In this document: one piece after another, positions 1 to 64,000 of the stretch | Position numbering within the stretch: the stretch's first letter is position 1 | How the letters are laid out: each line of letters opens with the position of its first letter | From: Lachnospiraceae bacterium | Lineage (GTDB): Bacteria > Bacillota > Clostridia > Lachnospirales > Lachnospiraceae | Reading direction: 5' to 3' | NCBI GenBank assembly: GCA_015057325.1 | Contig: SVEQ01000009.1 | Span: 1 to 64,000 of the forward strand | DNA length: 64,000 nt | Made by a program: the position numbers and the translations under genes | The notes under the pieces: generated by a model | Told to the model about the DNA's origin: nothing | Databases searched by the model: none | What the model saw: the letters and a program-made list of their open reading frames with translations, nothing else

Positions 1-130
1 CTGTTTGAACTATACGTTCAATTGAAAATCTTAAAAGAATTTCAGGGTTGTTTTGTTGTTTAATTATCATTCAATTTGTATGGTACATTTTGCTTAAAAG
101 CTTTCATCCTTGATGCTTATCAAGAATAAG

Positions 131-216
131 CGGAGAGGGTGGGATTCGAACCCACGTGCCCTCGCGGACAAACGGTTTTCAAGACCGCCTCGTTATGACC
201 TCTTCGATACCTCTCC
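131..216 (-). tRNA. tRNA-Ser (anticodon UGA)
   Basis: Read on the minus strand, a 7-bp acceptor stem (GGAGAGG/CCTCTCC) closes an 86-nt cloverleaf. The anticodon loop is CTTGAAA (anticodon TGA), there is a long variable arm typical of class II serine tRNAs, and the T-loop is GGTTCGAATCC with discriminator G. CCA is not encoded. A consensus-like promoter lies 41 nt upstream. Confidence 0.95.
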
Positions 217-257
217 GTATATCTGACTATTATGTTCTCTCGTCAGCGACATTGACT

Positions 258-286
258 ATATTAACACTAACTCATGTCCGTGTCAA
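258..286 (-). promoter_or_regulatory. Promoter of tRNA-Ser
   Basis: On the minus strand there is a -35 TTGACA (281-286), a 17-bp spacer and a -10 TAATAT (258-263), 41 nt before the tRNA 5' end. It lies in the gap after ispD, so the tRNA can be transcribed independently of the upstream operon. Confidence 0.75.
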
Positions 287-297
287 CAACTTTTTTT

Positions 298-1011
298 CTA
301 AATTTCTAAAAAAATTTTTGCAACGCTAATATCCTCGGGTGTAGTAATTTTTATATTGCGATAATCGCCCATAATAAGCTTGGATTTCCGGTTGTAAAAC
401 GTCTCCATTATCATGGTGTCATCCGTTATATTAATACCGACTCCACCGCACTCATCAAGTTCCTTCTGCATTTTGATATACGCCTTACTTATCTCATCAT
501 ATATAAAACACTGCGGAGTTTGGACCTGCCACAAAGTTTTCCTGTCCGGTGTAGCAACACCAACGCCATCCTCATCGACTACCTTAATTGTATCCTTAAC
601 CGGTACTCCCAAAGTACAGGCACCATTTATAATTACCTCATCCATGAGTTTGTTAATGAGCGTTTCGGTAATACATGGTCTTGCCCCGTCATGTATCATC
701 ACGTAATCAGCTTCATGTATGGCTTTTAGACCGTTCTGTACCGAAAGAAACCTCTCACTACCTCCGGCAACTATTTGTGATATCTTATCAAAGCCGTATT
801 CATTTACAAACCTGTCTTTGCAAAACTCAATATCTTTTTCACCTGTGACAAGTATTATTTCATCTACCGCACTTTTTGAAAACGCAGCCAATGAATAATA
901 TAGGACCTCTTTGTTATCGAGGTCCATGTATTGCTTAGGTTTATCTGATTTCATTCTGCTTCCGGTTCCCGCTGCTAAAACTATGGCAGCAAAACGTTTA
1001 TCCTTATACAT
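298..1011 (-). CDS. ispD: 2-C-methyl-D-erythritol 4-phosphate cytidylyltransferase
   Basis: A 237-aa cytosolic enzyme that joins CTP to methylerythritol phosphate in the MEP pathway to isoprenoid precursors. The N-terminal nucleotide-binding signature LAAGTGSRM (about residues 12-20), the following KPKQY, the HDGARP motif near residue 107 and VKDTIK near residue 138 are all present. The length is normal for the family. The ATG is preceded by AAAGGA. It is the last gene of the run starting at tex, 26 bp after tsaD. Confidence 0.95.
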   Translation of the reverse strand: MYKDKRFAAIVLAAGTGSRMKSDKPKQYMDLDNKEVLYYSLAAFSKSAVDEIILVTGEKDIEFCKDRFVNEYGFDKISQIVAGGSERFLSVQNGLKAIHEADYVMIHDGARPCITETLINKLMDEVIINGACTLGVPVKDTIKVVDEDGVGVATPDRKTLWQVQTPQCFIYDEISKAYIKMQKELDECGGVGINITDDTMIMETFYNRKSKLIMGDYRNIKITTPEDISVAKIFLEI

Positions 1012-1037
1012 AATGCATCCTTTCGCAAAACGTGTAA

Positions 1038-2060
1038 TTATCTTTCACCGAGTTTAAGGTTAGGGACTGCATTTAAATCCCAGCCGCTTCTTACACCTTT
1101 GATATAATTATAATATCCGGCGACGCCAATCATGGCAGCATTGTCTGTACAAAATATCGGAGACGGATGGTAAAATGATATCCCTTCTTTTGAGCATGCC
1201 TCTGCTATACCTTCACGCAAGGACGAATTAGACGCAACTCCTCCTGCAATTGCAAGCTTGTTGAGTCCCGATTCTTTGACTGCATGTATCGCATGCTGTG
1301 TAAGTACATCTGTAACCGCATACTGGAAAGAAGCAGCAACATCTGCTCTGTTAACCTCAATCTGTTTCATTTCGCATTGGTTGAGATAATTAAGAACTGC
1401 CGACTTCAGTCCGCTGAAACTGAAATCATACTCGTTGCCATCCACCTTCGCTCTGGGGAATGCTATTGCTTCTCTGTTGCCTTCTTTTGCAAGTGCATCT
1501 ACCTTCGGTCCTCCCGGATATCCCAGTCCAATCGCACGTGCGACCTTATCAAATGCTTCACCTGCCGCATCATCTCTGGTCATACCTATTATTTCGAACT
1601 TATCATAGTCTGCAACTTTGACAAGATGTGTATGTCCACCCGAAACAACAAGACAAATAAATGGTGGTTCCAAATCTTTGTTTTCTATATAATTAGCGGC
1701 AATATGCCCTTCAATATGATGAACTCCTACAAGAGGTTTTCCGGATACATATGCAAGCGCCTTGGCCTGCGACACACCAACCAAGAGTGCTCCCACAAGA
1801 CCGGGACCGTATGTAACCGCAACCGCATCAATATCATCAAGCGTTTTGTCTGCCTCAACCAAAGCCTGTCTTACTACCTGATTAACCTTTTCTATATGTT
1901 TTCTTGAAGCTATTTCGGGCACAACTCCACCGTATAGCTTATGCAATTCTATTTGAGAATAAATGATATTGGAACAGACCTCTCTGCCATTCTTAACAAC
2001 CGCTGCAGCAGTTTCATCACAAGAAGATTCTATTGCCAATATATATGTATCATTTGCCAA
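1038..2060 (-). CDS. tsaD: tRNA N6-adenosine threonylcarbamoyltransferase TsaD (Kae1/Gcp)
   Basis: A 340-aa ASKHA-fold catalytic subunit. It transfers threonylcarbamoyl from TC-AMP to A37 of ANN-decoding tRNAs together with TsaB and TsaE. The N-terminal AIESSCDET motif and the metal-binding HIEGH (H115 and H119) are visible, and the C-terminal GGVASN phosphate loop is present. The start appears to be TTG: AGGGG lies 12 nt upstream and there is no suitable ATG before the conserved N-terminus, so translation may be modest. tsaB and tsaE lie upstream in the same run. Confidence 0.95.
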
Positions 2061-2078
2061 TTTAACTAATGCCCCTTC

Positions 2079-2672
2079 CTACTCCGCTGTTGTTGCCGAA
2101 ACAGAACTCTTATCAGCCTGCCATCCAAGCATTTTCCATTTACCGGCATCATCCTTGCGAAGAAGATATTCCTGATCTCCTTTGACCGTAGCCGAATCAA
2201 CACGTAATGTAATAGCCACCTTAATTCTGGCGTAGTCTACTCCATTCTCAGTGTTATATTTAATCTGGCTTCCCTCGGCCAAAGTATAATTAACATACTT
2301 CTGTTTGTTATCCTTATAGAACTGAATATCGTCCTCGAGACCTTTTAACTGAGCCTCCTCTGTGTTGACCGAAAGCAATTCAGCATCCATAATCTCTCGA
2401 ACGTTCTTATTAACCGTGTACAATTCTTCCTTTGTAAAGCCCTCGTTGTAAGCACACTTCATATATCTACAATGAAGTTTAACAACCTCGCGAACGGTTT
2501 TAGGATAATTGTCTTCGAAATTATAATTAAGAAGTTTCTCAACCTCTGTCATGTTGGTGTCTTTTTTCCTTGAGGATGTACGGTTACTTGAAAACGCATA
2601 AAATCCCAAAACAAGCACAACAATGACAGCCATAAAAACGATTAAACTTTTTGATCCCTTTTTCTTATTCAT
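2079..2672 (-). CDS. Membrane-anchored protein of unknown function
   Basis: 197 aa. A lysine-rich N-terminus precedes one hydrophobic segment (about residues 9-28), followed by a long soluble, probably extracytoplasmic domain (about 40-190) with no motif I recognise. Its C-terminal half looks like an alpha+beta fold. The start ATG overlaps the stop of rnz (ATGA), with GAGGAGG just upstream, so the two are translationally coupled. It may belong to a Lachnospiraceae DUF seen next to rnz/tsaD, but I cannot name it with confidence. Confidence 0.75.
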   Translation of the reverse strand: MNKKKGSKSLIVFMAVIVVLVLGFYAFSSNRTSSRKKDTNMTEVEKLLNYNFEDNYPKTVREVVKLHCRYMKCAYNEGFTKEELYTVNKNVREIMDAELLSVNTEEAQLKGLEDDIQFYKDNKQKYVNYTLAEGSQIKYNTENGVDYARIKVAITLRVDSATVKGDQEYLLRKDDAGKWKMLGWQADKSSVSATTAE

Positions 2673-3586
2673 GCGTCTTCCTCCTCAAAATTAATTACAC
2701 GCATATATCTGTCTTTTGGAATAACTGTTCCCGGATATATTGCGTCAACCTTCTCCTTATATTGCTGCGGCTTGACAAGTGACGGCGAAAAATGTGTAAG
2801 CCACAATTCAGAAACCTTTGCCTCCGCCGCAATACGTGCAGCCTCATACATTGTCATATGTTTATTCTCTTTTGCCTTTGCTTCCTTTTCGGGCTCCCCA
2901 TACATGCCCTCGCAAATAAACAAATCAGAACCCGCCGCATTATCCACTATTCTGCTTATAGGTCGCGTGTCGGTACAATATGTAAGCTTGATTCCCTTCC
3001 TGGCCTGTCCCAGCACCATGTCAGGTGTATATACTTTATCTTCCTCGGTAATCGTCTCGCCCTTTTGAAGTCTTCCCCAAAACTCTAACGGGATATTCTG
3101 TTCCTTTGCTCTTGCGGCATCAAAACGTCCCGCGCGGTCAACCTCTAAGCTGTATCCATAACAGGTCACGTTATGATTAACCTTAAAAGCATTAATCCTA
3201 AGTCCATTGAATGTAAATGATTCCTCATCATTTTCCAGTTCAATATATTTGATTTCAAACGGAAGTTCAGGCGCAATGACACGTAACGAATCGACAACAC
3301 GCGCAAGTCTTTTAGGTCCAATCATTGTTACCGGTTCCGTTCTGTCACTATTGCCAAGCGTAAGCAAAAGTCCCGGCAATCCGCTTATATGATCTGCATG
3401 GTAGTGGGTAAAGCAGATGACATCTATCGGCTTAACACTCCAACCCTGCTGTCTAATCGACGTCTGGGTTCCCTCGCCACAATCGATCAAAACACTCATT
3501 CCATTGTATCTTACCATCAACGATGTAAGTGCACGATACGGCAACGGCATCATACCGCCTGTACCCAAAAGACACACATCTACCAT
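2669..3586 (-). CDS. rnz: Ribonuclease Z (tRNA 3' processing endonuclease)
   Basis: A 305-aa metallo-beta-lactamase-fold endonuclease that removes 3' trailers from tRNA precursors lacking an encoded CCA, as the tRNA-Ser nearby does. The zinc motif HYHADH is at residues 61-66. N-terminal LGTGG, the IDCGEGT motif near residue 34 and the C-terminal LTHFSP histidine motif are present. Length is typical. The AAAGGA ribosome binding site supports the ATG. Confidence 0.93.
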   Translation of the reverse strand: MVDVCLLGTGGMMPLPYRALTSLMVRYNGMSVLIDCGEGTQTSIRQQGWSVKPIDVICFTHYHADHISGLPGLLLTLGNSDRTEPVTMIGPKRLARVVDSLRVIAPELPFEIKYIELENDEESFTFNGLRINAFKVNHNVTCYGYSLEVDRAGRFDAARAKEQNIPLEFWGRLQKGETITEEDKVYTPDMVLGQARKGIKLTYCTDTRPISRIVDNAAGSDLFICEGMYGEPEKEAKAKENKHMTMYEAARIAAEAKVSELWLTHFSPSLVKPQQYKEKVDAIYPGTVIPKDRYMRVINFEEEDA

Positions 3587-3650
3587 TGTTTATTTCCTTT
3601 CCAAATTACCTATAATATATCTTACAGCCTTTTTGTAATTATATCAACCA

Positions 3651-4115
3651 CTAAAGCATTCTTTCCATTATTACTGCATCATCTGTGGGATTAGAATAAT
3701 AACCCTTTCTAACTGCCAGTTCCTCAAACCCGAGTTTCTTATATAAATGTCTTGCGGCATCATTTTGGCTTCTAACCTCTAAAAGCATACGAAAACAATC
3801 TCGCGTTTTGGCATCATTTATTAAATGAGCCATTATTATAGAAGCAACTCCTTCTCTTCTCACGCTCTCATCAACCGCAATATTAAGAAGTTCTGCCTCA
3901 TCAGCAACCGTCATTATTCCACCAAAACCTACTATATTAAGACTATCATCGTTTTCGATCTCGCTAGCTGAATCAATTGCTACATAATAAATATTGTTAT
4001 CATATTTCAAAACATCCCTCACACCGTCAAGCGACCAATGCTCCGGAAGATAAGCCTTAGCGATTTCATACACCTGCTCGCAGTACTCATATTTCAAAGG
4101 TTTGATTGTTATCAT
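3651..4115 (-). CDS. rimI: Ribosomal protein S18 alanine N-acetyltransferase (GNAT)
   Basis: A 154-aa GNAT-fold acetyltransferase. The acetyl-CoA loop region VRREGVASIIMAHL lies near residue 85, and the C-terminal ARHLYKKLGFEELAVRKGYY is characteristic of RimI, which acetylates the N-terminus of S18. ATG at 4115 is chosen because AAGG lies 8 nt upstream; a GTG three codons earlier is too close to that site. Its place between tsaB and the rnz/tsaD block is the common Firmicute arrangement. Substrate specificity is inferred from this context. Confidence 0.88.
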   Translation of the reverse strand: MITIKPLKYEYCEQVYEIAKAYLPEHWSLDGVRDVLKYDNNIYYVAIDSASEIENDDSLNIVGFGGIMTVADEAELLNIAVDESVRREGVASIIMAHLINDAKTRDCFRMLLEVRSQNDAARHLYKKLGFEELAVRKGYYSNPTDDAVIMERML

Positions 4116-4163
4116 ACCACGCACCTTACCCTGTTCAAAATCTTATAACCATGCATTGCGCTT

Positions 4164-4883
4164 TTATTCAGCCGATGTATCACTCTGCTCACGTGCAGCC
4201 CTTTCACGTTCTGCCTGTGAAACACGCAGGTATTCCGGTGCAAAATCGTCACCGTTTTCATAAACACCACTCTTATAATATTCCATAGCGCGAACCGCTA
4301 TCGCGGAAGCTCTTTGTTTGTTAACATGCGCCGGCGCGAAAGAATACGGCACCTTGATACGCTCCTTGATTACCGACTCATATACAGGCACTCCGTCGCC
4401 CAAGAACACAACCTCTTCACCAAGAAGGTTGAGGGTGTCGATAAGTTCATCAACAGCAATCGGAAGCTGATCCTTAACAACCTGCAAAGTATGATTCTGA
4501 AATCTGTATAATCCTGTGTACACCTGACTCCTTCTTGCATCCATGATAGGACAAATAAGCGCAGCACTGTCATAAAGATTCATCGCAAGACCTTCAACTG
4601 TAGGCACACCGATAACCGGCTTATCAAGAGCAAACGAAAGACCTTTAACTGTTGCAGCACCAATTCTAAGTCCGGTAAATGAACCCGGTCCCTTGGCAAC
4701 AGCAATGGCATCAACACCGTTTAAGTCTGCCTCTGTCATTTTCACAATCTCATCAAGCATTGGAAGTAATGTTTGAGAGTGTGTCTTCTTATAATTAACA
4801 GTATATTCTGCAATCAGGTTGTCGTCTTCTACAATCGCTACCGAAGCGACAAGCCCCGAACTATCTACAGCAAGAATCCTCAT
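4164..4883 (-). CDS. tsaB: tRNA threonylcarbamoyladenosine biosynthesis protein TsaB
   Basis: A 239-aa ASKHA-fold partner of TsaD that scaffolds t6A synthesis. N-terminal MRILAVDSSG and the KGPGSFTGLRIG motif near residue 67 identify the family. An upstream in-frame ATG exists at 4913, but GGAGG sits 8 nt before the ATG at 4883, which also matches the conserved family start. It follows tsaE by about 40 bp. Confidence 0.93.
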   Translation of the reverse strand: MRILAVDSSGLVASVAIVEDDNLIAEYTVNYKKTHSQTLLPMLDEIVKMTEADLNGVDAIAVAKGPGSFTGLRIGAATVKGLSFALDKPVIGVPTVEGLAMNLYDSAALICPIMDARRSQVYTGLYRFQNHTLQVVKDQLPIAVDELIDTLNLLGEEVVFLGDGVPVYESVIKERIKVPYSFAPAHVNKQRASAIAVRAMEYYKSGVYENGDDFAPEYLRVSQAERERAAREQSDTSAE

Positions 4884-4925
4884 GCCTTTTTCCTCCATTT
4901 TCATAACCTGCACGTATCCTAATGC

Positions 4926-5381
4926 TTATCGTATAACCTCAACGGTTATTTTTCTGTAGTCAAAGCCCTTTTCCAAATCTTTGCATATTGTAACTTTGGT
5001 ATACGTATCCGGCAATATATCCTCAATCAAGTCGGCCCACTCTATAAGTGACACACCGTCACCGTATATCATGTCGGTGAATCCAACCTCGTCCATCTCA
5101 TAGGAATCTTCTATTCTATACACATCAAAATGATACAATGTAAGATGTCTCTCGTCTTTGCCTTCATACTCCTGCACAATTGTAAATGTAGGACTATTGA
5201 CATATTCTTCGACACCTAATCCTTTTGCAAATCCCTGCGAGAACAAAGTCTTGCCAACGCCAAGATCTCCAATTAAACATATGACATCTCCGGCACTCAC
5301 CTGTTCTCCGAGTTTCTTAGCAAACTCATATGTATCATCAGGACATAAACTGTCAAATTCCGTATTGTCAAGTTTTTCCAT
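4926..5381 (-). CDS. tsaE: tRNA t6A biosynthesis ATPase TsaE
   Basis: A 151-aa P-loop ATPase that supports turnover of the TsaB-TsaD complex. Walker A GDLGVGKT, the following SPTFTIVQEY segment and the YHFDVYR and EWAD motifs are all present. Three in-frame ATGs occur near the start; the one at 5381 has GGAG 6 nt upstream and is preferred over 5408 and 5393. The upstream gene ends at 5409, so any of the starts implies tight coupling. Confidence 0.93.
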   Translation of the reverse strand: MEKLDNTEFDSLCPDDTYEFAKKLGEQVSAGDVICLIGDLGVGKTLFSQGFAKGLGVEEYVNSPTFTIVQEYEGKDERHLTLYHFDVYRIEDSYEMDEVGFTDMIYGDGVSLIEWADLIEDILPDTYTKVTICKDLEKGFDYRKITVEVIR

Positions 5382-5408
5382 TCTTTTCTCCATCCTGTCA
5401 CACTGCAT

Positions 5409-6023
5409 TCAAACTTTGCGTTTTCTCATACCGCCGCAAAGCTTAACATTTGTTCCTTTTGCATAAGCTGCCATTGCATTACCAAGTTCTTCTGCCTGCT
5501 CACCGATGCTACTCTTAGGAAAAATAAATGCATTAATACGATTGCTATATACAAGGTATTGTGACTTTGTCTCAATAATCTTATAAAGAAGTCCCCACTC
5601 AATAGTCTGGCTTTCCTCTTCTTGCGAAACTGTAATACCCTTCTCGTTAACATTATAGTTAAGAGGCTTCGCATAAGCCTTGGAAAGTTTCACCTGTGTC
5701 TTAGCTTTAAATAACAACCTAACAGGTAGAAATACCAAAAACCATATAGCAACTATAGTAAGCACTGTCTTGTCCCTGTCACTTAATTGCCCAAAATATA
5801 CTATCAGAATCACCAGTGCAGCCACAGACAAAAATGTTCCAATAAATCCTGCAAGGCTGAAGTAATTGTGTCTCATTGTGAACTTGTATATTTCCTTCCA
5901 AGTCATCTGCACAGAGAAACGAATTCCGGTGGAATCATCATTACTATTGATTTCCGGATTGCTCGTTTCAGTCATTTCTGCTTCATTCTTTTCTGTTTGA
6001 ATCTCTTCTGTCTTTTCTGACAT
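5409..6023 (-). CDS. YcxB-like two-helix membrane protein
   Basis: 204 aa. An acidic N-terminal tail (about 1-45) is followed by two transmembrane helices (about 57-82 and 88-106). A C-terminal soluble segment (about 120-190) holds the pattern of YcxB-like domains: a Trp after acidic residues, then a conserved beta-strand region ending in FPKSS. Function is unknown for the family. AGAGGAG precedes the ATG, 15 bp after tex. Confidence 0.7.
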   Translation of the reverse strand: MSEKTEEIQTEKNEAEMTETSNPEINSNDDSTGIRFSVQMTWKEIYKFTMRHNYFSLAGFIGTFLSVAALVILIVYFGQLSDRDKTVLTIVAIWFLVFLPVRLLFKAKTQVKLSKAYAKPLNYNVNEKGITVSQEEESQTIEWGLLYKIIETKSQYLVYSNRINAFIFPKSSIGEQAEELGNAMAAYAKGTNVKLCGGMRKRKV

Positions 6024-6038
6024 TATTACACTCCTCTA

Positions 6039-8189
6039 TTACAGAATCATAGATAACTGTATTCTCTTCTTCTTAAGGTCAACCGAAAGAACCTTCACCT
6101 CAACAATATCACCAACACTTACAACCTCAAGCGGATGCTTGATAAACTTCTTATTGGTAAGCTGTGAAATGTGAACCAATCCATCCTGATGAACTCCGAT
6201 ATCAACAAACGCACCAAAGTCAATTACGTTACGAACCGTACCTTTAAGTACCATCCCTTCCGTAAGGTCTTCCATCTCCATAACATCTGTACGAAGAATC
6301 GGTGCAGGCATATCCGCACGCGGATCTCTTGCCGGTTTCTCAAGTTCCTTAATTATATCATCTAATGTTAACTCACCGATACCAAGTTCAGCAGCAAGCT
6401 TGCTTCTATCCTTCGCCATAAGTGATAAACCAACAAGGCCCTGACTTGTTATATCATTTAACGAATAACCCAATTTCTTAAGAAGGTTTGTTGCCGCCTC
6501 ATAACTTTCCGGATGCACACTTGTGAAATCAAGCGGATTGTCACCATCCATTATACGCATAAATCCTGCACACTGCTCGTACGCCTTAGGTCCTAACTTA
6601 GCAACCTTAAGCAACTGCTTGCGATTAGTGAACTTTCCGTTCTCCTCACGATATGCAACAATATTCTTCGCAATCGGCTTAGACACACCTGACACGTACT
6701 CAAGCAAAGACGCAGATGCAGTATTAAGGTCTACACCAACCTTGTTAACGCAGTCCTCAACAACTCCTGTAAGTGCCTCACCAAGTTTCTTCTGGTTCAT
6801 ATCATGCTGATACTGTCCAACACCGATAGACTTTGGATCAATCTTAACAAGTTCGGCAAGCGGATCCTGAAGACGTCTTGCAATTGATGCCGCACTACGC
6901 TGTCCCACATCAAAGTTAGGGAACTCTTCTGTTGCAAGCTTACTTGCAGAATATACCGAAGCTCCCGCTTCATTAACTATAATGTACGAGACCTTCTCAG
7001 GAATCTCTTTCAACAACTCAACTATAACCTGTTCAGACTCTCTTGAAGCAGTACCGTTACCGACAGAAATAAGTGTTATTCCGTATTTCTTGATAAGTCC
7101 GTGAACAATCTTCTTAGACTCGGCAATCTTCTTCTGCGGCTCTGTGGGATAAATGACAATCGTGTCAAGCACCTTACCTGTTGCATCTACAACTGCAAGC
7201 TTACAACCGGTACGAAATGCGGGATCCCAACCAAGCACAACATGTCCTGCAATAGGTGGCTGCATAAGGAGCTGCTTTAAGTTCTTACCAAATACAGTGA
7301 TCGCTCCATCTTCAGCTTTCTCTGTTAAATCACTTCTAATCTCGCGCTCAATTGCACCTGCAATAAGTCTCTTGTAACTATCCTCAATGACTCTCTTTAA
7401 CAAATCATTAGTGTATTGATTATCCTTCACGATTACCTGCTTTTCGAGATAACCGATAATTCTCTCTTCAGGTGCCTCAATTTTAACCGTGATAAATTTC
7501 TCCTTCTCACCTCGGTTAATGGCAAGCACTCTATATCCCGCTGCCTTGCTGATTGGTTCAGAAAAATCATAGTACATCTCATATACGGAAGATGCCTCTG
7601 CATCCTTGGCAACCGTAACAATTCTACCTTCCTTGACAGTGATATCTCTTATATATGTACGATACTCTGCAACATCAGCAATATTCTCGGCAATTATATC
7701 AAGCGCACCATTAATGGCATCCTCAACCGTAGGAACCTCCTTGCCCTCTTCATCAGAAAGAAATGCCTTTGCTTCTTCTTCAATCGGAGTGGTTGTCATC
7801 TGAAGATAAATGATATTGGCAAGACCTTCAAGTCCTTTCTCCTTGGCAATAGTTGCACGCGTTCTTCTCTTCTGCTTATAAGGACGATACAAATCCTCAA
7901 CAGCAACAAGTGTCATTGCATCTCTTATCTGCTTCTCAAGTTCAGGTGTAAGTTTCTCCTGCTCTGCTATTGAAGCAATAACTGTTTCCTTACGTTCTTC
8001 GAGATTTCTCAAATAATTGAGTCTCTCATATAAGTCACGCAGAATCTCGTCATTTAACGAACCCGTAACTTCCTTTCTATATCTTGCAATAAACGGTATA
8101 GTGGAGCCCTCATCAATAAGTTTAACCGTAGCCTCAACCTGACTGACTTTAATACCAAGCTCCGATGCTATAACCTTATTAATATCCAT
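6039..8189 (-). CDS. tex: Transcription accessory protein Tex (S1 RNA-binding)
   Basis: A 716-aa cytosolic nucleic-acid-binding protein. It has the N-terminal Tex domain, a YqgF/RNase H-like region (VLGWDPAFRTGCKLAV near residue 320), helix-hairpin-helix repeats (near 470-540) and a C-terminal S1 domain (near 630-700, GMVLKGTVRNVIDFGAFVDI). A longer in-frame ORF begins at 8294, but its extra 35 residues are hydrophobic and unlike Tex. The ATG at 8189 has GAGG 9 nt upstream and gives the normal family length. It heads the nine-gene run. Confidence 0.93.
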   Translation of the reverse strand: MDINKVIASELGIKVSQVEATVKLIDEGSTIPFIARYRKEVTGSLNDEILRDLYERLNYLRNLEERKETVIASIAEQEKLTPELEKQIRDAMTLVAVEDLYRPYKQKRRTRATIAKEKGLEGLANIIYLQMTTTPIEEEAKAFLSDEEGKEVPTVEDAINGALDIIAENIADVAEYRTYIRDITVKEGRIVTVAKDAEASSVYEMYYDFSEPISKAAGYRVLAINRGEKEKFITVKIEAPEERIIGYLEKQVIVKDNQYTNDLLKRVIEDSYKRLIAGAIEREIRSDLTEKAEDGAITVFGKNLKQLLMQPPIAGHVVLGWDPAFRTGCKLAVVDATGKVLDTIVIYPTEPQKKIAESKKIVHGLIKKYGITLISVGNGTASRESEQVIVELLKEIPEKVSYIIVNEAGASVYSASKLATEEFPNFDVGQRSAASIARRLQDPLAELVKIDPKSIGVGQYQHDMNQKKLGEALTGVVEDCVNKVGVDLNTASASLLEYVSGVSKPIAKNIVAYREENGKFTNRKQLLKVAKLGPKAYEQCAGFMRIMDGDNPLDFTSVHPESYEAATNLLKKLGYSLNDITSQGLVGLSLMAKDRSKLAAELGIGELTLDDIIKELEKPARDPRADMPAPILRTDVMEMEDLTEGMVLKGTVRNVIDFGAFVDIGVHQDGLVHISQLTNKKFIKHPLEVVSVGDIVEVKVLSVDLKKKRIQLSMIL

Positions 8190-8261
8190 GTTCAAAAACC
8201 TCAATCTTTCTGTAAAATAAAATGCGTCTATGCACAATCTGCACATAAACATGCAAATTAT

Positions 8262-8290
8262 ATAATACCACAAAACCTTATTTGTCGCAA
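8262..8290 (-). promoter_or_regulatory. Probable promoter of the tex run
   Basis: Minus strand: -35-like TTGCGA (8285-8290), a 17-bp spacer and -10 TATTAT (8262-8267), about 73 bp before the tex ATG. The -35 matches consensus in four of six positions, so this is a moderate prediction. Confidence 0.45.
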
Positions 8291-8323
8291 ACAACTTATA
8301 TTAGTAACTATACCATAACATAC

Positions 8324-8341
8324 AGTACAAAGCTTTGTACT
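8324..8341. repeat. 18-bp perfect palindrome upstream of tex
   Basis: AGTACAAAGCTTTGTACT is its own reverse complement. It lies about 34 bp upstream of the predicted tex -35 and about 16 bp from the terminator of the giant surface-protein gene. The length and position fit a dimeric repressor or activator site. No regulator can be assigned. Confidence 0.5.
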
Positions 8342-8356
8342 ATAAATGATTCTTTT

Positions 8357-8400
8357 AAAAAAATCCCGACAACCACATCTTAAGTGACATGGTTGCCGGG
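8357..8400 (-). terminator. Rho-independent terminator of the giant surface-protein gene
   Basis: An inverted repeat (arms 8365-8375 and 8390-8400) reads on the minus strand as a GC-rich hairpin followed by a T run (8357-8364). It is a member of a family of related hairpins (consensus arm ATCCCGACAACCAC) that also occurs at about 14.98, 17.60, 22.62 and 23.86 kb. Confidence 0.85.
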
Positions 8401-8410
8401 CTGTTAAACA

Positions 8411-11400
8411 TTAATATTTAATTTTGACTTTTCTACCTACATTACCCTTTGTAAATATCTTCTTGTAAATTTGGGCGTACTTCTTATTAAGTTTCTTCGA
8501 ACCAACTTTAACCTTGACAGTTACTGTCTTGGCTTTATTTTTCTTAAGTGCATTCTTAACACTCTTCTTGGTAAGTTTCTTGGACTTAATTGTTATAACC
8601 TTAAGTTTGCTGTCACCGGCAAATGCCTGTGCACCAATCTTTGTTACATTAGCAGGAATCGTAATGTTGGTAAGAGCTTTACAGTTTGCAAACGCCTTAC
8701 TTCCAATCTCGGTCACATTATTTCCAATCGAAACATTCTTAAGTTTCTCGCATCCCGAGAAAGCATTTGCTTCAATCGTTTCAACATTCTTACCAATTGT
8801 GACCTTAGTGATTGTCTTGTTATCCTTAAATGCATCAGCTGCAATCGTCGTTACCTTGTATGTAGTTCCGTTGTCGGTAAATGTTTCCGGAACCGTTACG
8901 GTCTTCTCTTTACTGCTTTCCGAACCTGTGTAGGCTACTTCCGGTTCCTCACCTTCTTTAGATGTTACTGTAAATGTTGCCGCAGTAGATTCATCTGTAA
9001 GCGATGTGCCCGTAGTTGCAGGTGTGGCCGGTGTCTCTGTTGGCGTCGGATTAGGTGCTGGTGTGTCACCGGTTGAAGGTTGTGGATCAGGTTGTGGCGC
9101 TTGAGTGGTTCCTTCTCCCTCATAAACAACCACATACGTCGAGTTATGAGATGTTGTAAATACCGCTCTCGAAGATCCGCCATTATCAGTAACAACCTTC
9201 GCTTTCATATCCTCTTTATTACCTTTGGCATCAACATAGTAAACCGCCGTTTGTTTGCCTGAAGGAACCTGTCCTGTCGGAAGTCCTACTTCAACATCAC
9301 CGGTAAACTCATTAGATACCGTAAAGTCGTATACTCCTGATGCAGTAAGTCCTGAACCAGTAACATTTTCAAGTTCATCACCTGTCATATTAAGTACAGA
9401 TATTTCTGTGTCGGACTTACCTCCTAATGTTGCCAAAGTTTCATTAGGGAATGCTAATGTGAAATTATCCTCCGAAATAATAAGCAATCCCAAGTCATTT
9501 TCTAACGCCTGTTCAACAACATTATCAACAGTGATTCCGTATTCAAGATATCCTGTAGGAACTGTAACTTTCAAATAACCCGAATTATTATATGTAGCCT
9601 GTGTAATCATATTATTAGCAGGCTTTAATTTACCGCCAAATGTAAGGTTAATTGCTTTTGATTCCAATACCGGATATGTTGTTGATACACTACATTTAAA
9701 CTGTTTGCCAACTTGTTTCTTGAAATCCTTGATAGAGTAATGCGTCATTGCTTTGGCACCTCTGAATATATCAAAGAGTTTTCCGTTATATGAGAATGTA
9801 CCTGCAGTGTCGGAATATGTAAAGTTCTTGTTTCTATATTCTATAGTGTTAGTCCACTTAAATCCATCAGGGCAAATAATGTTAAAGTCAAGCGAATTGT
9901 ATTTCAGAGTGACTGTCCCAGGATCATATGTGCCCGCAAGTTTAACATTTCCCATCATGTCTACGCTTGCAGATGTTACAGCAAGTAATGGTTGTTCCTC
10001 AATAGTGATAACTTCACTCTTTAAGTCATGTGCAGCCTTTGTAGCCATATATCTCGGATTCTTAACAGATACCTTGGCATACAACTTATCACCAAGAAGA
10101 TCTGTTGCCTTTTCTTCTCCGAAGTATATGAGTTTTGTGCTGTCCTTATTATCCTTTGCCTCTTCAGTATAAGAAAACGCTCTTGTTGTATTACCATAAT
10201 TGTAGTCACTTGCCTGAAGTTCAATATCCTTATCAATCACATATTCGGCTTTGCCATCCTGTGATGAGATGTTAAATGATGACTCTGTCACGCCATAAGT
10301 GTCATACGAATCCAAACCATCTTCCGGCAAAGTAAGTGTATACGCAATACGGAATGTTCCGTTATTAACAGAAGCCCTTTCTATCTTAACAAAGTTCTCT
10401 GCTGTAGCGTAATGCTTCTCGTTCTCATCAAAAGGATTTCTGTCATAATCATGTCCATGAACTATAACATAATATTTTGACAAGTTCTCTTTCTTAACAT
10501 TCTCAACATTTAACTTAAACCATTGCGTTCTTGCATTGTTAGAATCCTTTTCCAAAAATGCACCCTTAATATCATCGCTGTATCTGTAAATGTTGTTATT
10601 ACCGCTTGTACCTGTTAAAGTGCCGTTCTTAACGATATTGCCGTTATTATCATACATATCAATATTGATCTTCTCGCTAAGCACCTCATCACTTGAAAGT
10701 CTGACAACAGCATTACCCTCATCATCAATCTGGAAGAATACTTCACCATTGCCCTTATCTTTTTCAAGCATTATTCTGTGTGTAAATGTCTTAATTGTAG
10801 TACCCTTGTCATTAAGATACTTGATAACAACTTCGTAACCGTCAGGAATTCTAGTGGTATCCATAGCTGATCTATTCAGGTTTTTACATTTAAGCTTACA
10901 TCCACTGTCAGTCTTTTCAAAGCTTTCAATATAGTATGTATTATCATACAGAATCTTTGCTTCGTTAAAATTGCTAAGATCTCTAATACCGTTAACGCCA
11001 ATCGGATAAACTTCGATAGACATATTATTATCTGCCAACGGATGAGTTTCTTCTACCGAAGCCGCAAGCTTACTATCCATTGAATCCTCTTCAATGCCTT
11101 CTTCATAAGGTTTAAGATATGGATCTATATTATCTTCCACTATCTCATCTTGTCCTATATGCTTAATCTTATGCGTCCACTCCATATCAAGAGTTATACG
11201 AGCGTCCTCGCCTTCCTCTTTGATAAGTTTGACCTCATCCTTTGTAACCTTAATCTCGCTAATTATATCTTCGGTTCGTCCGTTAGAAACTGTCACATCA
11301 TCTCTTACTGAACCTTTGAAGAAATGAACCTTACCATAGGTAATATTTTCTCCTTCTCCTTTGTCCTCTTCCCAATACCAACCTGCTAAATTAACAAGAA

Positions 11401-14400
11401 CATTTGCAGCTGCACCTCCGGTAAAGGTCTGATAGTCATAATCGCTGCTTCTTATAGGTTTTTTAAAGTAACCACTGGTCTCAAACCAGCTATGAGTATC
11501 ATCAAAATTGCTGCTTATCCAATTACCACCGGGACATCCTTCCCAGCCGGATTCATTACTTGTTCTATATCCAGAGACATAAACGCCTTGTCCTGAAAGA
11601 GCATCGGAATCAGTTGCGATACCATTTGTTGATGCATAAATCTTATTAACGCATCTGATTCTTTCATAGTTTTCTCTAAGTTTTGAACTTAAGCTGTTCA
11701 TGGTCCATGCAAGTGAGAAAGAACCGTCTCTTCCAATTGTACAATCATTAGGATAAAATGTTCCGGTTGCATCAGTACAACTGAAATTATAAGAACCACT
11801 TATTACAGTCCAATCATCGAGTTGCACAGTCGTCCAACCACGGTAACCATCACCGCCAAGGCTATTTGTCCAGTAACCACCCGCAGAGTTTCCTTCCGGA
11901 TGCCATGTGTAATTAACAACCAAACTATCCTGCGGTTCTCCAACAGGATCACCATAATGACCATCACTTGTCTCAATCACCTGAACACCAAGAGTTCGCA
12001 AATAAATATCATAGTTTATAGTACTGCTTCCTGTTTCCAAATAGTTCCGCAATATTTCTGACGGTGCTATACGAATCAACGCCTCACAATCCCTATCGTT
12101 GCCGGCTTGCTTTGTAATCGTAGCCGTACCTATCACCTTTCCGGTTCTTTTGTTTACAACATTAGCCGAATAACCATATGGTATAGTATCTAAGTATTGG
12201 TAACTTATTTGCTCATCCACTTCGTTTTCAAGGGCCTGGTGTGCAGGCTTTGTTTCTTTAACATATCTATCTGTACTCCATTTTGCATAGAACTGTACAT
12301 ATCCATGATAACTGTCATAACCTTTGTATGTAATCCCTGCCGTTTTATTTCTTGTGGAATAATTCTGCTCATCAGAAGATAAACTACACAGATTCTGGGT
12401 TCCGGTTGCTTTAATCCATTTATACTCTGAAGGGAAACCTTCGGCTTCCTTATATTCAGCCCTCTGATATGCCACAAAACTGAATGGTTCAGGTGAAATG
12501 CTGGAAAGATCTGTATAAGTCACAGAATATATTGTATTACCTAAATCATCTTTATCACTGCCTGTAGTTATACCACTACTTCCAAGTGACACACTACCCG
12601 ATGTTCCCCTAGCAGAAGGAAGTGAAACGGACTCATATGAAGCCGCATCAGGTATGCTCCAATGAAATACCGCTTTAGACGTTGTAGTCTCCTCTCCATC
12701 AAGAGTAACTGTACCTGAATTAACAAGTCTGTTGGAAGGGATTGCTCCCATAGCCCAGCTCATATCCACATCAAAATCAGTTCTAACAAAGTTTCCACTA
12801 TTTCTCTTTTCATATACTGTAAGAGTAAACTCACCGCTTGCAGGAATCAATTCAGAGCCTGTGTTGATGGTAATAGTTGTTCCTCTAAGATATTTGAATT
12901 TATCATCCTTTGTGGAAGGATAACCCTTTACACTATTATATGTCTTATAATACTTACCATCAATATAGACCAATGCCGAACTCCATACAGATGCTCCATA
13001 GTTGTTTTTCTCATCCCTGTCGATATCCCACTGCCAGAGCGGTGTCAACGAAACATCATATCTGTCTGTAGGATTGAATGGATCTCTTGCAGAATCATCT
13101 ACATATACCTTATACGGTACACCTGGCGATGTTGTTCTTCCTTTATCCATTGTAACCGGGGCATAATATACCGTAGTTTCCCAATTATCTTTTCTCTCTT
13201 CACTCGAAGGACTTACATATTTGCGAGAGGCTATGTAACCATCCTTTTCAGGTACAATATACTGATTACCGGTACCATTACTTGAACCCCACACAGCTCT
13301 GTCATACACATCATCCGGAAATACTTCCTCTTCTCCCTTAGCAGGATCTGCATATCTGTAATGAACTGTATTCTTATAATTCTTGTAATACTTAAATTCG
13401 TGTGTAAATGTTTCTTGATCAGTAAATTGATAATATGGAATTCTGATAGATTTACCGTCAAAATATTCATCGCTTAACACATATCCTTCCACAATCGGTG
13501 GGACAAATACATATGGTCTATCCTGTCGCTGTTTATAATTAGTATATGGAGCAGTAACTTCTGTACCGTCTTCTTTTACAAAAGAAAATGTACAATTAGT
13601 CTCTTTAACTCCATAATATAATTTCACAATCTGCCTTGCTGCAGGCATTGTGCCCTCATAAACAACTTCATCAGTATCAAGTGCATAGTTTCCGTTCTTA
13701 TCGTATCGCCAGTATGGGCTGATAACCTCATGTTCCACCCTGTAGGTAGTTCCGGCCTCAACATATGAATATGTCGGATCTTTAATCTTTTCAACCTCAT
13801 CAGGATTAGAACTGTCAGGTTTTAAAAGATACTGCACCTCTAATATAAACTTACCTTTGGAATATACTACAGTCTCTTTAATGCCAGCTGGCAAATCCGA
13901 GGCCTGAACATATCCCTCAACAACCATAATTGACGGCGTATAGAGAGCAATTTCCGGAGACGGATAACTATAGGAATCACCGACCTTTACGGTAGCATTT
14001 ATAGGATCGTGTGCCTTACTGCCATCTGAATATACATATTCTACGGTAAGGGTTGTTTCTTTACCTACGTATTTTACATCTATCGTCTTATCCTCATTAG
14101 CCATCACTCCGGACACAGTCGAATCCGCATACTGGCATGTATAACCATCTATAGTCGGAACCTCTACACTATACGCCTCTCCCTCTTCAAGATACTCTAT
14201 ATGAGGGGATGCTATCGTCATCTTATTCTGGTTGATAAAACGGACCGTCAGCTTGTGCTTATCCGAAGACGGTTCAGGACCTACTGTTAATTCATTTAAA
14301 TTCTTCCAGCCCGTAGAAAGCATCTTATACTGGCCTGATGAAGTATATGTCTTCACATATGCTTCCAAAGCCACATATACCGTCTCACCCGAAACAGGCA

Positions 14401-14800
14401 CGTAACCGTTGTACCAATATGGCGTTATAGAAAATGATGCCACGCCATCGGTAACTGACAACGCCGAAGGTGACAGGGTAAAAATACCCTTCTCATAAAT
14501 GTTGTCATCAGCCTCCCTAGCACCTACATACATTTCATATTCAACATACGAACCCGGAACCGTTGAAAATGTTCCGGAAAATGTCCAGTTACCAGCTGCA
14601 TTTGGCGTACTTGATGATGTTAATGTAAGCATTTCGGGTGGAAGTGTCTCACATCCACTGTCCGCTTCCTTAACAGCCTGTAAAACAGTCGGTGCATAGA
14701 CTCCGCCTGCATGCACATCTGTTACAGAAAAGGCTATACCTGCTAACACCGTAAAGCACGTAATCAGACAAATTAGACTTCTTTTAATCATCTTACTCAT
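8411..14800 (-). CDS. Giant secreted multidomain surface protein (MucBP-like repeats, BspA-type LRR, basic C-terminus)
   Basis: 2129 aa. A signal peptide (about 1-31, ending DVHA) is followed by MucBP/bacterial-Ig-like repeats (about 180-480; strands such as TLTVEYVYSDGSKAHD). A very long beta-rich middle has no family I recognise. Then come a Pro/Thr/Ser linker (about 1885-1960), LRR_5/BspA-type repeats (about 1965-2065; AFSGCEKLKNVSIGNNV) and a lysine-rich tail ending VKIKY. There is no LPXTG sorting signal. ATG 14800 is chosen over 14839 because GGAG lies 8 nt upstream and the signal peptide starts there. Its promoter bears the LytTR-type double repeat. Adhesion to host or plant glycans is plausible but unproven. 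Confidence 0.85.
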   Translation of the reverse strand: MSKMIKRSLICLITCFTVLAGIAFSVTDVHAGGVYAPTVLQAVKEADSGCETLPPEMLTLTSSSTPNAAGNWTFSGTFSTVPGSYVEYEMYVGAREADDNIYEKGIFTLSPSALSVTDGVASFSITPYWYNGYVPVSGETVYVALEAYVKTYTSSGQYKMLSTGWKNLNELTVGPEPSSDKHKLTVRFINQNKMTIASPHIEYLEEGEAYSVEVPTIDGYTCQYADSTVSGVMANEDKTIDVKYVGKETTLTVEYVYSDGSKAHDPINATVKVGDSYSYPSPEIALYTPSIMVVEGYVQASDLPAGIKETVVYSKGKFILEVQYLLKPDSSNPDEVEKIKDPTYSYVEAGTTYRVEHEVISPYWRYDKNGNYALDTDEVVYEGTMPAARQIVKLYYGVKETNCTFSFVKEDGTEVTAPYTNYKQRQDRPYVFVPPIVEGYVLSDEYFDGKSIRIPYYQFTDQETFTHEFKYYKNYKNTVHYRYADPAKGEEEVFPDDVYDRAVWGSSNGTGNQYIVPEKDGYIASRKYVSPSSEERKDNWETTVYYAPVTMDKGRTTSPGVPYKVYVDDSARDPFNPTDRYDVSLTPLWQWDIDRDEKNNYGASVWSSALVYIDGKYYKTYNSVKGYPSTKDDKFKYLRGTTITINTGSELIPASGEFTLTVYEKRNSGNFVRTDFDVDMSWAMGAIPSNRLVNSGTVTLDGEETTTSKAVFHWSIPDAASYESVSLPSARGTSGSVSLGSSGITTGSDKDDLGNTIYSVTYTDLSSISPEPFSFVAYQRAEYKEAEGFPSEYKWIKATGTQNLCSLSSDEQNYSTRNKTAGITYKGYDSYHGYVQFYAKWSTDRYVKETKPAHQALENEVDEQISYQYLDTIPYGYSANVVNKRTGKVIGTATITKQAGNDRDCEALIRIAPSEILRNYLETGSSTINYDIYLRTLGVQVIETSDGHYGDPVGEPQDSLVVNYTWHPEGNSAGGYWTNSLGGDGYRGWTTVQLDDWTVISGSYNFSCTDATGTFYPNDCTIGRDGSFSLAWTMNSLSSKLRENYERIRCVNKIYASTNGIATDSDALSGQGVYVSGYRTSNESGWEGCPGGNWISSNFDDTHSWFETSGYFKKPIRSSDYDYQTFTGGAAANVLVNLAGWYWEEDKGEGENITYGKVHFFKGSVRDDVTVSNGRTEDIISEIKVTKDEVKLIKEEGEDARITLDMEWTHKIKHIGQDEIVEDNIDPYLKPYEEGIEEDSMDSKLAASVEETHPLADNNMSIEVYPIGVNGIRDLSNFNEAKILYDNTYYIESFEKTDSGCKLKCKNLNRSAMDTTRIPDGYEVVIKYLNDKGTTIKTFTHRIMLEKDKGNGEVFFQIDDEGNAVVRLSSDEVLSEKINIDMYDNNGNIVKNGTLTGTSGNNNIYRYSDDIKGAFLEKDSNNARTQWFKLNVENVKKENLSKYYVIVHGHDYDRNPFDENEKHYATAENFVKIERASVNNGTFRIAYTLTLPEDGLDSYDTYGVTESSFNISSQDGKAEYVIDKDIELQASDYNYGNTTRAFSYTEEAKDNKDSTKLIYFGEEKATDLLGDKLYAKVSVKNPRYMATKAAHDLKSEVITIEEQPLLAVTSASVDMMGNVKLAGTYDPGTVTLKYNSLDFNIICPDGFKWTNTIEYRNKNFTYSDTAGTFSYNGKLFDIFRGAKAMTHYSIKDFKKQVGKQFKCSVSTTYPVLESKAINLTFGGKLKPANNMITQATYNNSGYLKVTVPTGYLEYGITVDNVVEQALENDLGLLIISEDNFTLAFPNETLATLGGKSDTEISVLNMTGDELENVTGSGLTASGVYDFTVSNEFTGDVEVGLPTGQVPSGKQTAVYYVDAKGNKEDMKAKVVTDNGGSSRAVFTTSHNSTYVVVYEGEGTTQAPQPDPQPSTGDTPAPNPTPTETPATPATTGTSLTDESTAATFTVTSKEGEEPEVAYTGSESSKEKTVTVPETFTDNGTTYKVTTIAADAFKDNKTITKVTIGKNVETIEANAFSGCEKLKNVSIGNNVTEIGSKAFANCKALTNITIPANVTKIGAQAFAGDSKLKVITIKSKKLTKKSVKNALKKNKAKTVTVKVKVGSKKLNKKYAQIYKKIFTKGNVGRKVKIKY

Positions 14801-14887
14801 ACCTTTTTCTCCTTTCTGCTTTTCATACCATAAATACAAATATATGGGACCGTAACCCCTCCCATATATGTAAAATATAATGTCATA

Positions 14888-14955
14888 ATTATACCAAATA
14901 TCAATCTCAAAATCCGTTTTTATGTCTATTCGGTCGTTTTTCGTGTCTATTCGGT
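14888..14955 (-). promoter_or_regulatory. LytTR-type operator and -10 box (site A)
   Basis: On the minus strand two copies of ACCGAATAG (14947-14955 and 14926-14934) are separated by 12 bp, a 21-bp period or two helical turns. A -10 TATAAT at 14888-14893 starts 33 bp downstream of the proximal copy. There is no good -35, which suggests activator dependence. The same layout recurs at three other promoters in this island. Confidence 0.75.
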
Positions 14956-14961
14956 CAAAAT

Positions 14962-15000
14962 CAAAAAAATCCCGACAACTACCTTAGTAATTGGCGGGAT
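14962..15000 (-). terminator. Terminator of the 814-aa surface-protein gene
   Basis: Hairpin arms at 14969-14978 and 14991-15000 with one mismatch, then a T run on the minus strand (14963-14969). It belongs to the ATCCCGACAA hairpin family and ends 13 nt before the operator of the next gene. Confidence 0.8.
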
Positions 15001-15010
15001 TTAATCTCAT

Positions 15011-17455
15011 TTAATATTTCACTTTGACTTTCTTACCTACATTTTTCTTCGTAAAAAACTTCTTATAGAGTTTTGCGTACTTCTTATTAAGTTTCTTCGA
15101 ACCGACGTCAACCTTAACTGTTATTGTCTTTGCCTTACTTCCTTTAAATGCATTTTTAACACTCTTCTTGGTTAACTTCTTGGTTTTCACAACCACCGTA
15201 CTTATCTTGGACTTATTGAATGCTTTCGCCGAAAGTGTATCGATATTCTTACCGAGAATTACCTTCGTTGCTGCGCAGCCGCTAAATGCATTCTCATCAA
15301 CGGAAGTAACCTTATATGTCACACCATCAAGAATTACGTCATCCGATACTACAACACTTTTTGCCTTTGTATCTGTTGTACTCTTATATTCAACCTCCGG
15401 TGTTTCTCCGACTTTTGATGTTACAACGACATTCGCTTTAGCCGATGTATCGGTATCCGCCGTCCCCTCTGCTTTAGGGGTACCGGTTGCGGTAGGTGCC
15501 TGTGTTGTTGCAGGGGGTTCTGACGTTACATCCGCGGTCTTCTTTTCGTCACTCAACTTCTGTTCCTCTGAAGTCTTCTGCACAGGGTCCGTTGTATGGC
15601 TTCCAGTGCCCACAATCTCATATGTAACATCATACGTTCCTGCAGCATCCTTGCTAGAACTTGCTTTTACAGTAACCTTATAAGTCCCCGGTTCTTTTGA
15701 ATTTTCATCGGAATACTTGACCGTATAATCTCTAGTTTTGTCTGAATATTCAAGTTTAACATCGCCGGCCCAAACACCGGTAACTTCAGGTTTTTGCACT
15801 TCTCCGTTATAGGCAAATGATGTCTGCGAAAGAGTTACTTTTGATATTCCGGGCACAATCTTAAACGTACAATTATCCGTTCCCTGATAATTCCCCTTCA
15901 TTGTAATGATTGCCTTTGCCTCACCATAATCAATATTATTCTCATACGAAAGCATGTAATCAACATCCTCTTTCAAAACCAACATTACGTCATAAATACG
16001 ATTAACTCCGTCAACATTCTCTTTTACAGTCATGTCATACTTAACATATAAAGGTTTAGGCGTCACAGGTGTGCCTGTGTACGGAGTCTTTTCCACATAA
16101 CAATAAAGACATCCATCAACACCAATAGTATGCGGATTAATCTTCCATGTGTATGTCTTGTCCTCAGTTGTACCGTCACTCCATGTTTTAGTATTATCAG
16201 TAAGTGATGCTTTAATTGTGTAGGTTCCCGCATTGGTAGCCTTCGTATCCCCACTCCATTTAAAACCATCCCATGTTGATGTTTCAAATATGGCTGATTT
16301 TTCCTTACTGTCATAAGTATATTCTGTTGATACAATGGCATCTTTGGGTAATAATACTTTACCATTATCAATCGGCTCAATCACAACTGTCTTTGCTACT
16401 GTTCCGTCTGCCTTCAAAATTCTTGCCCCTGCTTTGTATGCCCCCGCAGGCGTTGAATATTGCAAGTGTTCTTTATCATGATTATAACCGGAAGAACTAA
16501 TCGCCGTAGTCTCATATCCATTTTTAAATGAATCATTTGGATTAGCTATTGCCGTAACCTTTTTAATTCCCGGTTCTATGGTAAACTTACCATAATCATT
16601 TGCTATTCCGCCTGTCTGACTGCCATAATCGCTGTTAGACTTACCGGTAACCTCACCACCGGTAATAGTAAGGTCATGGTGACTATAAATACCATACTTG
16701 TATCCTTCAGCATATATGGTACCGCCTTTAATAGTTACATCTCCCGTTCCTGTATTGGTATCTCTTTTGGTTCCTATTCCTGCACCAAAGCCTTTGGCAG
16801 TGACTGTACCACCATTAATGGTTATCGGGCCAATTTCACTGTAGATTCCACAAACCTCATAAATGTATGAACTTGAAGCATCAAGACCCTCGCATACCGT
16901 TTGTGCTGTTATATTCGTGTCATCATTTCCTTTAATCTCAAGTGGACCATAAGCATAAATTGCCGGAGCATCAGAGTCAGATGTAACCGTAACCTTGCCT
17001 GAAAGGGCAAGTGATCCTGCAGCAACAAGACTTCCATATGATGAAGTCTGTGCACAGTATATTCCGCTACTGGTTGTATTAATAACAATGCCGTTACCTG
17101 TACCATTTATGTCAAGTGCACATCCATTTGTCTGAATCCCCGATATTCCGGTAATTGTACCATTTCCAACAATTTTAAGTTCTTCATCATCCGTATATAT
17201 TACAGTTTTCTTATAGGCCGCATCATAAATTGTTGTCCCTTGCGGCTCAAAAACAAGTACGGCACCATCAAGTGTAAGTGTATTAGTTTGAGCATCATAT
17301 GTCACATTACCCGATGTAACTGCATTAGTAACTTCGCCGGAACCGGTAACCTCAACTCCTCCAACATACAGGCTTGCCGAAGCACTAATAGGTGCCAAAA
17401 CAACACATACCATAGCACAAACAAATGCCATCAAAATCTTTTTACATACTCCCAT
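15011..17455 (-). CDS. Secreted surface protein: beta-helix carbohydrate-binding-like, Ig/MBG-like repeats, LRR, basic C-terminus
   Basis: 814 aa. Signal peptide about 1-27 (ending SASA). Residues about 28-330 show short repeated strands and turns (NVTYDAQTNTLTLDGA, then many ITGG/IKGG turns), as in Cthe_2159-type carbohydrate-binding beta-helix proteins. About 370-640 are Ig/MBG-like modules (NAGTYTIKASL, EPGTYKVTVKA). A Thr/Pro linker, a short LRR_5 segment (VDENAFSGC) and the lysine-rich tail ending VKVKY follow. The C-terminal 190 residues are nearly the same as in the 555-aa protein at 23.9 kb. GTT/ATG choice: ATG 17455 has GGAGG 7 nt upstream. Controlled by LytTR-type site B. Confidence 0.82.
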   Translation of the reverse strand: MGVCKKILMAFVCAMVCVVLAPISASASLYVGGVEVTGSGEVTNAVTSGNVTYDAQTNTLTLDGAVLVFEPQGTTIYDAAYKKTVIYTDDEELKIVGNGTITGISGIQTNGCALDINGTGNGIVINTTSSGIYCAQTSSYGSLVAAGSLALSGKVTVTSDSDAPAIYAYGPLEIKGNDDTNITAQTVCEGLDASSSYIYEVCGIYSEIGPITINGGTVTAKGFGAGIGTKRDTNTGTGDVTIKGGTIYAEGYKYGIYSHHDLTITGGEVTGKSNSDYGSQTGGIANDYGKFTIEPGIKKVTAIANPNDSFKNGYETTAISSSGYNHDKEHLQYSTPAGAYKAGARILKADGTVAKTVVIEPIDNGKVLLPKDAIVSTEYTYDSKEKSAIFETSTWDGFKWSGDTKATNAGTYTIKASLTDNTKTWSDGTTEDKTYTWKINPHTIGVDGCLYCYVEKTPYTGTPVTPKPLYVKYDMTVKENVDGVNRIYDVMLVLKEDVDYMLSYENNIDYGEAKAIITMKGNYQGTDNCTFKIVPGISKVTLSQTSFAYNGEVQKPEVTGVWAGDVKLEYSDKTRDYTVKYSDENSKEPGTYKVTVKASSSKDAAGTYDVTYEIVGTGSHTTDPVQKTSEEQKLSDEKKTADVTSEPPATTQAPTATGTPKAEGTADTDTSAKANVVVTSKVGETPEVEYKSTTDTKAKSVVVSDDVILDGVTYKVTSVDENAFSGCAATKVILGKNIDTLSAKAFNKSKISTVVVKTKKLTKKSVKNAFKGSKAKTITVKVDVGSKKLNKKYAKLYKKFFTKKNVGKKVKVKY

Positions 17456-17503
17456 AAAACAACCTCCTATACCTTTATTCCAAAATGCTACCATCTGCGT
17501 ACT

Positions 17504-17572
17504 ATTATCTCAAATTACAAAGACATTTTCTATATTGTTTGCCTATTCGGTCGTTTTTCGTGTCTATTCGGT
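17504..17572 (-). promoter_or_regulatory. LytTR-type operator and -10 box (site B)
   Basis: Minus strand: ACCGAATAG copies at 17564-17572 and 17543-17551 with a 12-bp spacer, then a -10-like GATAAT at 17504-17509, 34 bp from the proximal copy. The ATG follows 49 bp later. Confidence 0.72.
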
Positions 17573-17579
17573 CAAAATC

Positions 17580-17617
17580 AAAAAAATCCCGACAACCACC
17601 GTAGTGATTGTCAGGAT
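17580..17617 (-). terminator. Terminator of the surface protein-LytTR-DUF3021 operon
   Basis: Arms 17586-17598 and 17605-17617 form a hairpin (inner CAC/GTG pairs extend it), followed on the minus strand by a T run at 17580-17586. It is a member of the same repeated hairpin family. The plus-strand side also ends in TTTT. Confidence 0.82.
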
Positions 17618-17650
17618 TTTATTAACATTTTATATGCTATTGCCTTGCAT

Positions 17651-18136
17651 TTAATCTGCAACCTCTTCCTTTTCTTTAAAAAGCTTGATGTCACGATTCA
17701 TTTCTCTTATCTCTTTACGATAGATAAGGTACTGTGACAACCATATTGCAACATAAGCTAAAAGCATTGAGGCAAACTGTATTACATTTTGGAAACTGTG
17801 GTAAGGTGTAAGCCATCCGTTAAACAATCCGACAAATACATAGACAGCCATTGTCACTCCAAAATGTATTGTTGTAGGCTTTAGGATTCCCCAATCCTCA
17901 ATCTCATAAACTACCGAGCCTCCGTTACCGACAAATCCCAAAAGTCCACCTGTCAAAAGTTCTAACAAGAGTCTTGGAACAGTTCTTCCTACCGCACTAC
18001 TTGAGTATTCATCAATATATGCTCCGGCATTTCCCGTAAACAGAGTACTTAGCAATATATTAATTATTATTGTAACCAGTATTCCAAGAGAAAAACCGAT
18101 TGCCGCTTTATATATGAATCTATTCTTTAAAGTCAT
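17651..18136 (-). CDS. DUF3021 family four-helix membrane protein (probable LytTR regulator antagonist)
   Basis: 161 aa with four predicted membrane helices (about 10-33, 57-78, 90-112 and 119-142) and a charged cytoplasmic tail rich in Lys/Glu. Size, topology and position directly after a receiver-less LytTR gene (24 bp gap) match DUF3021 proteins. In Streptococcus mutans-type LytTR Regulatory Systems (HdrRM, BrsRM) the membrane partner restrains the regulator; the same role here is inferred. GGAG precedes the ATG by 8 nt. Confidence 0.85.
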   Translation of the reverse strand: MTLKNRFIYKAAIGFSLGILVTIIINILLSTLFTGNAGAYIDEYSSSAVGRTVPRLLLELLTGGLLGFVGNGGSVVYEIEDWGILKPTTIHFGVTMAVYVFVGLFNGWLTPYHSFQNVIQFASMLLAYVAIWLSQYLIYRKEIREMNRDIKLFKEKEEVAD

Positions 18137-18160
18137 ATTATTTCTCCTTTCATACCTTAA

Positions 18161-18628
18161 TCATATTCCGCTTTTCAGTTTATCTCTAAGCGATTTAATA
18201 CACCTTCTGGCTACAAAACTTCGTACCCCGTTGTCAAAAACAACACCAACGGTACCATTTAACGAGAAATCAAAACTGTCAACCTTATACAGATTAACAA
18301 TCTCCGACTGTGATATGCGGAAGAATCTCTCCGAATCCAGTTCTTCCTCAAATCTTGCCATCGTGCCTTTGGCCGTATAGACAACATTCTTTGTCTCCAC
18401 CATAACCTTGCGTCCCTCGGTTTTGATACGATAAATATCTCTTTGAGAAATGAACTTCAGGTTCTCTTCATCGTATGCCGGAATCGGCGGATACTTATTT
18501 CGAGATGCATTCTCAATCGAGTATACTATGTTGTCAATCTGTTCCGTTTCCTTTTTCGTGTAGATATTGACAAATGTTTCTTCGTACTTTTCGTCAACGA
18601 TTACGTTGACTTCAATCATGTCTTTCAT
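18161..18628 (-). CDS. LytTR-domain transcriptional regulator (LRS type, no receiver)
   Basis: 155 aa. Residues about 50-152 form a LytTR DNA-binding domain: ISQRDIYRIKTEGRKVMV, then FFRISQSEIVNL and the terminal RRCIKSLRDKL. The first 50 residues are too short for a response-regulator receiver, so control must come from another partner, most simply the DUF3021 protein encoded next. It begins 12 bp after the upstream surface-protein gene with GGAG before the ATG, so it shares that gene's promoter. I infer that it binds the ACCGAATAG double repeats in this island. Confidence 0.88.
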   Translation of the reverse strand: MKDMIEVNVIVDEKYEETFVNIYTKKETEQIDNIVYSIENASRNKYPPIPAYDEENLKFISQRDIYRIKTEGRKVMVETKNVVYTAKGTMARFEEELDSERFFRISQSEIVNLYKVDSFDFSLNGTVGVVFDNGVRSFVARRCIKSLRDKLKSGI

Positions 18629-18640
18629 TACCTTCTCCTG

Positions 18641-21600
18641 TCACTTCTTTTCAAACATGTAATCCCCTGATGTGGCAACATAGAATTCGCGATTGCCTAT
18701 ATACACCGTTGAATCGCCCGCAACCTTCCAGCTACCGCCTTCCAACCCATACGACTTGGATATCTTGAGTGGCAACAGCCTTCCTGCAGGAACAATATTG
18801 TTTTCCATCCATGCAGCACATAACACAAGTGTTACAAAATGCTCATGTCCTGCCTTATCCTCTGCGGTCAACGAAAACTGTTTGATATCATCCTTCGAAT
18901 CAAGACTTGCCAGCACTTTTCCATCGGTAGCATTTATTTCATTCGTTGTTCCATCATCACAAACAATTTTAACCACAGATAAATTATCATCATTGAACAA
19001 CAATGTCAACTTATCGGCATAAATTGTTCTTCCATCCGAAACAAACACACTAACACCCGCATCCGTATATGCATTGGCGATAGTCGGCGAATCCTTGTCG
19101 ATTTGAATTTTTTCAGTGACTTCAACAGATTCTAACTGTGCGCCGTCAGAACTTCTTCTTATATAAACCGTTGTAATGTCATCAGTATAGAGAATGTCTT
19201 CTGTATACTTTCCGTTTCTTGACGTAGATATCTCATAACCCCTCGGAGCTTTCAAATACACATCAGTTACGTAATAGCCGTTCTTTCCTTGAGTTCCCGA
19301 TATGGTATAGGACGCTTTCGTGTCGGAAAGGTATTTGATTTCAAACTCTTTTTCCACAGAAACCGCATTGTATTTGTCCGTCTCAGGAACATCCACCTTA
19401 AGCACATACTTTCCGGCCTCAACAGGCTTCTCACTTGTATATGCCGACTCATCTTCACCCGCTTTTCTATAACTAAATGTTGCCTTGTCCTTGCCATCTG
19501 AATCTGTGGAAAGCACCGGCTCATATTTAACTCCCACATACTGATCCGACAATTTGACCGTTGCTGTAGCCGTTTTCTTTTTGATGCTAAATGTCGCCTC
19601 ACGAACAACTTTCTCATATTTCTTTGTTTCAGGAACCGTCGCACGTACAGTGTAGTCTCCCGCCTTCTCCGGTTTGATTTTACTGTAAGAAGCATCCGCA
19701 TCAGTCGTAACCTTGTATTCAAATACAACCTTACCGTCAGAATCAGTTGAGAATACAGGGTCGTAACTCGCTCCAACATACACATCCGTAACCGAAAGCG
19801 ATGTATTTTTCGAAACCATCTTACTTATCGTAAATGAGTCCTCACAACTAATTGTCTCCATATCCTCACCGCTTATCGTTGCACGCACTTTGTACTTGCC
19901 CGCATCCTGCGGTTTGGTTGTTGTATATGATGTGGCATTTTCAGCCTTATACTCAATTACAGATTCATACTCCACGCCGCTATCAACGTGTACTGCAAGA
20001 ACAGGCTCATACGGTGTTCCAACAAATGTATTAGGTACAGTAATCTCTGCCGTTCCGTTTTTGAACTTCCCGATTGTAAATGTGTCATAACATATCGTTT
20101 CGTTATATTTGCTTGTTTTAGGTATTGTTACTTTGAGCTTGTATGTACCCGGTTTGCTTGGCGTAGTACCCGAATAATTTTCTTCGCTTGACAATGTGTA
20201 TTTATAATCAATGCTACTTTCAACCTCAGACAAATCAACGCACGTCACGACAGGATTTATCTCTCCGCCATACTCGACATCCGCTACCGTAACACCGGTA
20301 TCAGACGGACGTTCATTTAATTTTATATTAAACTCTCCTGAGCAGACTATATCAGCGTAATCACCATGAGCCGGAATTGTTGCACTTACCGTATACGTAC
20401 CTTCCATATTCGGCTTCGATATAGCATTGCCGTCCTTATCATAATATGAGTAAAAATCCGAAGCCGAATCATCTATTGTTTCATTATAATCCTCAATAGT
20501 TATCGAAGGTGCCCACGAATCATCAACACACACGATTCCCGCGTCTCCCACGCTAATTGTACCGGTCAAAGTTTTTAAAGGTGCATTAAGCGTAAATTGC
20601 AGTTTTGCCGATTCATTACCTGCCTTGTCTTTAGCTACTAATGCAACTTGTTTCGGCTTACCAAACTCCGAATCTATTGTGACAGCAATACTTGTGTCAT
20701 CATCATGTTCTTGTGTATATGTTGTTTCCGCTCCATCTATAGTTGCAATAACTTTATCAATATTATCATCTTCATATTGAACCTCAACCTTGCCCGCTCT
20801 AAATGAGGCATTATTATCTATTGATTTTTCTACATCATCAATGAACGATTTAGTAATAACCGGTTTTTCGGAATCAAAAACGATACTGTCAAGTCCGTCA
20901 ACCAAACTGTTTAGTTCCTGTGCCATGGTATATGCGCCATCACCTCTCTGCAAGGCTATTTTAACATTCGGACTATATGTATCGCCCGAGTACAATTCAT
21001 CCTTTGTAAGAGTAAGTGATTCAGAAAATTCTCCCGAATCCCCTTTTCTGATTTTGTATCCCGTGTTAGGTTTTACCGTAATACAATCTTTGACATAAGC
21101 AGGATTGCCTTCGACAGAAAGATAATTCGTTCCATCCACTTTGTTACACGCATCAAGTGGTAGTTCACTTATTGTGTAAGAATACTCTCCAGAAGTAGCA
21201 GCAGCATACGGACCATTTGCAGCCACATCGACTTTAAAATTATGTGTTCCCGCTACTGTCGGTTGTGTGCTTGAAAAAATCGATTCTCCTGCTGCTTTAT
21301 ATGTTATCGTATAGTGACTTGTCGTGTATGTAACTCCCGTGCCGCTTGCGTGCACATAATCTCTTAAGTCATAAGTCTGCCCCTGATAGATTGTTGGAAT
21401 AGTATCACAAGTAATCTCGAGTGGCTTTTTTTCTATTTCAAAATCTTTAGTAATTATCTTTTCTTCATACTCACTATCCCCAGCCACCTTTGCTTCTAAA
21501 GTATACTCACCCACTGCCGTCGGAACTTCTCCGGTATATGTGCTGTCATCCGATCCCTTTTCTTTGTATCTTATTACAACATCCTTTCCGGTGGTCGAAC

Positions 21601-22480
21601 TACCTGTTATATTAATTGTTTCTCCGATTGTATATTTTTCCTTATACCCGGTAAGTGTAATATCTTGAGGCTTTTTACCGTATTCCAAATGGATATAAAA
21701 ACCGTTATTGCTATTACCTGCCATATCAAATGTTTTATATGAACATGTCAACGTCTGTGATTCATCAACAAGGAATTCTACAGTTTCTTCTAATGCATAT
21801 TCTTCCGAACTTAATTCGCGCTTATCCTCTGCAACTGTTGCATTATTAACTTTGCTCTTATATTTAGGCATTATAATACTGTATCCATCTCCCGGATTAT
21901 AAAACAAATGATTTTCCGAACCATCTTTTATTCGAAATCTGACTGTCAGACTATAACCGGCCCTGATATTTGCGCCGCTTTCAAAAGCACCAATTTCTTC
22001 CGCCTCGCCATCACTCGTATATTTCACTTTTGCCGAAATCACAGTGACATCATGGGGACCCGTCTGATCTCTTAATATATCTTTTATAGTCGTTGAAGCA
22101 TTTATTATATCTTCTTTAGAAATAGGTGTTCCCGGTTCTGTACTTGTTTCCTCTCTAATGTATATATCATCATCGTTATATTGTCCATAAAATTCGCCAT
22201 ATTTAATTTCACTGCCATAGACTCCATCCTGTTCTTTACAAATACTATAGCCGGATTCGGCGGTAAAAATCACTTCTGTGTCAACCGAACCATTAATATA
22301 ATATATTTTCTTTCCACTAACAGGATCCTGATATTCATTAGGGCAATCATTAACAGTAACCGTCACTTTTGATGCCAGTGAATCTTCTGCTTCAACACCC
22401 ATCGGAACCGCCCACAAAAGGCTTACAACCATAATAAATGCCAGTGTTAAACTTGATATACGTCTATTCATTTTTCTCAT
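18641..22480 (-). CDS. Secreted Ig/MBG-like repeat adhesin, first gene of the LytTR operon
   Basis: 1279 aa. Signal peptide about 1-30 (ending VEAE). At least six modules of 75-85 residues repeat with a PxxAGxYxVxATVPETxKY-type end (about 290-1040), resembling MBG/Ig-like surface repeats. A C-terminal region of about 220 residues is shared with the 912-aa protein at 29.5 kb and ends in WKVAGDSTVYIGNREF and GDYMFEKK. It has no lysine-rich tail, LRR or LPXTG. ATG 22480 is preferred to a TTG two codons earlier because of AGAGG placed 9 nt upstream. Driven by LytTR-type site C. Confidence 0.82.
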   Translation of the reverse strand: MRKMNRRISSLTLAFIMVVSLLWAVPMGVEAEDSLASKVTVTVNDCPNEYQDPVSGKKIYYINGSVDTEVIFTAESGYSICKEQDGVYGSEIKYGEFYGQYNDDDIYIREETSTEPGTPISKEDIINASTTIKDILRDQTGPHDVTVISAKVKYTSDGEAEEIGAFESGANIRAGYSLTVRFRIKDGSENHLFYNPGDGYSIIMPKYKSKVNNATVAEDKRELSSEEYALEETVEFLVDESQTLTCSYKTFDMAGNSNNGFYIHLEYGKKPQDITLTGYKEKYTIGETINITGSSTTGKDVVIRYKEKGSDDSTYTGEVPTAVGEYTLEAKVAGDSEYEEKIITKDFEIEKKPLEITCDTIPTIYQGQTYDLRDYVHASGTGVTYTTSHYTITYKAAGESIFSSTQPTVAGTHNFKVDVAANGPYAAATSGEYSYTISELPLDACNKVDGTNYLSVEGNPAYVKDCITVKPNTGYKIRKGDSGEFSESLTLTKDELYSGDTYSPNVKIALQRGDGAYTMAQELNSLVDGLDSIVFDSEKPVITKSFIDDVEKSIDNNASFRAGKVEVQYEDDNIDKVIATIDGAETTYTQEHDDDTSIAVTIDSEFGKPKQVALVAKDKAGNESAKLQFTLNAPLKTLTGTISVGDAGIVCVDDSWAPSITIEDYNETIDDSASDFYSYYDKDGNAISKPNMEGTYTVSATIPAHGDYADIVCSGEFNIKLNERPSDTGVTVADVEYGGEINPVVTCVDLSEVESSIDYKYTLSSEENYSGTTPSKPGTYKLKVTIPKTSKYNETICYDTFTIGKFKNGTAEITVPNTFVGTPYEPVLAVHVDSGVEYESVIEYKAENATSYTTTKPQDAGKYKVRATISGEDMETISCEDSFTISKMVSKNTSLSVTDVYVGASYDPVFSTDSDGKVVFEYKVTTDADASYSKIKPEKAGDYTVRATVPETKKYEKVVREATFSIKKKTATATVKLSDQYVGVKYEPVLSTDSDGKDKATFSYRKAGEDESAYTSEKPVEAGKYVLKVDVPETDKYNAVSVEKEFEIKYLSDTKASYTISGTQGKNGYYVTDVYLKAPRGYEISTSRNGKYTEDILYTDDITTVYIRRSSDGAQLESVEVTEKIQIDKDSPTIANAYTDAGVSVFVSDGRTIYADKLTLLFNDDNLSVVKIVCDDGTTNEINATDGKVLASLDSKDDIKQFSLTAEDKAGHEHFVTLVLCAAWMENNIVPAGRLLPLKISKSYGLEGGSWKVAGDSTVYIGNREFYVATSGDYMFEKK

Positions 22481-22530
22481 AAACAATCACCTCTTTTATG
22501 GTACAAACATGTATAGTATTCAATGAATAA

Positions 22531-22598
22531 ATTATATCAAATTAAAAATCAAAAGTACGGTTTTATGTCTATTCGGTCGTTTTTCGTGTCTATTCGGT
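22531..22598 (-). promoter_or_regulatory. LytTR-type operator and -10 box (site C)
   Basis: Minus strand: ACCGAATAG at 22590-22598 and 22569-22577 with a 12-bp spacer, then TATAAT at 22531-22536, 33 bp from the proximal copy, the same spacing as sites A and D. It drives the operon that encodes the LytTR regulator itself, which implies autoregulation. Confidence 0.75.
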
Positions 22599-22603
22599 CA
22601 AAT

Positions 22604-22641
22604 ATAAAAATCCCGACAACCACCTTAGTGATTATCGGGAT
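22604..22641 (-). terminator. Terminator of the PD-(D/E)XK gene
   Basis: Arms 22610-22619 and 22632-22641 (one G-U pair) with a T run at 22604-22610 on the minus strand. The loop sequence is also conserved with the other members of the hairpin family. It ends 11 nt before operator site C. Confidence 0.8.
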
Positions 22642-22663
22642 TACATTAATCGATTTTTCAAGT

Positions 22664-23644
22664 TCAGGCCAATATTTCCGTTGCCATTTTTGTTGCTTCT
22701 TCTTTTGATAACAAAGGGTCTGTTGACATGTAATGAGCAGCAAGCTTAGCTATATTCTCTGCTCTTTCTTCTGTTTTGCCTTCTTGTCTGCCCTCAGTTC
22801 TTCCCTCGGCAATGCCTTGTCTATGTGCCGTTATAACCTCTAGTTCTATTACTTTACCGCCCATAATATCACCCACTCTCTTCTGAACTTTCTCTCTTTT
22901 CATAGTCATTTTGTATGCGACTTTGTGTATCATATTAATTATAACACTACATGACATAACAGGCAAGAACCCGCTTTCCACTTCTTTCTCTAACCTTGCA
23001 AGTATATCCCTGTACACATCCGAAAACTCCTCAAGCCTTTCCGAATCTTCGTTAATGGCATCCAACGAAGATTCCATATTGAAAATATAAAATGGCAGCA
23101 GCATATATAAATGTTTCTCAAATATATCTTCAATACCAAGCTCCGACATTCGTCTTATAGCAATGGGATATTCCACACTTCCACCAGGTGTTGACAGTTT
23201 AACATACGCCTTGTCAAAATCTCCACTACCTCGTAGCAACAAAATTCCACTATACGGCATATCAACACGCAAACAATGTTCTTTAATCGCTGACGAATCC
23301 AATGCCACCTGTACATCATATTCAAACATCCTAACAAGCAACGTGTCATCATACTTCTTGCTTTCACACTCATGATGATATAACCTATGTTTTCCATTAT
23401 CAACAATCTCAAATGCCGAGTCTGTTATTCGCTTCTGTTCCGAGTGATTCTCGCCCTCTATGAAATGCTCATTACGTCCCCTTATTATCTTTGCAGAACT
23501 ACCATAGTTCTCATTATGAAAATAATTGACAAATGGTATTAGAAGATCGTCACACTCGCTCTCCATTGTACGGTAAGCATCATCATATGCAAAATCCGAA
23601 TAAACGCCATCTTTTTTCTTACTTTCTTTCTTCTTCCCGGACAT
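22664..23644 (-). CDS. PD-(D/E)XK nuclease-like protein (Rpn/YhgA-type family)
   Basis: 326 aa. The N-terminal half holds a plausible PD-(D/E)XK core (RITDSAFEI, then HHECESKK, near residues 72-97). The C-terminus has the Gly/Arg/Glu-rich stretch AEGRTEGRQEGKTEERA (near residues 277-294), a hallmark of Rpn-like recombination-promoting nucleases and related transposase-like proteins. No terminal inverted repeats are evident, so mobility is not shown. AAGG lies 6 nt before the ATG. It carries no LytTR-type site upstream and interrupts the surface-protein array. Confidence 0.68.
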   Translation of the reverse strand: MSGKKKESKKKDGVYSDFAYDDAYRTMESECDDLLIPFVNYFHNENYGSSAKIIRGRNEHFIEGENHSEQKRITDSAFEIVDNGKHRLYHHECESKKYDDTLLVRMFEYDVQVALDSSAIKEHCLRVDMPYSGILLLRGSGDFDKAYVKLSTPGGSVEYPIAIRRMSELGIEDIFEKHLYMLLPFYIFNMESSLDAINEDSERLEEFSDVYRDILARLEKEVESGFLPVMSCSVIINMIHKVAYKMTMKREKVQKRVGDIMGGKVIELEVITAHRQGIAEGRTEGRQEGKTEERAENIAKLAAHYMSTDPLLSKEEATKMATEILA

Positions 23645-23743
23645 CCAATACCTTATCCTTCCGGTGTAACGTCACACAAAATATTCGATCGTGTGCATAG
23701 CATACCACATCAAAAATACCCCGTCTACAATTGTGTATAAAGA

Positions 23744-23821
23744 TACATAATATTCTAATTTGCCAAAAAACAGGCGGTTTTTTATGTACAAAAATACATA
23801 AAGTTATGTACTTTTTATGTA
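23744..23821. repeat. Cluster of TTATGTA/TACATAA heptamers
   Basis: Five copies lie in 78 bp: TACATAA at 23744 and 23795, TTATGTA at 23782, 23804 and 23815. The pair 23782-23801 forms an inverted repeat with a 6-bp loop. They sit upstream of the PD-(D/E)XK gene and beside the terminator of the next unit. They may be an operator or AT-rich coincidence. Confidence 0.4.
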
Positions 23822-23823
23822 AC

Positions 23824-23890
23824 AAAAAATCCCGACAACCACATTGATATGTACCCTCTTAACATGGACTATATCATTGTGATTGCCGGG
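23824..23890 (-). terminator. Terminator of the 555-aa surface-protein gene
   Basis: Long imperfect inverted repeat, arms 23831-23850 and 23871-23890 (three mismatches), followed by a T run on the minus strand (23824-23829). The outer part matches the repeated ATCCCGACAACCAC family; this copy has a longer stem and loop. Confidence 0.82.
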
Positions 23891-23905
23891 ACCGGCTCAT
23901 AATTC

Positions 23906-25573
23906 TTAATATTTAACTTTAACCTTCTTGCCTACATTCTTCTTTGTGAATATCTTCTTGTAAAGTTTGGCGTACTTCTTGTTAAGTTTCTTCGAGCCAA
24001 CATTAACCTTGATAGTTATTGATTTTGCCTTACTTCCCTTGAATGCATTCTTAACACTTTTCTTCGTAAGTTTCTTGGTCTTAATAACCACCGTACTTAT
24101 CTTCGATTTATTGAATGCACCAGTAGAGAGTGTTTCTACATTCTTACCTATTGTTGCTTTCGTTGCGACACATCCACTAAATGCATTCTTATCCACAGAA
24201 GTAACTTCATATGTCACACCGTCAAGTGTTACCGTATCCGATACTACAACACTCTTTGCCTTTATATCTGTTGTACTCTTATATTCAACCTCCGGTGTCT
24301 CTCCGACTTTTGATGTTACTACAACCTCTGCCTTAGAAGTGCTATCCGTAACCGTAGTTCCCTCTGCCTTAGGGGTATCAACTGCAGCAGGTGCTTGTGT
24401 TGTTGCAGGTGCCGATGTAGTTCCAGCCGAACCGCTTGATGCAGCCGTAACAGTTAAAACACATGTCGCAGACTTTCCACCTGCAGTAGCAGTAATCGTT
24501 GCTGTACCTGCAGCAACTGCTGTAACCTTTCCACCATCAACTGTAGCAACAGCCTGATTACTTGAAGACCATGTAACAGTGCTGTTAGTTGCGTTAGAAG
24601 GAGCTACTGTTGCAGTTAATGTCTCACTGCCACCTGCTGTAAGAGCCATAGTTGACTTGTCAAGAGAAACACCGGTAACAGGAATCGTTGTATTAATCTC
24701 AACAGGAAACTGAACTTTCTTAAACGTTAATTCTGCTCCCGTAGCATTAATTGCAATATCTGTTGCAGCACCTGTTCCTGTATAATCTGCCCATCCCTTG
24801 CCTGCAATTTCATTTTTTACATTACCGTAAATTGCAACATACTCTTCTTGTTCTGCAACATTTGTTCCTGCTCTGGCAATAAGAGTACTGTCTTTTGAAA
24901 TAATAACATCGCCTTTCACTCCATTTATTTGATCATAACAATAAATCCCTGAACTCATATCACCACTACCGCCTGATAGTCCTTCCGCAATAAGATTTCC
25001 ACCGTTGATCTTAACAAAGGCATTTTCGCCAACAACCTGCATTCCATTGCATCGTGTTCCCACAGCCTTGACATTTCCACCATTAATCGTAACGGAATTC
25101 GTATTAATCCCATCATATAAAGCCGTCAAAGATATGTCTCCACTTTCAATAACAATACCATTCTGATAACTATTAATGGCAAAATCTTCCGTATTAACAT
25201 TTAGACTTCCTTGACCTTTTAAAACAAGCGTGCCTACACTTTCAATTCCTACTTTATATCCATCAATACTATTTTTTCCTTGTAGTTCTATATTAAGTGC
25301 TTCTGTACCCGAATATAAAATAGCTGCGTAGGGTCTTCCTTCTTCATCTCCTGTGTAGTTATAACTTGCACCATTCAATGTCAGCGTATGTGTTGATGCC
25401 ACATAAGTCCACCCTTCACCTGAACAATCATTGTCACTATCATAATTTGAACCCGAAATACACAGGTCATCCGTCGCAGCGTACACATTTTTAGTTGTAG
25501 CTTGAACTACCCCAAAACTTAGAACAAAACAGATTAATAATGATATACATTTCCAATTCATTTTTCTACCCAT
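23906..25573 (-). CDS. Secreted surface protein: carbohydrate-binding-like, BIG2, LRR, basic C-terminus
   Basis: 555 aa. Signal peptide about 1-33. Residues about 35-285 resemble the beta-helix carbohydrate-binding domain of the 814-aa neighbour (HTLTLNGASYNYTG; ITINGGNV-like turns). A BIG2 Ig-like domain follows at about 292-375 (VTGVSLDKSTMALTAGG; AAGTATITATAGG). Then a Thr/Ala/Pro linker, a short LRR_5 segment and the lysine-rich tail ending VKVKY. There is no LPXTG. GGAGG is 7 nt before the ATG. Promoter carries LytTR-type site D. The C-terminal third looks like a recent duplicate of the 814-aa protein. Confidence 0.83.
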   Translation of the reverse strand: MGRKMNWKCISLLICFVLSFGVVQATTKNVYAATDDLCISGSNYDSDNDCSGEGWTYVASTHTLTLNGASYNYTGDEEGRPYAAILYSGTEALNIELQGKNSIDGYKVGIESVGTLVLKGQGSLNVNTEDFAINSYQNGIVIESGDISLTALYDGINTNSVTINGGNVKAVGTRCNGMQVVGENAFVKINGGNLIAEGLSGGSGDMSSGIYCYDQINGVKGDVIISKDSTLIARAGTNVAEQEEYVAIYGNVKNEIAGKGWADYTGTGAATDIAINATGAELTFKKVQFPVEINTTIPVTGVSLDKSTMALTAGGSETLTATVAPSNATNSTVTWSSSNQAVATVDGGKVTAVAAGTATITATAGGKSATCVLTVTAASSGSAGTTSAPATTQAPAAVDTPKAEGTTVTDSTSKAEVVVTSKVGETPEVEYKSTTDIKAKSVVVSDTVTLDGVTYEVTSVDKNAFSGCVATKATIGKNVETLSTGAFNKSKISTVVIKTKKLTKKSVKNAFKGSKAKSITIKVNVGSKKLNKKYAKLYKKIFTKKNVGKKVKVKY

Positions 25574-25620
25574 ACATCTTCCTCCATTTCTAATACATTA
25601 ATAAGTTACCTAATGAACAC

Positions 25621-25688
25621 ATTATATCAAATTAAAAACCAAAAATATTGATATTTGTCTATTCGGTCGTTTTTCGTGTCTATTCGGT
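25621..25688 (-). promoter_or_regulatory. LytTR-type operator and -10 box (site D)
   Basis: Minus strand: ACCGAATAG at 25680-25688 and 25659-25667 with a 12-bp spacer, TATAAT at 25621-25626, 33 bp from the proximal copy. The distal copy ends 19 bp from the -35 of the divergent promoter at 25708, so a bound regulator could touch both. Confidence 0.75.
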
Positions 25689-25707
25689 TATTTTCCCTAT
25701 TATTTCA

Positions 25708-25736
25708 TTGCAAGAAAAGCCTTTTAACGATATAAT
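25708..25736 (+). promoter_or_regulatory. Promoter of the MBL-fold/GGDEF operon
   Basis: -35 TTGCAA (25708-25713), a 17-bp spacer and a perfect -10 TATAAT (25731-25736), about 49 bp before the ATG at 25785. It is divergent from the 555-aa surface-protein promoter. Confidence 0.75.
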
Positions 25737-25784
25737 ATATATAGTTACAAACATACGAGAAGTTGTTTTGGGGGGAATACAAAT

Positions 25785-26504
25785 ATGTTGAAGTTTTTTG
25801 GACGGGGTTCAGCATTCGACGAGGAACAGAACGGTGCGTTTTTCACCGATGGTGATGATGTAATTCTGCTCGATTGTCCAATGTCATCATTTCACAAATT
25901 ACGGCAAATGAATATCGAACATCTTACGGAATCTCGAAATATCCGTATTATTTTTGTGCTGGTTACGCACACTCACGGAGACCATGTAAGCGGTATATCA
26001 ACGCTTATCCAGTTTGCATACTACGTATGGCATGTGCCTGTTGTTATCGCAGCACCAAACAATAAGGTCAAAGAGGATTTACGATATCTCATTCTTCACC
26101 TTGAAGGTTGCGACAGTCACGCATTTCATCTTACAACATCAGATATGCTCAAACTATGGGTAACGGACGTGATACCAACTACACACGTTCCCGGACTTAA
26201 CGGTCGTTGCTTCGGGTATCATTTAACCATAGGAGAAAAATCAATAATATACACCGGCGACACTAACACATTAGAGCCATACAAACCGTATCTAACCGGT
26301 GGTGAAAACACATATCTTTACACAGAAATGTCAGTACGCAAATCACCTGTTCATCTTTATCTTGATGAGGAACTTGATTATTTAATATCACTTGCAGAGA
26401 GCGGAGTCCATGTGTATCTCATGCATCTTGATAACATACCAAAGGCCGAAGAAATGATTAAAGGAACTCCAATTCAAATCGCACCATTATATACAGAGAA
26501 ATAA
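25785..26504 (+). CDS. Metallo-beta-lactamase-fold hydrolase
   Basis: 239 aa. The metal-binding motif THTHGDH is near residues 67-73. Later ligands are visible as TTHVPG, YTGDTN and YLMHLD, an arrangement like RNase Z/phosphodiesterase-type members. The substrate cannot be told from sequence. GGGGGG precedes the ATG. The diguanylate cyclase gene follows 35 bp later in the same direction, which makes a nucleotide- or signalling-linked role worth considering, but nothing here proves it. Confidence 0.8.
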   Translation: MLKFFGRGSAFDEEQNGAFFTDGDDVILLDCPMSSFHKLRQMNIEHLTESRNIRIIFVLVTHTHGDHVSGISTLIQFAYYVWHVPVVIAAPNNKVKEDLRYLILHLEGCDSHAFHLTTSDMLKLWVTDVIPTTHVPGLNGRCFGYHLTIGEKSIIYTGDTNTLEPYKPYLTGGENTYLYTEMSVRKSPVHLYLDEELDYLISLAESGVHVYLMHLDNIPKAEEMIKGTPIQIAPLYTEK

Positions 26505-26539
26505 CAACGATATATTACAACTTGCAAAGGGGGATTACC

Positions 26540-27550
26540 ATGGCAGTTAATTCAGAACAGACACTCAATGATATTTTCGCAATATCAGACCAACTTTATT
26601 CAAGCATGAACAGCGAGGCAGGCGGTGACCACTCCAAGATTTTCGAATATCTTACCAATCTTGGCAAGCTTCTTGCAGATTCAGACAGAGCAAGTTTCTG
26701 GAAATGGGACAAAAACAGCCACACACTTTGGACTACAGCCGCAACAGGGACAGACAGAATTACAATTCCGGACACAACAGGACTTGTCGGCAAAGCATTA
26801 TCCGAAGGTAGGGTCATCGTTACCAACGACCCGTACAACGATCCCAATTTCAATTCAGATGTTGACAAGAAAACCGGATATGTAACACGTTCAATTCTTG
26901 TAATGCCGGTTGCCAACATCAAGGGCGAATATATCGGAGCATATCAGGTAATCAACAAGCTGGGTGGTGATGGAAAGTTTGACGAGAAAGAAGACTGCCA
27001 CAAGCTTTCTCTTGCAGCAATGATATGCGGTCTTGCACTTGAATCTGACGTATTCTTAGAAGAGTCATACACAGACAAACTCACAAAACTCAAAAACCGC
27101 ATGGGCTTCTTCGCAGACTTCAAGAAATCCTACGATGCAATTATCGCTGACCCTAACAGAAAGCTTTCGCTTTTCATTTGCGATATAGATAAGTTCAAGA
27201 GAGTAAATGATACCTACGGTCACAATGCCGGTGACGAAGTACTTAAGCACGTTGCTCAGGTAATGACCGAGAACACAAGAGAATGCGACGGCATGTATCG
27301 TTGGGGTGGTGAGGAATTCATCATGATTATGACCGATACCGACATCAACGGTTGTGCAGAAAAAGCAGAAACATTAAGAAAACTTATCGAGGCATCCGAA
27401 TGTGTTGCAGACGGCAATACAATCAAACATACAATGAGTTTTGGTGTAACAGAGTTTGACCCTAATAAGACTATTGAAGAGAATATCAGTGTAGCTGACG
27501 AAAAGCTCTATACCGCAAAAGAAAGCGGACGTAACCGAGTAATCGTTTAA
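26540..27550 (+). CDS. GAF-GGDEF diguanylate cyclase
   Basis: 336 aa, cytosolic. An N-terminal GAF sensor domain (about 20-165) is followed by a GGDEF domain (about 175-335) with the active-site motif GGEEF. An RxxD product-inhibition site (RECD) lies five residues before it, so the enzyme should be active and feedback-inhibited. It makes cyclic di-GMP from GTP. ATG 26540 is chosen over an upstream TTG because AAGGGGG sits just before it. Confidence 0.92.
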   Translation: MAVNSEQTLNDIFAISDQLYSSMNSEAGGDHSKIFEYLTNLGKLLADSDRASFWKWDKNSHTLWTTAATGTDRITIPDTTGLVGKALSEGRVIVTNDPYNDPNFNSDVDKKTGYVTRSILVMPVANIKGEYIGAYQVINKLGGDGKFDEKEDCHKLSLAAMICGLALESDVFLEESYTDKLTKLKNRMGFFADFKKSYDAIIADPNRKLSLFICDIDKFKRVNDTYGHNAGDEVLKHVAQVMTENTRECDGMYRWGGEEFIMIMTDTDINGCAEKAETLRKLIEASECVADGNTIKHTMSFGVTEFDPNKTIEENISVADEKLYTAKESGRNRVIV

Positions 27551-27589
27551 ACAGTTGATACTTACAATCAATTCATCAAACAACAAGTA

Positions 27590-27618
27590 AGCCGCAGGAA
27601 TATAACATTCCTACGGCT
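27590..27618. terminator. Bidirectional terminator between convergent genes
   Basis: Arms 27590-27601 and 27607-27618 (one mismatch) around a 5-nt loop, with a T-rich tail on the plus side. It sits between the stop of the diguanylate cyclase (+) and the stop of the adenylate cyclase (-). Confidence 0.7.
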
Positions 27619-27625
27619 CTTCTTA

Positions 27626-29422
27626 TTATCTATCCACACTCACAACCTCATATACCATGAATCCTTTGCTCTTACCTTTAAGTGCAAGTTCTCCGACTTC
27701 TTTAACCTCAATTCTTCCTTCAAGGCGGCGGTAAACCTCATCACTTATAAGAACTTGTCCCTTCTTGGCATTAGCCTCAAGTCTTGCAGAAGTATTAACC
27801 GTATCACCAATTGCCGTGTAATCCATTCTGAAATCACAACCGACATTTCCGACAACCGCAGGACCGCAGTTAACACCAACACCAAATCCGACGCTTCTTC
27901 CGTATTTCTCAAACAGTACTTTTTCTAATTCTTCGCCGCCTTTGACAATATCCATAGCGGCACACACTGCCTTAAACACGTAATCTTCAAGGTCAAACGG
28001 AGAATTAAACACTGCCATAGTCGCATCACCGACGAACTTATCAAGTGTTCCCGAATTGTCAAATATTGCTTTTGTAGTAAGGCTTAAGTATTCATTTAAT
28101 ATTTCCACAACCGTCTCAGGCTCTAACGCCTCCGACATAGTCGTGAACCCTCTGATATCCACAAACAAAACAGCTATATCTCTGTTACGTCCGCCAAGTT
28201 CAATTTCAAACTCACCCTTCTTTGAAATCTCCTCAACAATCTGCGGGGCAACATACTTACGAAATGCATTTAACACTTTCTGTTTTCTTGCCTTTTCTGT
28301 AATGTAATTAATAGCAATCGCATATACATATGAAACCAGAGCAATGAGCGGCAAATAAATGATACTAAACGTCGTACCTTTGTCATTTAACATCACGCAA
28401 AGCCACACTTCAAGTCCAATCGAAGCAATAAGAAGTATAAGAGACTGCCATACCTTAAGCTTTCTAAATGCAACATGAAGCAGCATAGCAATAACTGCTG
28501 TTATAAGTCCAAATAAAATCGGATTTCCATTAATAGCAAAACGATTCTCGATATATGACTGAAGGATATTTGCATGAATCTCAACTCCGTACATCTGACT
28601 TCTTCCGCCGTTTGGGACACGGAAATTATCCTGCATACCCGGAGCATACGCACCAATGAAAACAATGCTGTCAGTAAATGCTTTTGGATCAATCTTGCCA
28701 CTAAGAACATCCGCCATTGACAAATATTCGTAATCTCCCGGCTTCCCCGAATAATTGATTAACGATCTTCCGTTCTTGTCCGTCGGTATCTCTGTCGGGC
28801 TAATATTATTGATACGGCAATATTCATCATATATCACCTTAGAAAACATCTTGTAATCAACGCCATCAGCATGCTCTACAGGAATAATACGTCTTACTGT
28901 TCCGTCAGAGTCTTGAGACACATTACTAAATCCAACCTTGGCAACTGCTGCAATCTCATCATACGGTTCATCCACGCCTTCAACAGGTGCGACCATAACC
29001 CCAGACTCATTTGAGATAAGGCGCTGACCATATATGAGCTGTTCAACCACAACAACGTTGCCGCTCTCCTCTGCCGCCTTGGCAAATACAGCATCTCCGT
29101 CATCTTCTTTTTCAACATTGCCCGAAAAATGCACATCGAATGCAATAATCATTGGCTTAGCATTTTCATCAGAATTAAGAGTCTCTATAAGCTGTGCATA
29201 TCTGTTTCTCGACCATGTCTGTATCGGGCCATACTCATCAAGTGTCTTTTCATCAATTCCGATTATTTTAATATGGCTGTTGATTCCTCTCGGTATCTGG
29301 TACAGTCTGTCACGCACCATGTAATCAAGCGGTGACAGCAGGTTAAATACCGTAAGGACAAATACAAGCAACCCACAAACCAAAGTTTCCAAAGGTATCA
29401 ATACTTTGTTTTTCATCATCAT
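27626..29422 (-). CDS. CHASE2-domain class III adenylate cyclase
   Basis: 598 aa. One N-terminal membrane helix (about 8-28), an extracytoplasmic CHASE2 sensor domain (about 30-285), three helices (about 295-375) and a cytosolic class III cyclase domain (about 400-580). Both metal aspartates (FVDIRGF and KFVGDATMA), the adenine-selecting Lys of LDKFVGD and Asp of DYTAIGD, and the Asn/Arg of NTSARLE are in place, so it should make cAMP. GAGGGAG lies just before a run of three ATGs. It is third in the operon after the FecR and adhesin-like genes. Confidence 0.9.
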   Translation of the reverse strand: MMMKNKVLIPLETLVCGLLVFVLTVFNLLSPLDYMVRDRLYQIPRGINSHIKIIGIDEKTLDEYGPIQTWSRNRYAQLIETLNSDENAKPMIIAFDVHFSGNVEKEDDGDAVFAKAAEESGNVVVVEQLIYGQRLISNESGVMVAPVEGVDEPYDEIAAVAKVGFSNVSQDSDGTVRRIIPVEHADGVDYKMFSKVIYDEYCRINNISPTEIPTDKNGRSLINYSGKPGDYEYLSMADVLSGKIDPKAFTDSIVFIGAYAPGMQDNFRVPNGGRSQMYGVEIHANILQSYIENRFAINGNPILFGLITAVIAMLLHVAFRKLKVWQSLILLIASIGLEVWLCVMLNDKGTTFSIIYLPLIALVSYVYAIAINYITEKARKQKVLNAFRKYVAPQIVEEISKKGEFEIELGGRNRDIAVLFVDIRGFTTMSEALEPETVVEILNEYLSLTTKAIFDNSGTLDKFVGDATMAVFNSPFDLEDYVFKAVCAAMDIVKGGEELEKVLFEKYGRSVGFGVGVNCGPAVVGNVGCDFRMDYTAIGDTVNTSARLEANAKKGQVLISDEVYRRLEGRIEVKEVGELALKGKSKGFMVYEVVSVDR

Positions 29423-29455
29423 AACTCCCTCAATTAATTATAGTCAAAACACAAT

Positions 29456-29481
29456 GTGGGCGACATAATCATGCCACCCAC
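29456..29481 (-). terminator. Possible intra-operon attenuating hairpin
   Basis: Arms 29456-29466 and 29471-29481 pair over 11 positions with G-U pairs and a 4-nt loop. On the minus strand a U-rich but broken tract (ATTGTGTTTT) follows. It lies between the adhesin-like gene and the cyclase gene and may reduce cyclase expression. Confidence 0.45.
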
Positions 29482-29494
29482 GTAATAACAAAGA

Positions 29495-32233
29495 TTATTG
29501 TTTCTCAAATGTATAATCGCCCGAACTGGTAACAAAGAATTCCTGTCCTCCATTATATACAGTAGAATCACCTGCTACAACCCATGCACCCGGTTCTAAT
29601 GTGTACACATCACCTGAGCGAAGTTTAACTTTCTTTCCACCCGGAATTATTTTATTCTTTAACCATTCAGACTTAAGTACCAACTTGATGTTGTTCTCAT
29701 TACCTGCCTCATCCTCAGTTGTGATGTTAAATGTTTTTTCACCCATTTCAGAATCAAGCTGTAATGTTACAGTTTTGCTATCAACTGATACCTCTTCACC
29801 GTCAAGAGTAACCTTAGCCAAGTTCTCGTCTGAGATTGAAATTGTAAGGTTGTCCGCATATAACTCTTTTCCGTCAGTTAATGAAACTGCTTCACCGTTA
29901 AGAGTTCCTGCAAGTTTCGGTAATTCCTTATCTATCTTGATCTCTTCATCAAAGTCAATAGGTTCTAATATCTCATCATCCGATGTTCTCTTGACGTATA
30001 TTTTCTTAAGATCGTTTGTATATTTAATTTTATCGCTATACTTGCCGTCTTTGGATGATGCAAACTTGTATCCTTTCGGTGCTACAATATACACGTCGCT
30101 CTTATAGTATCCATTCTTACCTTTATCGCCTGACAACTGATAGATTACACTGTCATTCTTATCATCAACTTTTGTAATTACGTAATCCGCTTCACAAGTT
30201 GCTGCCAAGTATTTATCGGTCTCAGGTATCGTAGCACGAACTGTATATGAACCATGTGTCTTTGGTTTTGTCTTTGAGTATGTACTGTCGTCTGCATCTT
30301 TCTTTTTATACTCAAAAACAGCCTTGTTCTTACCGTCAGAATCCGTTGTCAGTGTTGGCGTGTAATCTTTATCTTCCTTTTGTTCACTAATTTTAACAGA
30401 CGATTTTGGTTTTTTCTTGCTTATCTTAAATGACGACTCGCAATCAAGCATTTCATACTTGTCTGTGTCATACGACAGTATCGCTTTTACATAATAAGTG
30501 CCCGCCTTCGTAGGCTTAGTAGTGCTATATGCATCATCAGGTGTTCCTGATGCTTTGTACATATACTTAGCTTTTACATCAACTACAGGATCAACTGTAA
30601 CCTTCGGTTCATACGAATCACCTACATAGTTATCAGCAACACTTACTTTTGCTGATATTTTTTTCTTCAATATACTAAAATCGCAAGTAGCGCTTTTCGA
30701 TTTATATACGCTATTTTCCTTTGTTGTTGCTTTCAATGTGTACTCGCCGGCCTTAACAGGAACCTCACTGGTATAAGAAGTATCAGGTTCTTTCTTTCCC
30801 TTATATTCATAAGTTACTTCTTCAGCAAGCGATGAAGGATTGGTAGTCACAACCGGCTTTATTGTATCTCCAACATAAACATCGGAACATGTCACCGACA
30901 CTTCCGGTGCCTCCTTTGGATATTGCAACTTAAATCCAAGTGAAGCTACATTACCGGATTTATCCGAAATCTTATAATAACAATCTTTGACAGCCGAAGA
31001 GTCTGAAGTCATTTTAATTGTACCCGTATATGATGCACCGGAACTACTCATTGTCTCGATTTGTTCCATTTCATCCGCTCCAAATTTGTACGCAATTTCA
31101 GGAATCAAATTAGGATCATTTGCCGTCAGAGTGATTTTGAGAATTTTTGCCTCCACAGTTTCCCCTTCTGCAGGCGCAGTTATCGTTTTACCATCAGCTG
31201 AGAAAACAGCGCTTGTTATTGTCGGATCTACACTATCAAAATGAATGTTGGCAAAATTGGTATTTCCCTCATTAGGGTTTTCATATGTATATATGTAATC
31301 CGACAATTTCAGGATAAGGAATTGTTTATCACTATCTGATTTAATCTCTTGATACTTGTCGCCATCTATAATCAAGCCGTCAATAGTATAATCAGATTTA
31401 TCATTACCTATCGCATAGCCATCAGGTGGACTGAGCTTAAATGATTTTTTAACATATATACTACCATCATCATAAGTGTGGATATCATCAGGAATGCCAT
31501 CTGACACATCCGGTCCCGGTGCAATAGTTAATTCAACCGGTTCAAGGTCAGTATCCTCCGGCATTAATTTCCAAGCCTCTGTAGGAGTGCTTATATTGGA
31601 AACTGAAGCCTCATTAGAACCAACCACCAAGTAAATCGTTCCACCATCCGAACTGATTTTTGCATTCGGTTTAGCTACAACAGTTCCAATATTTTGGCTA
31701 TTATATCCATTTGTTTTAAATGATTTAGCAACGTTATATTTTGCTGCAGATGTATTCTGTACAACTGTAAGCACAACGTCATCCGCCTCTACAACACCAT
31801 TATTATAAAAACTTGTTAGTTTTGAAGTATCAAGCGTTCCGATTTTTAAGGTTCCGTTATTTTTTATCGAACCGGAAAGACTACCACAAATAAGCTTGTT
31901 CCCTTCACCAATCTCAACACCACCTACTGAACCATCAACAACCATGTCCTTATTTCCGATAGTATAACCACCAGACACCAAAATACCGGAATCTTTTGAA
32001 ACCATCCTATCAATTTCATCTAACCCACGTTTGTTTTCATTGTCATCAGTAATCACTTGCTTACCTTCATAAGTAAAAATATACGAAGACGTTTCACCTG
32101 AGCAAGTCCAAACACTCTGGTCAGTATCTGCCGCATTCATCGGCACATACAAAAGTCCTACAACCAACAATACCGAAAGTACAAAACTCAAAAACTTCTT
32201 CTTCCTTTTCCTTATTTCACTACTTCTATTCAT
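29495..32233 (-). CDS. Secreted Ig/MBG-like repeat protein paired with FecR and CHASE2 cyclase
   Basis: 912 aa. Signal peptide about 1-35 (ending MNAA). An N-terminal beta-rich region is followed by three to four MBG/Ig-like modules (about 440-720; KPTKAGTYYVKAIL, THGSYTVRATIPETDKY). A C-terminal region of about 200 residues is clearly paralogous to that of the 1279-aa protein and ends WVVAGDSTVYNGGQEF and GDYTFEKQ. It lacks the lysine-rich tail and LPXTG. GGAGGGG precedes the ATG. It lies between the FecR and cyclase genes, so it may be a ligand-binding or adhesive component of that module. Confidence 0.82.
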   Translation of the reverse strand: MNRSSEIRKRKKKFLSFVLSVLLVVGLLYVPMNAADTDQSVWTCSGETSSYIFTYEGKQVITDDNENKRGLDEIDRMVSKDSGILVSGGYTIGNKDMVVDGSVGGVEIGEGNKLICGSLSGSIKNNGTLKIGTLDTSKLTSFYNNGVVEADDVVLTVVQNTSAAKYNVAKSFKTNGYNSQNIGTVVAKPNAKISSDGGTIYLVVGSNEASVSNISTPTEAWKLMPEDTDLEPVELTIAPGPDVSDGIPDDIHTYDDGSIYVKKSFKLSPPDGYAIGNDKSDYTIDGLIIDGDKYQEIKSDSDKQFLILKLSDYIYTYENPNEGNTNFANIHFDSVDPTITSAVFSADGKTITAPAEGETVEAKILKITLTANDPNLIPEIAYKFGADEMEQIETMSSSGASYTGTIKMTSDSSAVKDCYYKISDKSGNVASLGFKLQYPKEAPEVSVTCSDVYVGDTIKPVVTTNPSSLAEEVTYEYKGKKEPDTSYTSEVPVKAGEYTLKATTKENSVYKSKSATCDFSILKKKISAKVSVADNYVGDSYEPKVTVDPVVDVKAKYMYKASGTPDDAYSTTKPTKAGTYYVKAILSYDTDKYEMLDCESSFKISKKKPKSSVKISEQKEDKDYTPTLTTDSDGKNKAVFEYKKKDADDSTYSKTKPKTHGSYTVRATIPETDKYLAATCEADYVITKVDDKNDSVIYQLSGDKGKNGYYKSDVYIVAPKGYKFASSKDGKYSDKIKYTNDLKKIYVKRTSDDEILEPIDFDEEIKIDKELPKLAGTLNGEAVSLTDGKELYADNLTISISDENLAKVTLDGEEVSVDSKTVTLQLDSEMGEKTFNITTEDEAGNENNIKLVLKSEWLKNKIIPGGKKVKLRSGDVYTLEPGAWVVAGDSTVYNGGQEFFVTSSGDYTFEKQ

Positions 32234-32276
32234 AAAACCCCTCCTTAAGAAATGGTCTATAATTCATCATTTGCGA

Positions 32277-33185
32277 TTACTTCCACTCAATAGTCAAATC
32301 GCCATAAACCGGTTGTGAGAAATCATAATCCCACGAACCCGATTCTGACGGCTGCAAACTTGGCATCTGTGCACATGATCCTTTCTCAACCGTCTGTGTA
32401 CCAAACACTGTTCCGTTATGCGAGAATGTAACCTCAAACGGACCATACAAAATCTTCTCTATCTCTTTGTCATCACCACTGACATCTCTGTCATCCTTAT
32501 TGATGTAATCCAACAATTTCTTAAGAACTGTTTCAGGAAGCTGTGAATAGTCAATATCTTTAGGTTCGCTCACATAATCAACCGTCTTACCGTCATCATA
32601 GATAAGAACTTCCTTGCCTTCTTCTACCGAAACTTCTTCATCCGAGATTGTTCCATCCGCGTAGATAAGTTTGGTAACAACCTCACCGTTGAATACAGAA
32701 ACTTTCGTATACTTAACGCCATCTTTTTCAAATACCTCAACACGATATATAGTTCCACGAACTGACATCGTTGAGTTCGGCGTGTTGACCTCATAACTTG
32801 ATTCTGATGAAAGTTTATTCTGAATATCATTGGTAATAGCACCGGCCACAAGATCTATTGTAGTCTTACTATTCTCGCTTGTTCCCGTTGCGTTAAGTTT
32901 AAGTTCTGTGCCATCCTCGAGGTAGATATATTTGTCCTCGTCAGCCTTAATTGTAAATGTTCCCTTTGTGAGAGACACTGTATCCCCTGATTCCAACACC
33001 ATGTTGGCATAAGGTTCTATATCTCCGGTACCGTCCCTGTTAACATTAGCAGTACCCTCTACTTCAAATACCTTAAGCAGACGATATCCATCCTTTTTCT
33101 TCGAATACAGCAACACTACCGCAGCCACAATCGCAATGACAAAAACAACACATATTGCAATGATAATCTTCTTATTCTTTCCCAT
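32277..33185 (-). CDS. Single-pass membrane protein with FecR domain
   Basis: 302 aa. Short basic N-terminus, one helix (about 6-27), then a FecR-type domain (about 40-180), with the NTPNSTMSVRGTIYRVEV segment that typifies it. An acidic linker and a C-terminal domain of about 50 residues follow (from about 250). FecR domains outside sigma-factor systems often accompany CHASE2 cyclases; here the cyclase is two genes downstream. The gene lies 47 bp after dCMP deaminase. AGAGG precedes the ATG. Confidence 0.85.
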   Translation of the reverse strand: MGKNKKIIIAICVVFVIAIVAAVVLLYSKKKDGYRLLKVFEVEGTANVNRDGTGDIEPYANMVLESGDTVSLTKGTFTIKADEDKYIYLEDGTELKLNATGTSENSKTTIDLVAGAITNDIQNKLSSESSYEVNTPNSTMSVRGTIYRVEVFEKDGVKYTKVSVFNGEVVTKLIYADGTISDEEVSVEEGKEVLIYDDGKTVDYVSEPKDIDYSQLPETVLKKLLDYINKDDRDVSGDDKEIEKILYGPFEVTFSHNGTVFGTQTVEKGSCAQMPSLQPSESGSWDYDFSQPVYGDLTIEWK

Positions 33186-33232
33186 AACTACCTCTTTTTC
33201 CCTTCTCGTAAGCTTTTTCCAACCAAATGATA

Positions 33233-33727
33233 CTACAAATCTATCTCTACTTTTCTGTCTTTAGGCTCGAATTCACGATACTTAACGCCTACCATATCAA
33301 ACATCATTTTTGATGCGATTGTCGCTTCCGTATCGGAATACTTATCTGAAAGATATACAACTTCCTTAATACCACTCTGGATTATTGCCTTGGCACATTC
33401 ATTACAAGGGAATAATGTCGAATAGCATCTTGCACCCTTAAGAGAACCTGCACCGTAATTGAGTATGGCATTAAGTTCTGCATGACAAACAAAGAAATAC
33501 TTGTTCTCAAGCGGTTTACCGACTCTTCCCCAAGGCATCTTGTCATCATTACAGCCTGAAGGCATTCCGTTATATCCTACTGATAAAATCTTATTATTCT
33601 CATCAACTATACAGGCACCTACCTGTGTGTTAGGATCCTTGCTACGCTCTGCTGAAAGCAATGCAATTCCCATAAAATACTGATCCCATGAAAGATAATC
33701 GTCCCTTTTTGTCCCCTGTACATTCAT
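33233..33727 (-). CDS. Deoxycytidylate (dCMP) deaminase
   Basis: A 164-aa zinc cytidine-deaminase-fold enzyme that converts dCMP to dUMP for thymidylate synthesis. The CHAELNAI motif supplies the zinc His and catalytic Glu (near residue 83), and PCNECAKAI supplies the two zinc cysteines (near residue 111). NTQVGACIVD and NGMPSGC are typical of the dCMP deaminase/ComE group. GGAG lies 9 nt before the ATG. Confidence 0.92.
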   Translation of the reverse strand: MNVQGTKRDDYLSWDQYFMGIALLSAERSKDPNTQVGACIVDENNKILSVGYNGMPSGCNDDKMPWGRVGKPLENKYFFVCHAELNAILNYGAGSLKGARCYSTLFPCNECAKAIIQSGIKEVVYLSDKYSDTEATIASKMMFDMVGVKYREFEPKDRKVEIDL

Positions 33728-33773
33728 CGTTGTAGTCTCCTTCCGGTTTACTTTTCAAAAAATATAAAAAATC

Positions 33774-33802
33774 AATATATATTTTATCATAATTTACCGC
33801 AA
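33774..33802 (-). promoter_or_regulatory. Probable promoter of the dCMP deaminase gene
   Basis: Minus strand: -35-like TTGCGG (33797-33802), a 17-bp spacer and -10 TATATT (33774-33779), about 47 bp before the ATG. It may also serve the FecR operon downstream. Confidence 0.45.
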
Positions 33803-33892
33803 ATATCTACAAATATATACAAATACCACACCAAAATAGCACCCTCCATATACTTAATTGCAGTTTCTTTTAATTTTACTCACATAAATATT

Positions 33893-33941
33893 AAAAAAAA
33901 CAAAAAAATAACAGCTTCTCCTTACAAAAGGAAAAGCTGTT
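33893..33941 (-). terminator. Terminator of the secA-to-lysC run
   Basis: Arms 33910-33923 and 33928-33941 (one mismatch, 4-nt loop) with a long T tract on the minus strand (33893-33909). It begins 19 bp after the lysC stop. Confidence 0.9.
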
Positions 33942-33959
33942 AAATGATTCACTTATTAA

Positions 33960-35162
33960 TTAGTCCTCAAGATTGAACTTGTCATGGATAGCATTCATTG
34001 CTCTCTCAGTATGCTTCTCATCGATAAGAACAGATACACGAATCTCTGATGTAGAAATCATTCTGATGTTGATTCCTTCATCATAAAGAGCCTCGAACAT
34101 CTTAGCTGCAACACCTGCGTTACTCATCATTCCGGCACCAACGATTGAAACCTTAGCAACGTTCTTAGCAACATCAATCTTCTCATACTCATGGAAATGT
34201 CTCTCAACAATCTCAACTGCCTCATCTGCGTTATCTACAGCAACTGTGAAAGAAATATCCTTTGTACCGTCACGTCCTACTGACTGCAAAATCATATCTA
34301 CGTTAATGTTATGGCGAGCAAGGTGGTTGAATAATCTAAATGCCACACCCGGCTCATCCTTAAGTCCTATCAAAGCAATTCTTGCTGCGTCTTTATCACA
34401 TGCTACTCCGCTTACGAGCATTTTTTCCATTTTTGTACCCTCCTTAACAATAGTACCTTCTGATGTATTCAAACTTGAACGTACAACAAGCTGTACGCCG
34501 TATTTCTTAGCAAGTTCAACCGAACGATTGTGAAGCACGCCTGCTCCAAGAGTTGCAAGCTCCAACATCTCGTCGTATGTAATCTGATCAAGTTTTCTGG
34601 CTTTCGTAACGATTCTTGGATCTGCAGTAAATACACCGTCAACATCTGTGTAAATCTCACACGCATCTGCATTTAATGCTGCTGCAAGTGCAACTGCTGT
34701 TGTATCCGAACCACCACGGCCAAGAGTTGTATAATCATCAAACTTGTTAATACCCTGAAATCCGGTGATAATGACTATCTTTCTCTGCTCTAATTCATTA
34801 CGAATACGGTCTGTGTCAATTCTCTTAATACGTGCATTGCCATATACTGAAGTTGTATGCATTGCAACCTGAAATGCATTAAGTGAAATTGCGGGAACAC
34901 CAAGGTTATTCATAACCATTCCCATAAGAGCTACCGACATCTGCTCACCTATAGTATAGAGCATGTCCATCTCACGCTTTGGCGGGTTAGGATTCATGTC
35001 CTGCGCCATAGTAATAAGCTCATCCGTGTATTTACCCATAGCGGATAAAACAACAACAACGTCATTACCTTTCTTATAGTCCTCGATACATCTGTTTGCC
35101 ACGTTATACATTCTCTCTTTATTGGCAACCGATGTTCCGCCGAACTTCTTAACTATTAACAT
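33960..35162 (-). CDS. lysC: Aspartate kinase
   Basis: A 400-aa enzyme phosphorylating L-aspartate, the first step to Lys, Thr, Met and diaminopimelate. N-terminal KKFGGTSV, the GFQGI and TLGRGGSDTTAVALA nucleotide/substrate motifs and EIYTDVDGVFTADPR are present. Two ACT regulatory domains follow (about 260-400), so feedback inhibition is likely. It follows hom by 93 bp and has a candidate promoter of its own. No lysine riboswitch is seen upstream. Confidence 0.95.
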   Translation of the reverse strand: MLIVKKFGGTSVANKERMYNVANRCIEDYKKGNDVVVVLSAMGKYTDELITMAQDMNPNPPKREMDMLYTIGEQMSVALMGMVMNNLGVPAISLNAFQVAMHTTSVYGNARIKRIDTDRIRNELEQRKIVIITGFQGINKFDDYTTLGRGGSDTTAVALAAALNADACEIYTDVDGVFTADPRIVTKARKLDQITYDEMLELATLGAGVLHNRSVELAKKYGVQLVVRSSLNTSEGTIVKEGTKMEKMLVSGVACDKDAARIALIGLKDEPGVAFRLFNHLARHNINVDMILQSVGRDGTKDISFTVAVDNADEAVEIVERHFHEYEKIDVAKNVAKVSIVGAGMMSNAGVAAKMFEALYDEGINIRMISTSEIRVSVLIDEKHTERAMNAIHDKFNLED

Positions 35163-35209
35163 CTTTAATTGCTTCCTCCTATTGTCACAATCTTAAAAAA
35201 CCATTGCAT

Positions 35210-35238
35210 ACTTTACTACTTTTTATTGTGTCGGTCAA
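35210..35238 (-). promoter_or_regulatory. Candidate internal promoter for lysC
   Basis: Minus strand: -35 TTGACC (35233-35238), a 17-bp spacer and -10-like TAAAGT (35210-35215), about 47 bp before the lysC ATG, in the hom-lysC gap. Confidence 0.5.
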
Positions 35239-35255
35239 TGCTTTTTTCTCAAAAA

Positions 35256-36479
35256 TTAGAAATCAACACGAATTACACTGTAAACATCATCAAATTTCTT
35301 AAGATGCTCAGCAAATTCTTCCTCTTTAATCTCATTTGTGATAAATGCAAGCTCGTCCTTAACGCCCGGAGCCTTAACATATAATACATCGCCAAATGCT
35401 TCCTTGATTGTTACCATCTGGTCATCATCAAGACCCTTATCCTTCATACGAACGAAGAATCTGTTAGTACAATCCTCAAATCTTCCAAGACTGCTCTTTC
35501 TTCTCTCCCAGATTGTCATTATATTGACATTGAGATGCTTAACTGCATCAACTATATCCGAAACAACTGCGCTTGCTGTAGGAAGCTTACCTGCTCCACG
35601 TCCGTAGAACATCACGTCATCAAGCACGTTACCATGAACAAATATTCCATTGAATACACCATTTACTCCGATAAGCGGATGATTCTGGCCAATCATGTAC
35701 GGTGCTACCATTGAGTAGAACACGCCATCCTTCTTCTTGCTCATTCCAAGAAGCTTGATTGAAGCCTTAAGTTCTTTGGCATACTTGAAATCTATATCTG
35801 TTATCTTGGTAATACCCTCTGTATGAATGTCTTCATAATCAACCTGTGCACCTGTAACAAGGGAAGTAAGAATTGCAATCTTGCGACATGCATCATATCC
35901 TTCTACATCTGCTTCAGGATTACGCTCTGCATAACCTTTATTCTGTGCAACCTTGAGCACATCTTCAAAGGCCGAACCCTTCTCAGCCATCTCTGTCAAA
36001 ATATAATTAGTGGTACCATTTAAAATACCCGTTATCTCTGTTATCTCATCTGCTGTAAGTGAGCTGTTAAGCGGTCTGATAATAGGAATACCGCCACCAA
36101 CAGACGCCTCGAACAAATAGTTAACTTTCTTTTCCTTAGCAATCTCCAAAAGTTCTGCGCCGTGAGTTGCAACAAGTTCCTTGTTAGATGTACATACACT
36201 CTTACCTGCAAGAAGTGCATTCTTGGTAAATGTGTAAGCAGGTTCAACTCCACCCATTGCCTCTGCTATAATCTTAACTTCAGGATCCTTTAAAATGACA
36301 TCGAAATCATGAACTAGAATGTTCTCTACAGGATCTCCCGGAAAATCTCTCAAATCCAAAACATATTTAACTTCTATATCCTGGCCTGCTCTCTTATTAA
36401 TGCTTTCATGATTGCGGTCAATAACCTCAACTACTCCGGAACCAACCGTACCATATCCTAAAACTGCTATTTTAACCAT
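35256..36479 (-). CDS. hom: Homoserine dehydrogenase
   Basis: A 407-aa NAD(P)-dependent enzyme reducing aspartate semialdehyde to homoserine. N-terminal Rossmann motif AVLGYGTVGSGV, catalytic-domain signature segments (GILNGTTNYILTEM near residue 165; EADVEGYDACRKIAIL near 205) and a C-terminal ACT-like domain (about 335-407) are present. GGAGG precedes the ATG. It is paired with lysC, consistent with the Thr/Met branch. Confidence 0.95.
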   Translation of the reverse strand: MVKIAVLGYGTVGSGVVEVIDRNHESINKRAGQDIEVKYVLDLRDFPGDPVENILVHDFDVILKDPEVKIIAEAMGGVEPAYTFTKNALLAGKSVCTSNKELVATHGAELLEIAKEKKVNYLFEASVGGGIPIIRPLNSSLTADEITEITGILNGTTNYILTEMAEKGSAFEDVLKVAQNKGYAERNPEADVEGYDACRKIAILTSLVTGAQVDYEDIHTEGITKITDIDFKYAKELKASIKLLGMSKKKDGVFYSMVAPYMIGQNHPLIGVNGVFNGIFVHGNVLDDVMFYGRGAGKLPTASAVVSDIVDAVKHLNVNIMTIWERRKSSLGRFEDCTNRFFVRMKDKGLDDDQMVTIKEAFGDVLYVKAPGVKDELAFITNEIKEEEFAEHLKKFDDVYSVIRVDF

Positions 36480-36490
36480 GACTTCCTCCT

Positions 36491-37033
36491 TTATTCCTCT
36501 ACCGATTCATCAGCTTCGGACGCTTCTTGTTCTTCATCACTTTCCGACTCGGTGCTTTCTTCTTTGCTTCTTTCTTCTATGAGTCGCTCCAAACGTTCTA
36601 TATCCTCATCAGGAATTACTAGATTCACATCTACGACAACAACTATGCCCTGTCCTACGCGAAGTACCTTGTTCATAAAGACTGCATCAGAACCGCCAAA
36701 TGTTGCAATTTGGGGCATACTGTTGACATCGCTTGTATCTATTTCTTCTATATTAACAACCTCATCAACCTCATAGCCAATCATGATACTCGAACTTCTT
36801 ACTATCATAAGACTTTTGTTAACGTTATCTATTCGCGTAGGCAAACCAAATCTTCCTCGCAAACTGTACACCGGAATTATCTTGCCTCGAAGATTAACAA
36901 CTCCGGTAATATTATCCGGTGCATCCGGAATAGGTATAACACTGTAGTTCTGTTCCGTACCGTTGACGTGAACAAGCTCCATTGCATATTTTCTATCCGC
37001 TATATTGAATATCAAATATTTCACATATGCCAT
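36491..37033 (-). CDS. cheW: CheW-like chemotaxis coupling protein
   Basis: 180 aa. A single CheW domain spans about 5-145, with the hallmark NITGVVNLRGKIIPV near residue 45 and a beta-barrel pattern. An unusual acidic tail of about 30 residues rich in Glu/Ser follows. CheW links chemoreceptors to CheA. No cheA or receptor gene lies in the window; the gene sits between prfB (28 bp upstream) and hom (11 bp downstream), so it is probably cotranscribed with housekeeping genes. A CheV-type receiver is absent. Confidence 0.88.
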   Translation of the reverse strand: MAYVKYLIFNIADRKYAMELVHVNGTEQNYSVIPIPDAPDNITGVVNLRGKIIPVYSLRGRFGLPTRIDNVNKSLMIVRSSSIMIGYEVDEVVNIEEIDTSDVNSMPQIATFGGSDAVFMNKVLRVGQGIVVVVDVNLVIPDEDIERLERLIEERSKEESTESESDEEQEASEADESVEE

Positions 37034-37061
37034 AACACCACTCCTTACTCAAAATATATTA

Positions 37062-38187
37062 TCATTCTCCGACTTCGCCTTCACCGAGACTAAGCCACTT
37101 AAGATATGCATTCATAAAAGGCTCAATACCGCCATCTAAAACGCCGTTAACATCCGTCGCTTCAAAACCTGTTCTCTTGTCTTTGACCATTGTATACGGC
37201 TGCATTACATAAGAACGAATTGCCGAACCAAAACCATTTTCTGAAACCTCACCGCGGATATCATCAAGTTTTTCCTGATTCTCCTGCTGCTTCAAAAGAT
37301 AGAGTTTTGACATAAGCATTTTCATAGCCTTGTCTTTGTTCTGATGCTGAGATCTCTGATTCTGACACTGCACAACAATACCTGTCGGTATATGTGTGAT
37401 TCGTATAGCAGAAGATGTCTTGTTGATATGCTGACCACCGGCACCACTTGCGCGGTATGTATCAATTCTAAGATCATCTTCATTGATATCTACTGTAATG
37501 TCATCATCTATATCAGGCATTACATCACATGAAGAAAATGATGTCTGACGCTTTCCCGCTGCATTATAAGGCGAAATACGAACCAAACGATGAACGCCGG
37601 CTTCAGACTTAAGATAACCGTACGCATTCTCTCCGTTAATCTGTAACGTCACAGACTTAACACCTGCTACATCACCCTCAAGATAATCAAGTTCTTCAAC
37701 CGAAAAGCCCTTCTTCTCTGCCCATCGTGTGTACATACGAAGGAGCATGCCTGTCCAGTCACAACTCTCCGTTCCGCCTGCACCTGCATGAAGAGTAAGG
37801 ATTGCATTATCCTTATCAAACTCTCCGGACAACAATGTCTGAATTCTTAATGTCTCAAAGTTCTCTTTGAATGTGTTAAATGTTTCCTCTATTTCAGGAA
37901 CCAATGAGGCGTCATTCTCCTCATCTGCCATCTCAATAAGAACACCTATCTCTTCAAACTGTTCTTCCACCTGCTCAAATGCCGCAAGTGTATCCTTGAG
38001 ATTTTTAACTGTTTTCATTACTTCATTAGAACGCTCCACATCATTCCAGAAATCCGGAGCCTCCATATCTGCTTCTAACTCTGCCACCTTATCTTTCTTG
38101 ATAGGGATGTCAAAGTGAATCCCTCACTTCCTGTAATGGACTTTCATAAGAAGCAAGTTCGACTTTAATTGCATCTGTCTCAATCAC
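37062..38187 (-). CDS. prfB: Peptide chain release factor 2 (programmed +1 frameshift)
   Basis: 374 aa after frameshifting. The first 25 codons run from GTG 38187 (GAGG 7 nt upstream) to an in-frame TGA at 38110-38112 inside CTTTGAC. A +1 shift skipping T 38112 joins the main frame, which runs from GAC (38111-38109) to the stop at 37062. The GGQ motif (SGAGGQHINKT) for peptide release is present. The stop-reading tripeptide usually SPF reads SPY here (RISPYNAAG). Codon 26 as the shift site matches the classical RF2 autoregulation. It lies 40 bp after secA. Confidence 0.93.
38109..38115 (-). promoter_or_regulatory. RF2 programmed +1 frameshift site
   Basis: Minus-strand CTT TGA C, the canonical slip site. 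A Shine-Dalgarno-like AGGGA lies a few bases upstream, slightly further than in E. coli. Low RF2 favours the shift and thus more RF2. Confidence 0.88.
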
Positions 38188-38227
38188 AGAATCACCTCTT
38201 TCCTATAATTCCACTTAATCGCAAATG

Positions 38228-40801
38228 CTATGCGTTTTTACCGCAGCACTGCTTATACTTAAGACCCGAACCACATGGGCAAGGATCGTTACGTCCAATC
38301 TTGGCACTCTTTCTCTTAACAGGCTCTTTCATTGCAGAATCGTCTTTGTTGGTTCCTGTAACCTTAGCAACCTCCTCACGCTCTACCTTCTGCTCCACTC
38401 TGATATGCGTCATCATCTTAACAGTATCCTGTCTGATTGATGCAGTCATATCATTGAACATATCAAAACCTGCAAATTTATACTCAACAAGCGGATCACG
38501 CTGACCTAATGCACGAAGTCCGATACCCTGACGCATCTGGTCCATATCATCAATATGATCCATCCACTTATGATCAATAACCTTAAGAAGAATTACTCGC
38601 TCTGCCTCACGAATCATTTCAGGCTCAGGGAACTCCTGCTCTCTGCTTTCATAAAGCTTGGTTGCCTCTTCCTTGATTCTGTCAGAAAGCTGCTTCTTGG
38701 TAATACTCTTCATATCATCATCAGAAAGTGTAATCTTATTAATAGGGATAAGATCACGCATCTCCTGATTGAGTGTCTTCATATCCCACTCTGAAGGATC
38801 CAAATCTTCTAATATATTACGATCAACAACCTCATCAACGGTTTCATTTATCATATTGAAGATAACCTCGCGCATGTTCTCTCCGTCAAGAACACGACGA
38901 CGCTCTTTGTAGATTACTTCTCTCTGCTCATTCATTACCTGATCGTAATCAAGCAAATTCTTACGAATACCGAAGTTGTTGTTCTCAATCTTCTTCTGTG
39001 CTTTCTCAATGAAGTTGGTAATTGTCTTATGCTGAATCTCCTCGCCTTCAGGTATCTTAAGAGCCTGATACATAGCCATAACTCTTTCCGAACCGAAGAG
39101 TCTCATAAGATCATCTTCAAGTGAAAGGTAGAACTTTGACTGTCCCGGATCTCCCTGACGTCCTGAACGACCACGCAACTGGTTGTCGATACGTCTTGAC
39201 TCATGACGCTCTGTACCTATAATACGAAGTCCTCCAAGCTCTTTGACACCTTCACCAAGCTTGATATCGGTACCACGACCTGCCATGTTAGTAGCGATTG
39301 TTACCGCATTCATCTGACCTGCCTGTGCGACAATCTCAGCCTCCATCTCGTGGAACTTAGCATTTAACACCTTGTGAGGAATGTGCTTCTTAGTAAGAAG
39401 TCTGCTGACCTCTTCTGAAGAATCAATTGTAATGGTACCTACAAGTACCGGCTGTCCTCTATGGTAGCAATCTGCGATATCCTCAACAATTGCATTAAGC
39501 TTCTCTCTCTTAGAGCAGTAAACAGAATCCTCTTCATCGATACGAGCAACAGGAAGATTGGTAGGAACTTCAACAACGTCCATTCCGTAAATCTCTCTAA
39601 ACTCGTTCTCCTCAGTAAGAGCAGTACCTGTCATACCTGCTTTCTTCTCATACTTATTAAAGAAATTCTGGAACGTGATTGTTGCAAGAGTCTTGCTCTC
39701 ACGTCTAACCTTAACATTCTCCTTAGCCTCGATTGCCTGATGAAGTCCATCCGAGAATCGACGTCCCGGCATGATACGTCCGGTAAACTCATCGACAATC
39801 AATACTTCCTCGTCCTTAACAATATAATCCTTATCTCTATGCATAAGGTTATGAGCACGAAGTGCAAGTATAATGTTATGCTGTATCTCAAGGTTCTCTG
39901 CATCTGCAAGGTTATCTATATGGAAGAAATCCTCAACTTCCTTAACACCCTGTGCAGTAAGCATAACCTGCTTGTCTTTCTCATTAACAAGGAAATCTCC
40001 GTCTTCCTCAATATCAACACCCATAATGGCATCCATCTTTGAAAGCTCTCCATCTCCCTGACCTCTTTTCATTCTTCTTGCAAGAAGGTCACACATACGA
40101 TAAAGCTCTGTTGACTTACCACTCTGACCGGAAATGATAAGCGGAGTTCTTGCCTCATCAATCAATACTGAGTCAACCTCATCGACAATTGCGTAATGAA
40201 GACTTCTCTGTACCAACTGATTCTTATATATAGCCATGTTATCACGAAGATAATCAAAACCAAGTTCGTTGTTAGTTATATATGTAATGTCGCAGTTATA
40301 TGCTTCACGTCTTTCATCCTTATTATAGCTATTAAGGATTACGCCAACCTTAAGTCCCAAAAACTCATGTATCTGACCCATCCACTCGGCATCACGCTTT
40401 GCAAGGTAATCATTAACAGTTACTATATGAACACCCTTACCTTCAAGAGCATTAAGATAAGCAGGAAGTGTTGAAACCAAAGTTTTACCTTCACCTGTTC
40501 TCATCTCAGGAATTCTTCCCTGATGAAGAAGGATACCACCCATAAGCTGAACGCGGTAATGCTTCATACCAAGAACTCTGACTGCAGCCTCTCTTACAAC
40601 CGCAAATGCTTCTACTAACAAATCATCTAAAGTCTCACCGTCTTCAAGACGTTTCTTAAACTCGTCAGTCTTTGCCTTAAGTTCTGCATCACTTAACGCC
40701 TGCATTGACTCATCCAACGCTTCTATCTGATCCACCAAGGGCGTAATACGCTTGATTTCTTTCTCACTGTGTGTTCCAAACACCTTTTCAAAAATACTCA
40801 T
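38228..40801 (-). CDS. secA: Preprotein translocase ATPase SecA
   Basis: An 857-aa motor that drives protein export through SecYEG. The DEAD-type nucleotide-binding domain holds MRTGEGKT (near residue 100) and VDEVDS (near 207). The GMTGTA segment (near 373) and GRGTDI (near 510) mark NBD2, and the C-terminal SEC-C zinc motif [13 protein letters not shown] is intact. The many secreted proteins in this window depend on it. The upstream hpf terminator separates it from hpf. Confidence 0.97.
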
Positions 40802-40886
40802 TTCAATACTCCTTAATTACTTGCAAAATAATTCACCGTGCTATTTTATCATCATTCTGTCAAAAAGTAAAGTATTACAAATGCAC

Positions 40887-40918
40887 ACAAAAAGGTCGAA
40901 GACATTACATCTCCGACC
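40887..40918 (-). terminator. Terminator of hpf
   Basis: GGTCG(A)AGA/TCT(C)CGACC arms at 40894-40902 and 40910-40918 with one mismatch, followed on the minus strand by TTTTT (40889-40893). It lies 25 bp after the hpf stop. Confidence 0.85.
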
Positions 40919-40943
40919 CGCTAATTAACTTGTTATGTAGGAC

Positions 40944-41471
40944 TTAGCACTCAGGCTCGATAAGACCGTATGTGTTACCCTTTCTCTTATATACAACATT
41001 AACTTCGTCCGTCTCTGAATTACGGAATACAAAGAAGTTATGTCCCAAAAGATCCATCTGTACGCAAGCTTCTTCAGGATCCATTGGCTTAACAGCGAAC
41101 TTCTTAGTACGAATGATGCTAATCTCGTCATCATCAGGAATGTCATCCTCGATAAATGATTTCTGGAAGTATGCTGCACTCTGTGCCTGATCAACTAATT
41201 TCTTCTTATGTCTTGAAATCTGACGCTCAATAACCTCTGTTACAAGATCTATAGACACGTACATATCATCACTAACCTGCTCTGCACGGATGATATTGCC
41301 CTTAATTGGTATTGTTACCTCCATCTTCTGTCTGTCTTTTTCAACAGAAAATGTTACATGAACCTCTGTATCCTCATTAAAATACTTCTCTAATCTGTCA
41401 AGTTTCTCATAAACTGCAGATCGTAAGCCATCTGTTACCTCAATATTCTTACCACTTATAATGTACTTCAT
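40944..41471 (-). CDS. hpf: Long-form ribosome hibernation promoting factor
   Basis: 175 aa. The N-terminal RaiA/HPF domain (about 1-100; MKYIISGKNIEVTDGLR) is joined by a linker to the C-terminal dimerisation domain (about 120-175; DPEEACVQMDLLGHNFFVFRN). Long forms dimerise 70S ribosomes into 100S in resting cells. GGAG precedes the ATG. An extended -10 promoter and a leader hairpin lie upstream. Confidence 0.95.
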   Translation of the reverse strand: MKYIISGKNIEVTDGLRSAVYEKLDRLEKYFNEDTEVHVTFSVEKDRQKMEVTIPIKGNIIRAEQVSDDMYVSIDLVTEVIERQISRHKKKLVDQAQSAAYFQKSFIEDDIPDDDEISIIRTKKFAVKPMDPEEACVQMDLLGHNFFVFRNSETDEVNVVYKRKGNTYGLIEPEC

Positions 41472-41527
41472 AATCTGTCAACTCCTTCTTGTCTTAATTA
41501 CAGCCGGCTTATCCCCATTCTCTCCCT

Positions 41528-41566
41528 CGAAGGGTTTGGTATCGCACTAAAATCATGCACCCTTCG
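41528..41566 (-). promoter_or_regulatory. Hairpin in the hpf 5' leader
   Basis: CGAAGGGT (41528-41535) and ACCCTTCG (41559-41566) are perfect inverted repeats with a 23-nt loop inside the predicted hpf leader. No T run follows, so it is more likely a structured leader than a terminator. Confidence 0.4.
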
Positions 41567-41586
41567 CATAAGTCAACCGCAATTAT

Positions 41587-41614
41587 ATTATACCATATTC
41601 TGCATTTTTTTCAA
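41587..41614 (-). promoter_or_regulatory. Promoter of hpf
   Basis: Minus strand: -35 TTGAAA (41609-41614), a 16-bp spacer, and extended -10 TGGTATAAT with TATAAT at 41587-41592. It predicts a leader of about 110 nt. Confidence 0.65.
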
Positions 41615-42044
41615 TGAATATATTAAGTTATTTTTGTATTTTTTGGGGTTGAGGGCACAAATTTTCTGTCAATTACAATGAATTGTTTTACTTTTCTTGA
41701 TATTTATTTTATTGATTTTTTTTTAAAAGTCATTATTTTTCGTCATCATTGCCAAAACATATTTTCGATTTTTTTGCTTTATTTCCCACCAAAAAGTAGG
41801 TTTTTTTGTGGACAATGTGGATAACTTTGTGTATAAGTCCATTTTTCAAGCATTTTTTCAAAAATGAAATGTGTATAACCGGATTTCATAATCACTTTAC
41901 ATAATTTAGCAACCTCGTTTTACGATTTTTTACATTATTTTTTTGTGCACTTCAACCAATTTAAAATTTAACTAATAATTTAAAATATAAGAAAATTAAG
42001 AAAACTTGATTAAATTGTATGTCATATTTCAAAATAATAAGATA
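41615..42044. other. AT-rich non-coding spacer
   Basis: About 430 bp with long T and A tracts and no convincing ORF on either strand. Its only clear structure is the tandem DnaA-box cluster at 41807-41878. The stretch 41930-42044 is especially AT-rich (runs of ATTTAAAAT/TAAAATATAAG type). Confidence 0.6.
41807..41878 (+). promoter_or_regulatory. Cluster of four DnaA boxes in one orientation
   Basis: TGTGGACAA (41807-41815), TGTGGATAA (41816-41824, a perfect consensus box), TGTGTATAA (41828-41836) and TGTGTATAA (41870-41878). The other three each differ from consensus by one base. An AT-rich tract follows. Neighbouring genes are not those usual at oriC, and gene orientation does not switch here, so a DnaA titration or regulatory site is as likely as an origin. 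Confidence 0.6.
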
Positions 42045-42074
42045 ATAAAAAATGCTCCTGCTAAAGCAGGAGCA
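42045..42074 (-). terminator. Terminator of the NlpC/P60 gene
   Basis: Perfect 9-bp arms TGCTCCTGC (42053-42061) and GCAGGAGCA (42066-42074) with a 4-nt loop, followed by a T run on the minus strand (42047-42052). Confidence 0.9.
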
Positions 42075-42090
42075 AAATTACTTAATATTA

Positions 42091-43197
42091 TCAATCCCAA
42101 ATAATTCTTGCAGCACCACAAGGTGTACGATATCCAAGACCGGAAACAATGATACCGGTTGTGGAACTACTTGCATGAACAACCTGTCCACCACCAATAT
42201 ACATGGTAACATGACCTACGCCACCGCTCTTATCCTTGTAGAACAACAAATCACCCGGCTGAATAGAAGATACAGGAACACTTGAAAGGCCTGCCATCTG
42301 AGCCGCAGCCGTTCTTGGAAGTGAATATCCGAAATGAGCATATACACTCATTGTAAATCCAGAACAGTCAGTTCCGTTAGTAAGACTTGTTCCTCCGTAT
42401 ACATACGGATTACCAACAAATTGAAGCGCATAGTTAACAACTTCCTGTCTCTTGGTACTTGTCATTTCCGCAAGTCTTCTAAGTTCTGCTTCTTCTTCCT
42501 GACGTCTTATCTCTTCTTCCTCAGGAACTGAAAGTGCATGAGCAAATCCATAGGATACATCTACATACTCAGAAGATACATAACCTTCTATATCAGAGTC
42601 TACACGAATATGTGTCCACTCATCAACATCATTATTGGAAGGAATAACCTCGTAAGACTCTCCTTCGCCTACCATTGTAAGACAATCACTTGACTCATCC
42701 TGATCTGCACGAACGTACAATGTCTCAGTATTAACAACTGCTTTCTTAGGACATCTCTCTTCAGCATAGGCACCTGCCGCATCTCCAAAAAGAAGATAAT
42801 CATTTCTTACATATCCTAATGTAATACCTGACTCAATCTTGGTCCATGTATCACCTTTTTCTACAACAAGAGCTATACCATTAACCGGAAGGCTTCCCAT
42901 TCTTTCCGATTCTTCATCAGGTTCCGCTCTTACATTAACCGCCTCATCAACGTATGCAAGACACTTGCCTTCAAATTCGGGATAACGACAAGTTGGAGAA
43001 TTCTCTCCATCTCCCGTCTGCTCTATATCCTTTTCAGATACTTCTTTTATATTAATACTATTTACATACTGATCAAGTGCATAAGTAATACTGATATTCG
43101 TTTCATCTAATACTTCGGCCTTGCTGACATTAACGGGAGCAAAGCACATCAAGCCCGCAGTAAGTACTGCCATAACCGATACCTTACGTATTCTCAC
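42091..43197 (-). CDS. Secreted SH3-NlpC/P60 cell-wall endopeptidase
   Basis: 368 aa. Signal peptide about 1-27 (ending VSKA). Two bacterial SH3-like domains (about 80-145 and 150-215; VNVRAEPDEESERMGSL and LYVRADQDESSDCLTMV), a charged linker, then NlpC/P60 (about 250-368) with catalytic Cys in TDCSGF, His in GHVTMY and third residue His in VVHAS. It probably cleaves peptidoglycan stem peptides. The start is taken as GTG 43197 with GGAGG 6 nt upstream; an ATG at 43230 lacks a site. It has a consensus promoter. Confidence 0.92.
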   Translation of the reverse strand: MRIRKVSVMAVLTAGLMCFAPVNVSKAEVLDETNISITYALDQYVNSINIKEVSEKDIEQTGDGENSPTCRYPEFEGKCLAYVDEAVNVRAEPDEESERMGSLPVNGIALVVEKGDTWTKIESGITLGYVRNDYLLFGDAAGAYAEERCPKKAVVNTETLYVRADQDESSDCLTMVGEGESYEVIPSNNDVDEWTHIRVDSDIEGYVSSEYVDVSYGFAHALSVPEEEEIRRQEEEAELRRLAEMTSTKRQEVVNYALQFVGNPYVYGGTSLTNGTDCSGFTMSVYAHFGYSLPRTAAAQMAGLSSVPVSSIQPGDLLFYKDKSGGVGHVTMYIGGGQVVHASSSTTGIIVSGLGYRTPCGAARIIWD

Positions 43198-43238
43198 AAT
43201 AAACCTCCTTATCATACGGTAATTAACCAATCATAGCG

Positions 43239-43267
43239 ATTATAACAAAGCAAAATCACCTTGTCAA
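43239..43267 (-). promoter_or_regulatory. Promoter of the NlpC/P60 gene
   Basis: Minus strand: perfect -35 TTGACA (43262-43267), a 17-bp spacer and perfect -10 TATAAT (43239-43244), about 42 bp before the GTG start. Confidence 0.85.
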
Positions 43268-43281
43268 CAAAGCATGGCAAT

Positions 43282-43318
43282 AAAAAAACACACCATAAAC
43301 AGTGACGTTCATGGTGTG
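43282..43318 (-). terminator. Terminator of yjfB
   Basis: Arms CACACCAT (43289-43296) and ATGGTGTG (43311-43318), then a T run on the minus strand (43282-43288). Confidence 0.85.
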
Positions 43319-43330
43319 AATGTTAATCTT

Positions 43331-43516
43331 CTACAAGCGAATATCTATGTTCTGACCAACCATTGGATTAACTGAACGCTCTAACATCTGAGCTAACATA
43401 TCACCATTAGTCTGATCTACTTCTAATGCCTTGTCAAGTAAAGCCATTCCCACTGCTGTATTAGTATTGGCATTCGATAATACAGTTGTCGACATTCCAA
43501 TTCCTGAAATCTCCAT
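43331..43516 (-). CDS. YjfB-family putative motility protein
   Basis: A 61-aa protein with MEISGIGMSTTVL and VGMALLDKALEVDQ, then a C-terminal NPMVGQNIDIRL, the usual pattern of the small YjfB family. That family is associated with flagellar motility in Firmicutes but has no defined biochemical role. ATG 43516 fits the family start and has GGAAGG upstream; an ATG 14 codons earlier is less likely. It is monocistronic with its own promoter and terminator. Confidence 0.85.
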   Translation of the reverse strand: MEISGIGMSTTVLSNANTNTAVGMALLDKALEVDQTNGDMLAQMLERSVNPMVGQNIDIRL

Positions 43517-43578
43517 AATACATATACCTTCCTTACTATCTAATACATTTGTGTTCAAAACACATTCTCTTGTATGTA

Positions 43579-43607
43579 ATTATACATTGTTACCACAAAA
43601 TATGCAA
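43579..43607 (-). promoter_or_regulatory. Promoter of yjfB
   Basis: Minus strand: -35 TTGCAT (43602-43607), a 17-bp spacer and -10 TATAAT (43579-43584) with an upstream TG. It looks like a housekeeping-sigma promoter rather than the sigma-28 type used by many motility genes. Confidence 0.7.
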
Positions 43608-43621
43608 CAAAAATATACGAG

Positions 43622-43647
43622 AAAATGTGAATTTTTGTTCACATTTT
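43622..43647 (-). terminator. Probable terminator of the alpha/beta hydrolase gene
   Basis: Arms AAAATGTGAA (43622-43631) and TTCACATTTT (43638-43647) with a 6-nt loop, immediately after the stop. The T tract is short and part of the stem. Confidence 0.55.
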
Positions 43648-43651
43648 TATA

Positions 43652-44581
43652 TTATTTGAGATTTTCAATACTTTTACGGCAAAATTTATCAATTTGTGTG
43701 AAAATTAACTCTTTGTCAGCCTCATTATGTATCTCATGTCGCATGCCTTCCACAAGCAGACCGCTCACATTCATGTATCCAAGATTTCTCATTCTTTCTA
43801 GTGCCTGGTTCCATTTCTTTTCGTTGATATAACAAGGATCATCCTCGCCGGAAACAAACAGTATCGGAAGAAGCTTATTGCTTACGTTGTAGCCTTTTTC
43901 CTTATATACCGTCCATTCAAGGTTAAGAAGTGACTGATATCCGTTGAGCGTATATACGAACTGACAAAGCTTATCCGCATTAAACTTATCTGAAACCTCG
44001 CTATCGCACGAAAGCCAAGCATTACGCCTGCCCTCTGCTTCAAACGGTTTGTTAAATGATCCAACAGCAAGCTCATTTATAAAGGAAGAACGATATCTTT
44101 CACCCTTGATAAGTTTCATCATCTTAACCAGCAACTTGCCAAACGGTACTGCAGGTGTGTAGGAAGGGCAGCCCGATACAAAAAGACCGTCTATATCCGA
44201 ATCATACTTCTTAAGATAAGCACGCACAATCAGCGAGCCCATACTGTGACCATATAAAATAAGCGGAAGGTCAGGATACTTTTCCCTGATTCTTCTTGTT
44301 GCCATATGAGCATCTTCAACGTAGCCTTTTTCCATCAATTTATAGCAATAGCCTATGTCATCGGGAGAATTGATACTCTGTCCGTGTCCACGGTTATCAT
44401 GCATCAAAACGATATAACCACGCTCCGCCATCGCCTGCATAAACGAAGTATATCTATCCTTGTGTTCGTTCATGCCATGAACCATCTGAAGTATTGCCAC
44501 AGGATTTTCCGGCACCATACAAACACCGTGAATAGTAACACCATCAACAGATTCAAATGAATAAGTTCTTGTCGTAACCAT
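43652..44581 (-). CDS. Alpha/beta hydrolase, lysophospholipase/monoacylglycerol lipase type
   Basis: 309 aa, no signal peptide. The oxyanion-hole region VHGMNEH (near residue 34), nucleophile elbow GHSMGS (near 114), acid SGEDDP (near 248) and His in GMRHEIHNE (near 281) form a complete triad. The architecture is that of Hydrolase_4 (serine aminopeptidase S33-like) lipases. The natural substrate is unknown. AAGGGGG precedes the ATG; it is the last gene of the thioesterase-to-hydrolase run. Confidence 0.9.
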   Translation of the reverse strand: MVTTRTYSFESVDGVTIHGVCMVPENPVAILQMVHGMNEHKDRYTSFMQAMAERGYIVLMHDNRGHGQSINSPDDIGYCYKLMEKGYVEDAHMATRRIREKYPDLPLILYGHSMGSLIVRAYLKKYDSDIDGLFVSGCPSYTPAVPFGKLLVKMMKLIKGERYRSSFINELAVGSFNKPFEAEGRRNAWLSCDSEVSDKFNADKLCQFVYTLNGYQSLLNLEWTVYKEKGYNVSNKLLPILFVSGEDDPCYINEKKWNQALERMRNLGYMNVSGLLVEGMRHEIHNEADKELIFTQIDKFCRKSIENLK

Positions 44582-44615
44582 TTAAATACCCCCTTCACAA
44601 AGGCCCTGCAATACG

Positions 44616-46634
44616 CTACTTGCTTTCTGCCTTTTTATCCTTAAGCACAAGCAAACCGATTGGAATGCACACAACCGATATTGCAATCATTGCCGCATAT
44701 ACCGGCTTTGCATTCTTATCATCATTTAAGAACGCTATTTTATCGCCATAATAGAGCGTTATAACCGAAATCGAATTATTGAAGAAGTGCATCACTGACG
44801 AACACAACAGACTCTTTGACTTATATGACGCATAAGCAAGTGCAACACCAAGAAGCATTGTCGGTATAAATCTTATAAGGCTCATGTGGTTGATACCAAA
44901 CAATATCGAAACATACAGTATTGCCATCGGTATCTTAACCTTGCTCTTAAATGCTGTAAGCATATATCCTCTAAACATTAACTCCTCGCATACTGCAGGT
45001 GTTGCTGCAATAAGCAAAAGTCCAACCGCAAACGGCATGTGTGATACCAAATCACCAAAACCTTCATTTACAGCCTCGTTGCTCTTCGGAAGCAAATAAG
45101 CCAATATGTTGGCCACAATAAGTACTCCGCTAGACACTCCGACCATCATTACAACCGAACCGATGAAATGTCGAACACTTGGCATTTTAAGCAGGAACAC
45201 TTCCTTTAAATCCGCCTTGATGTAAATGGCCGCAAGCACCGGCAAAACTCCGATAAATATCTGCGGAATTATAACTCCGTAAAGTGGATTATCAAGACTC
45301 ATAACACCACCCACATAAACCATGATAAGCAATGCAACGATCATAACGAGCAAGCTTTCCTGAATAGTAGGTGTGCTGCCTTTCTTGATATTCTTTCTTC
45401 TCTCAAAAAGCTTGATGCCGCTTAATGACTCTCCAAATAAGATTGACTCGCTGTTGTATATCTTTGCAAGCACCCATACCGCAATAAATGCGTAGATCAC
45501 ATTAGACAAGAGCACTATGAATATAAGCTGGAAGTCGTACTTGAATACCATGAGTGTTTTGATAAGAAGACACACATTAGCAACCGGTATAAGAGCAGTC
45601 TTTGCAGAAAGCTCAACATTCGGAATAAAACCGATATAACCGGTAAGCATTACAACTAACGTCACAGGTGTTACGTAGTTGTTGGCCTCTTTAAAACTCT
45701 TTGCAAATGCACATACACACATAACAACTGCACTCATCAAAAGAGCAAATGCAATAACGCACACTACCGATATGAGTATCGCAGGCACAAAGGTTGATAC
45801 CTTAAATGAGTTTGCGTCCTCGGAAAGCGATTTAATTGTGGCGAACATGTAAGCTGCCACGCCACCCATCGAAAGCACATTTATACATACCGACACAACC
45901 GATATCGTCGCAACCGATAAGAACTTACTCATTATAAGTTCCATGTTGCCAACAGGCATTGTAAGCATTGTCTCAAGTGTACCTCTCTCCTTCTCACCGG
46001 CTGTAGTATCGATTGCAGGATACATTGAACCCATAAGGATTGCCGTTATCAAAAGGAATGGAACGATACCGCCCAATATGTTTCCGACAGAGCTTTCCGT
46101 ACTTGATAAGTCTTCATTTTCGGACTTAACCGGATATAACACTCTGTCAACATCAAGGCCGTCTTCCTTAACATTCTTCTCAGCGATATGTTTAGCATAG
46201 CTGTCTATTTCATCCTCGAGCATGTTCATAACCGTAGATGAATTGGTAACCGCCGATAAATAGTGAACCTCATATGTTATCTGTGACTCTGTAACCTTTG
46301 TTGTAATGTAGGCATCAATCTCTTCGTCATCAAGCGCCTTCTTAGCATCAGATGCCTTGGCGGTTTTAATTTTGTAATCGAAGCCGTCCTCGTCGCCTTT
46401 AATCCAATCCTCCAACGCCTTAACATCAGACTCTGCAACATTGTCGTAAACAACCTTATAGGTGCGCTCCTTTTGTGAGGTGTTAATCATTGAAACAACC
46501 TGCATGATAACAAGGAACAACAACGGATAGAGTATTACCGGAAGGACAACCATAGTAAATATCGTTTTCTTGTCCCTGATTACATCCATTATTTCTTTCT
46601 TGTAAAGGGTCTTTAACTGCTTATAATTCACCAT
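44616..46634 (-). CDS. ABC-2 permease fused to a CPBP intramembrane protease
   Basis: 672 aa. The N-terminal part (about 1-400) is a NatB/ABC-2-type permease with one helix, a large extracytoplasmic loop (about 50-190) and six or so helices. The C-terminal part (about 420-670) is a CPBP/CAAX-type protease with EELMFRGYM and the later NHMS histidine motif. The preferred ATG 46634 has GGAGG 5 nt upstream and overlaps the ATPase gene by 14 bp, so the two are coupled. It likely exports Na+ or a peptide; the substrate is unknown. Confidence 0.9.
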   Translation of the reverse strand: MVNYKQLKTLYKKEIMDVIRDKKTIFTMVVLPVILYPLLFLVIMQVVSMINTSQKERTYKVVYDNVAESDVKALEDWIKGDEDGFDYKIKTAKASDAKKALDDEEIDAYITTKVTESQITYEVHYLSAVTNSSTVMNMLEDEIDSYAKHIAEKNVKEDGLDVDRVLYPVKSENEDLSSTESSVGNILGGIVPFLLITAILMGSMYPAIDTTAGEKERGTLETMLTMPVGNMELIMSKFLSVATISVVSVCINVLSMGGVAAYMFATIKSLSEDANSFKVSTFVPAILISVVCVIAFALLMSAVVMCVCAFAKSFKEANNYVTPVTLVVMLTGYIGFIPNVELSAKTALIPVANVCLLIKTLMVFKYDFQLIFIVLLSNVIYAFIAVWVLAKIYNSESILFGESLSGIKLFERRKNIKKGSTPTIQESLLVMIVALLIMVYVGGVMSLDNPLYGVIIPQIFIGVLPVLAAIYIKADLKEVFLLKMPSVRHFIGSVVMMVGVSSGVLIVANILAYLLPKSNEAVNEGFGDLVSHMPFAVGLLLIAATPAVCEELMFRGYMLTAFKSKVKIPMAILYVSILFGINHMSLIRFIPTMLLGVALAYASYKSKSLLCSSVMHFFNNSISVITLYYGDKIAFLNDDKNAKPVYAAMIAISVVCIPIGLLVLKDKKAESK

Positions 46635-47388
46635 CAACACCTCCCTCTACAAGCGCAAAGAATGCGTCGCGCAAATTACCCGTATTGGTCTGCTCTCTAA
46701 GCTCTGTGGGAGTTCCTGTTGCGATAATCACTCCCTTATTAATCATAACTATTCTGTCACACAAAAACTCTGCTTCCTCCATGTAGTGAGTCGAGTAGAG
46801 CACGCTCTTGCCTCTTTTTTTCTCCTGTTTCATAAAGTCAATTATCGACTTTGAGCTTATTATATCAAGACCAAGAGTTGGCTCATCAAATATGTAAATG
46901 TCAGGATCATGCACAAGACATCTTGCAATTGACGTACGTTGCTTCTGTCCTGTGGATAATTTATCAACTCTGTTGTCGATAAATGCTTCCATACCAAGAA
47001 CCTCACTTGTCTTTTCAATCTGCTCTCTTATATAATCACGTTCAAAACCATAGAGTTCGCCAAAAAGATTAAGCGTCTCTCTTACGGTAAAACGTCCGTA
47101 AAGTTTGGTGTTTTCAGAAAGATATCCTATATGCTTCTTAAGCTCTGTTTTGTCTGTTATCTCATTACCTTCGCTGTCAGTTATAACAACACTTCCCTCT
47201 GTCGGTTCCATAAGTGAACCAAGCATACGAAGAAGCGTGGTTTTTCCGGCACCATTTGGTCCGAGTATTCCAAGTATCTCTCCCTGATTTGCCTGAAAGC
47301 TTATGTGGTCAACAGCATAAAACTCTTCTTTTTTTCCCTTTTGAAGAGTTCTTACAAATTGTTTGGTCAATCCTTTTGATTCAATCAA
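46621..47388 (-). CDS. ABC transporter ATP-binding protein (NatA-like)
   Basis: 255 aa. Walker A GPNGAGKTT (near residue 41), signature LSTGQKQR (near 144), Walker B DIYIFDEPTLGLD (near 160) and the switch His in STHYMEE. The start codon is TTG with GGAGG 8 nt upstream, 4 bp after the CPBP gene. It powers the fused permease encoded next. Confidence 0.95.
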   Translation of the reverse strand: MIESKGLTKQFVRTLQKGKKEEFYAVDHISFQANQGEILGILGPNGAGKTTLLRMLGSLMEPTEGSVVITDSEGNEITDKTELKKHIGYLSENTKLYGRFTVRETLNLFGELYGFERDYIREQIEKTSEVLGMEAFIDNRVDKLSTGQKQRTSIARCLVHDPDIYIFDEPTLGLDIISSKSIIDFMKQEKKRGKSVLYSTHYMEEAEFLCDRIVMINKGVIIATGTPTELREQTNTGNLRDAFFALVEGGVDGEL

Positions 47389-47392
47389 GTAA

Positions 47393-48409
47393 TCATCCTC
47401 CCATGTTAATTATGCAAATTACAAAACATATAAGCCAACCGATAGCAAGACAAACATTGTTGGCATCAAATATGCCTGCATCATCATTTTTCTCCGTAAT
47501 TATTTCCCATGTAAGTTCTTTTTGGTTAATGTGTGCAATTGCCATTATCAACAGTACCGTTAACACAATACCCACTATCGACATCGGAGCAAAAACAATA
47601 AGACTTTGCAGCAACTCCCTGTTAGTCGGTGTCCTGTTAAGAAGTTCTTCAAAAGACTGTCCGTTAGAAAGGGCACCGATATTATCAAACATTTCAAAAA
47701 GTTTTGGCAAAGCATACATATATACCGTACTTACCGAGTTAAAGATCATATGCAAAAGCATTGTTGAAAGCAGCGAATCGGTAGCCTCTGCTACAAATGC
47801 AAACACCGCTCCAAGATATACCGCATACAACATCTGATTGAAATTAAGATGCATAAGTCCGAACGAAAGCGAACTTACAATAATGCCGACAAGAATTGAT
47901 TTCTTGCGATAGCCTGTTCGCATAATTCCTCTGTATATAAGTTCCTCACAAAATCCCGGAAGGCAACCGATAATTACGATTGCAAGCCAAAAAGGAACAT
48001 TTCTGGTCACTTCAAAAATCGCTGCCGAAGTCTCATTTTTTACAAAGAACTGGCTCAACAAATTAAGCACCGTAGCCATCGGCGAAGCACAAAGCAACAC
48101 CAAAAGCGAGAGAAAGAAAGTCGAAATCTTGTACTTTCTGATTCGAAGATCTTTCGTAAAACTTGTATGTGTTACAAATATAAAAACAAATGCACTAAAA
48201 AGAAGATACCCCTGTGTAATCAGCAATGACACCAGTGTTTGATTACCGGCAGAAACCATGCTTTGAATGTAGCGTACTAAAAAAGCAAGTGGAATCTCTA
48301 AAAGCATAAGCAGGAGAAAATATACTCCTGCTTTGTTGCTTTTTGTATCGGTGCTAACACGCTCAAAGGTATCTGTATTTATTCCGTTATAGTTATTATC
48401 TTCTGTCAT
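47393..48409 (-). CDS. CPBP family intramembrane metalloprotease
   Basis: A 338-aa polytopic membrane protein with about eight helices. The CPBP core carries CEELIYRGIM (near residue 173) and GLMHLNFNQ (near 200), the glutamate and histidine catalytic motifs. Some family members process peptides or give bacteriocin immunity. Here it sits just before an ABC pair whose permease carries a second CPBP domain, which suggests a shared export or processing role. Confidence 0.9.
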   Translation of the reverse strand: MTEDNNYNGINTDTFERVSTDTKSNKAGVYFLLLMLLEIPLAFLVRYIQSMVSAGNQTLVSLLITQGYLLFSAFVFIFVTHTSFTKDLRIRKYKISTFFLSLLVLLCASPMATVLNLLSQFFVKNETSAAIFEVTRNVPFWLAIVIIGCLPGFCEELIYRGIMRTGYRKKSILVGIIVSSLSFGLMHLNFNQMLYAVYLGAVFAFVAEATDSLLSTMLLHMIFNSVSTVYMYALPKLFEMFDNIGALSNGQSFEELLNRTPTNRELLQSLIVFAPMSIVGIVLTVLLIMAIAHINQKELTWEIITEKNDDAGIFDANNVCLAIGWLICFVICIINMGG

Positions 48410-48428
48410 AACGAATTCTCCTAAGATG

Positions 48429-48809
48429 TTATTTCTTGATTGCTATTGCTTCCATTTCGATAAGAACATCCTTTGGAAGTCTCGCAACCTCTACACATGA
48501 ACGTGCAGGAAATGCACCTGTAAAATATGTTGCATATATTTCATTAAGTGCTGCAAAATCATTCATATCTTTAATAAATACCGTTGTCTTAACAACGTCC
48601 TCACAAGATGAGCCTGCCGCCTCAAGCAATGCTTTCATGCTGTCAAAAACTCTTGTTGCCTGAACCTTGATATCACCATTTACAACCTCTCCAGTTGCAG
48701 GGTCAATAGGAACAACTCCTGATGTGTAAACCATACCGTTTACCTCAATTGCCTGTGAATAAGGTCCGATTGCCTGTGGGGCACCATTTGTACTTACTAC
48801 GTTCTTCAT
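48429..48809 (-). CDS. ridA: RidA family enamine/imine deaminase
   Basis: A 126-aa trimeric hydrolase that clears reactive 2-aminoacrylate and related imines. [12 protein letters not shown] (near residue 13), [12 protein letters not shown] and the catalytic Arg in [14 protein letters not shown] are present. ATG 48809 has GGAGG 8 nt upstream; an ATG five codons earlier overlaps that site. Confidence 0.93.
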
Positions 48810-48832
48810 AATTATGTCCTCCATATGTTTGT

Positions 48833-49666
48833 TTATTTTGTAATGATTGATTTTTCGCGAATTTCGATGCGCCCTTCCTTGAGAAGGCGTCCAACAGCAC
48901 GCTTAAATGCTGCTTTAGAAAGTCCAAGTTCGCGTTCAATTAATTCAGGTGAAGCTTTATCGTTAAACGGAAGTACACCGTCAAATGAAAGGATCGCCTG
49001 ATATACCATTTCACTGTCCTCTTCCATTTGCTGATACGAAAGTTTTGATACAGAAAGGTTAAGTTTACCGTCCTCTCTTACTTCCGTAACTCGAAGATCA
49101 AGTGTATCACCAACATTTACTCTCTTGTGAAGTTCCTGCTTAGGAACAAGTCCCTGATACTTGTCTTCAACTGCTATAAAAGCACCCATCTGCTCATTAA
49201 TCTCATATATGTAACCTTTTACGGAATCACCTTTCTTATAATCACAATCCGTTGTCAAATGATTATAGAGCTTCATGGATACACACGGGCGATTACTTTT
49301 GTCCATGTACATATACACAAGATATTCGTTGTCTTTTCTGACCTTGCCTGTCATTTCCTTAAACGGAAGAAGAATATCTTTGGGAAGTCCCCAATCCATA
49401 AATGCACCAATCTTGCCTACACTTGCGCAGCGAAGTCGCTTAACCTCACCAAGTGTTATAAGCGGTTTTGCTGTCGTTGCTATCGGACGGTCTTCCGAAT
49501 CGAGATAAACAAATACCTCTATGCTTCCGCCTGCCTTAAGACCTTCCGGCACTTGCTTTCTCGGCAAAAGAACGGCGTCATCATCGCCCTCGTGCTCGGC
49601 TAAATATATTCCAAAATCTTTGCTTCTGACGACCCGAAGGGTCTGCACTTTTCCTATCTCTACCAT
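48833..49666 (-). CDS. cvfB: CvfB-family S1 RNA-binding protein
   Basis: 277 aa with three S1-like domains (about 1-65, 70-140 and 145-215) and a C-terminal winged-helix domain (about 220-277; [21 protein letters not shown]). This is the layout of CvfB/YitL, a virulence-related post-transcriptional regulator in staphylococci. The specific role here is unknown. GGAG precedes the ATG. Confidence 0.9.
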
Positions 49667-49735
49667 TTGTACTCCTTATATATTTTTTCATTCGCTGACA
49701 GCGAAGCATAATTATCTATATAACTTATATAAAAA

Positions 49736-50458
49736 TCATGAAATCTCTACGATTACGTAAGGTTTACCCTCCGAATCATTCAGAGATACTTGACGCGTCG
49801 GGTCGTCGATGTAGCAGACGGGGTGGAGGGTGTCTCCAAATATTGCTGCTTTTCTGTAGTCGACACGGAGTTTCCTAATGTCGGGGGCATCAAGTATATC
49901 TAATGCTTCTAGGACGTAGCGTCCGTTATTGACATGCTGATTGGAATCGATAAATGAGCGTTTGACGCGGATAGGTGTATCTATCTCGTAACTTCCGCCT
50001 ATTATTCTATTCTCTTCAGGAAGAAGCTTAATCTTCCTTGCAGCGTAGTCCATATCCAGTGCGGGTTCTAACACGTAGCCCTCCATATCTTCCTCTGTGG
50101 GCTTAGTCGGTGTCATGCTATTAAGATCCATAAACACCCATATTGAGTTAGCACTTACGATTCTCTGTCCGTCTTCGCCCAATATATCAAAGTTACGATA
50201 GCCATAGAGTCCTTTGAAGTCATGTGGCCATGTTCGCACCGTAATATTTTCTTTATATTTGGGGTATCTGTCAAGTTCTATTTGCCAGCCGGTCAAAAAC
50301 CATGCTCTTTTGTTCTTCGCAACATGCTCTACGCCCTTACCTATACTTTCCGATTGAGCAAGCACACAATCCTGAAGGAAATTGACAATACCTGCCATAT
50401 CCATAGTAAGATTGCTACCCACCTGCGAGTATGTTACGGTTCTCTCCATTATATACAT
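49736..50458 (-). CDS. Acyl-ACP thioesterase
   Basis: 240 aa with two hotdog halves, as in plant FatA-like and bacterial acyl-ACP thioesterases. The N-terminal WFLTGWQIELDRYP and TWPHDFKGLYGYRNFDI, and the second-half IDSNQHVNNGRYVLEALD with the Asn/His catalytic pair, are visible. It releases fatty acids from ACP. GGAAAG lies before the ATG at 50458; a second ATG three codons later is possible. Confidence 0.9.
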   Translation of the reverse strand: MYIMERTVTYSQVGSNLTMDMAGIVNFLQDCVLAQSESIGKGVEHVAKNKRAWFLTGWQIELDRYPKYKENITVRTWPHDFKGLYGYRNFDILGEDGQRIVSANSIWVFMDLNSMTPTKPTEEDMEGYVLEPALDMDYAARKIKLLPEENRIIGGSYEIDTPIRVKRSFIDSNQHVNNGRYVLEALDILDAPDIRKLRVDYRKAAIFGDTLHPVCYIDDPTRQVSLNDSEGKPYVIVEIS

Positions 50459-50546
50459 ATGTCTTTCCTTACCTGCATTTATTAATAATAGATATGCACC
50501 GTCACTTAATAAAGCAACGGCGCAGTTATTACATTCCGTATTGGTG

Positions 50547-52187
50547 TTATTTAAGTGCTTTCAAGTATCTCTTATATTGTGCCTGCTTAACCTCAACAAC
50601 TTCATCAAGATTAAGTTTTTGAAGTTCTTCCAAATAACTGTCGAACTCTTTTTCAATATCTTTCTTGCCGGTTATAAAATCAACACCACTCTCATTAACC
50701 TTGTTCTGAATATCCTCCAAATAAAGATTAACTGTGTCGCTTTCCTTACTGGTTGCGTATATATCCGGCCAAGGATCTTTGATGTACTGACGAAGTTCTC
50801 TGTTAATCTCTGCATGCCAATCAGCAACAAGAATGTCAGTAGCCTCAACCGACTGTGCAGCGGGAAGTACGAATGCAGGGTTGATACCAAACTGCTGTAA
50901 CCAGTCATTATCTTTTCCCTTTTCAGTATATTCTCTGCTTCCATCATCATTTACAACGTAACTTTCGCCCTCGATACCCCACTGATAGTATTCCTGGCAA
51001 TGCTCCGACATTGCGTAGTCAAGGAACTTGACAGCAAGCTCTATCTGATAAGACTGTGTACTTACTCCGAACATTCCCGAAAGAGCATTTCTTCCCACAT
51101 AGAATCCTTTGTATTCGCCGGAAAGCGGTGCCGCACCGACAAATGCAGTAGCAGTGGTTCCATCGTAGTAAGGAAGCACGTTTGAATACATCATTGACAT
51201 TGCCCAACTGTAGTCAAACGCAACACCTGTAAGGTCTTTGGAAATGCGGTCTATTACTTCATCTCTGTCAACCTCTGTATAATTCTTTTCAAGAAGTCCT
51301 TCCTCGTAAAGTCCATTTAAAAACTCAAGATATTTCTTGTAGTTTTCAGAATCTGCATAAGCATAAGTTACGTTACCCTTATCATCTGCCTGAAAACCGC
51401 TAACCAAGTCAAGACCAAATGCAGGACCAAACATGTACGGAAGAAACTCTGCCATAATACTCATAGGAATCTCGTCTGTAGTGTCACCGTTATCATTCAT
51501 ATCATTATCTTTGAAATAACGCAAAAGCTCAACAAAATCATCAAGCGTTTCCGGCGCTTTCATGCCCGCCTTGTCAAGCCACACCTGATTATACATAAGA
51601 CACGGCTGATAGTCATCGGCAACATTTATTCCCGAAACATAATAAATGTGTCCATCCTCTGCAGTAAGCTCGGCCTTCTCAACCGGATTTTGCGATAACC
51701 ATTTTGTGAAGTTTGGCATATAATCAAAGAACTCATCGAGCGGAACAAAAAGACCCGATTTGATGTAAACCTGGTTCGGATCATTGTCCGGAATCTTAAT
51801 TATATCTGCATCCGTATCACCCGAACTGATAATAGGAGTCGCCTTCTTCTCGTAGCTATCATAGTCAATCAACTGCCAATCCGGCTCTACTCCTGCTTCT
51901 TCAAACACCGCCTTCACGATAGGTGCATTGGCTATATCAACATTGGAATAATTCGAAGTCTGAGCAAGTATCTTAAGTGTACCGCCATCTTTGGTAATTG
52001 GCGCTTTGCCACTGTAAACATACCCTGACAAATCTTCCACCTGCTCCGCATTTTTAATTGCATTGTCAACAATATCTGTGTTGGCAAGGCCATCCTCACC
52101 TTTCTTGCCGTCACCTTGTCCGCAACCGGAAAGCACTCCCACTGTCATTGCCAGCACGAGTATTCCCGATAATACTCTCTTTCTCAT
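50547..52187 (-). CDS. ABC-type sugar-binding lipoprotein (orphan)
   Basis: 546 aa. Type II signal peptide with lipobox LSGC (about 17-20) followed by an acidic linker, then a periplasmic-binding-type domain of the extracellular-solute-binding family 1 (TIISSGDTDADIIKIPDNDP, LYNQVWLDKAGMKAPETLDDF). Large Lachnospiraceae members bind oligosaccharides. No permease gene is nearby. It starts 11 bp after the hybrid histidine kinase, so it may feed a signal to that kinase rather than a transporter. AGGAGGGG lies 4 nt before ATG 52187. Confidence 0.88.
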   Translation of the reverse strand: MRKRVLSGILVLAMTVGVLSGCGQGDGKKGEDGLANTDIVDNAIKNAEQVEDLSGYVYSGKAPITKDGGTLKILAQTSNYSNVDIANAPIVKAVFEEAGVEPDWQLIDYDSYEKKATPIISSGDTDADIIKIPDNDPNQVYIKSGLFVPLDEFFDYMPNFTKWLSQNPVEKAELTAEDGHIYYVSGINVADDYQPCLMYNQVWLDKAGMKAPETLDDFVELLRYFKDNDMNDNGDTTDEIPMSIMAEFLPYMFGPAFGLDLVSGFQADDKGNVTYAYADSENYKKYLEFLNGLYEEGLLEKNYTEVDRDEVIDRISKDLTGVAFDYSWAMSMMYSNVLPYYDGTTATAFVGAAPLSGEYKGFYVGRNALSGMFGVSTQSYQIELAVKFLDYAMSEHCQEYYQWGIEGESYVVNDDGSREYTEKGKDNDWLQQFGINPAFVLPAAQSVEATDILVADWHAEINRELRQYIKDPWPDIYATSKESDTVNLYLEDIQNKVNESGVDFITGKKDIEKEFDSYLEELQKLNLDEVVEVKQAQYKRYLKALK

Positions 52188-52198
52188 GTAACCCCTCC

Positions 52199-55100
52199 TC
52201 ATTCAAATCTCTCGCGCAATCGACCGATTACCCCCATACATTCATCGGTATCGATATCTGCTATTGCTTTGCTTAAAGTGTCCATATCCTGCTTGGTTTC
52301 TTCATCGTACGAATACGCTTTTAATCGAGCATCCACGTCCTCCATCGAATCCATATCAAGATTGTCACACGCATCCTCAAGTTCACCCAAAAGTGCAAGC
52401 AGAGTATCTTTGTCTATAGGCTGCTTGTCTGCATCATCCTCATCATCAATATCAAAGTGCTCCGAAAGTTTTCCAAGCAACTCCTTATATGCAGCAAGTG
52501 CTGCTGCGGTATCAGCTTTAATGGTATCAGTATCTCCCGCTTTGCCAGCTTTTTCAAGTGCTTCGGCAAGACTTCCAAGTTCCATTGCACCAATCTGTCT
52601 TGAACTACTTTTTAACGCATGAACATTAATCGTATATGTCTCCCAGTCCTCATTGGTAAATGCTGCCTCTATACCGTTATATTTATCCTCGCCGGAACGA
52701 TAGTATTCGCCGACAATCTTGTTATACAACGACTCAGAGCCTAGCGCATGTACCGCCGCTTCAGCATCAAGTCCTTCGCAACGGATTAACGAATCAGAAC
52801 CATCATCCTCGTCTTCTTCATTTCCATCTTTTTCAACTATTTTATCCTGTGGAAGCCATTGCTTAATCTTTGCAATGAGAATTCTTACATTAATAGGTTT
52901 TGCAACAAAATCATCCATACCCGCTTCAGCAAAAAGTTTCTTGGCATCACCCATAACATTTGCCGACAACGCAATAATAACCGGCTGGTGAACTTCATCT
53001 CCCGCTGCACGGATTGTTTTGGTTACATCAACACCGTCTATTTCCGGCATCATGTGATCCATAAACACAATATCATATTTGTTCGCCATCATTTTCTCAA
53101 TGGCTTCCTTACCGCCATCCGCAGTCTCAATATTTGCTTTGATAGGCTCAATCAAATCACCTGCAATTGTCAAGTTGATATGGTTATCGTCTACAATTAA
53201 AATCTTTGCATCAGGTGCTGTGAAATCAGGTTTAAAAATCTTGCTTGTATCAACTTTTCTCACCTCATCATAACGCTCATTTAATATACCAACCATGTTC
53301 ATACTTGACTCGGGGCGACGCATTAAATGTAGATTGGGAACTTCCGGCTTAAAGTCAGAAGTAATTCCGACAAGCACAATTCCATTAACATCCGGATGTT
53401 CTTCAAGAAACGTCTTAATATCATCAGTGTAACGTTCTTCCTTGAAGAAGAAGAAATCTTTCTTTCCTGTAGGAGCGTAATCACTAAGCTTATCAACAAT
53501 TGTACTTGTAACGCCAAGTCTGTCCGTCTCTTTGCAAAACTCAGTAAGCATTAATCCGTCATCATCAAAAACAAACGCATGCTTGTCTGAAGCATTATCA
53601 ACAACAATATCATTGGTTGAATCAACAACCTTCTGCGGAATTGTAAACCAGAAATCAGAACCTCTACCGTACTCACTTTTGACACCGATTGTTCCACCCA
53701 TCGACTCAACGAGCCTTTGGGAAATTGCAAGTCCAAGTCCCGTTCCTTCTACCGAACGGTTACGCTTGGAATCAACCTGTTGAAAACTTAAAAACAGTTT
53801 GTCCAAGTCTTCCTTCCTAATTCCAATACCTGTATCAACAACATGATATGTCATATTAACGGTATCCTCTGATATCGTTTGACAATCTATATGTATTCTA
53901 ACAATTCCTTCCTTTGTAAACTTAACCGCATTGCCGGCAAGATTGGTAAGCACCTGTCTGATACGCATTGCATCACCGCGTAAAATATGTGGCAAATTAG
54001 TCTCAACCGCAACAAAAAGTTCTATAGGCTTATCACCGATTCTTGTGAAAATAACAGAAGCGATATCCGAATATTCTGCAAGCGGCTCGTAATCTTCCTC
54101 GATAATTTCCATTTTGCCAGACTCGATTTTGGAGTAATCCAATATATCATTGATAATATTAAGAAGACTGCGTCCCGAGCTCTGAATCTGAAGGAGATAA
54201 TCAGCCATGCGATCCGGGTTTTTCTCGCGCATCGCAATCTCCGCCAAACCGATAACCGCATTCATAGGTGTTCGAATCTCATGACTCATATTGGCAAGGA
54301 AGTCTGACTTCATACGATTAGCTTTCTCAAGGGAGTCATTAGCCTCCTCCATAACTTTAAGCTGCGTCACAGAATCAGTTGCATCATGCAAAATGTATAA
54401 CGTACCGATAGGCGAATCCTCTTCGCCAAACTTTCTGACATTGACAGTTAGGTAAAAGTCTTTGTCACGACCGTGATATTTAACAATTCTGTCATTGTTT
54501 CCATCTGTCCACTCATCAAGCCACTCGTCCAACTTGTTTTTGTCTTTGAAACGATCAACAAGTCGGTCGCTTAATGTATTCTTAATCATATTATTCATAT
54601 GGATAAGATCATCATGCTTATCATACAAAATAAGTCCGTCACTCATGTCATTGGCGAAACGATCAAGAGACCATTCACGCAATATGTTTCTGGCATAATC
54701 GTTAGTAAGATAAAGACATAGTATCGAAACAATGTTGTACGTCATACATGGAATCCAAATAGGAATGGTGTATTGAACTTTGAGAGCCTCAACCACACTA
54801 TACACAATTGCCATAATAATGAATGTGTAATATCGTGTTCTGAAAATCTTATGCGACCGTATAACAGATGTCAAAAGCACACAAAGAATTATGAAAATGT
54901 TGACATACAAAGCAATTCGGTAAGAACGATAACTAAAGAATAAACCCGTATTTTTAGAATCAACAACTACCCAAAATGCCTTACGAAAATATATTCTTTT
55001 CTGGAATGAGAGAATCCTTGCTCCAAAATACTGGCTTGCAATCAGATAGGTCTGATAAATACAGATAAGCGTTGTCATAACAACAGACACTATATGCCTT

Positions 55101-55360
55101 TTTTTCTGCTCAATCAAAATAACCATAAGCAAAAAGGCAAAAAATGACCATGCATGCATAATGTAATAAGGGAGAAAAATATTGGACGAATATCTTATCT
55201 GGTTAAGATCTAACACCCCAATACTAAACAGATTACCGGTAGCAATCATCAACGTCAGAATAATATATCCGATGTTTCTTCGCTTATCGGCAATTCCCTT
55301 AACCACGCATCCCATAGAAATGAGAAATAAAATTATAAAAACAGCTTTAAGTATATACAT
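52199..55360 (-). CDS. Hybrid sensor histidine kinase (7TM-type input, PAS, HisKA, HATPase, receiver, Hpt)
   Basis: 1053 aa. About seven or eight helices (1-220), a PAS-like domain (230-335), HisKA with His360 in NMSHEIRTP, and HATPase (450-575; N-box NLAGNAVKF, G boxes DTGIGI and GTGLGLA). Then a degenerate receiver-like segment (590-710), a true receiver (718-835; Asp768, Lys821) and Hpt with His914. This is a complete phosphorelay protein, but no response regulator gene is adjacent. The N-terminus resembles the His-kinase 7TM input domain. The sugar-binding lipoprotein gene follows 11 bp on. Confidence 0.92.
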   Translation of the reverse strand: MYILKAVFIILFLISMGCVVKGIADKRRNIGYIILTLMIATGNLFSIGVLDLNQIRYSSNIFLPYYIMHAWSFFAFLLMVILIEQKKRHIVSVVMTTLICIYQTYLIASQYFGARILSFQKRIYFRKAFWVVVDSKNTGLFFSYRSYRIALYVNIFIILCVLLTSVIRSHKIFRTRYYTFIIMAIVYSVVEALKVQYTIPIWIPCMTYNIVSILCLYLTNDYARNILREWSLDRFANDMSDGLILYDKHDDLIHMNNMIKNTLSDRLVDRFKDKNKLDEWLDEWTDGNNDRIVKYHGRDKDFYLTVNVRKFGEEDSPIGTLYILHDATDSVTQLKVMEEANDSLEKANRMKSDFLANMSHEIRTPMNAVIGLAEIAMREKNPDRMADYLLQIQSSGRSLLNIINDILDYSKIESGKMEIIEEDYEPLAEYSDIASVIFTRIGDKPIELFVAVETNLPHILRGDAMRIRQVLTNLAGNAVKFTKEGIVRIHIDCQTISEDTVNMTYHVVDTGIGIRKEDLDKLFLSFQQVDSKRNRSVEGTGLGLAISQRLVESMGGTIGVKSEYGRGSDFWFTIPQKVVDSTNDIVVDNASDKHAFVFDDDGLMLTEFCKETDRLGVTSTIVDKLSDYAPTGKKDFFFFKEERYTDDIKTFLEEHPDVNGIVLVGITSDFKPEVPNLHLMRRPESSMNMVGILNERYDEVRKVDTSKIFKPDFTAPDAKILIVDDNHINLTIAGDLIEPIKANIETADGGKEAIEKMMANKYDIVFMDHMMPEIDGVDVTKTIRAAGDEVHQPVIIALSANVMGDAKKLFAEAGMDDFVAKPINVRILIAKIKQWLPQDKIVEKDGNEEDEDDGSDSLIRCEGLDAEAAVHALGSESLYNKIVGEYYRSGEDKYNGIEAAFTNEDWETYTINVHALKSSSRQIGAMELGSLAEALEKAGKAGDTDTIKADTAAALAAYKELLGKLSEHFDIDDEDDADKQPIDKDTLLALLGELEDACDNLDMDSMEDVDARLKAYSYDEETKQDMDTLSKAIADIDTDECMGVIGRLRERFE

Positions 55361-55394
55361 AACAATCTACCTGCAAACATGTATTTTACAACAT

Positions 55395-55433
55395 AAAAAA
55401 TGGTATAATTCACGATAAATTATACCATTTTTT
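55395..55433. terminator. Terminator after the AGE-family gene
   Basis: A 16-bp perfect inverted repeat (55395-55410 and 55418-55433) with a 7-nt loop and T/A runs in the outer stem, so it can act in both directions. It follows the stop of the epimerase gene by 19 bp. Confidence 0.8.
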
Positions 55434-55447
55434 TCATTTTGCGTCAA
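55419..55447 (-). promoter_or_regulatory. Promoter of the hybrid kinase-lipoprotein operon, inside the terminator stem
   Basis: Minus strand: -35 TTGACG (55442-55447), a 17-bp spacer and perfect -10 TATAAT (55419-55424). The -10 lies within one arm of the terminator hairpin, and the -35 lies 5 bp from the stop of the upstream gene. Confidence 0.65.
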
Positions 55448-55451
55448 ACCG

Positions 55452-56681
55452 TTACTGTTCGTCATATACTGCCTTTGCAACAGAAATTGCAACATTAAAA
55501 TTGTAAGGGATAAGCGTCGATTGAACCGCATGATACAGGTCGGATTTACCCGGCCAGACCGTAGTTAATAACTTATTGTGAGCATCCAACTGATGATACC
55601 ACGAACCATTTACCTTGTCATGTACAACCTCATCCAGATACTTCATAAAATCTGCGTAATCAGATGCAAATCTTTCATCTTTTGTTACGTGATATAAAAC
55701 TGCAGATGTATTGATTGCTTCAGCAAGCGTCCAGTGCATTCTGTCATGCACCACGGGCTTTCCTTCCCAATCCGTCGTATACACAATTCCACGCTCACCA
55801 TCACAATTCCATGCATCATCTATAGCACGTCTGTATAAATGACAAGCCGCATCGATATACGTTTTCTGATCAATTGCTTGATTTTTACCTGTTGCAAGTG
55901 TCCACTGTGTAATAAGTCTTGCCCACTCTATTCCGTGTCCGGGAGTTGCCCCATACGGCTTAAATGGATCATCCGGCGTCTCCTTTGCACACTCTAAGTC
56001 AGGCGTCCAATCGCTCTTATAATGTTCAGGGATGCGCCAGTTATTATCCCTTGCCCAACCGATAACATAATCTATTATTCTTCCCGCACGCTTAAGATAT
56101 TTCTCATCATCAATGCAATCATATACTGCAAGAAATGCTTCAACGGTATGCATGTTCGCGTTAAGACCTCTGTAGTCAGAAATCTTGGTGAAATCCTCAT
56201 TCCACGTATCAACCGCAAGTCCCTGTTGTTCATCCCAGAAATGTTGGTCATAGACTGCAAGTGCGTCCTTTAACAAGTCATCAGCCTTACTGCAACCTGC
56301 AAGTTTTGCTGACGTCGCAGCAAGTATTACAAATGCATGTGCGTAACACTGCTTGTCGCCTATGATTTCTCCTGTTGATGTACGTGCCGCATACCAGCCA
56401 CCATTTTTATCATCATGAAGTTCCCCGCAGATTCCCGTTATTGCTGCGTCAACAAGTTTGTCAGCATCAGGAAATCCCAAAAACTTCGCAATACTGTAGA
56501 CATGTGCCATACGACAGGTTATCCACGTTTCGCGTTCTCTTTCAACTATCGGTGTACCGTCATCCGAAAGGTAATATGAGCCACCCTCTTTTGACGGAAA
56601 GTTTTTTCCAAACTCAAATAATTCATCCCGAAGTTCTTTTAACCATTTTTTATTTTCTCCTGTGTCAATATTGTATTTCAT
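55452..56681 (-). CDS. AGE-family sugar epimerase/aldose-ketose isomerase
   Basis: A 409-aa (alpha/alpha)6-barrel protein of the N-acylglucosamine 2-epimerase superfamily. Segments TWITCRMAHVYSIA, DKQCYAHAFVILAA, LNANMHTVEAFLAVYD and GATPGHGIEWARL place the conserved Arg, His and Glu residues of the active site. The pattern is closest to YihS/mannose isomerase-type members rather than cellobiose 2-epimerases, by memory only. ATG 56681 has GGAGG 8 nt upstream; GTG 56696 overlaps the previous stop. It is the last gene of the kinase-transglutaminase run. Confidence 0.85.
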   Translation of the reverse strand: MKYNIDTGENKKWLKELRDELFEFGKNFPSKEGGSYYLSDDGTPIVERERETWITCRMAHVYSIAKFLGFPDADKLVDAAITGICGELHDDKNGGWYAARTSTGEIIGDKQCYAHAFVILAATSAKLAGCSKADDLLKDALAVYDQHFWDEQQGLAVDTWNEDFTKISDYRGLNANMHTVEAFLAVYDCIDDEKYLKRAGRIIDYVIGWARDNNWRIPEHYKSDWTPDLECAKETPDDPFKPYGATPGHGIEWARLITQWTLATGKNQAIDQKTYIDAACHLYRRAIDDAWNCDGERGIVYTTDWEGKPVVHDRMHWTLAEAINTSAVLYHVTKDERFASDYADFMKYLDEVVHDKVNGSWYHQLDAHNKLLTTVWPGKSDLYHAVQSTLIPYNFNVAISVAKAVYDEQ

Positions 56682-56695
56682 TTGATTGTCCTCCA

Positions 56696-59221
56696 CTATA
56701 TTTTCTTGATTTTGACATTTTTAGAAAGACCTTTCTTTCTGAACAATTTGGTATACTTCTTAAGCATTTTCTTAGGTACTTTAACAACAGTTTTGTTGCT
56801 TATTCCCTTAAAGGCGTTCTTCTTAACAGACTTTGAGGTAAGTTTTGTTGTGCGGATTATAACTACTTTTAATTTGGGACACTTTGAAAAAACGTTATTG
56901 CCAATTCCTTCAGCACTGTTTGGTATATCAACTGATGTAAGTTTTTTTGCACCCTTAAATGCATTATCGGAAATGTAGGTTACTTTGTATTCAACACCAT
57001 TAACCGTAATTGTTTTAGGAACTACTGCTTTTTTTATCTTAGATTTTGATGTACAACTATATGAAGTTGTGAGTGTTTTACTTGGTGTAATTTCTGTTGC
57101 TTTTTCCGTAGTTACTATAACTTCTGATGTTGTCTGCTCTTCTGTCTTTAATTTCCCGTCAACAGTTTTAATTGCAAAACTCTTCGTAGTTTCACCTATA
57201 AGTTCATAATTGCTATTGGATAGTCCTGTAACAACAGCATTGTGAAGTCCTACATTTATCTGTGCCCCTTCAACAATCGCATCGCATGTGTCTCCATCCA
57301 AAACTCCAACAACAGTTGCCGTAGGGCAGTGCAGTTGACCGTCATATGTGAACTCATCATCACTCCAGCTAACTGTGACAGGCTTTGCACTTATCTCTGT
57401 TGCAGTTGTAATTACTAACTCATCAAGAGAATATTTCCATGCATCTTTTCCTGATAAAACATATCCGGACAATCTTATTTGTTTGTTCTTTCCTGCATTC
57501 CTGCTTACAAACTCAGCGTTGACATTCGATTTATCAAATGTTACTTCATCATTAGTGTAGTTGCCGTACAACGTGCCGGCATATGAAACAACCGCCTTCG
57601 TCGTACCATCATATACTTTGTCATCTACTTTTGTTCCCACAACACTCAATTGTTTCCGGGTTATAGAAAATACAACATTATCAATTGTTCCTTTAAAATT
57701 ACCTACACCTGTAATAATTACCTTAGCCGTATTTTCTCCAATGTCGATATTATTGGCATACGATAAAGTATAATTCTTATCCTTTACAAGTTTAACTCCG
57801 TGTAGAATAACGCTTTCAGGATCAGGGGTATTTCCAAAAGGCGAATACTCGCATGCATCATGCGGCATGGTTACAACGGCATCTGTAATATCAATCAATG
57901 TGTTTGTATCCAAATTAACTATGTAATATGTTTTAGACAGATATTTTTCTGTGTAGTATGTACCATTGGTATCACCTAATGTTTCTGCTACTTTTTCGGC
58001 TATTTCCGTGCTACTTGTCATATATGTTATTTTTGTTCCAAAACGATGCGATTTGATATTAATAAACTTTACGAAATCACTGCAGTCCAAGGTATCACAG
58101 TAAAAACCTCCTCTGCAATAATACGTTCCATCAAATGAATTATTTATACTATTCGGAAGTTTGTAAAGCCATTCATAACCCGTACCTGAAGAATTGTATG
58201 CATAATGACTTTTTTCGAAATCACTTTTGGGCATTCCAAAATAATAATAGTAATAGCCATCTTCCGCACAATCATCCCATGTGAGATCCACATACATATA
58301 TGTTTCACCGTCATCATCCGACACAGCATTCCAAGCATGTCCACCACCGCCTCCGGTACCGGAAGAATTAGCCGTACCTACTATGTAATAATTAGGAATA
58401 CCCATATAATTCATTAGCAAAGAAAATACATCTGCGTATCCTTCACAAACAACCTGATGGTAGTTTTCATCAAAGACGCCCTGTACACTGTGAGCCCATT
58501 TTGCCGTTTCCGGAATACTTGTGCCACTCACGTAAGCATAATCCACATTCTGAACAATCTTGTCATGAATTATCGCTATTTTATCCAATGTATTCTCACC
58601 CTCAGAAGCAAGAGCAACATATTCATTAACGCCTTTTATTATCTTGTTATTTATCGTTTTTCTTGTTTCGGCACTTGCATACTCGGCATCCGTACAAAGA
58701 AATATACTATTGGAAGAATACCAATACGAATTACTAATCCAATAATAAGCAGGATGATCGTAATCATATGCCAAATACACTTGGAATGCAGCGTTAAAAT
58801 CAAGTTTTAATAGAGCATACTTCAATTCAGCGACGACGTATACTTGTTCTCCATGTAAATTCGTAGCTTCTAAGTCACCTGTTGCATACATAAATCGGTC
58901 AGCCGCTTGATCAAATTGCAAATAATATTGCTTTTGTTTTGGGGTTAACGAATCATATCCCCTAGTGCCAACACCTTTGGAAAATAGAGAATTGGGATCC
59001 GAATTAAACAATCTTGTTTGTTTGGTTATTTCCGGTGTTTGAACATTCTCCTCAATCTCATGAGCTACAGGTGGTTGCCATCCACCAACAGGCAGATTGT
59101 TATCCGGTATCAATCGTTGGAAACCGTCAATTTGATTGGCATGAACTGTAGTACTGCAAATAAGCACCAATACCAATGTGCATAGCACTTTTTTTATCTC
59201 ATTTACCCATATGTTTTTCAC
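56696..59221 (-). CDS. Secreted transglutaminase-like protein with MBG/YDG repeats, LRR and basic C-terminus
   Basis: 841 aa. Signal peptide about 1-28 (ending VHAN). A transglutaminase/protease-like core spans about 205-330 with a complete triad: Cys in VVCEGYADVF, His in GGGGHAWN and Asp in VDLTWDD. MBG/YDG-type modules follow (about 440-690; KVYDGTTKAVV, FTYDGQLHCPTATV), then an LRR_5 segment and a lysine-rich tail ending VKIKKI. The start is taken as GTG 59221 (GGAGG 6 nt upstream); the ATG two codons before is too close to that site. It may crosslink or cleave surface proteins. Confidence 0.86.
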   Translation of the reverse strand: MKNIWVNEIKKVLCTLVLVLICSTTVHANQIDGFQRLIPDNNLPVGGWQPPVAHEIEENVQTPEITKQTRLFNSDPNSLFSKGVGTRGYDSLTPKQKQYYLQFDQAADRFMYATGDLEATNLHGEQVYVVAELKYALLKLDFNAAFQVYLAYDYDHPAYYWISNSYWYSSNSIFLCTDAEYASAETRKTINNKIIKGVNEYVALASEGENTLDKIAIIHDKIVQNVDYAYVSGTSIPETAKWAHSVQGVFDENYHQVVCEGYADVFSLLMNYMGIPNYYIVGTANSSGTGGGGGHAWNAVSDDDGETYMYVDLTWDDCAEDGYYYYYFGMPKSDFEKSHYAYNSSGTGYEWLYKLPNSINNSFDGTYYCRGGFYCDTLDCSDFVKFINIKSHRFGTKITYMTSSTEIAEKVAETLGDTNGTYYTEKYLSKTYYIVNLDTNTLIDITDAVVTMPHDACEYSPFGNTPDPESVILHGVKLVKDKNYTLSYANNIDIGENTAKVIITGVGNFKGTIDNVVFSITRKQLSVVGTKVDDKVYDGTTKAVVSYAGTLYGNYTNDEVTFDKSNVNAEFVSRNAGKNKQIRLSGYVLSGKDAWKYSLDELVITTATEISAKPVTVSWSDDEFTYDGQLHCPTATVVGVLDGDTCDAIVEGAQINVGLHNAVVTGLSNSNYELIGETTKSFAIKTVDGKLKTEEQTTSEVIVTTEKATEITPSKTLTTSYSCTSKSKIKKAVVPKTITVNGVEYKVTYISDNAFKGAKKLTSVDIPNSAEGIGNNVFSKCPKLKVVIIRTTKLTSKSVKKNAFKGISNKTVVKVPKKMLKKYTKLFRKKGLSKNVKIKKI

Positions 59222-59263
59222 GGCCATCCTCCCGGTTGAAATTTATATTGTAGTTTTTCTTTA

Positions 59264-62179
59264 CTAGATCTTTTTAATTTTTACTTTTTTAGAAAGACCT
59301 TTCTTTCTAAATAATTTCTTATAGTTCTTTAACATTTTCTTTGGAACTTTAATCACTGTATTGCTGCTAATTCCCTTAAACGCATTCTTCTTTAAGTTCT
59401 TTGAATTAAGTTTTGTTGATCTGATAGTTATAACCTTTAATTTCTTACAGTTTGCAAAAGCATTGTTGCCGATTGAAATAACATTGCTTGAAACCTGTAT
59501 AGACTTAATTTTTTTAGAACCTTTAAATGCATTATCCGCAATGGAAGTTACTTTGTATTCAACCCCATCAACCGATACGGTTTCGGGTACCGTCACTGTT
59601 TTTGCTGTTGCTTTTACAGTACTGCTATATGAAACCGAAGGTGTTTCAGTCTGTGTAGATGTAACAACATATGCTGCTGTAGCATCGTCATCATCAAGAG
59701 TTGTTCCCTCTTCCTTTGCTGTACCTGTCGTCGAACTATCAGTAGTCGTTGCTGCTTCCGTTGGCTTTTCGGTACTTGTTGGCACTTCCGCTTTTTTCTC
59801 GGTTGTCGCCGTCGTTTTTTCAGTACTTGTTGTTGCTTCCGTCGGTTTCTCGGTGCTTGTCGTTGCTTCTGTCGGCTTATTGATACCTGTCACATTAACG
59901 CTTGTTGTTAATGTAGGACAATTATTGTCATTGGCGTATTCTTTATAGCTTATGGTCACCTTATTTGTGCCCACTTTTGTTATAGTTGCGTTATTCAATG
60001 TAAACTTCGTAGTTGTTTCATCCGGTGAGTTCGGATAGTGAACTGTCACCGTCACCTCATCTTTTGTAACCGAATTTCCTATTATCTTATCTGTTCCTGT
60101 ATAAACTGCTGATATACTTGATGCATATTCCTTGCCGCTTTCTGTTACTTCTTCAGATTTTACTTTTGCTGTTTTCGTGACCTGGTATGCTGTTACAGCA
60201 AACTCTTTATATACAGGGAATGCACTTGTATATTCCTTCCATTCTCCATCATTGATTCTATAATAGATTTTATCTAACGTATCATCAGTCACTGTTCCTG
60301 CTGTCAAGGTTACCTTATAATCACTTGAAACTGTGATTTGCGGTGGCAACGTTGTTACTACAGGTTGTGGCTGTGAACCATTATTTTTTATCGTAAATCT
60401 CTTTGTAGTTGCAGAAGAAAGAATATAATTACTATTGGTAAGACCACTTACAGTAGCTATATAAGTTCCTACATCTTTTGCCGCTCCCGTCACGACAGCA
60501 TTACACGTATCACCGCTTATTACGCCTTCAACTGTTGCAGTAGGGCAGTGCGAGTTACCATCAAATTCAAATTCATCAGTTCCCCAACTTATAGTGACCG
60601 ATTTTTGTTCTATGCTAAATAAAACATCATCTCTCGTTCCTTCATAATTACCCATTCCGGTAACAATTACTTTTGCGGTGTTTTCTCCGGCATTTATATT
60701 ATCCTGATATGATAACGAATAATTAACATCTCTTAAAAGCTTGACATTATAAAGAGTAACGCTTTTCGGTATCGGTTTGTTTTCCTTTGATGAGTAGATA
60801 TACGAACCAGTCGGCATCGTCACTACCGCATCTGAAATATCAATAGGGGTAGTTATTTTAAAATGCGGTATATAATATGTTTTAGTTAAATACGTAATTG
60901 TATAGTAGGAATACGAGTCAAATCCCAATTTCAACGTTACTTCGCCCACTTTATCCATACTACTTGTCAAAAAAGTCAAAAACGGCCCTGTTCGATGCGA
61001 TTTCACATTAACATACTTTGCAAAATTCTCATAGTCAGTAGAAGCGCAGTAAAAGCCACCTTTGTAATAATAAGTACCTTCTAATGTATTACTTATATTA
61101 TCAGGCAAATCGTAAAGCCATTCAAATCCTGTTCCGGATGAAGTGTATGCAGTATGGCTACCTTCAAAATCAGTTTTTGGCATTCCAAAGTACTTATAAT
61201 AATATCCGTTTTCCTTATTGTCATCCCATGTGAGATCCATATACATATAAGTTGCACCACCATCATCTGAGACGGCATTCCATGCATGATTGCCTCCTCC
61301 GCCTGCACCACTGGAATTAGCCGTACCCACTATGTAATAGTTAGGAATACTCATATAATTCATCATCAACGAAAATGTATCCGCATATCCTTCACACACA
61401 ACCTGATGATGGGTTTCATCAAAAACACCGTGAACACTATGCGCCCATCGAGCTGTCTCAGGTGTATTTGATCCGGATTCATAAGCATAATCAACATCCT
61501 GAACTATTCTGTCATGAATAATCGCAATCTTATCAAGTGTGTCAGAACCCTGTTCTGCTAGTGCAGCATATTCCTTAACGCCATTTATTATTTTATTGTT
61601 AATAGTAGTTCTTGTATTGGCACTTGTATATTCGGCCTCTGTACAAAGATATATACTAACTGATGAACTCCAAACTGTATTGCTTATCCAATAATACGCC
61701 GGATGGTCATAATCATATGCAAAAAACACTTTATACGCATCCTCAAGTTCAAGCCCCAAGCCTATATAGTTAAATTGACCGACAACATACGCAGTCTTCC
61801 CGCTACCCATGTTAGTGGAGTTCAAATCTTCTGAAGACTGCATAAAATCAGCAGCAGCTTCATCAAATTGTGCATATAACTCTTTTTGTTTATCTGTAAG
61901 CGCTTCATATCCCACAGTGCCGGCACCTTTGACAAATACAGAATCCTTATCTGAATTAATCCTTCTCGTATGCTTTGTAATTTGAGGCACTTCAACTTCA
62001 ACGTCAACATCAACCTCACGCAACTCGTGAGGCTGCCATCCTCCCACAGGCAAATCGTCGTCCGATAATGGCTTAGCAGAAATCCCATTAGAATTAGCAT
62101 GTACTGTTGTACCGCACAGTAACAATAATAGCGTTGTACATAATACTATTTTCACTTTATTAATCCACTTTTTTTTCAT
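59264..62179 (-). CDS. Secreted transglutaminase-like protein, paralog of the next gene
   Basis: 971 aa, closely paralogous to the 841-aa protein downstream in the run. Signal peptide about 1-29. Shared DDLPVGGWQP near residue 42. The transglutaminase core has Cys262, His298 and Asp315. MBG-like module about 540-595, a chitobiase-type repeat region (about 620-690), then a Thr/Glu-rich low-complexity linker made of KPTEATTSTE-like repeats (about 770-830), an LRR_5 segment (GSKKIKSIQVSSNV) and a lysine-rich tail ending VKIKKI. GGAGG lies 6 nt before the ATG. It starts 37 bp after the hybrid kinase stop. Confidence 0.87.
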   Translation of the reverse strand: MKKKWINKVKIVLCTTLLLLLCGTTVHANSNGISAKPLSDDDLPVGGWQPHELREVDVDVEVEVPQITKHTRRINSDKDSVFVKGAGTVGYEALTDKQKELYAQFDEAAADFMQSSEDLNSTNMGSGKTAYVVGQFNYIGLGLELEDAYKVFFAYDYDHPAYYWISNTVWSSSVSIYLCTEAEYTSANTRTTINNKIINGVKEYAALAEQGSDTLDKIAIIHDRIVQDVDYAYESGSNTPETARWAHSVHGVFDETHHQVVCEGYADTFSLMMNYMSIPNYYIVGTANSSGAGGGGNHAWNAVSDDGGATYMYMDLTWDDNKENGYYYKYFGMPKTDFEGSHTAYTSSGTGFEWLYDLPDNISNTLEGTYYYKGGFYCASTDYENFAKYVNVKSHRTGPFLTFLTSSMDKVGEVTLKLGFDSYSYYTITYLTKTYYIPHFKITTPIDISDAVVTMPTGSYIYSSKENKPIPKSVTLYNVKLLRDVNYSLSYQDNINAGENTAKVIVTGMGNYEGTRDDVLFSIEQKSVTISWGTDEFEFDGNSHCPTATVEGVISGDTCNAVVTGAAKDVGTYIATVSGLTNSNYILSSATTKRFTIKNNGSQPQPVVTTLPPQITVSSDYKVTLTAGTVTDDTLDKIYYRINDGEWKEYTSAFPVYKEFAVTAYQVTKTAKVKSEEVTESGKEYASSISAVYTGTDKIIGNSVTKDEVTVTVHYPNSPDETTTKFTLNNATITKVGTNKVTISYKEYANDNNCPTLTTSVNVTGINKPTEATTSTEKPTEATTSTEKTTATTEKKAEVPTSTEKPTEAATTTDSSTTGTAKEEGTTLDDDDATAAYVVTSTQTETPSVSYSSTVKATAKTVTVPETVSVDGVEYKVTSIADNAFKGSKKIKSIQVSSNVISIGNNAFANCKKLKVITIRSTKLNSKNLKKNAFKGISSNTVIKVPKKMLKNYKKLFRKKGLSKKVKIKKI

Positions 62180-62216
62180 AGCCGACCTCCTTGCGCTACA
62201 ACGCCAACATCAATGT

Positions 62217-64000
62217 CTATTCCTCACCCATAAGCTTTTCAATTATCGCTTCACAAGTGCCCACATCCAAATCGTCTATAGACTTAAAGAGTGTAAATAA
62301 ATGGTCATCAATTTCAGCAGGCCAGTCATACTTCTTAAGTTCACTTTGAACTTCTTCCATGCCATCCATATCAAGATTATCACAGGCCTCACTAAGTTTA
62401 TTAAGCAGTTCCTTCATTACCTCCTCCGGAAGTACAGGCAATTCCTTTTTCTCCTGCTTTTCCTCTTCAAAAATAGGTGCCATACTGCTAAGCAATCCTT
62501 TGAAAGATGCAAGTGCACTCTCCGTGTTTTCCTTAATGAATGCCATGTCATCATTTTTGCCGGCTCTCTCTAAAGCCTCTGCCATATCACCGAGTCTGAG
62601 TGCTCCAATCTGTCTTGAACTGCTCTTTAGCGCATGAACCTTAATCGTATAATCCTTAATGTCTCCATCCTGATACGCCTTTAATATCTCATCATGTTTA
62701 GTCTGTCCGCTTCTGTAATACTCACCTACTATCTTTCTGAACAACTCAGTAGATCCAAGAGAAGCAATAGCACTCTTTGTATCTAGCATATCAAACTCAT
62801 CAAGAGTATCAACTTCTTCCTCCTGCATTTCCTCAGTTGGAACACCCTTTTCAATCTTATCCTCAGGCAACCATTTTTTAATTGCCGAAGATAATTCCTT
62901 AATATCTATAGGCTTGGCAACAAAATCATTCATGCCAACCTCAAAGAACATATTTCGTGCTTCCTCAACGGCATTAGCCGACAAAGCAATAATCACCAAC
63001 TCATCAGCGCCCTTAAGCGTTCCTCTAATAATCTTGGTTGTATCTATTCCATCCATGTCCGGCATCATGTGATCCATAAGCACGATGTCGTAATCTTCTT
63101 TTTCTATCTTCTCAATAGCCTCTCTACCGCTTAAAGCAGAATCTATTTGCATTCTCATAGGTGACAGAAGCCCCTCTGCTATCGTGATGTTAATCTCGTT
63201 ATCATCGACTATCAAAATCTTGGCCTTCGGAGCTGTAAAGCTGATGCTATATGCCTCCTCCGACTCAAACGACTGCGTATCGTCAGTTTCATCATTTAAC
63301 AATTTGACCATCTTGTGGGTAGTAATCGGGCATCTTAATGTGTACAGATTATCCATATCTGACTTAAATGTTGAATTGAAATCTATTGTCATAATACCCG
63401 TTACATCACGATGGTTCTCCAAAAATTCGCGAATCTCATCATTGTAATCTCGGTGTGCAAAGACAAGGAAATCTCTGTGTCCCATATAGTGTTTGTAATT
63501 CTTGATGTCTTCTATAAAGCCCTTCTCGATTCCAAGTTTTTCCATCTCCTCGGTAAATGCCTGCGCTCTGGAAGGATCCTTATCCAATATGACGGCACAT
63601 TTGCGCGAAGCACCGTGTACATGCAAATCTGAAGCATCTTCCAAAACTTTTTGAGGAATTGAGAACCAGAAATCAGAGCCTTCTCCATATACAGAGTTAA
63701 CTCCGATAGTTCCGCCCATACACTCCACAAGTTTCTGCGAAATGGCAAGACCAAGACCCGTACCTTCTACTGAACGGTTTCTTCTCGAATCCACCTGCTG
63801 GAAGCTGACAAACAACTTCTCCAAATCCTCTTCCCTAATACCAATTCCGGTATCCTTAACGTGGTATGTCAAAACAACGGTCTTCTCTTCTGTTCCATCT
63901 TCCGCAATTTCCACTTTGTTTTCGCAATTTACTATCACACCAACTCTTCCGCTTGGAGTGAACTTGATAGCGTTATTCGTAAGATTAATAAGAATCTGTC
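62217..64000 (-). CDS. Hybrid histidine kinase, C-terminal part (cut by window edge)
   Basis: The open frame runs off the right edge; about 594 codons are inside. It begins within HATPase (ILINLTNNAIKF N-box, then DTGIGI and GTGLGLA). A degenerate receiver-like segment follows, then a true receiver (LIVDDNEINI; phospho-Asp in IVLMDHMMPDMDG; Lys in VAKPIDI) and an Hpt domain (VHALKSSSRQIGALRLGD). It is clearly paralogous to the kinase at 52.2-55.4 kb in domain order and sequence. The transglutaminase-like genes follow at once, which suggests shared control. Confidence 0.93.
   Translation of the reverse strand, partial: QILINLTNNAIKFTPSGRVGVIVNCENKVEIAEDGTEEKTVVLTYHVKDTGIGIREEDLEKLFVSFQQVDSRRNRSVEGTGLGLAISQKLVECMGGTIGVNSVYGEGSDFWFSIPQKVLEDASDLHVHGASRKCAVILDKDPSRAQAFTEEMEKLGIEKGFIEDIKNYKHYMGHRDFLVFAHRDYNDEIREFLENHRDVTGIMTIDFNSTFKSDMDNLYTLRCPITTHKMVKLLNDETDDTQSFESEEAYSISFTAPKAKILIVDDNEINITIAEGLLSPMRMQIDSALSGREAIEKIEKEDYDIVLMDHMMPDMDGIDTTKIIRGTLKGADELVIIALSANAVEEARNMFFEVGMNDFVAKPIDIKELSSAIKKWLPEDKIEKGVPTEEMQEEEVDTLDEFDMLDTKSAIASLGSTELFRKIVGEYYRSGQTKHDEILKAYQDGDIKDYTIKVHALKSSSRQIGALRLGDMAEALERAGKNDDMAFIKENTESALASFKGLLSSMAPIFEEEKQEKKELPVLPEEVMKELLNKLSEACDNLDMDGMEEVQSELKKYDWPAEIDDHLFTLFKSIDDLDVGTCEAIIEKLMGEE

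What the first reader, a model, noticed from the sequence alone, without database searches (positions are those of the whole stretch)
14888..25688. A four-gene surface-protein regulon marked by an identical LytTR-type double repeat
Seen: ACCGAATAG-N12-ACCGAATAG on the minus strand at 14926-14955, 17543-17572, 22569-22598 and 25659-25688. Each has 21-bp periodicity and each lies 33-34 bp from a TATAAT-like -10. Spacer bases are also conserved. I did not find the nonamer pair elsewhere in the window. Known: LytTR proteins bind paired direct repeats about two helical turns apart; from memory, HdrR/BrsR sites in Streptococcus mutans read ACCGTTTAG-N12-ACCGTTTAG, nearly the same. Inferred: one LytTR regulator activates all four secreted-protein genes. 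A LytTR Regulatory System running a surface-adhesin regulon in Lachnospiraceae would be new to me.
Basis: partly seen in the sequence, partly recalled or inferred. Interest (0 to 1): 0.9.

Follow-up and report, generated by a model that had tools for sequence, protein, structure and literature searches.

The report
Membrane-gated switch for surface proteins
In a group of gut bacteria, a small DNA-binding protein paired with a membrane protein appears to switch on its own genes together with large secreted proteins through one shared DNA tag, an output that our searches did not find described for this little-studied class of bacterial switches.

Summary
Four identical 30-mers (ACCGAATAG-N12-ACCGAATAG, minus strand) lie before four secreted-protein genes; the 3.05 Mb genome holds no other copy closer than 3 mismatches. 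The likely regulator is in the cluster: site 3 precedes, in a row, a ~1280-aa secreted protein, a 155-aa stand-alone LytTR protein (18161-18628) and a DUF3021 membrane protein (17651-18136), the only adjacent LytTR/DUF3021 pair in the genome. This is the anatomy of a LytTR Regulatory System (LRS; PMC6193735), with a wiring that predicts positive feedback. In 26 loci with this LytTR subfamily the pair occurs 31 times at spacing 12 (up to 3 mismatches) and 0-2 times at each of 17 other spacings. Leaving out the window and its orthologue, 33 sites precede secreted proteins (19), LRS genes (8), other genes (5) or nothing callable (1); of background genes 52 of 226 look secreted, p = 7e-8 (heuristic secretion rule). 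Distant Lachnospiraceae DUF3021 systems use other nonamers (0 of 21 within 4 mismatches). LRS are known; an LRS branch tied to secreted-protein regulons was not found in our literature searches. Binding, activation and adhesion are inferred, not shown.

The parts
25659..25688 (-). Site 4: ACCGAATAG-N12-ACCGAATAG, upstream of A4
   Evidence: 0 mismatches; -10 TATAAT 32 bases on
25621..25626 (-). -10 TATAAT of site-4 promoter, preceded by TGA
23906..25573 (-). A4: 555-aa secreted protein, Big_2 and LRR_5, Cthe_2159 match below cut-off
   Evidence: N-terminal signal-like segment by heuristic
22609..22642 (-). Terminator-like hairpin just upstream of site 3
22569..22598 (-). Site 3: upstream of the A3-LytTR-DUF3021 genes (predicted feedback site)
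22531..22536 (-). -10 TATAAT of site-3 promoter, preceded by TGA
18641..22480 (-). A3: 1279-aa secreted protein from ATG at 22480 (1281 aa from TTG at 22486); only a WxLIP_HBD match below cut-off
18161..18628 (-). LytTR regulator, 155 aa, no receiver domain found; starts 12 bases after the A3 stop
   Evidence: PF04397 1.2e-21, the sole Pfam match; only one of 7 LytTR genes in the genome beside the one DUF3021 gene
17651..18136 (-). DUF3021 membrane protein, 161 aa, four TM-like segments; predicted inhibitor/sensor
   Evidence: PF11457 2.2e-23; hydropathy
17583..17620 (-). Terminator-like hairpin after DUF3021, just upstream of site 2
17543..17572 (-). Site 2: upstream of A2
17504..17509 (-). 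-10 GATAAT of site-2 promoter, preceded by TGA
15011..17494 (-). A2: 827-aa secreted protein, LRR_5 near C-terminus, beta-helix match below cut-off
14926..14955 (-). Site 1: upstream of A1
14888..14893 (-). -10 TATAAT of site-1 promoter, preceded by TGG
8411..14800 (-). A1: 2129-aa secreted protein from ATG at 14800 (2142 aa from TTG at 14839), MucBP and LRR_5 domains

Best explanation
This is a LytTR Regulatory System whose regulon is a set of large secreted, probably surface-associated proteins. The 155-aa LytTR protein binds the two ACCGAATAG repeats, 21 bases (about two helical turns) apart, just upstream of extended -10 promoters and activates them. The four-TM DUF3021 protein holds the regulator inactive until an unknown envelope or environmental signal relieves it. 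Because the LytTR and DUF3021 genes lie distal to A3 behind site 3, activation should feed back positively and switch A1, A2, A3, A4 and the regulator together. Shown: the sites, their exclusivity in this genome, the gene pair, the gene order, and recurrence of the same operator before secreted proteins and LRS genes in relatives. Inferred: co-transcription, binding, activation, membrane inhibition, feedback, surface location.
For: Four perfect sites, 0.05 expected, no other within 2 mismatches of the full nonamer pair in the genome. LytTR and DUF3021 domains, only such pair in the genome. The 32-33 base gap from repeat to -10 fits the PMC6193735 geometry (repeat, usually 10 bp, -35, 13-17 bp, -10). 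At the consensus threshold only the -10 of site 2 pairs with a -35-like hexamer, as expected of activator-dependent promoters. G010 keeps site-A4 and site-A3-LytTR-DUF3021. In 26 subfamily loci: 31 pairs at spacing 12, 0-2 at each of 17 other spacings, reversed nonamer 1 at spacing 12, all at up to 3 mismatches. A -10 match of 4 or more of 6 falls at 32-34 in 28 of 33 sites. A site stands within 450 bases of the LRS genes in 14 of 26 loci (10 of them at 3 mismatches or fewer) and only further upstream in 8. Sites outside the window and its orthologue precede secreted proteins 19 of 33, LRS genes 8 of 33. Of 33 distinct low-scoring DUF3021-linked LytTR loci, 21 have a repeat and none is within 4 mismatches of this one.
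Against: No binding, expression or mutant data. 4 of 26 subfamily loci show no site before the LytTR gene: L116 and L117 are cut at the 5' end, L108 has only 582 bases upstream, but L099 has 10 kb. Several of the sites counted have 4 mismatches, where other spacings also give 0-10 pairs each. Cassette duplication explains part of the identity among the four copies: an 88-base terminator+site block is 90% identical between sites 1 and 2. Genome-wide hits at up to 2 mismatches of the 16-base pattern are noisy: 138 against 58 for the reversed control in 21 genomes, my sums. In G024 and G025, same-genus genomes without DUF3021 hits, a near-identical pair adjoins a LytTR protein that reads like a response regulator, so the nonamer is not unique to LRS. 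Secretion was called by a home-made hydropathy rule. The 33 sites are not fully independent: some loci share spacer and related proteins, and two pairs of rows overlap. Consensus promoter hits also lie at 18644-18615 and 18537-18509, among 48 found against 37.8 (sd 6.2) in shuffles for the whole stretch, so a separate promoter for LytTR is not excluded; a hairpin-like hit lies inside A3 at 21040-21018.
Confidence: 0.85

Rival explanations
1. The sites are bound by another LytTR protein of the same cell, such as a two-component response regulator, and the local LytTR/DUF3021 pair is only a passenger behind A3.
For: The genome has six other LytTR genes; in G024/G025 a site of the same type with TATGAT 33 bases on adjoins a LytTR protein that reads like a response regulator and a neighbour that reads like a kinase (no family search run on these).
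Against: None of the six other LytTR loci shows a LytTR-type repeat followed by a -10 within the fetched 1.5 kb on either side, same strand only (my own scan), and no further close site exists in the genome. In relatives the site recurs within 450 bases of the LytTR/DUF3021 genes in 14 of 26 loci, and distant DUF3021 systems have other nonamers.
Confidence: 0.08
2. The LytTR protein represses rather than activates these promoters, so the system silences surface genes by default.
For: Only sequence position is known here; direction was not measured.
Against: The pair lies upstream of the promoter, not over the -10 or start, and for three of four promoters no -35-like hexamer was listed, a layout that suits activation; the S. 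mutans HdrR site in the same place activates (PMC6193735).
Confidence: 0.04
3. The four identical repeats are debris of recent cassette duplication with no regulatory role.
For: Terminator+site blocks and C-terminal gene ends are duplicated within the cluster.
Against: The upstream flank of site 4 is unrelated (30-33% identity to the others) while the 30-mer stays identical; the nonamer pair and its spacing persist in other genomes with diverged spacers before different secreted proteins.
Confidence: 0.02

Closest known systems
LytTR Regulatory Systems HdrRM and BrsRM of Streptococcus mutans (PMC6193735)
   Same: Stand-alone LytTR regulator next to a membrane protein (DUF3021 is one of two LRS membrane domains named there); 9-bp direct repeats 12 bp apart just upstream of the promoter; predicted autoregulation.
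   Different: Targets named there are bacteriocin, competence and cell-death genes, and some LRS have linked ABC transporters. Here the predicted targets are large secreted proteins, one lies ahead of the regulator in the same gene row, and the nonamer is ACCGAATAG rather than ACCACTTAT-like.
Other putative Lachnospiraceae LRS (Roseburia intestinalis, Butyrivibrio, Pseudobutyrivibrio, Anaerosporobacter in PMC6193735; family assignment recalled)
   Same: LytTR plus membrane protein; a direct repeat before the operon is tabulated for R. intestinalis.
   Different: Table 3 gives ACCACTTAC-13-ACCACTTG for R. intestinalis; in the sections and passages I saw no regulon is described for them beyond the operon and linked ABC transporters (supplement not seen).
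VirR/VirR-box regulon of Clostridium perfringens and AgrA (LytTR response regulators)
   Same: LytTR DNA-binding domain acting on paired direct repeats near promoters of secreted products (recalled; only the search listing was seen).
   Different: Those regulators have a receiver domain and a histidine kinase (recalled); no receiver match was found in this one.

Membership tests
LytTR Regulatory System (LRS) | LytTR-family regulator without receiver or kinase domain | tested here: met
   155 aa, PF04397 the only Pfam match
LytTR Regulatory System (LRS) | Adjacent multi-TM membrane protein (DUF3021 or DUF2154) | tested here: met
   PF11457 2.2e-23, four TM-like segments by hydropathy
LytTR Regulatory System (LRS) | Regulator gene upstream of membrane-protein gene | tested here: met
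   18161-18628 then 17651-18136 on minus strand; in relatives L118 and L119 the order is reversed
LytTR Regulatory System (LRS) | 9-bp direct repeats, 11-13 bp apart, just upstream of the promoter of the LRS operon | tested here: met
   Site 3, spacing 12, -10 at 32 bases; but the first gene behind it is A3, and the LytTR start is 3.9 kb on, so co-transcription is assumed
LytTR Regulatory System (LRS) | Direct binding and positive autoregulation | not testable with these tools
   needs gel shift and reporter
LytTR Regulatory System (LRS) | Membrane protein inhibits the regulator | not testable with these tools
   needs deletion strain
Two-component system with LytTR response regulator | Receiver domain in the regulator | tested here: not met
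   no Response_reg match
BspA-type/MucBP surface adhesins | Signal peptide plus LRR_5, MucBP or Ig-like domains | tested here: inconclusive
   Met for 3 of 4: A1, A2, A4 have LRR_5, A1 also MucBP, A4 also Big_2, with signal-like N-termini by heuristic; A3 has a signal-like N-terminus but no family above cut-off
Sortase-anchored surface proteins | C-terminal LPXTG-type motif | tested here: not met
   none in the last 80 residues of A1-A5
BspA-type/MucBP surface adhesins | Demonstrated adhesion | not testable with these tools
   bench assay needed

The most novel reading that the evidence does not exclude
A distinct LRS branch of Lachnospiraceae and close kin is a bistable surface-coat switch: positive feedback makes a cell either coat itself with a whole species-specific set of large secreted proteins or with none. 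The operator is the conserved unit while the proteins behind it turn over (LRR_5/Big_2, List_Bact_rpt/CarboxypepD_reg, He_PIG/CBM_X2), and in at least two members (L097, L118) the same site-led gene row also holds a receiver-type protein, an HPt protein and a hybrid histidine kinase, merging an LRS with a phosphorelay.
Probability: 0.35. Interest if true: 0.75.

Novelty: new variant of a known kind. Interest (0 to 1): 0.57.

Why it matters
PMC6193735 counts more than 4600 putative LRS operons but states that the only characterised examples are those of S. mutans. This subfamily comes with its probable targets attached: one operator, a regulator, a membrane partner and a consistent class of output (large secreted proteins) in many genomes. 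That gives a concrete, testable function for LRS outside streptococci and a route to what a DUF3021 protein senses, in gut bacteria whose contact with their surroundings presumably runs through such proteins.

Tried and rejected
A fifth site before the related A5 genes (32277-33185 FecR, 29495-32233 A5, 27626-29422 CHASE2 cyclase): in the window there is none at 4 mismatches or fewer apart from the four sites and one overlapping spacing-11 hit, although G005 and G016 have a one-mismatch site upstream of the FecR-like and A5-like genes, with an extra gene between in G016.

Solved structures with the LytTR subfamily profile: 0 matches at E 0.01. No structure prediction was run; the Pfam matches were clear.

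First genus scan with ACCGNNTAG pairs at 1 mismatch was too loose: 22 real hits against 19 control hits (my sums); the ACCGAATAG pair was used afterwards.

Rows dropped or merged: of the 15 regions fetched for 0-1 mismatch hits, four sites (L183, L186, L187, L195) have 3 mismatches over 18 positions and so fall below the 2-mismatch limit; L186, L187 and L195 lie inside open frames without a good -10. The L192 site is the same as L107:19661 and was merged. In one search L182:2104 has no downstream ATG frame of the set length; L112 and L196 each contribute two overlapping pairs; L107:16727 is a 238-aa protein with 4 TM-like windows counted as other; L107:19661 counted as other and secreted, because the later script looked for internal starts further in. 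G479:C20:17235 (1 mismatch, in L052) has no clear gene behind it and was in neither count. The output was cut, so L105-L110 were judged mainly.

Recalled S. mutans sequence ACCGTTTAG: 0 occurrences in PMC6193735 and PMC12323615 (word searches). Papers seen: PMC6193735 abstract, sections 9 and 11 and passages; PMC12323615 word search without a hit; all others as search listings only. Searches behind 'not found in print'.

After the filing check I recounted the nonamer comparison on distinct proteins and lowered the main confidence from 0.87 to 0.85, because most high-scoring loci there are the same places as my 26 loci and L126's repeat lies inside its frame.

Full report
Observation. The 30-mer ACCGAATAG-ACACGAAAAACG-ACCGAATAG occurs four times on the minus strand at the reported places, with 0 mismatches and 0.05 expected at up to 3 mismatches. 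In the whole genome (3,052,611 bases, 24 contigs) two further hits exist at 3 mismatches, against 3 for the reversed pattern. The site is invariant at 30 of 30 columns, against 4 of 60 upstream and 12 of 60 downstream. An extended -10 (TGN then TATAAT or GATAAT) follows after 32 or 33 bases.

Anatomy. Each site is followed on the minus strand by a long gene with a signal-like N-terminus: A4 23906-25573 (Big_2, LRR_5), A3 18641-22486 (no family above cut-off), A2 15011-17494 (LRR_5), A1 8411-14839 (MucBP, LRR_5). A3 is followed after 12 bases by a 155-aa LytTR protein (PF04397, 1.2e-21) and then by a 161-aa DUF3021 protein (PF11457, 2.2e-23). No minus-strand terminator-like hairpin was listed from the A3 stop through DUF3021; one hit lies inside A3 (21040-21018), and clear hairpins lie just before sites 2 and 3; a similar imperfect one can be read before site 1. 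So the regulator pair is most simply expressed from site 3; promoter-like consensus hits at 18644-18615 and 18537-18509 are among 48 found against 37.8 (sd 6.2) in shuffles for the whole stretch. The genome has 7 LytTR genes and one DUF3021 gene; this is the only adjacent pair.

Relatives in the genus. Of 26 genomes of the genus, own included, 12 have a DUF3021 match at E 0.001. G010 keeps site-A4 and site-A3-LytTR-DUF3021 and shows no A1 or A2 in the fetched stretch; G016 has a 3-mismatch site before a 2266-aa A1 relative; G020 has two LytTR-DUF3021 pairs, each with nearby sites. LytTR proteins of these genomes are 61-81% identical to the window's.

Relatives at large. A scan of the GTDB genome contigs with the LytTR alignment (two peptide patterns) gave 26 loci: 25 from records titled Lachnospiraceae, Eubacterium, Clostridiaceae or Clostridia, and one distant Paraglaciecola hit (L121) that I left out. 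Five of the 25 titles name rumen or omasum; the many RUG and RUI isolate names also suggest rumen (recalled). With the window that makes 26 loci, 362,052 bases. At spacing 12 there are 31 nonamer pairs with 3 mismatches or fewer; at each of the 17 other spacings from 5 to 22 there are 0 to 2; the reversed nonamer gives 1 at spacing 12. 19 of 26 loci hold at least one such site. LytTR is accompanied by DUF3021 in 24 of 26 (L112 ends at the contig edge; in L120 none was recognised). With sites of up to 4 mismatches (or 2 at spacing 13), a site stands within 450 bases of the pair in 14 of 26, only further upstream, up to 7.5 kb, in 8, and nowhere upstream in 4; whether the genes between are co-transcribed was not tested.

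Genome-wide test. In 21 genomes the 16-base ACCGAATA pair gives 138 hits at up to 2 mismatches against 58 for the reversed control (my sums), so 2-mismatch hits alone are weak. I fetched 15 further regions around 0-1 mismatch hits not yet in hand. Counting sites with 2 mismatches or fewer over 18 positions in L097-L120 and L182-L196 (that is, without the window and its G010 orthologue) and merging identical ones, 33 remain: 19 precede proteins called secreted, 8 LRS genes, 5 other genes, 1 nothing callable. Of the 5 others, three rows (L097, and two overlapping pairs in L112) precede genes with a receiver domain by Pfam, one (L107) a gene of similar sequence that was not scanned. Background genes in the same loci are called secreted in 52 of 226; comparing 19 secreted and 5 other with these, Fisher p = 7e-8. 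The secretion rule is a hydropathy heuristic, some sites are related, and the loci were chosen for LRS or sites, so the p value is a guide only. The earlier version, window and L096 included and 3 mismatches allowed, gave 14 secreted, 9 LRS, 6 other, 2 none of 31, background 45 of 196, p = 3.5e-5. A -10 match of 4 or more of 6 falls at 32, 33 or 34 in 28 of the 33, as the best of seven offsets. Targets differ in domains: LRR_5/Big_2, List_Bact_rpt/CarboxypepD_reg, He_PIG/CBM_X2, and several with no Pfam match.

Specificity. I compared promoters of DUF3021-linked LytTR genes across the family, on distinct proteins. Of 33 that score under 100 bits with the subfamily profile, 21 have a LytTR-type repeat in front and none is within 4 mismatches of the ACCGAATAG pair (5 to 10); typical are ACCACCTAT and ACCACTTAT/ACCGACTAT. 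Of 9 that score 175 bits or more, 5 have a repeat, all within 4 mismatches; but 7 of the 9 are the same places as in my 26 loci, and the repeat of L126 lies inside its frame without a -10. Three intermediate ones have ACCGCTTAT-like types or none. The scan required a generic LytTR core, so it is not unbiased. A caution: in G024 and G025 a near-identical pair adjoins a LytTR protein that reads like a response regulator.

Added element. In L097 the operator stands before a receiver-domain gene followed by an HPt-like protein (below its cut-off), a hybrid histidine kinase and then LytTR-DUF3021; in L118 a 3-mismatch site leads DUF3021, LytTR, a gene resembling the receiver protein, an HPt protein (above cut-off) and a hybrid kinase. 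The window genome has relatives of the receiver protein (best 36% identity) elsewhere, without a close site.

Mechanism. By the model worked out for HdrRM (PMC6193735: repeats 8 bp upstream of the -35, gel shift, reporter, membrane-protein deletion), the LytTR protein should activate from the paired repeats, the membrane protein should hold it inactive, and the operon should amplify itself. The window has the same parts in the same geometry. What differs is the output: secreted proteins, one of them ahead of the regulator in the same gene row. Binding, activation, inhibition and signal are inferred.

Novelty. LRS and their presence in genera of Lachnospiraceae are known. I found no paper on an LRS controlling surface or secreted structural proteins: 3 held papers mention DUF3021, and by titles and abstract openings none of the LytTR searches with adhesin, Lachnospiraceae or rumen listed one on the subject. 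The library lacks most subscription journals. I call it a new variant of a known kind.

Noticed in passing
L061:9354-9383 and L062:9794-9823 (G024, G025): ACCGAATAATCAAGCTGAACAACCGAATAG at the end of a 446-aa gene that follows a LytTR protein reading like a response regulator, just before a small lipoprotein-like gene, with TATGAT 33 bases on: perhaps a two-component LytTR system with nearly the same operator (no family search run).
   Followed up: partly
L007 (G000 C6:20366-20626) and L005 (G000 C7:217031-217276): LytTR proteins whose C-terminal part reads like an FHA domain (my reading of the sequence, no family search run).
   Followed up: no
window 27626-33185: FecR-like protein, a secreted A3 relative (A5) and a CHASE2 cyclase in a row; G005 and G016 carry a one-mismatch LytTR operator upstream of similar genes, the window does not.
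   Followed up: partly
window 22664-23644: 326-aa protein with no Pfam match, looking like an Rpn/PD-(D/E)XK transposase-type nuclease (recalled resemblance), between A4 and site 3; the frame found in G010 is shorter (198 aa).
   Followed up: no
window 8411-8710, 15011-15310, 23906-24205: A1, A2 and A4 share a lysine-rich C-terminal end (KKLTKKSVKNA...KKLNKKYA...) of unknown role, perhaps wall retention in place of sortase anchoring.
   Followed up: partly
L112:5599-5670; L196:391-441; window sites: The repeat may be longer than 9 bases (ACCGAATAGACA with 21-base period; three of four window sites); L112 and L196 have overlapping tandem pairs, i.e. three or more repeats in register.
   Followed up: partly
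L118 and L119: DUF3021 gene precedes the LytTR gene, the reverse of the order reported for LRS.
   Followed up: no
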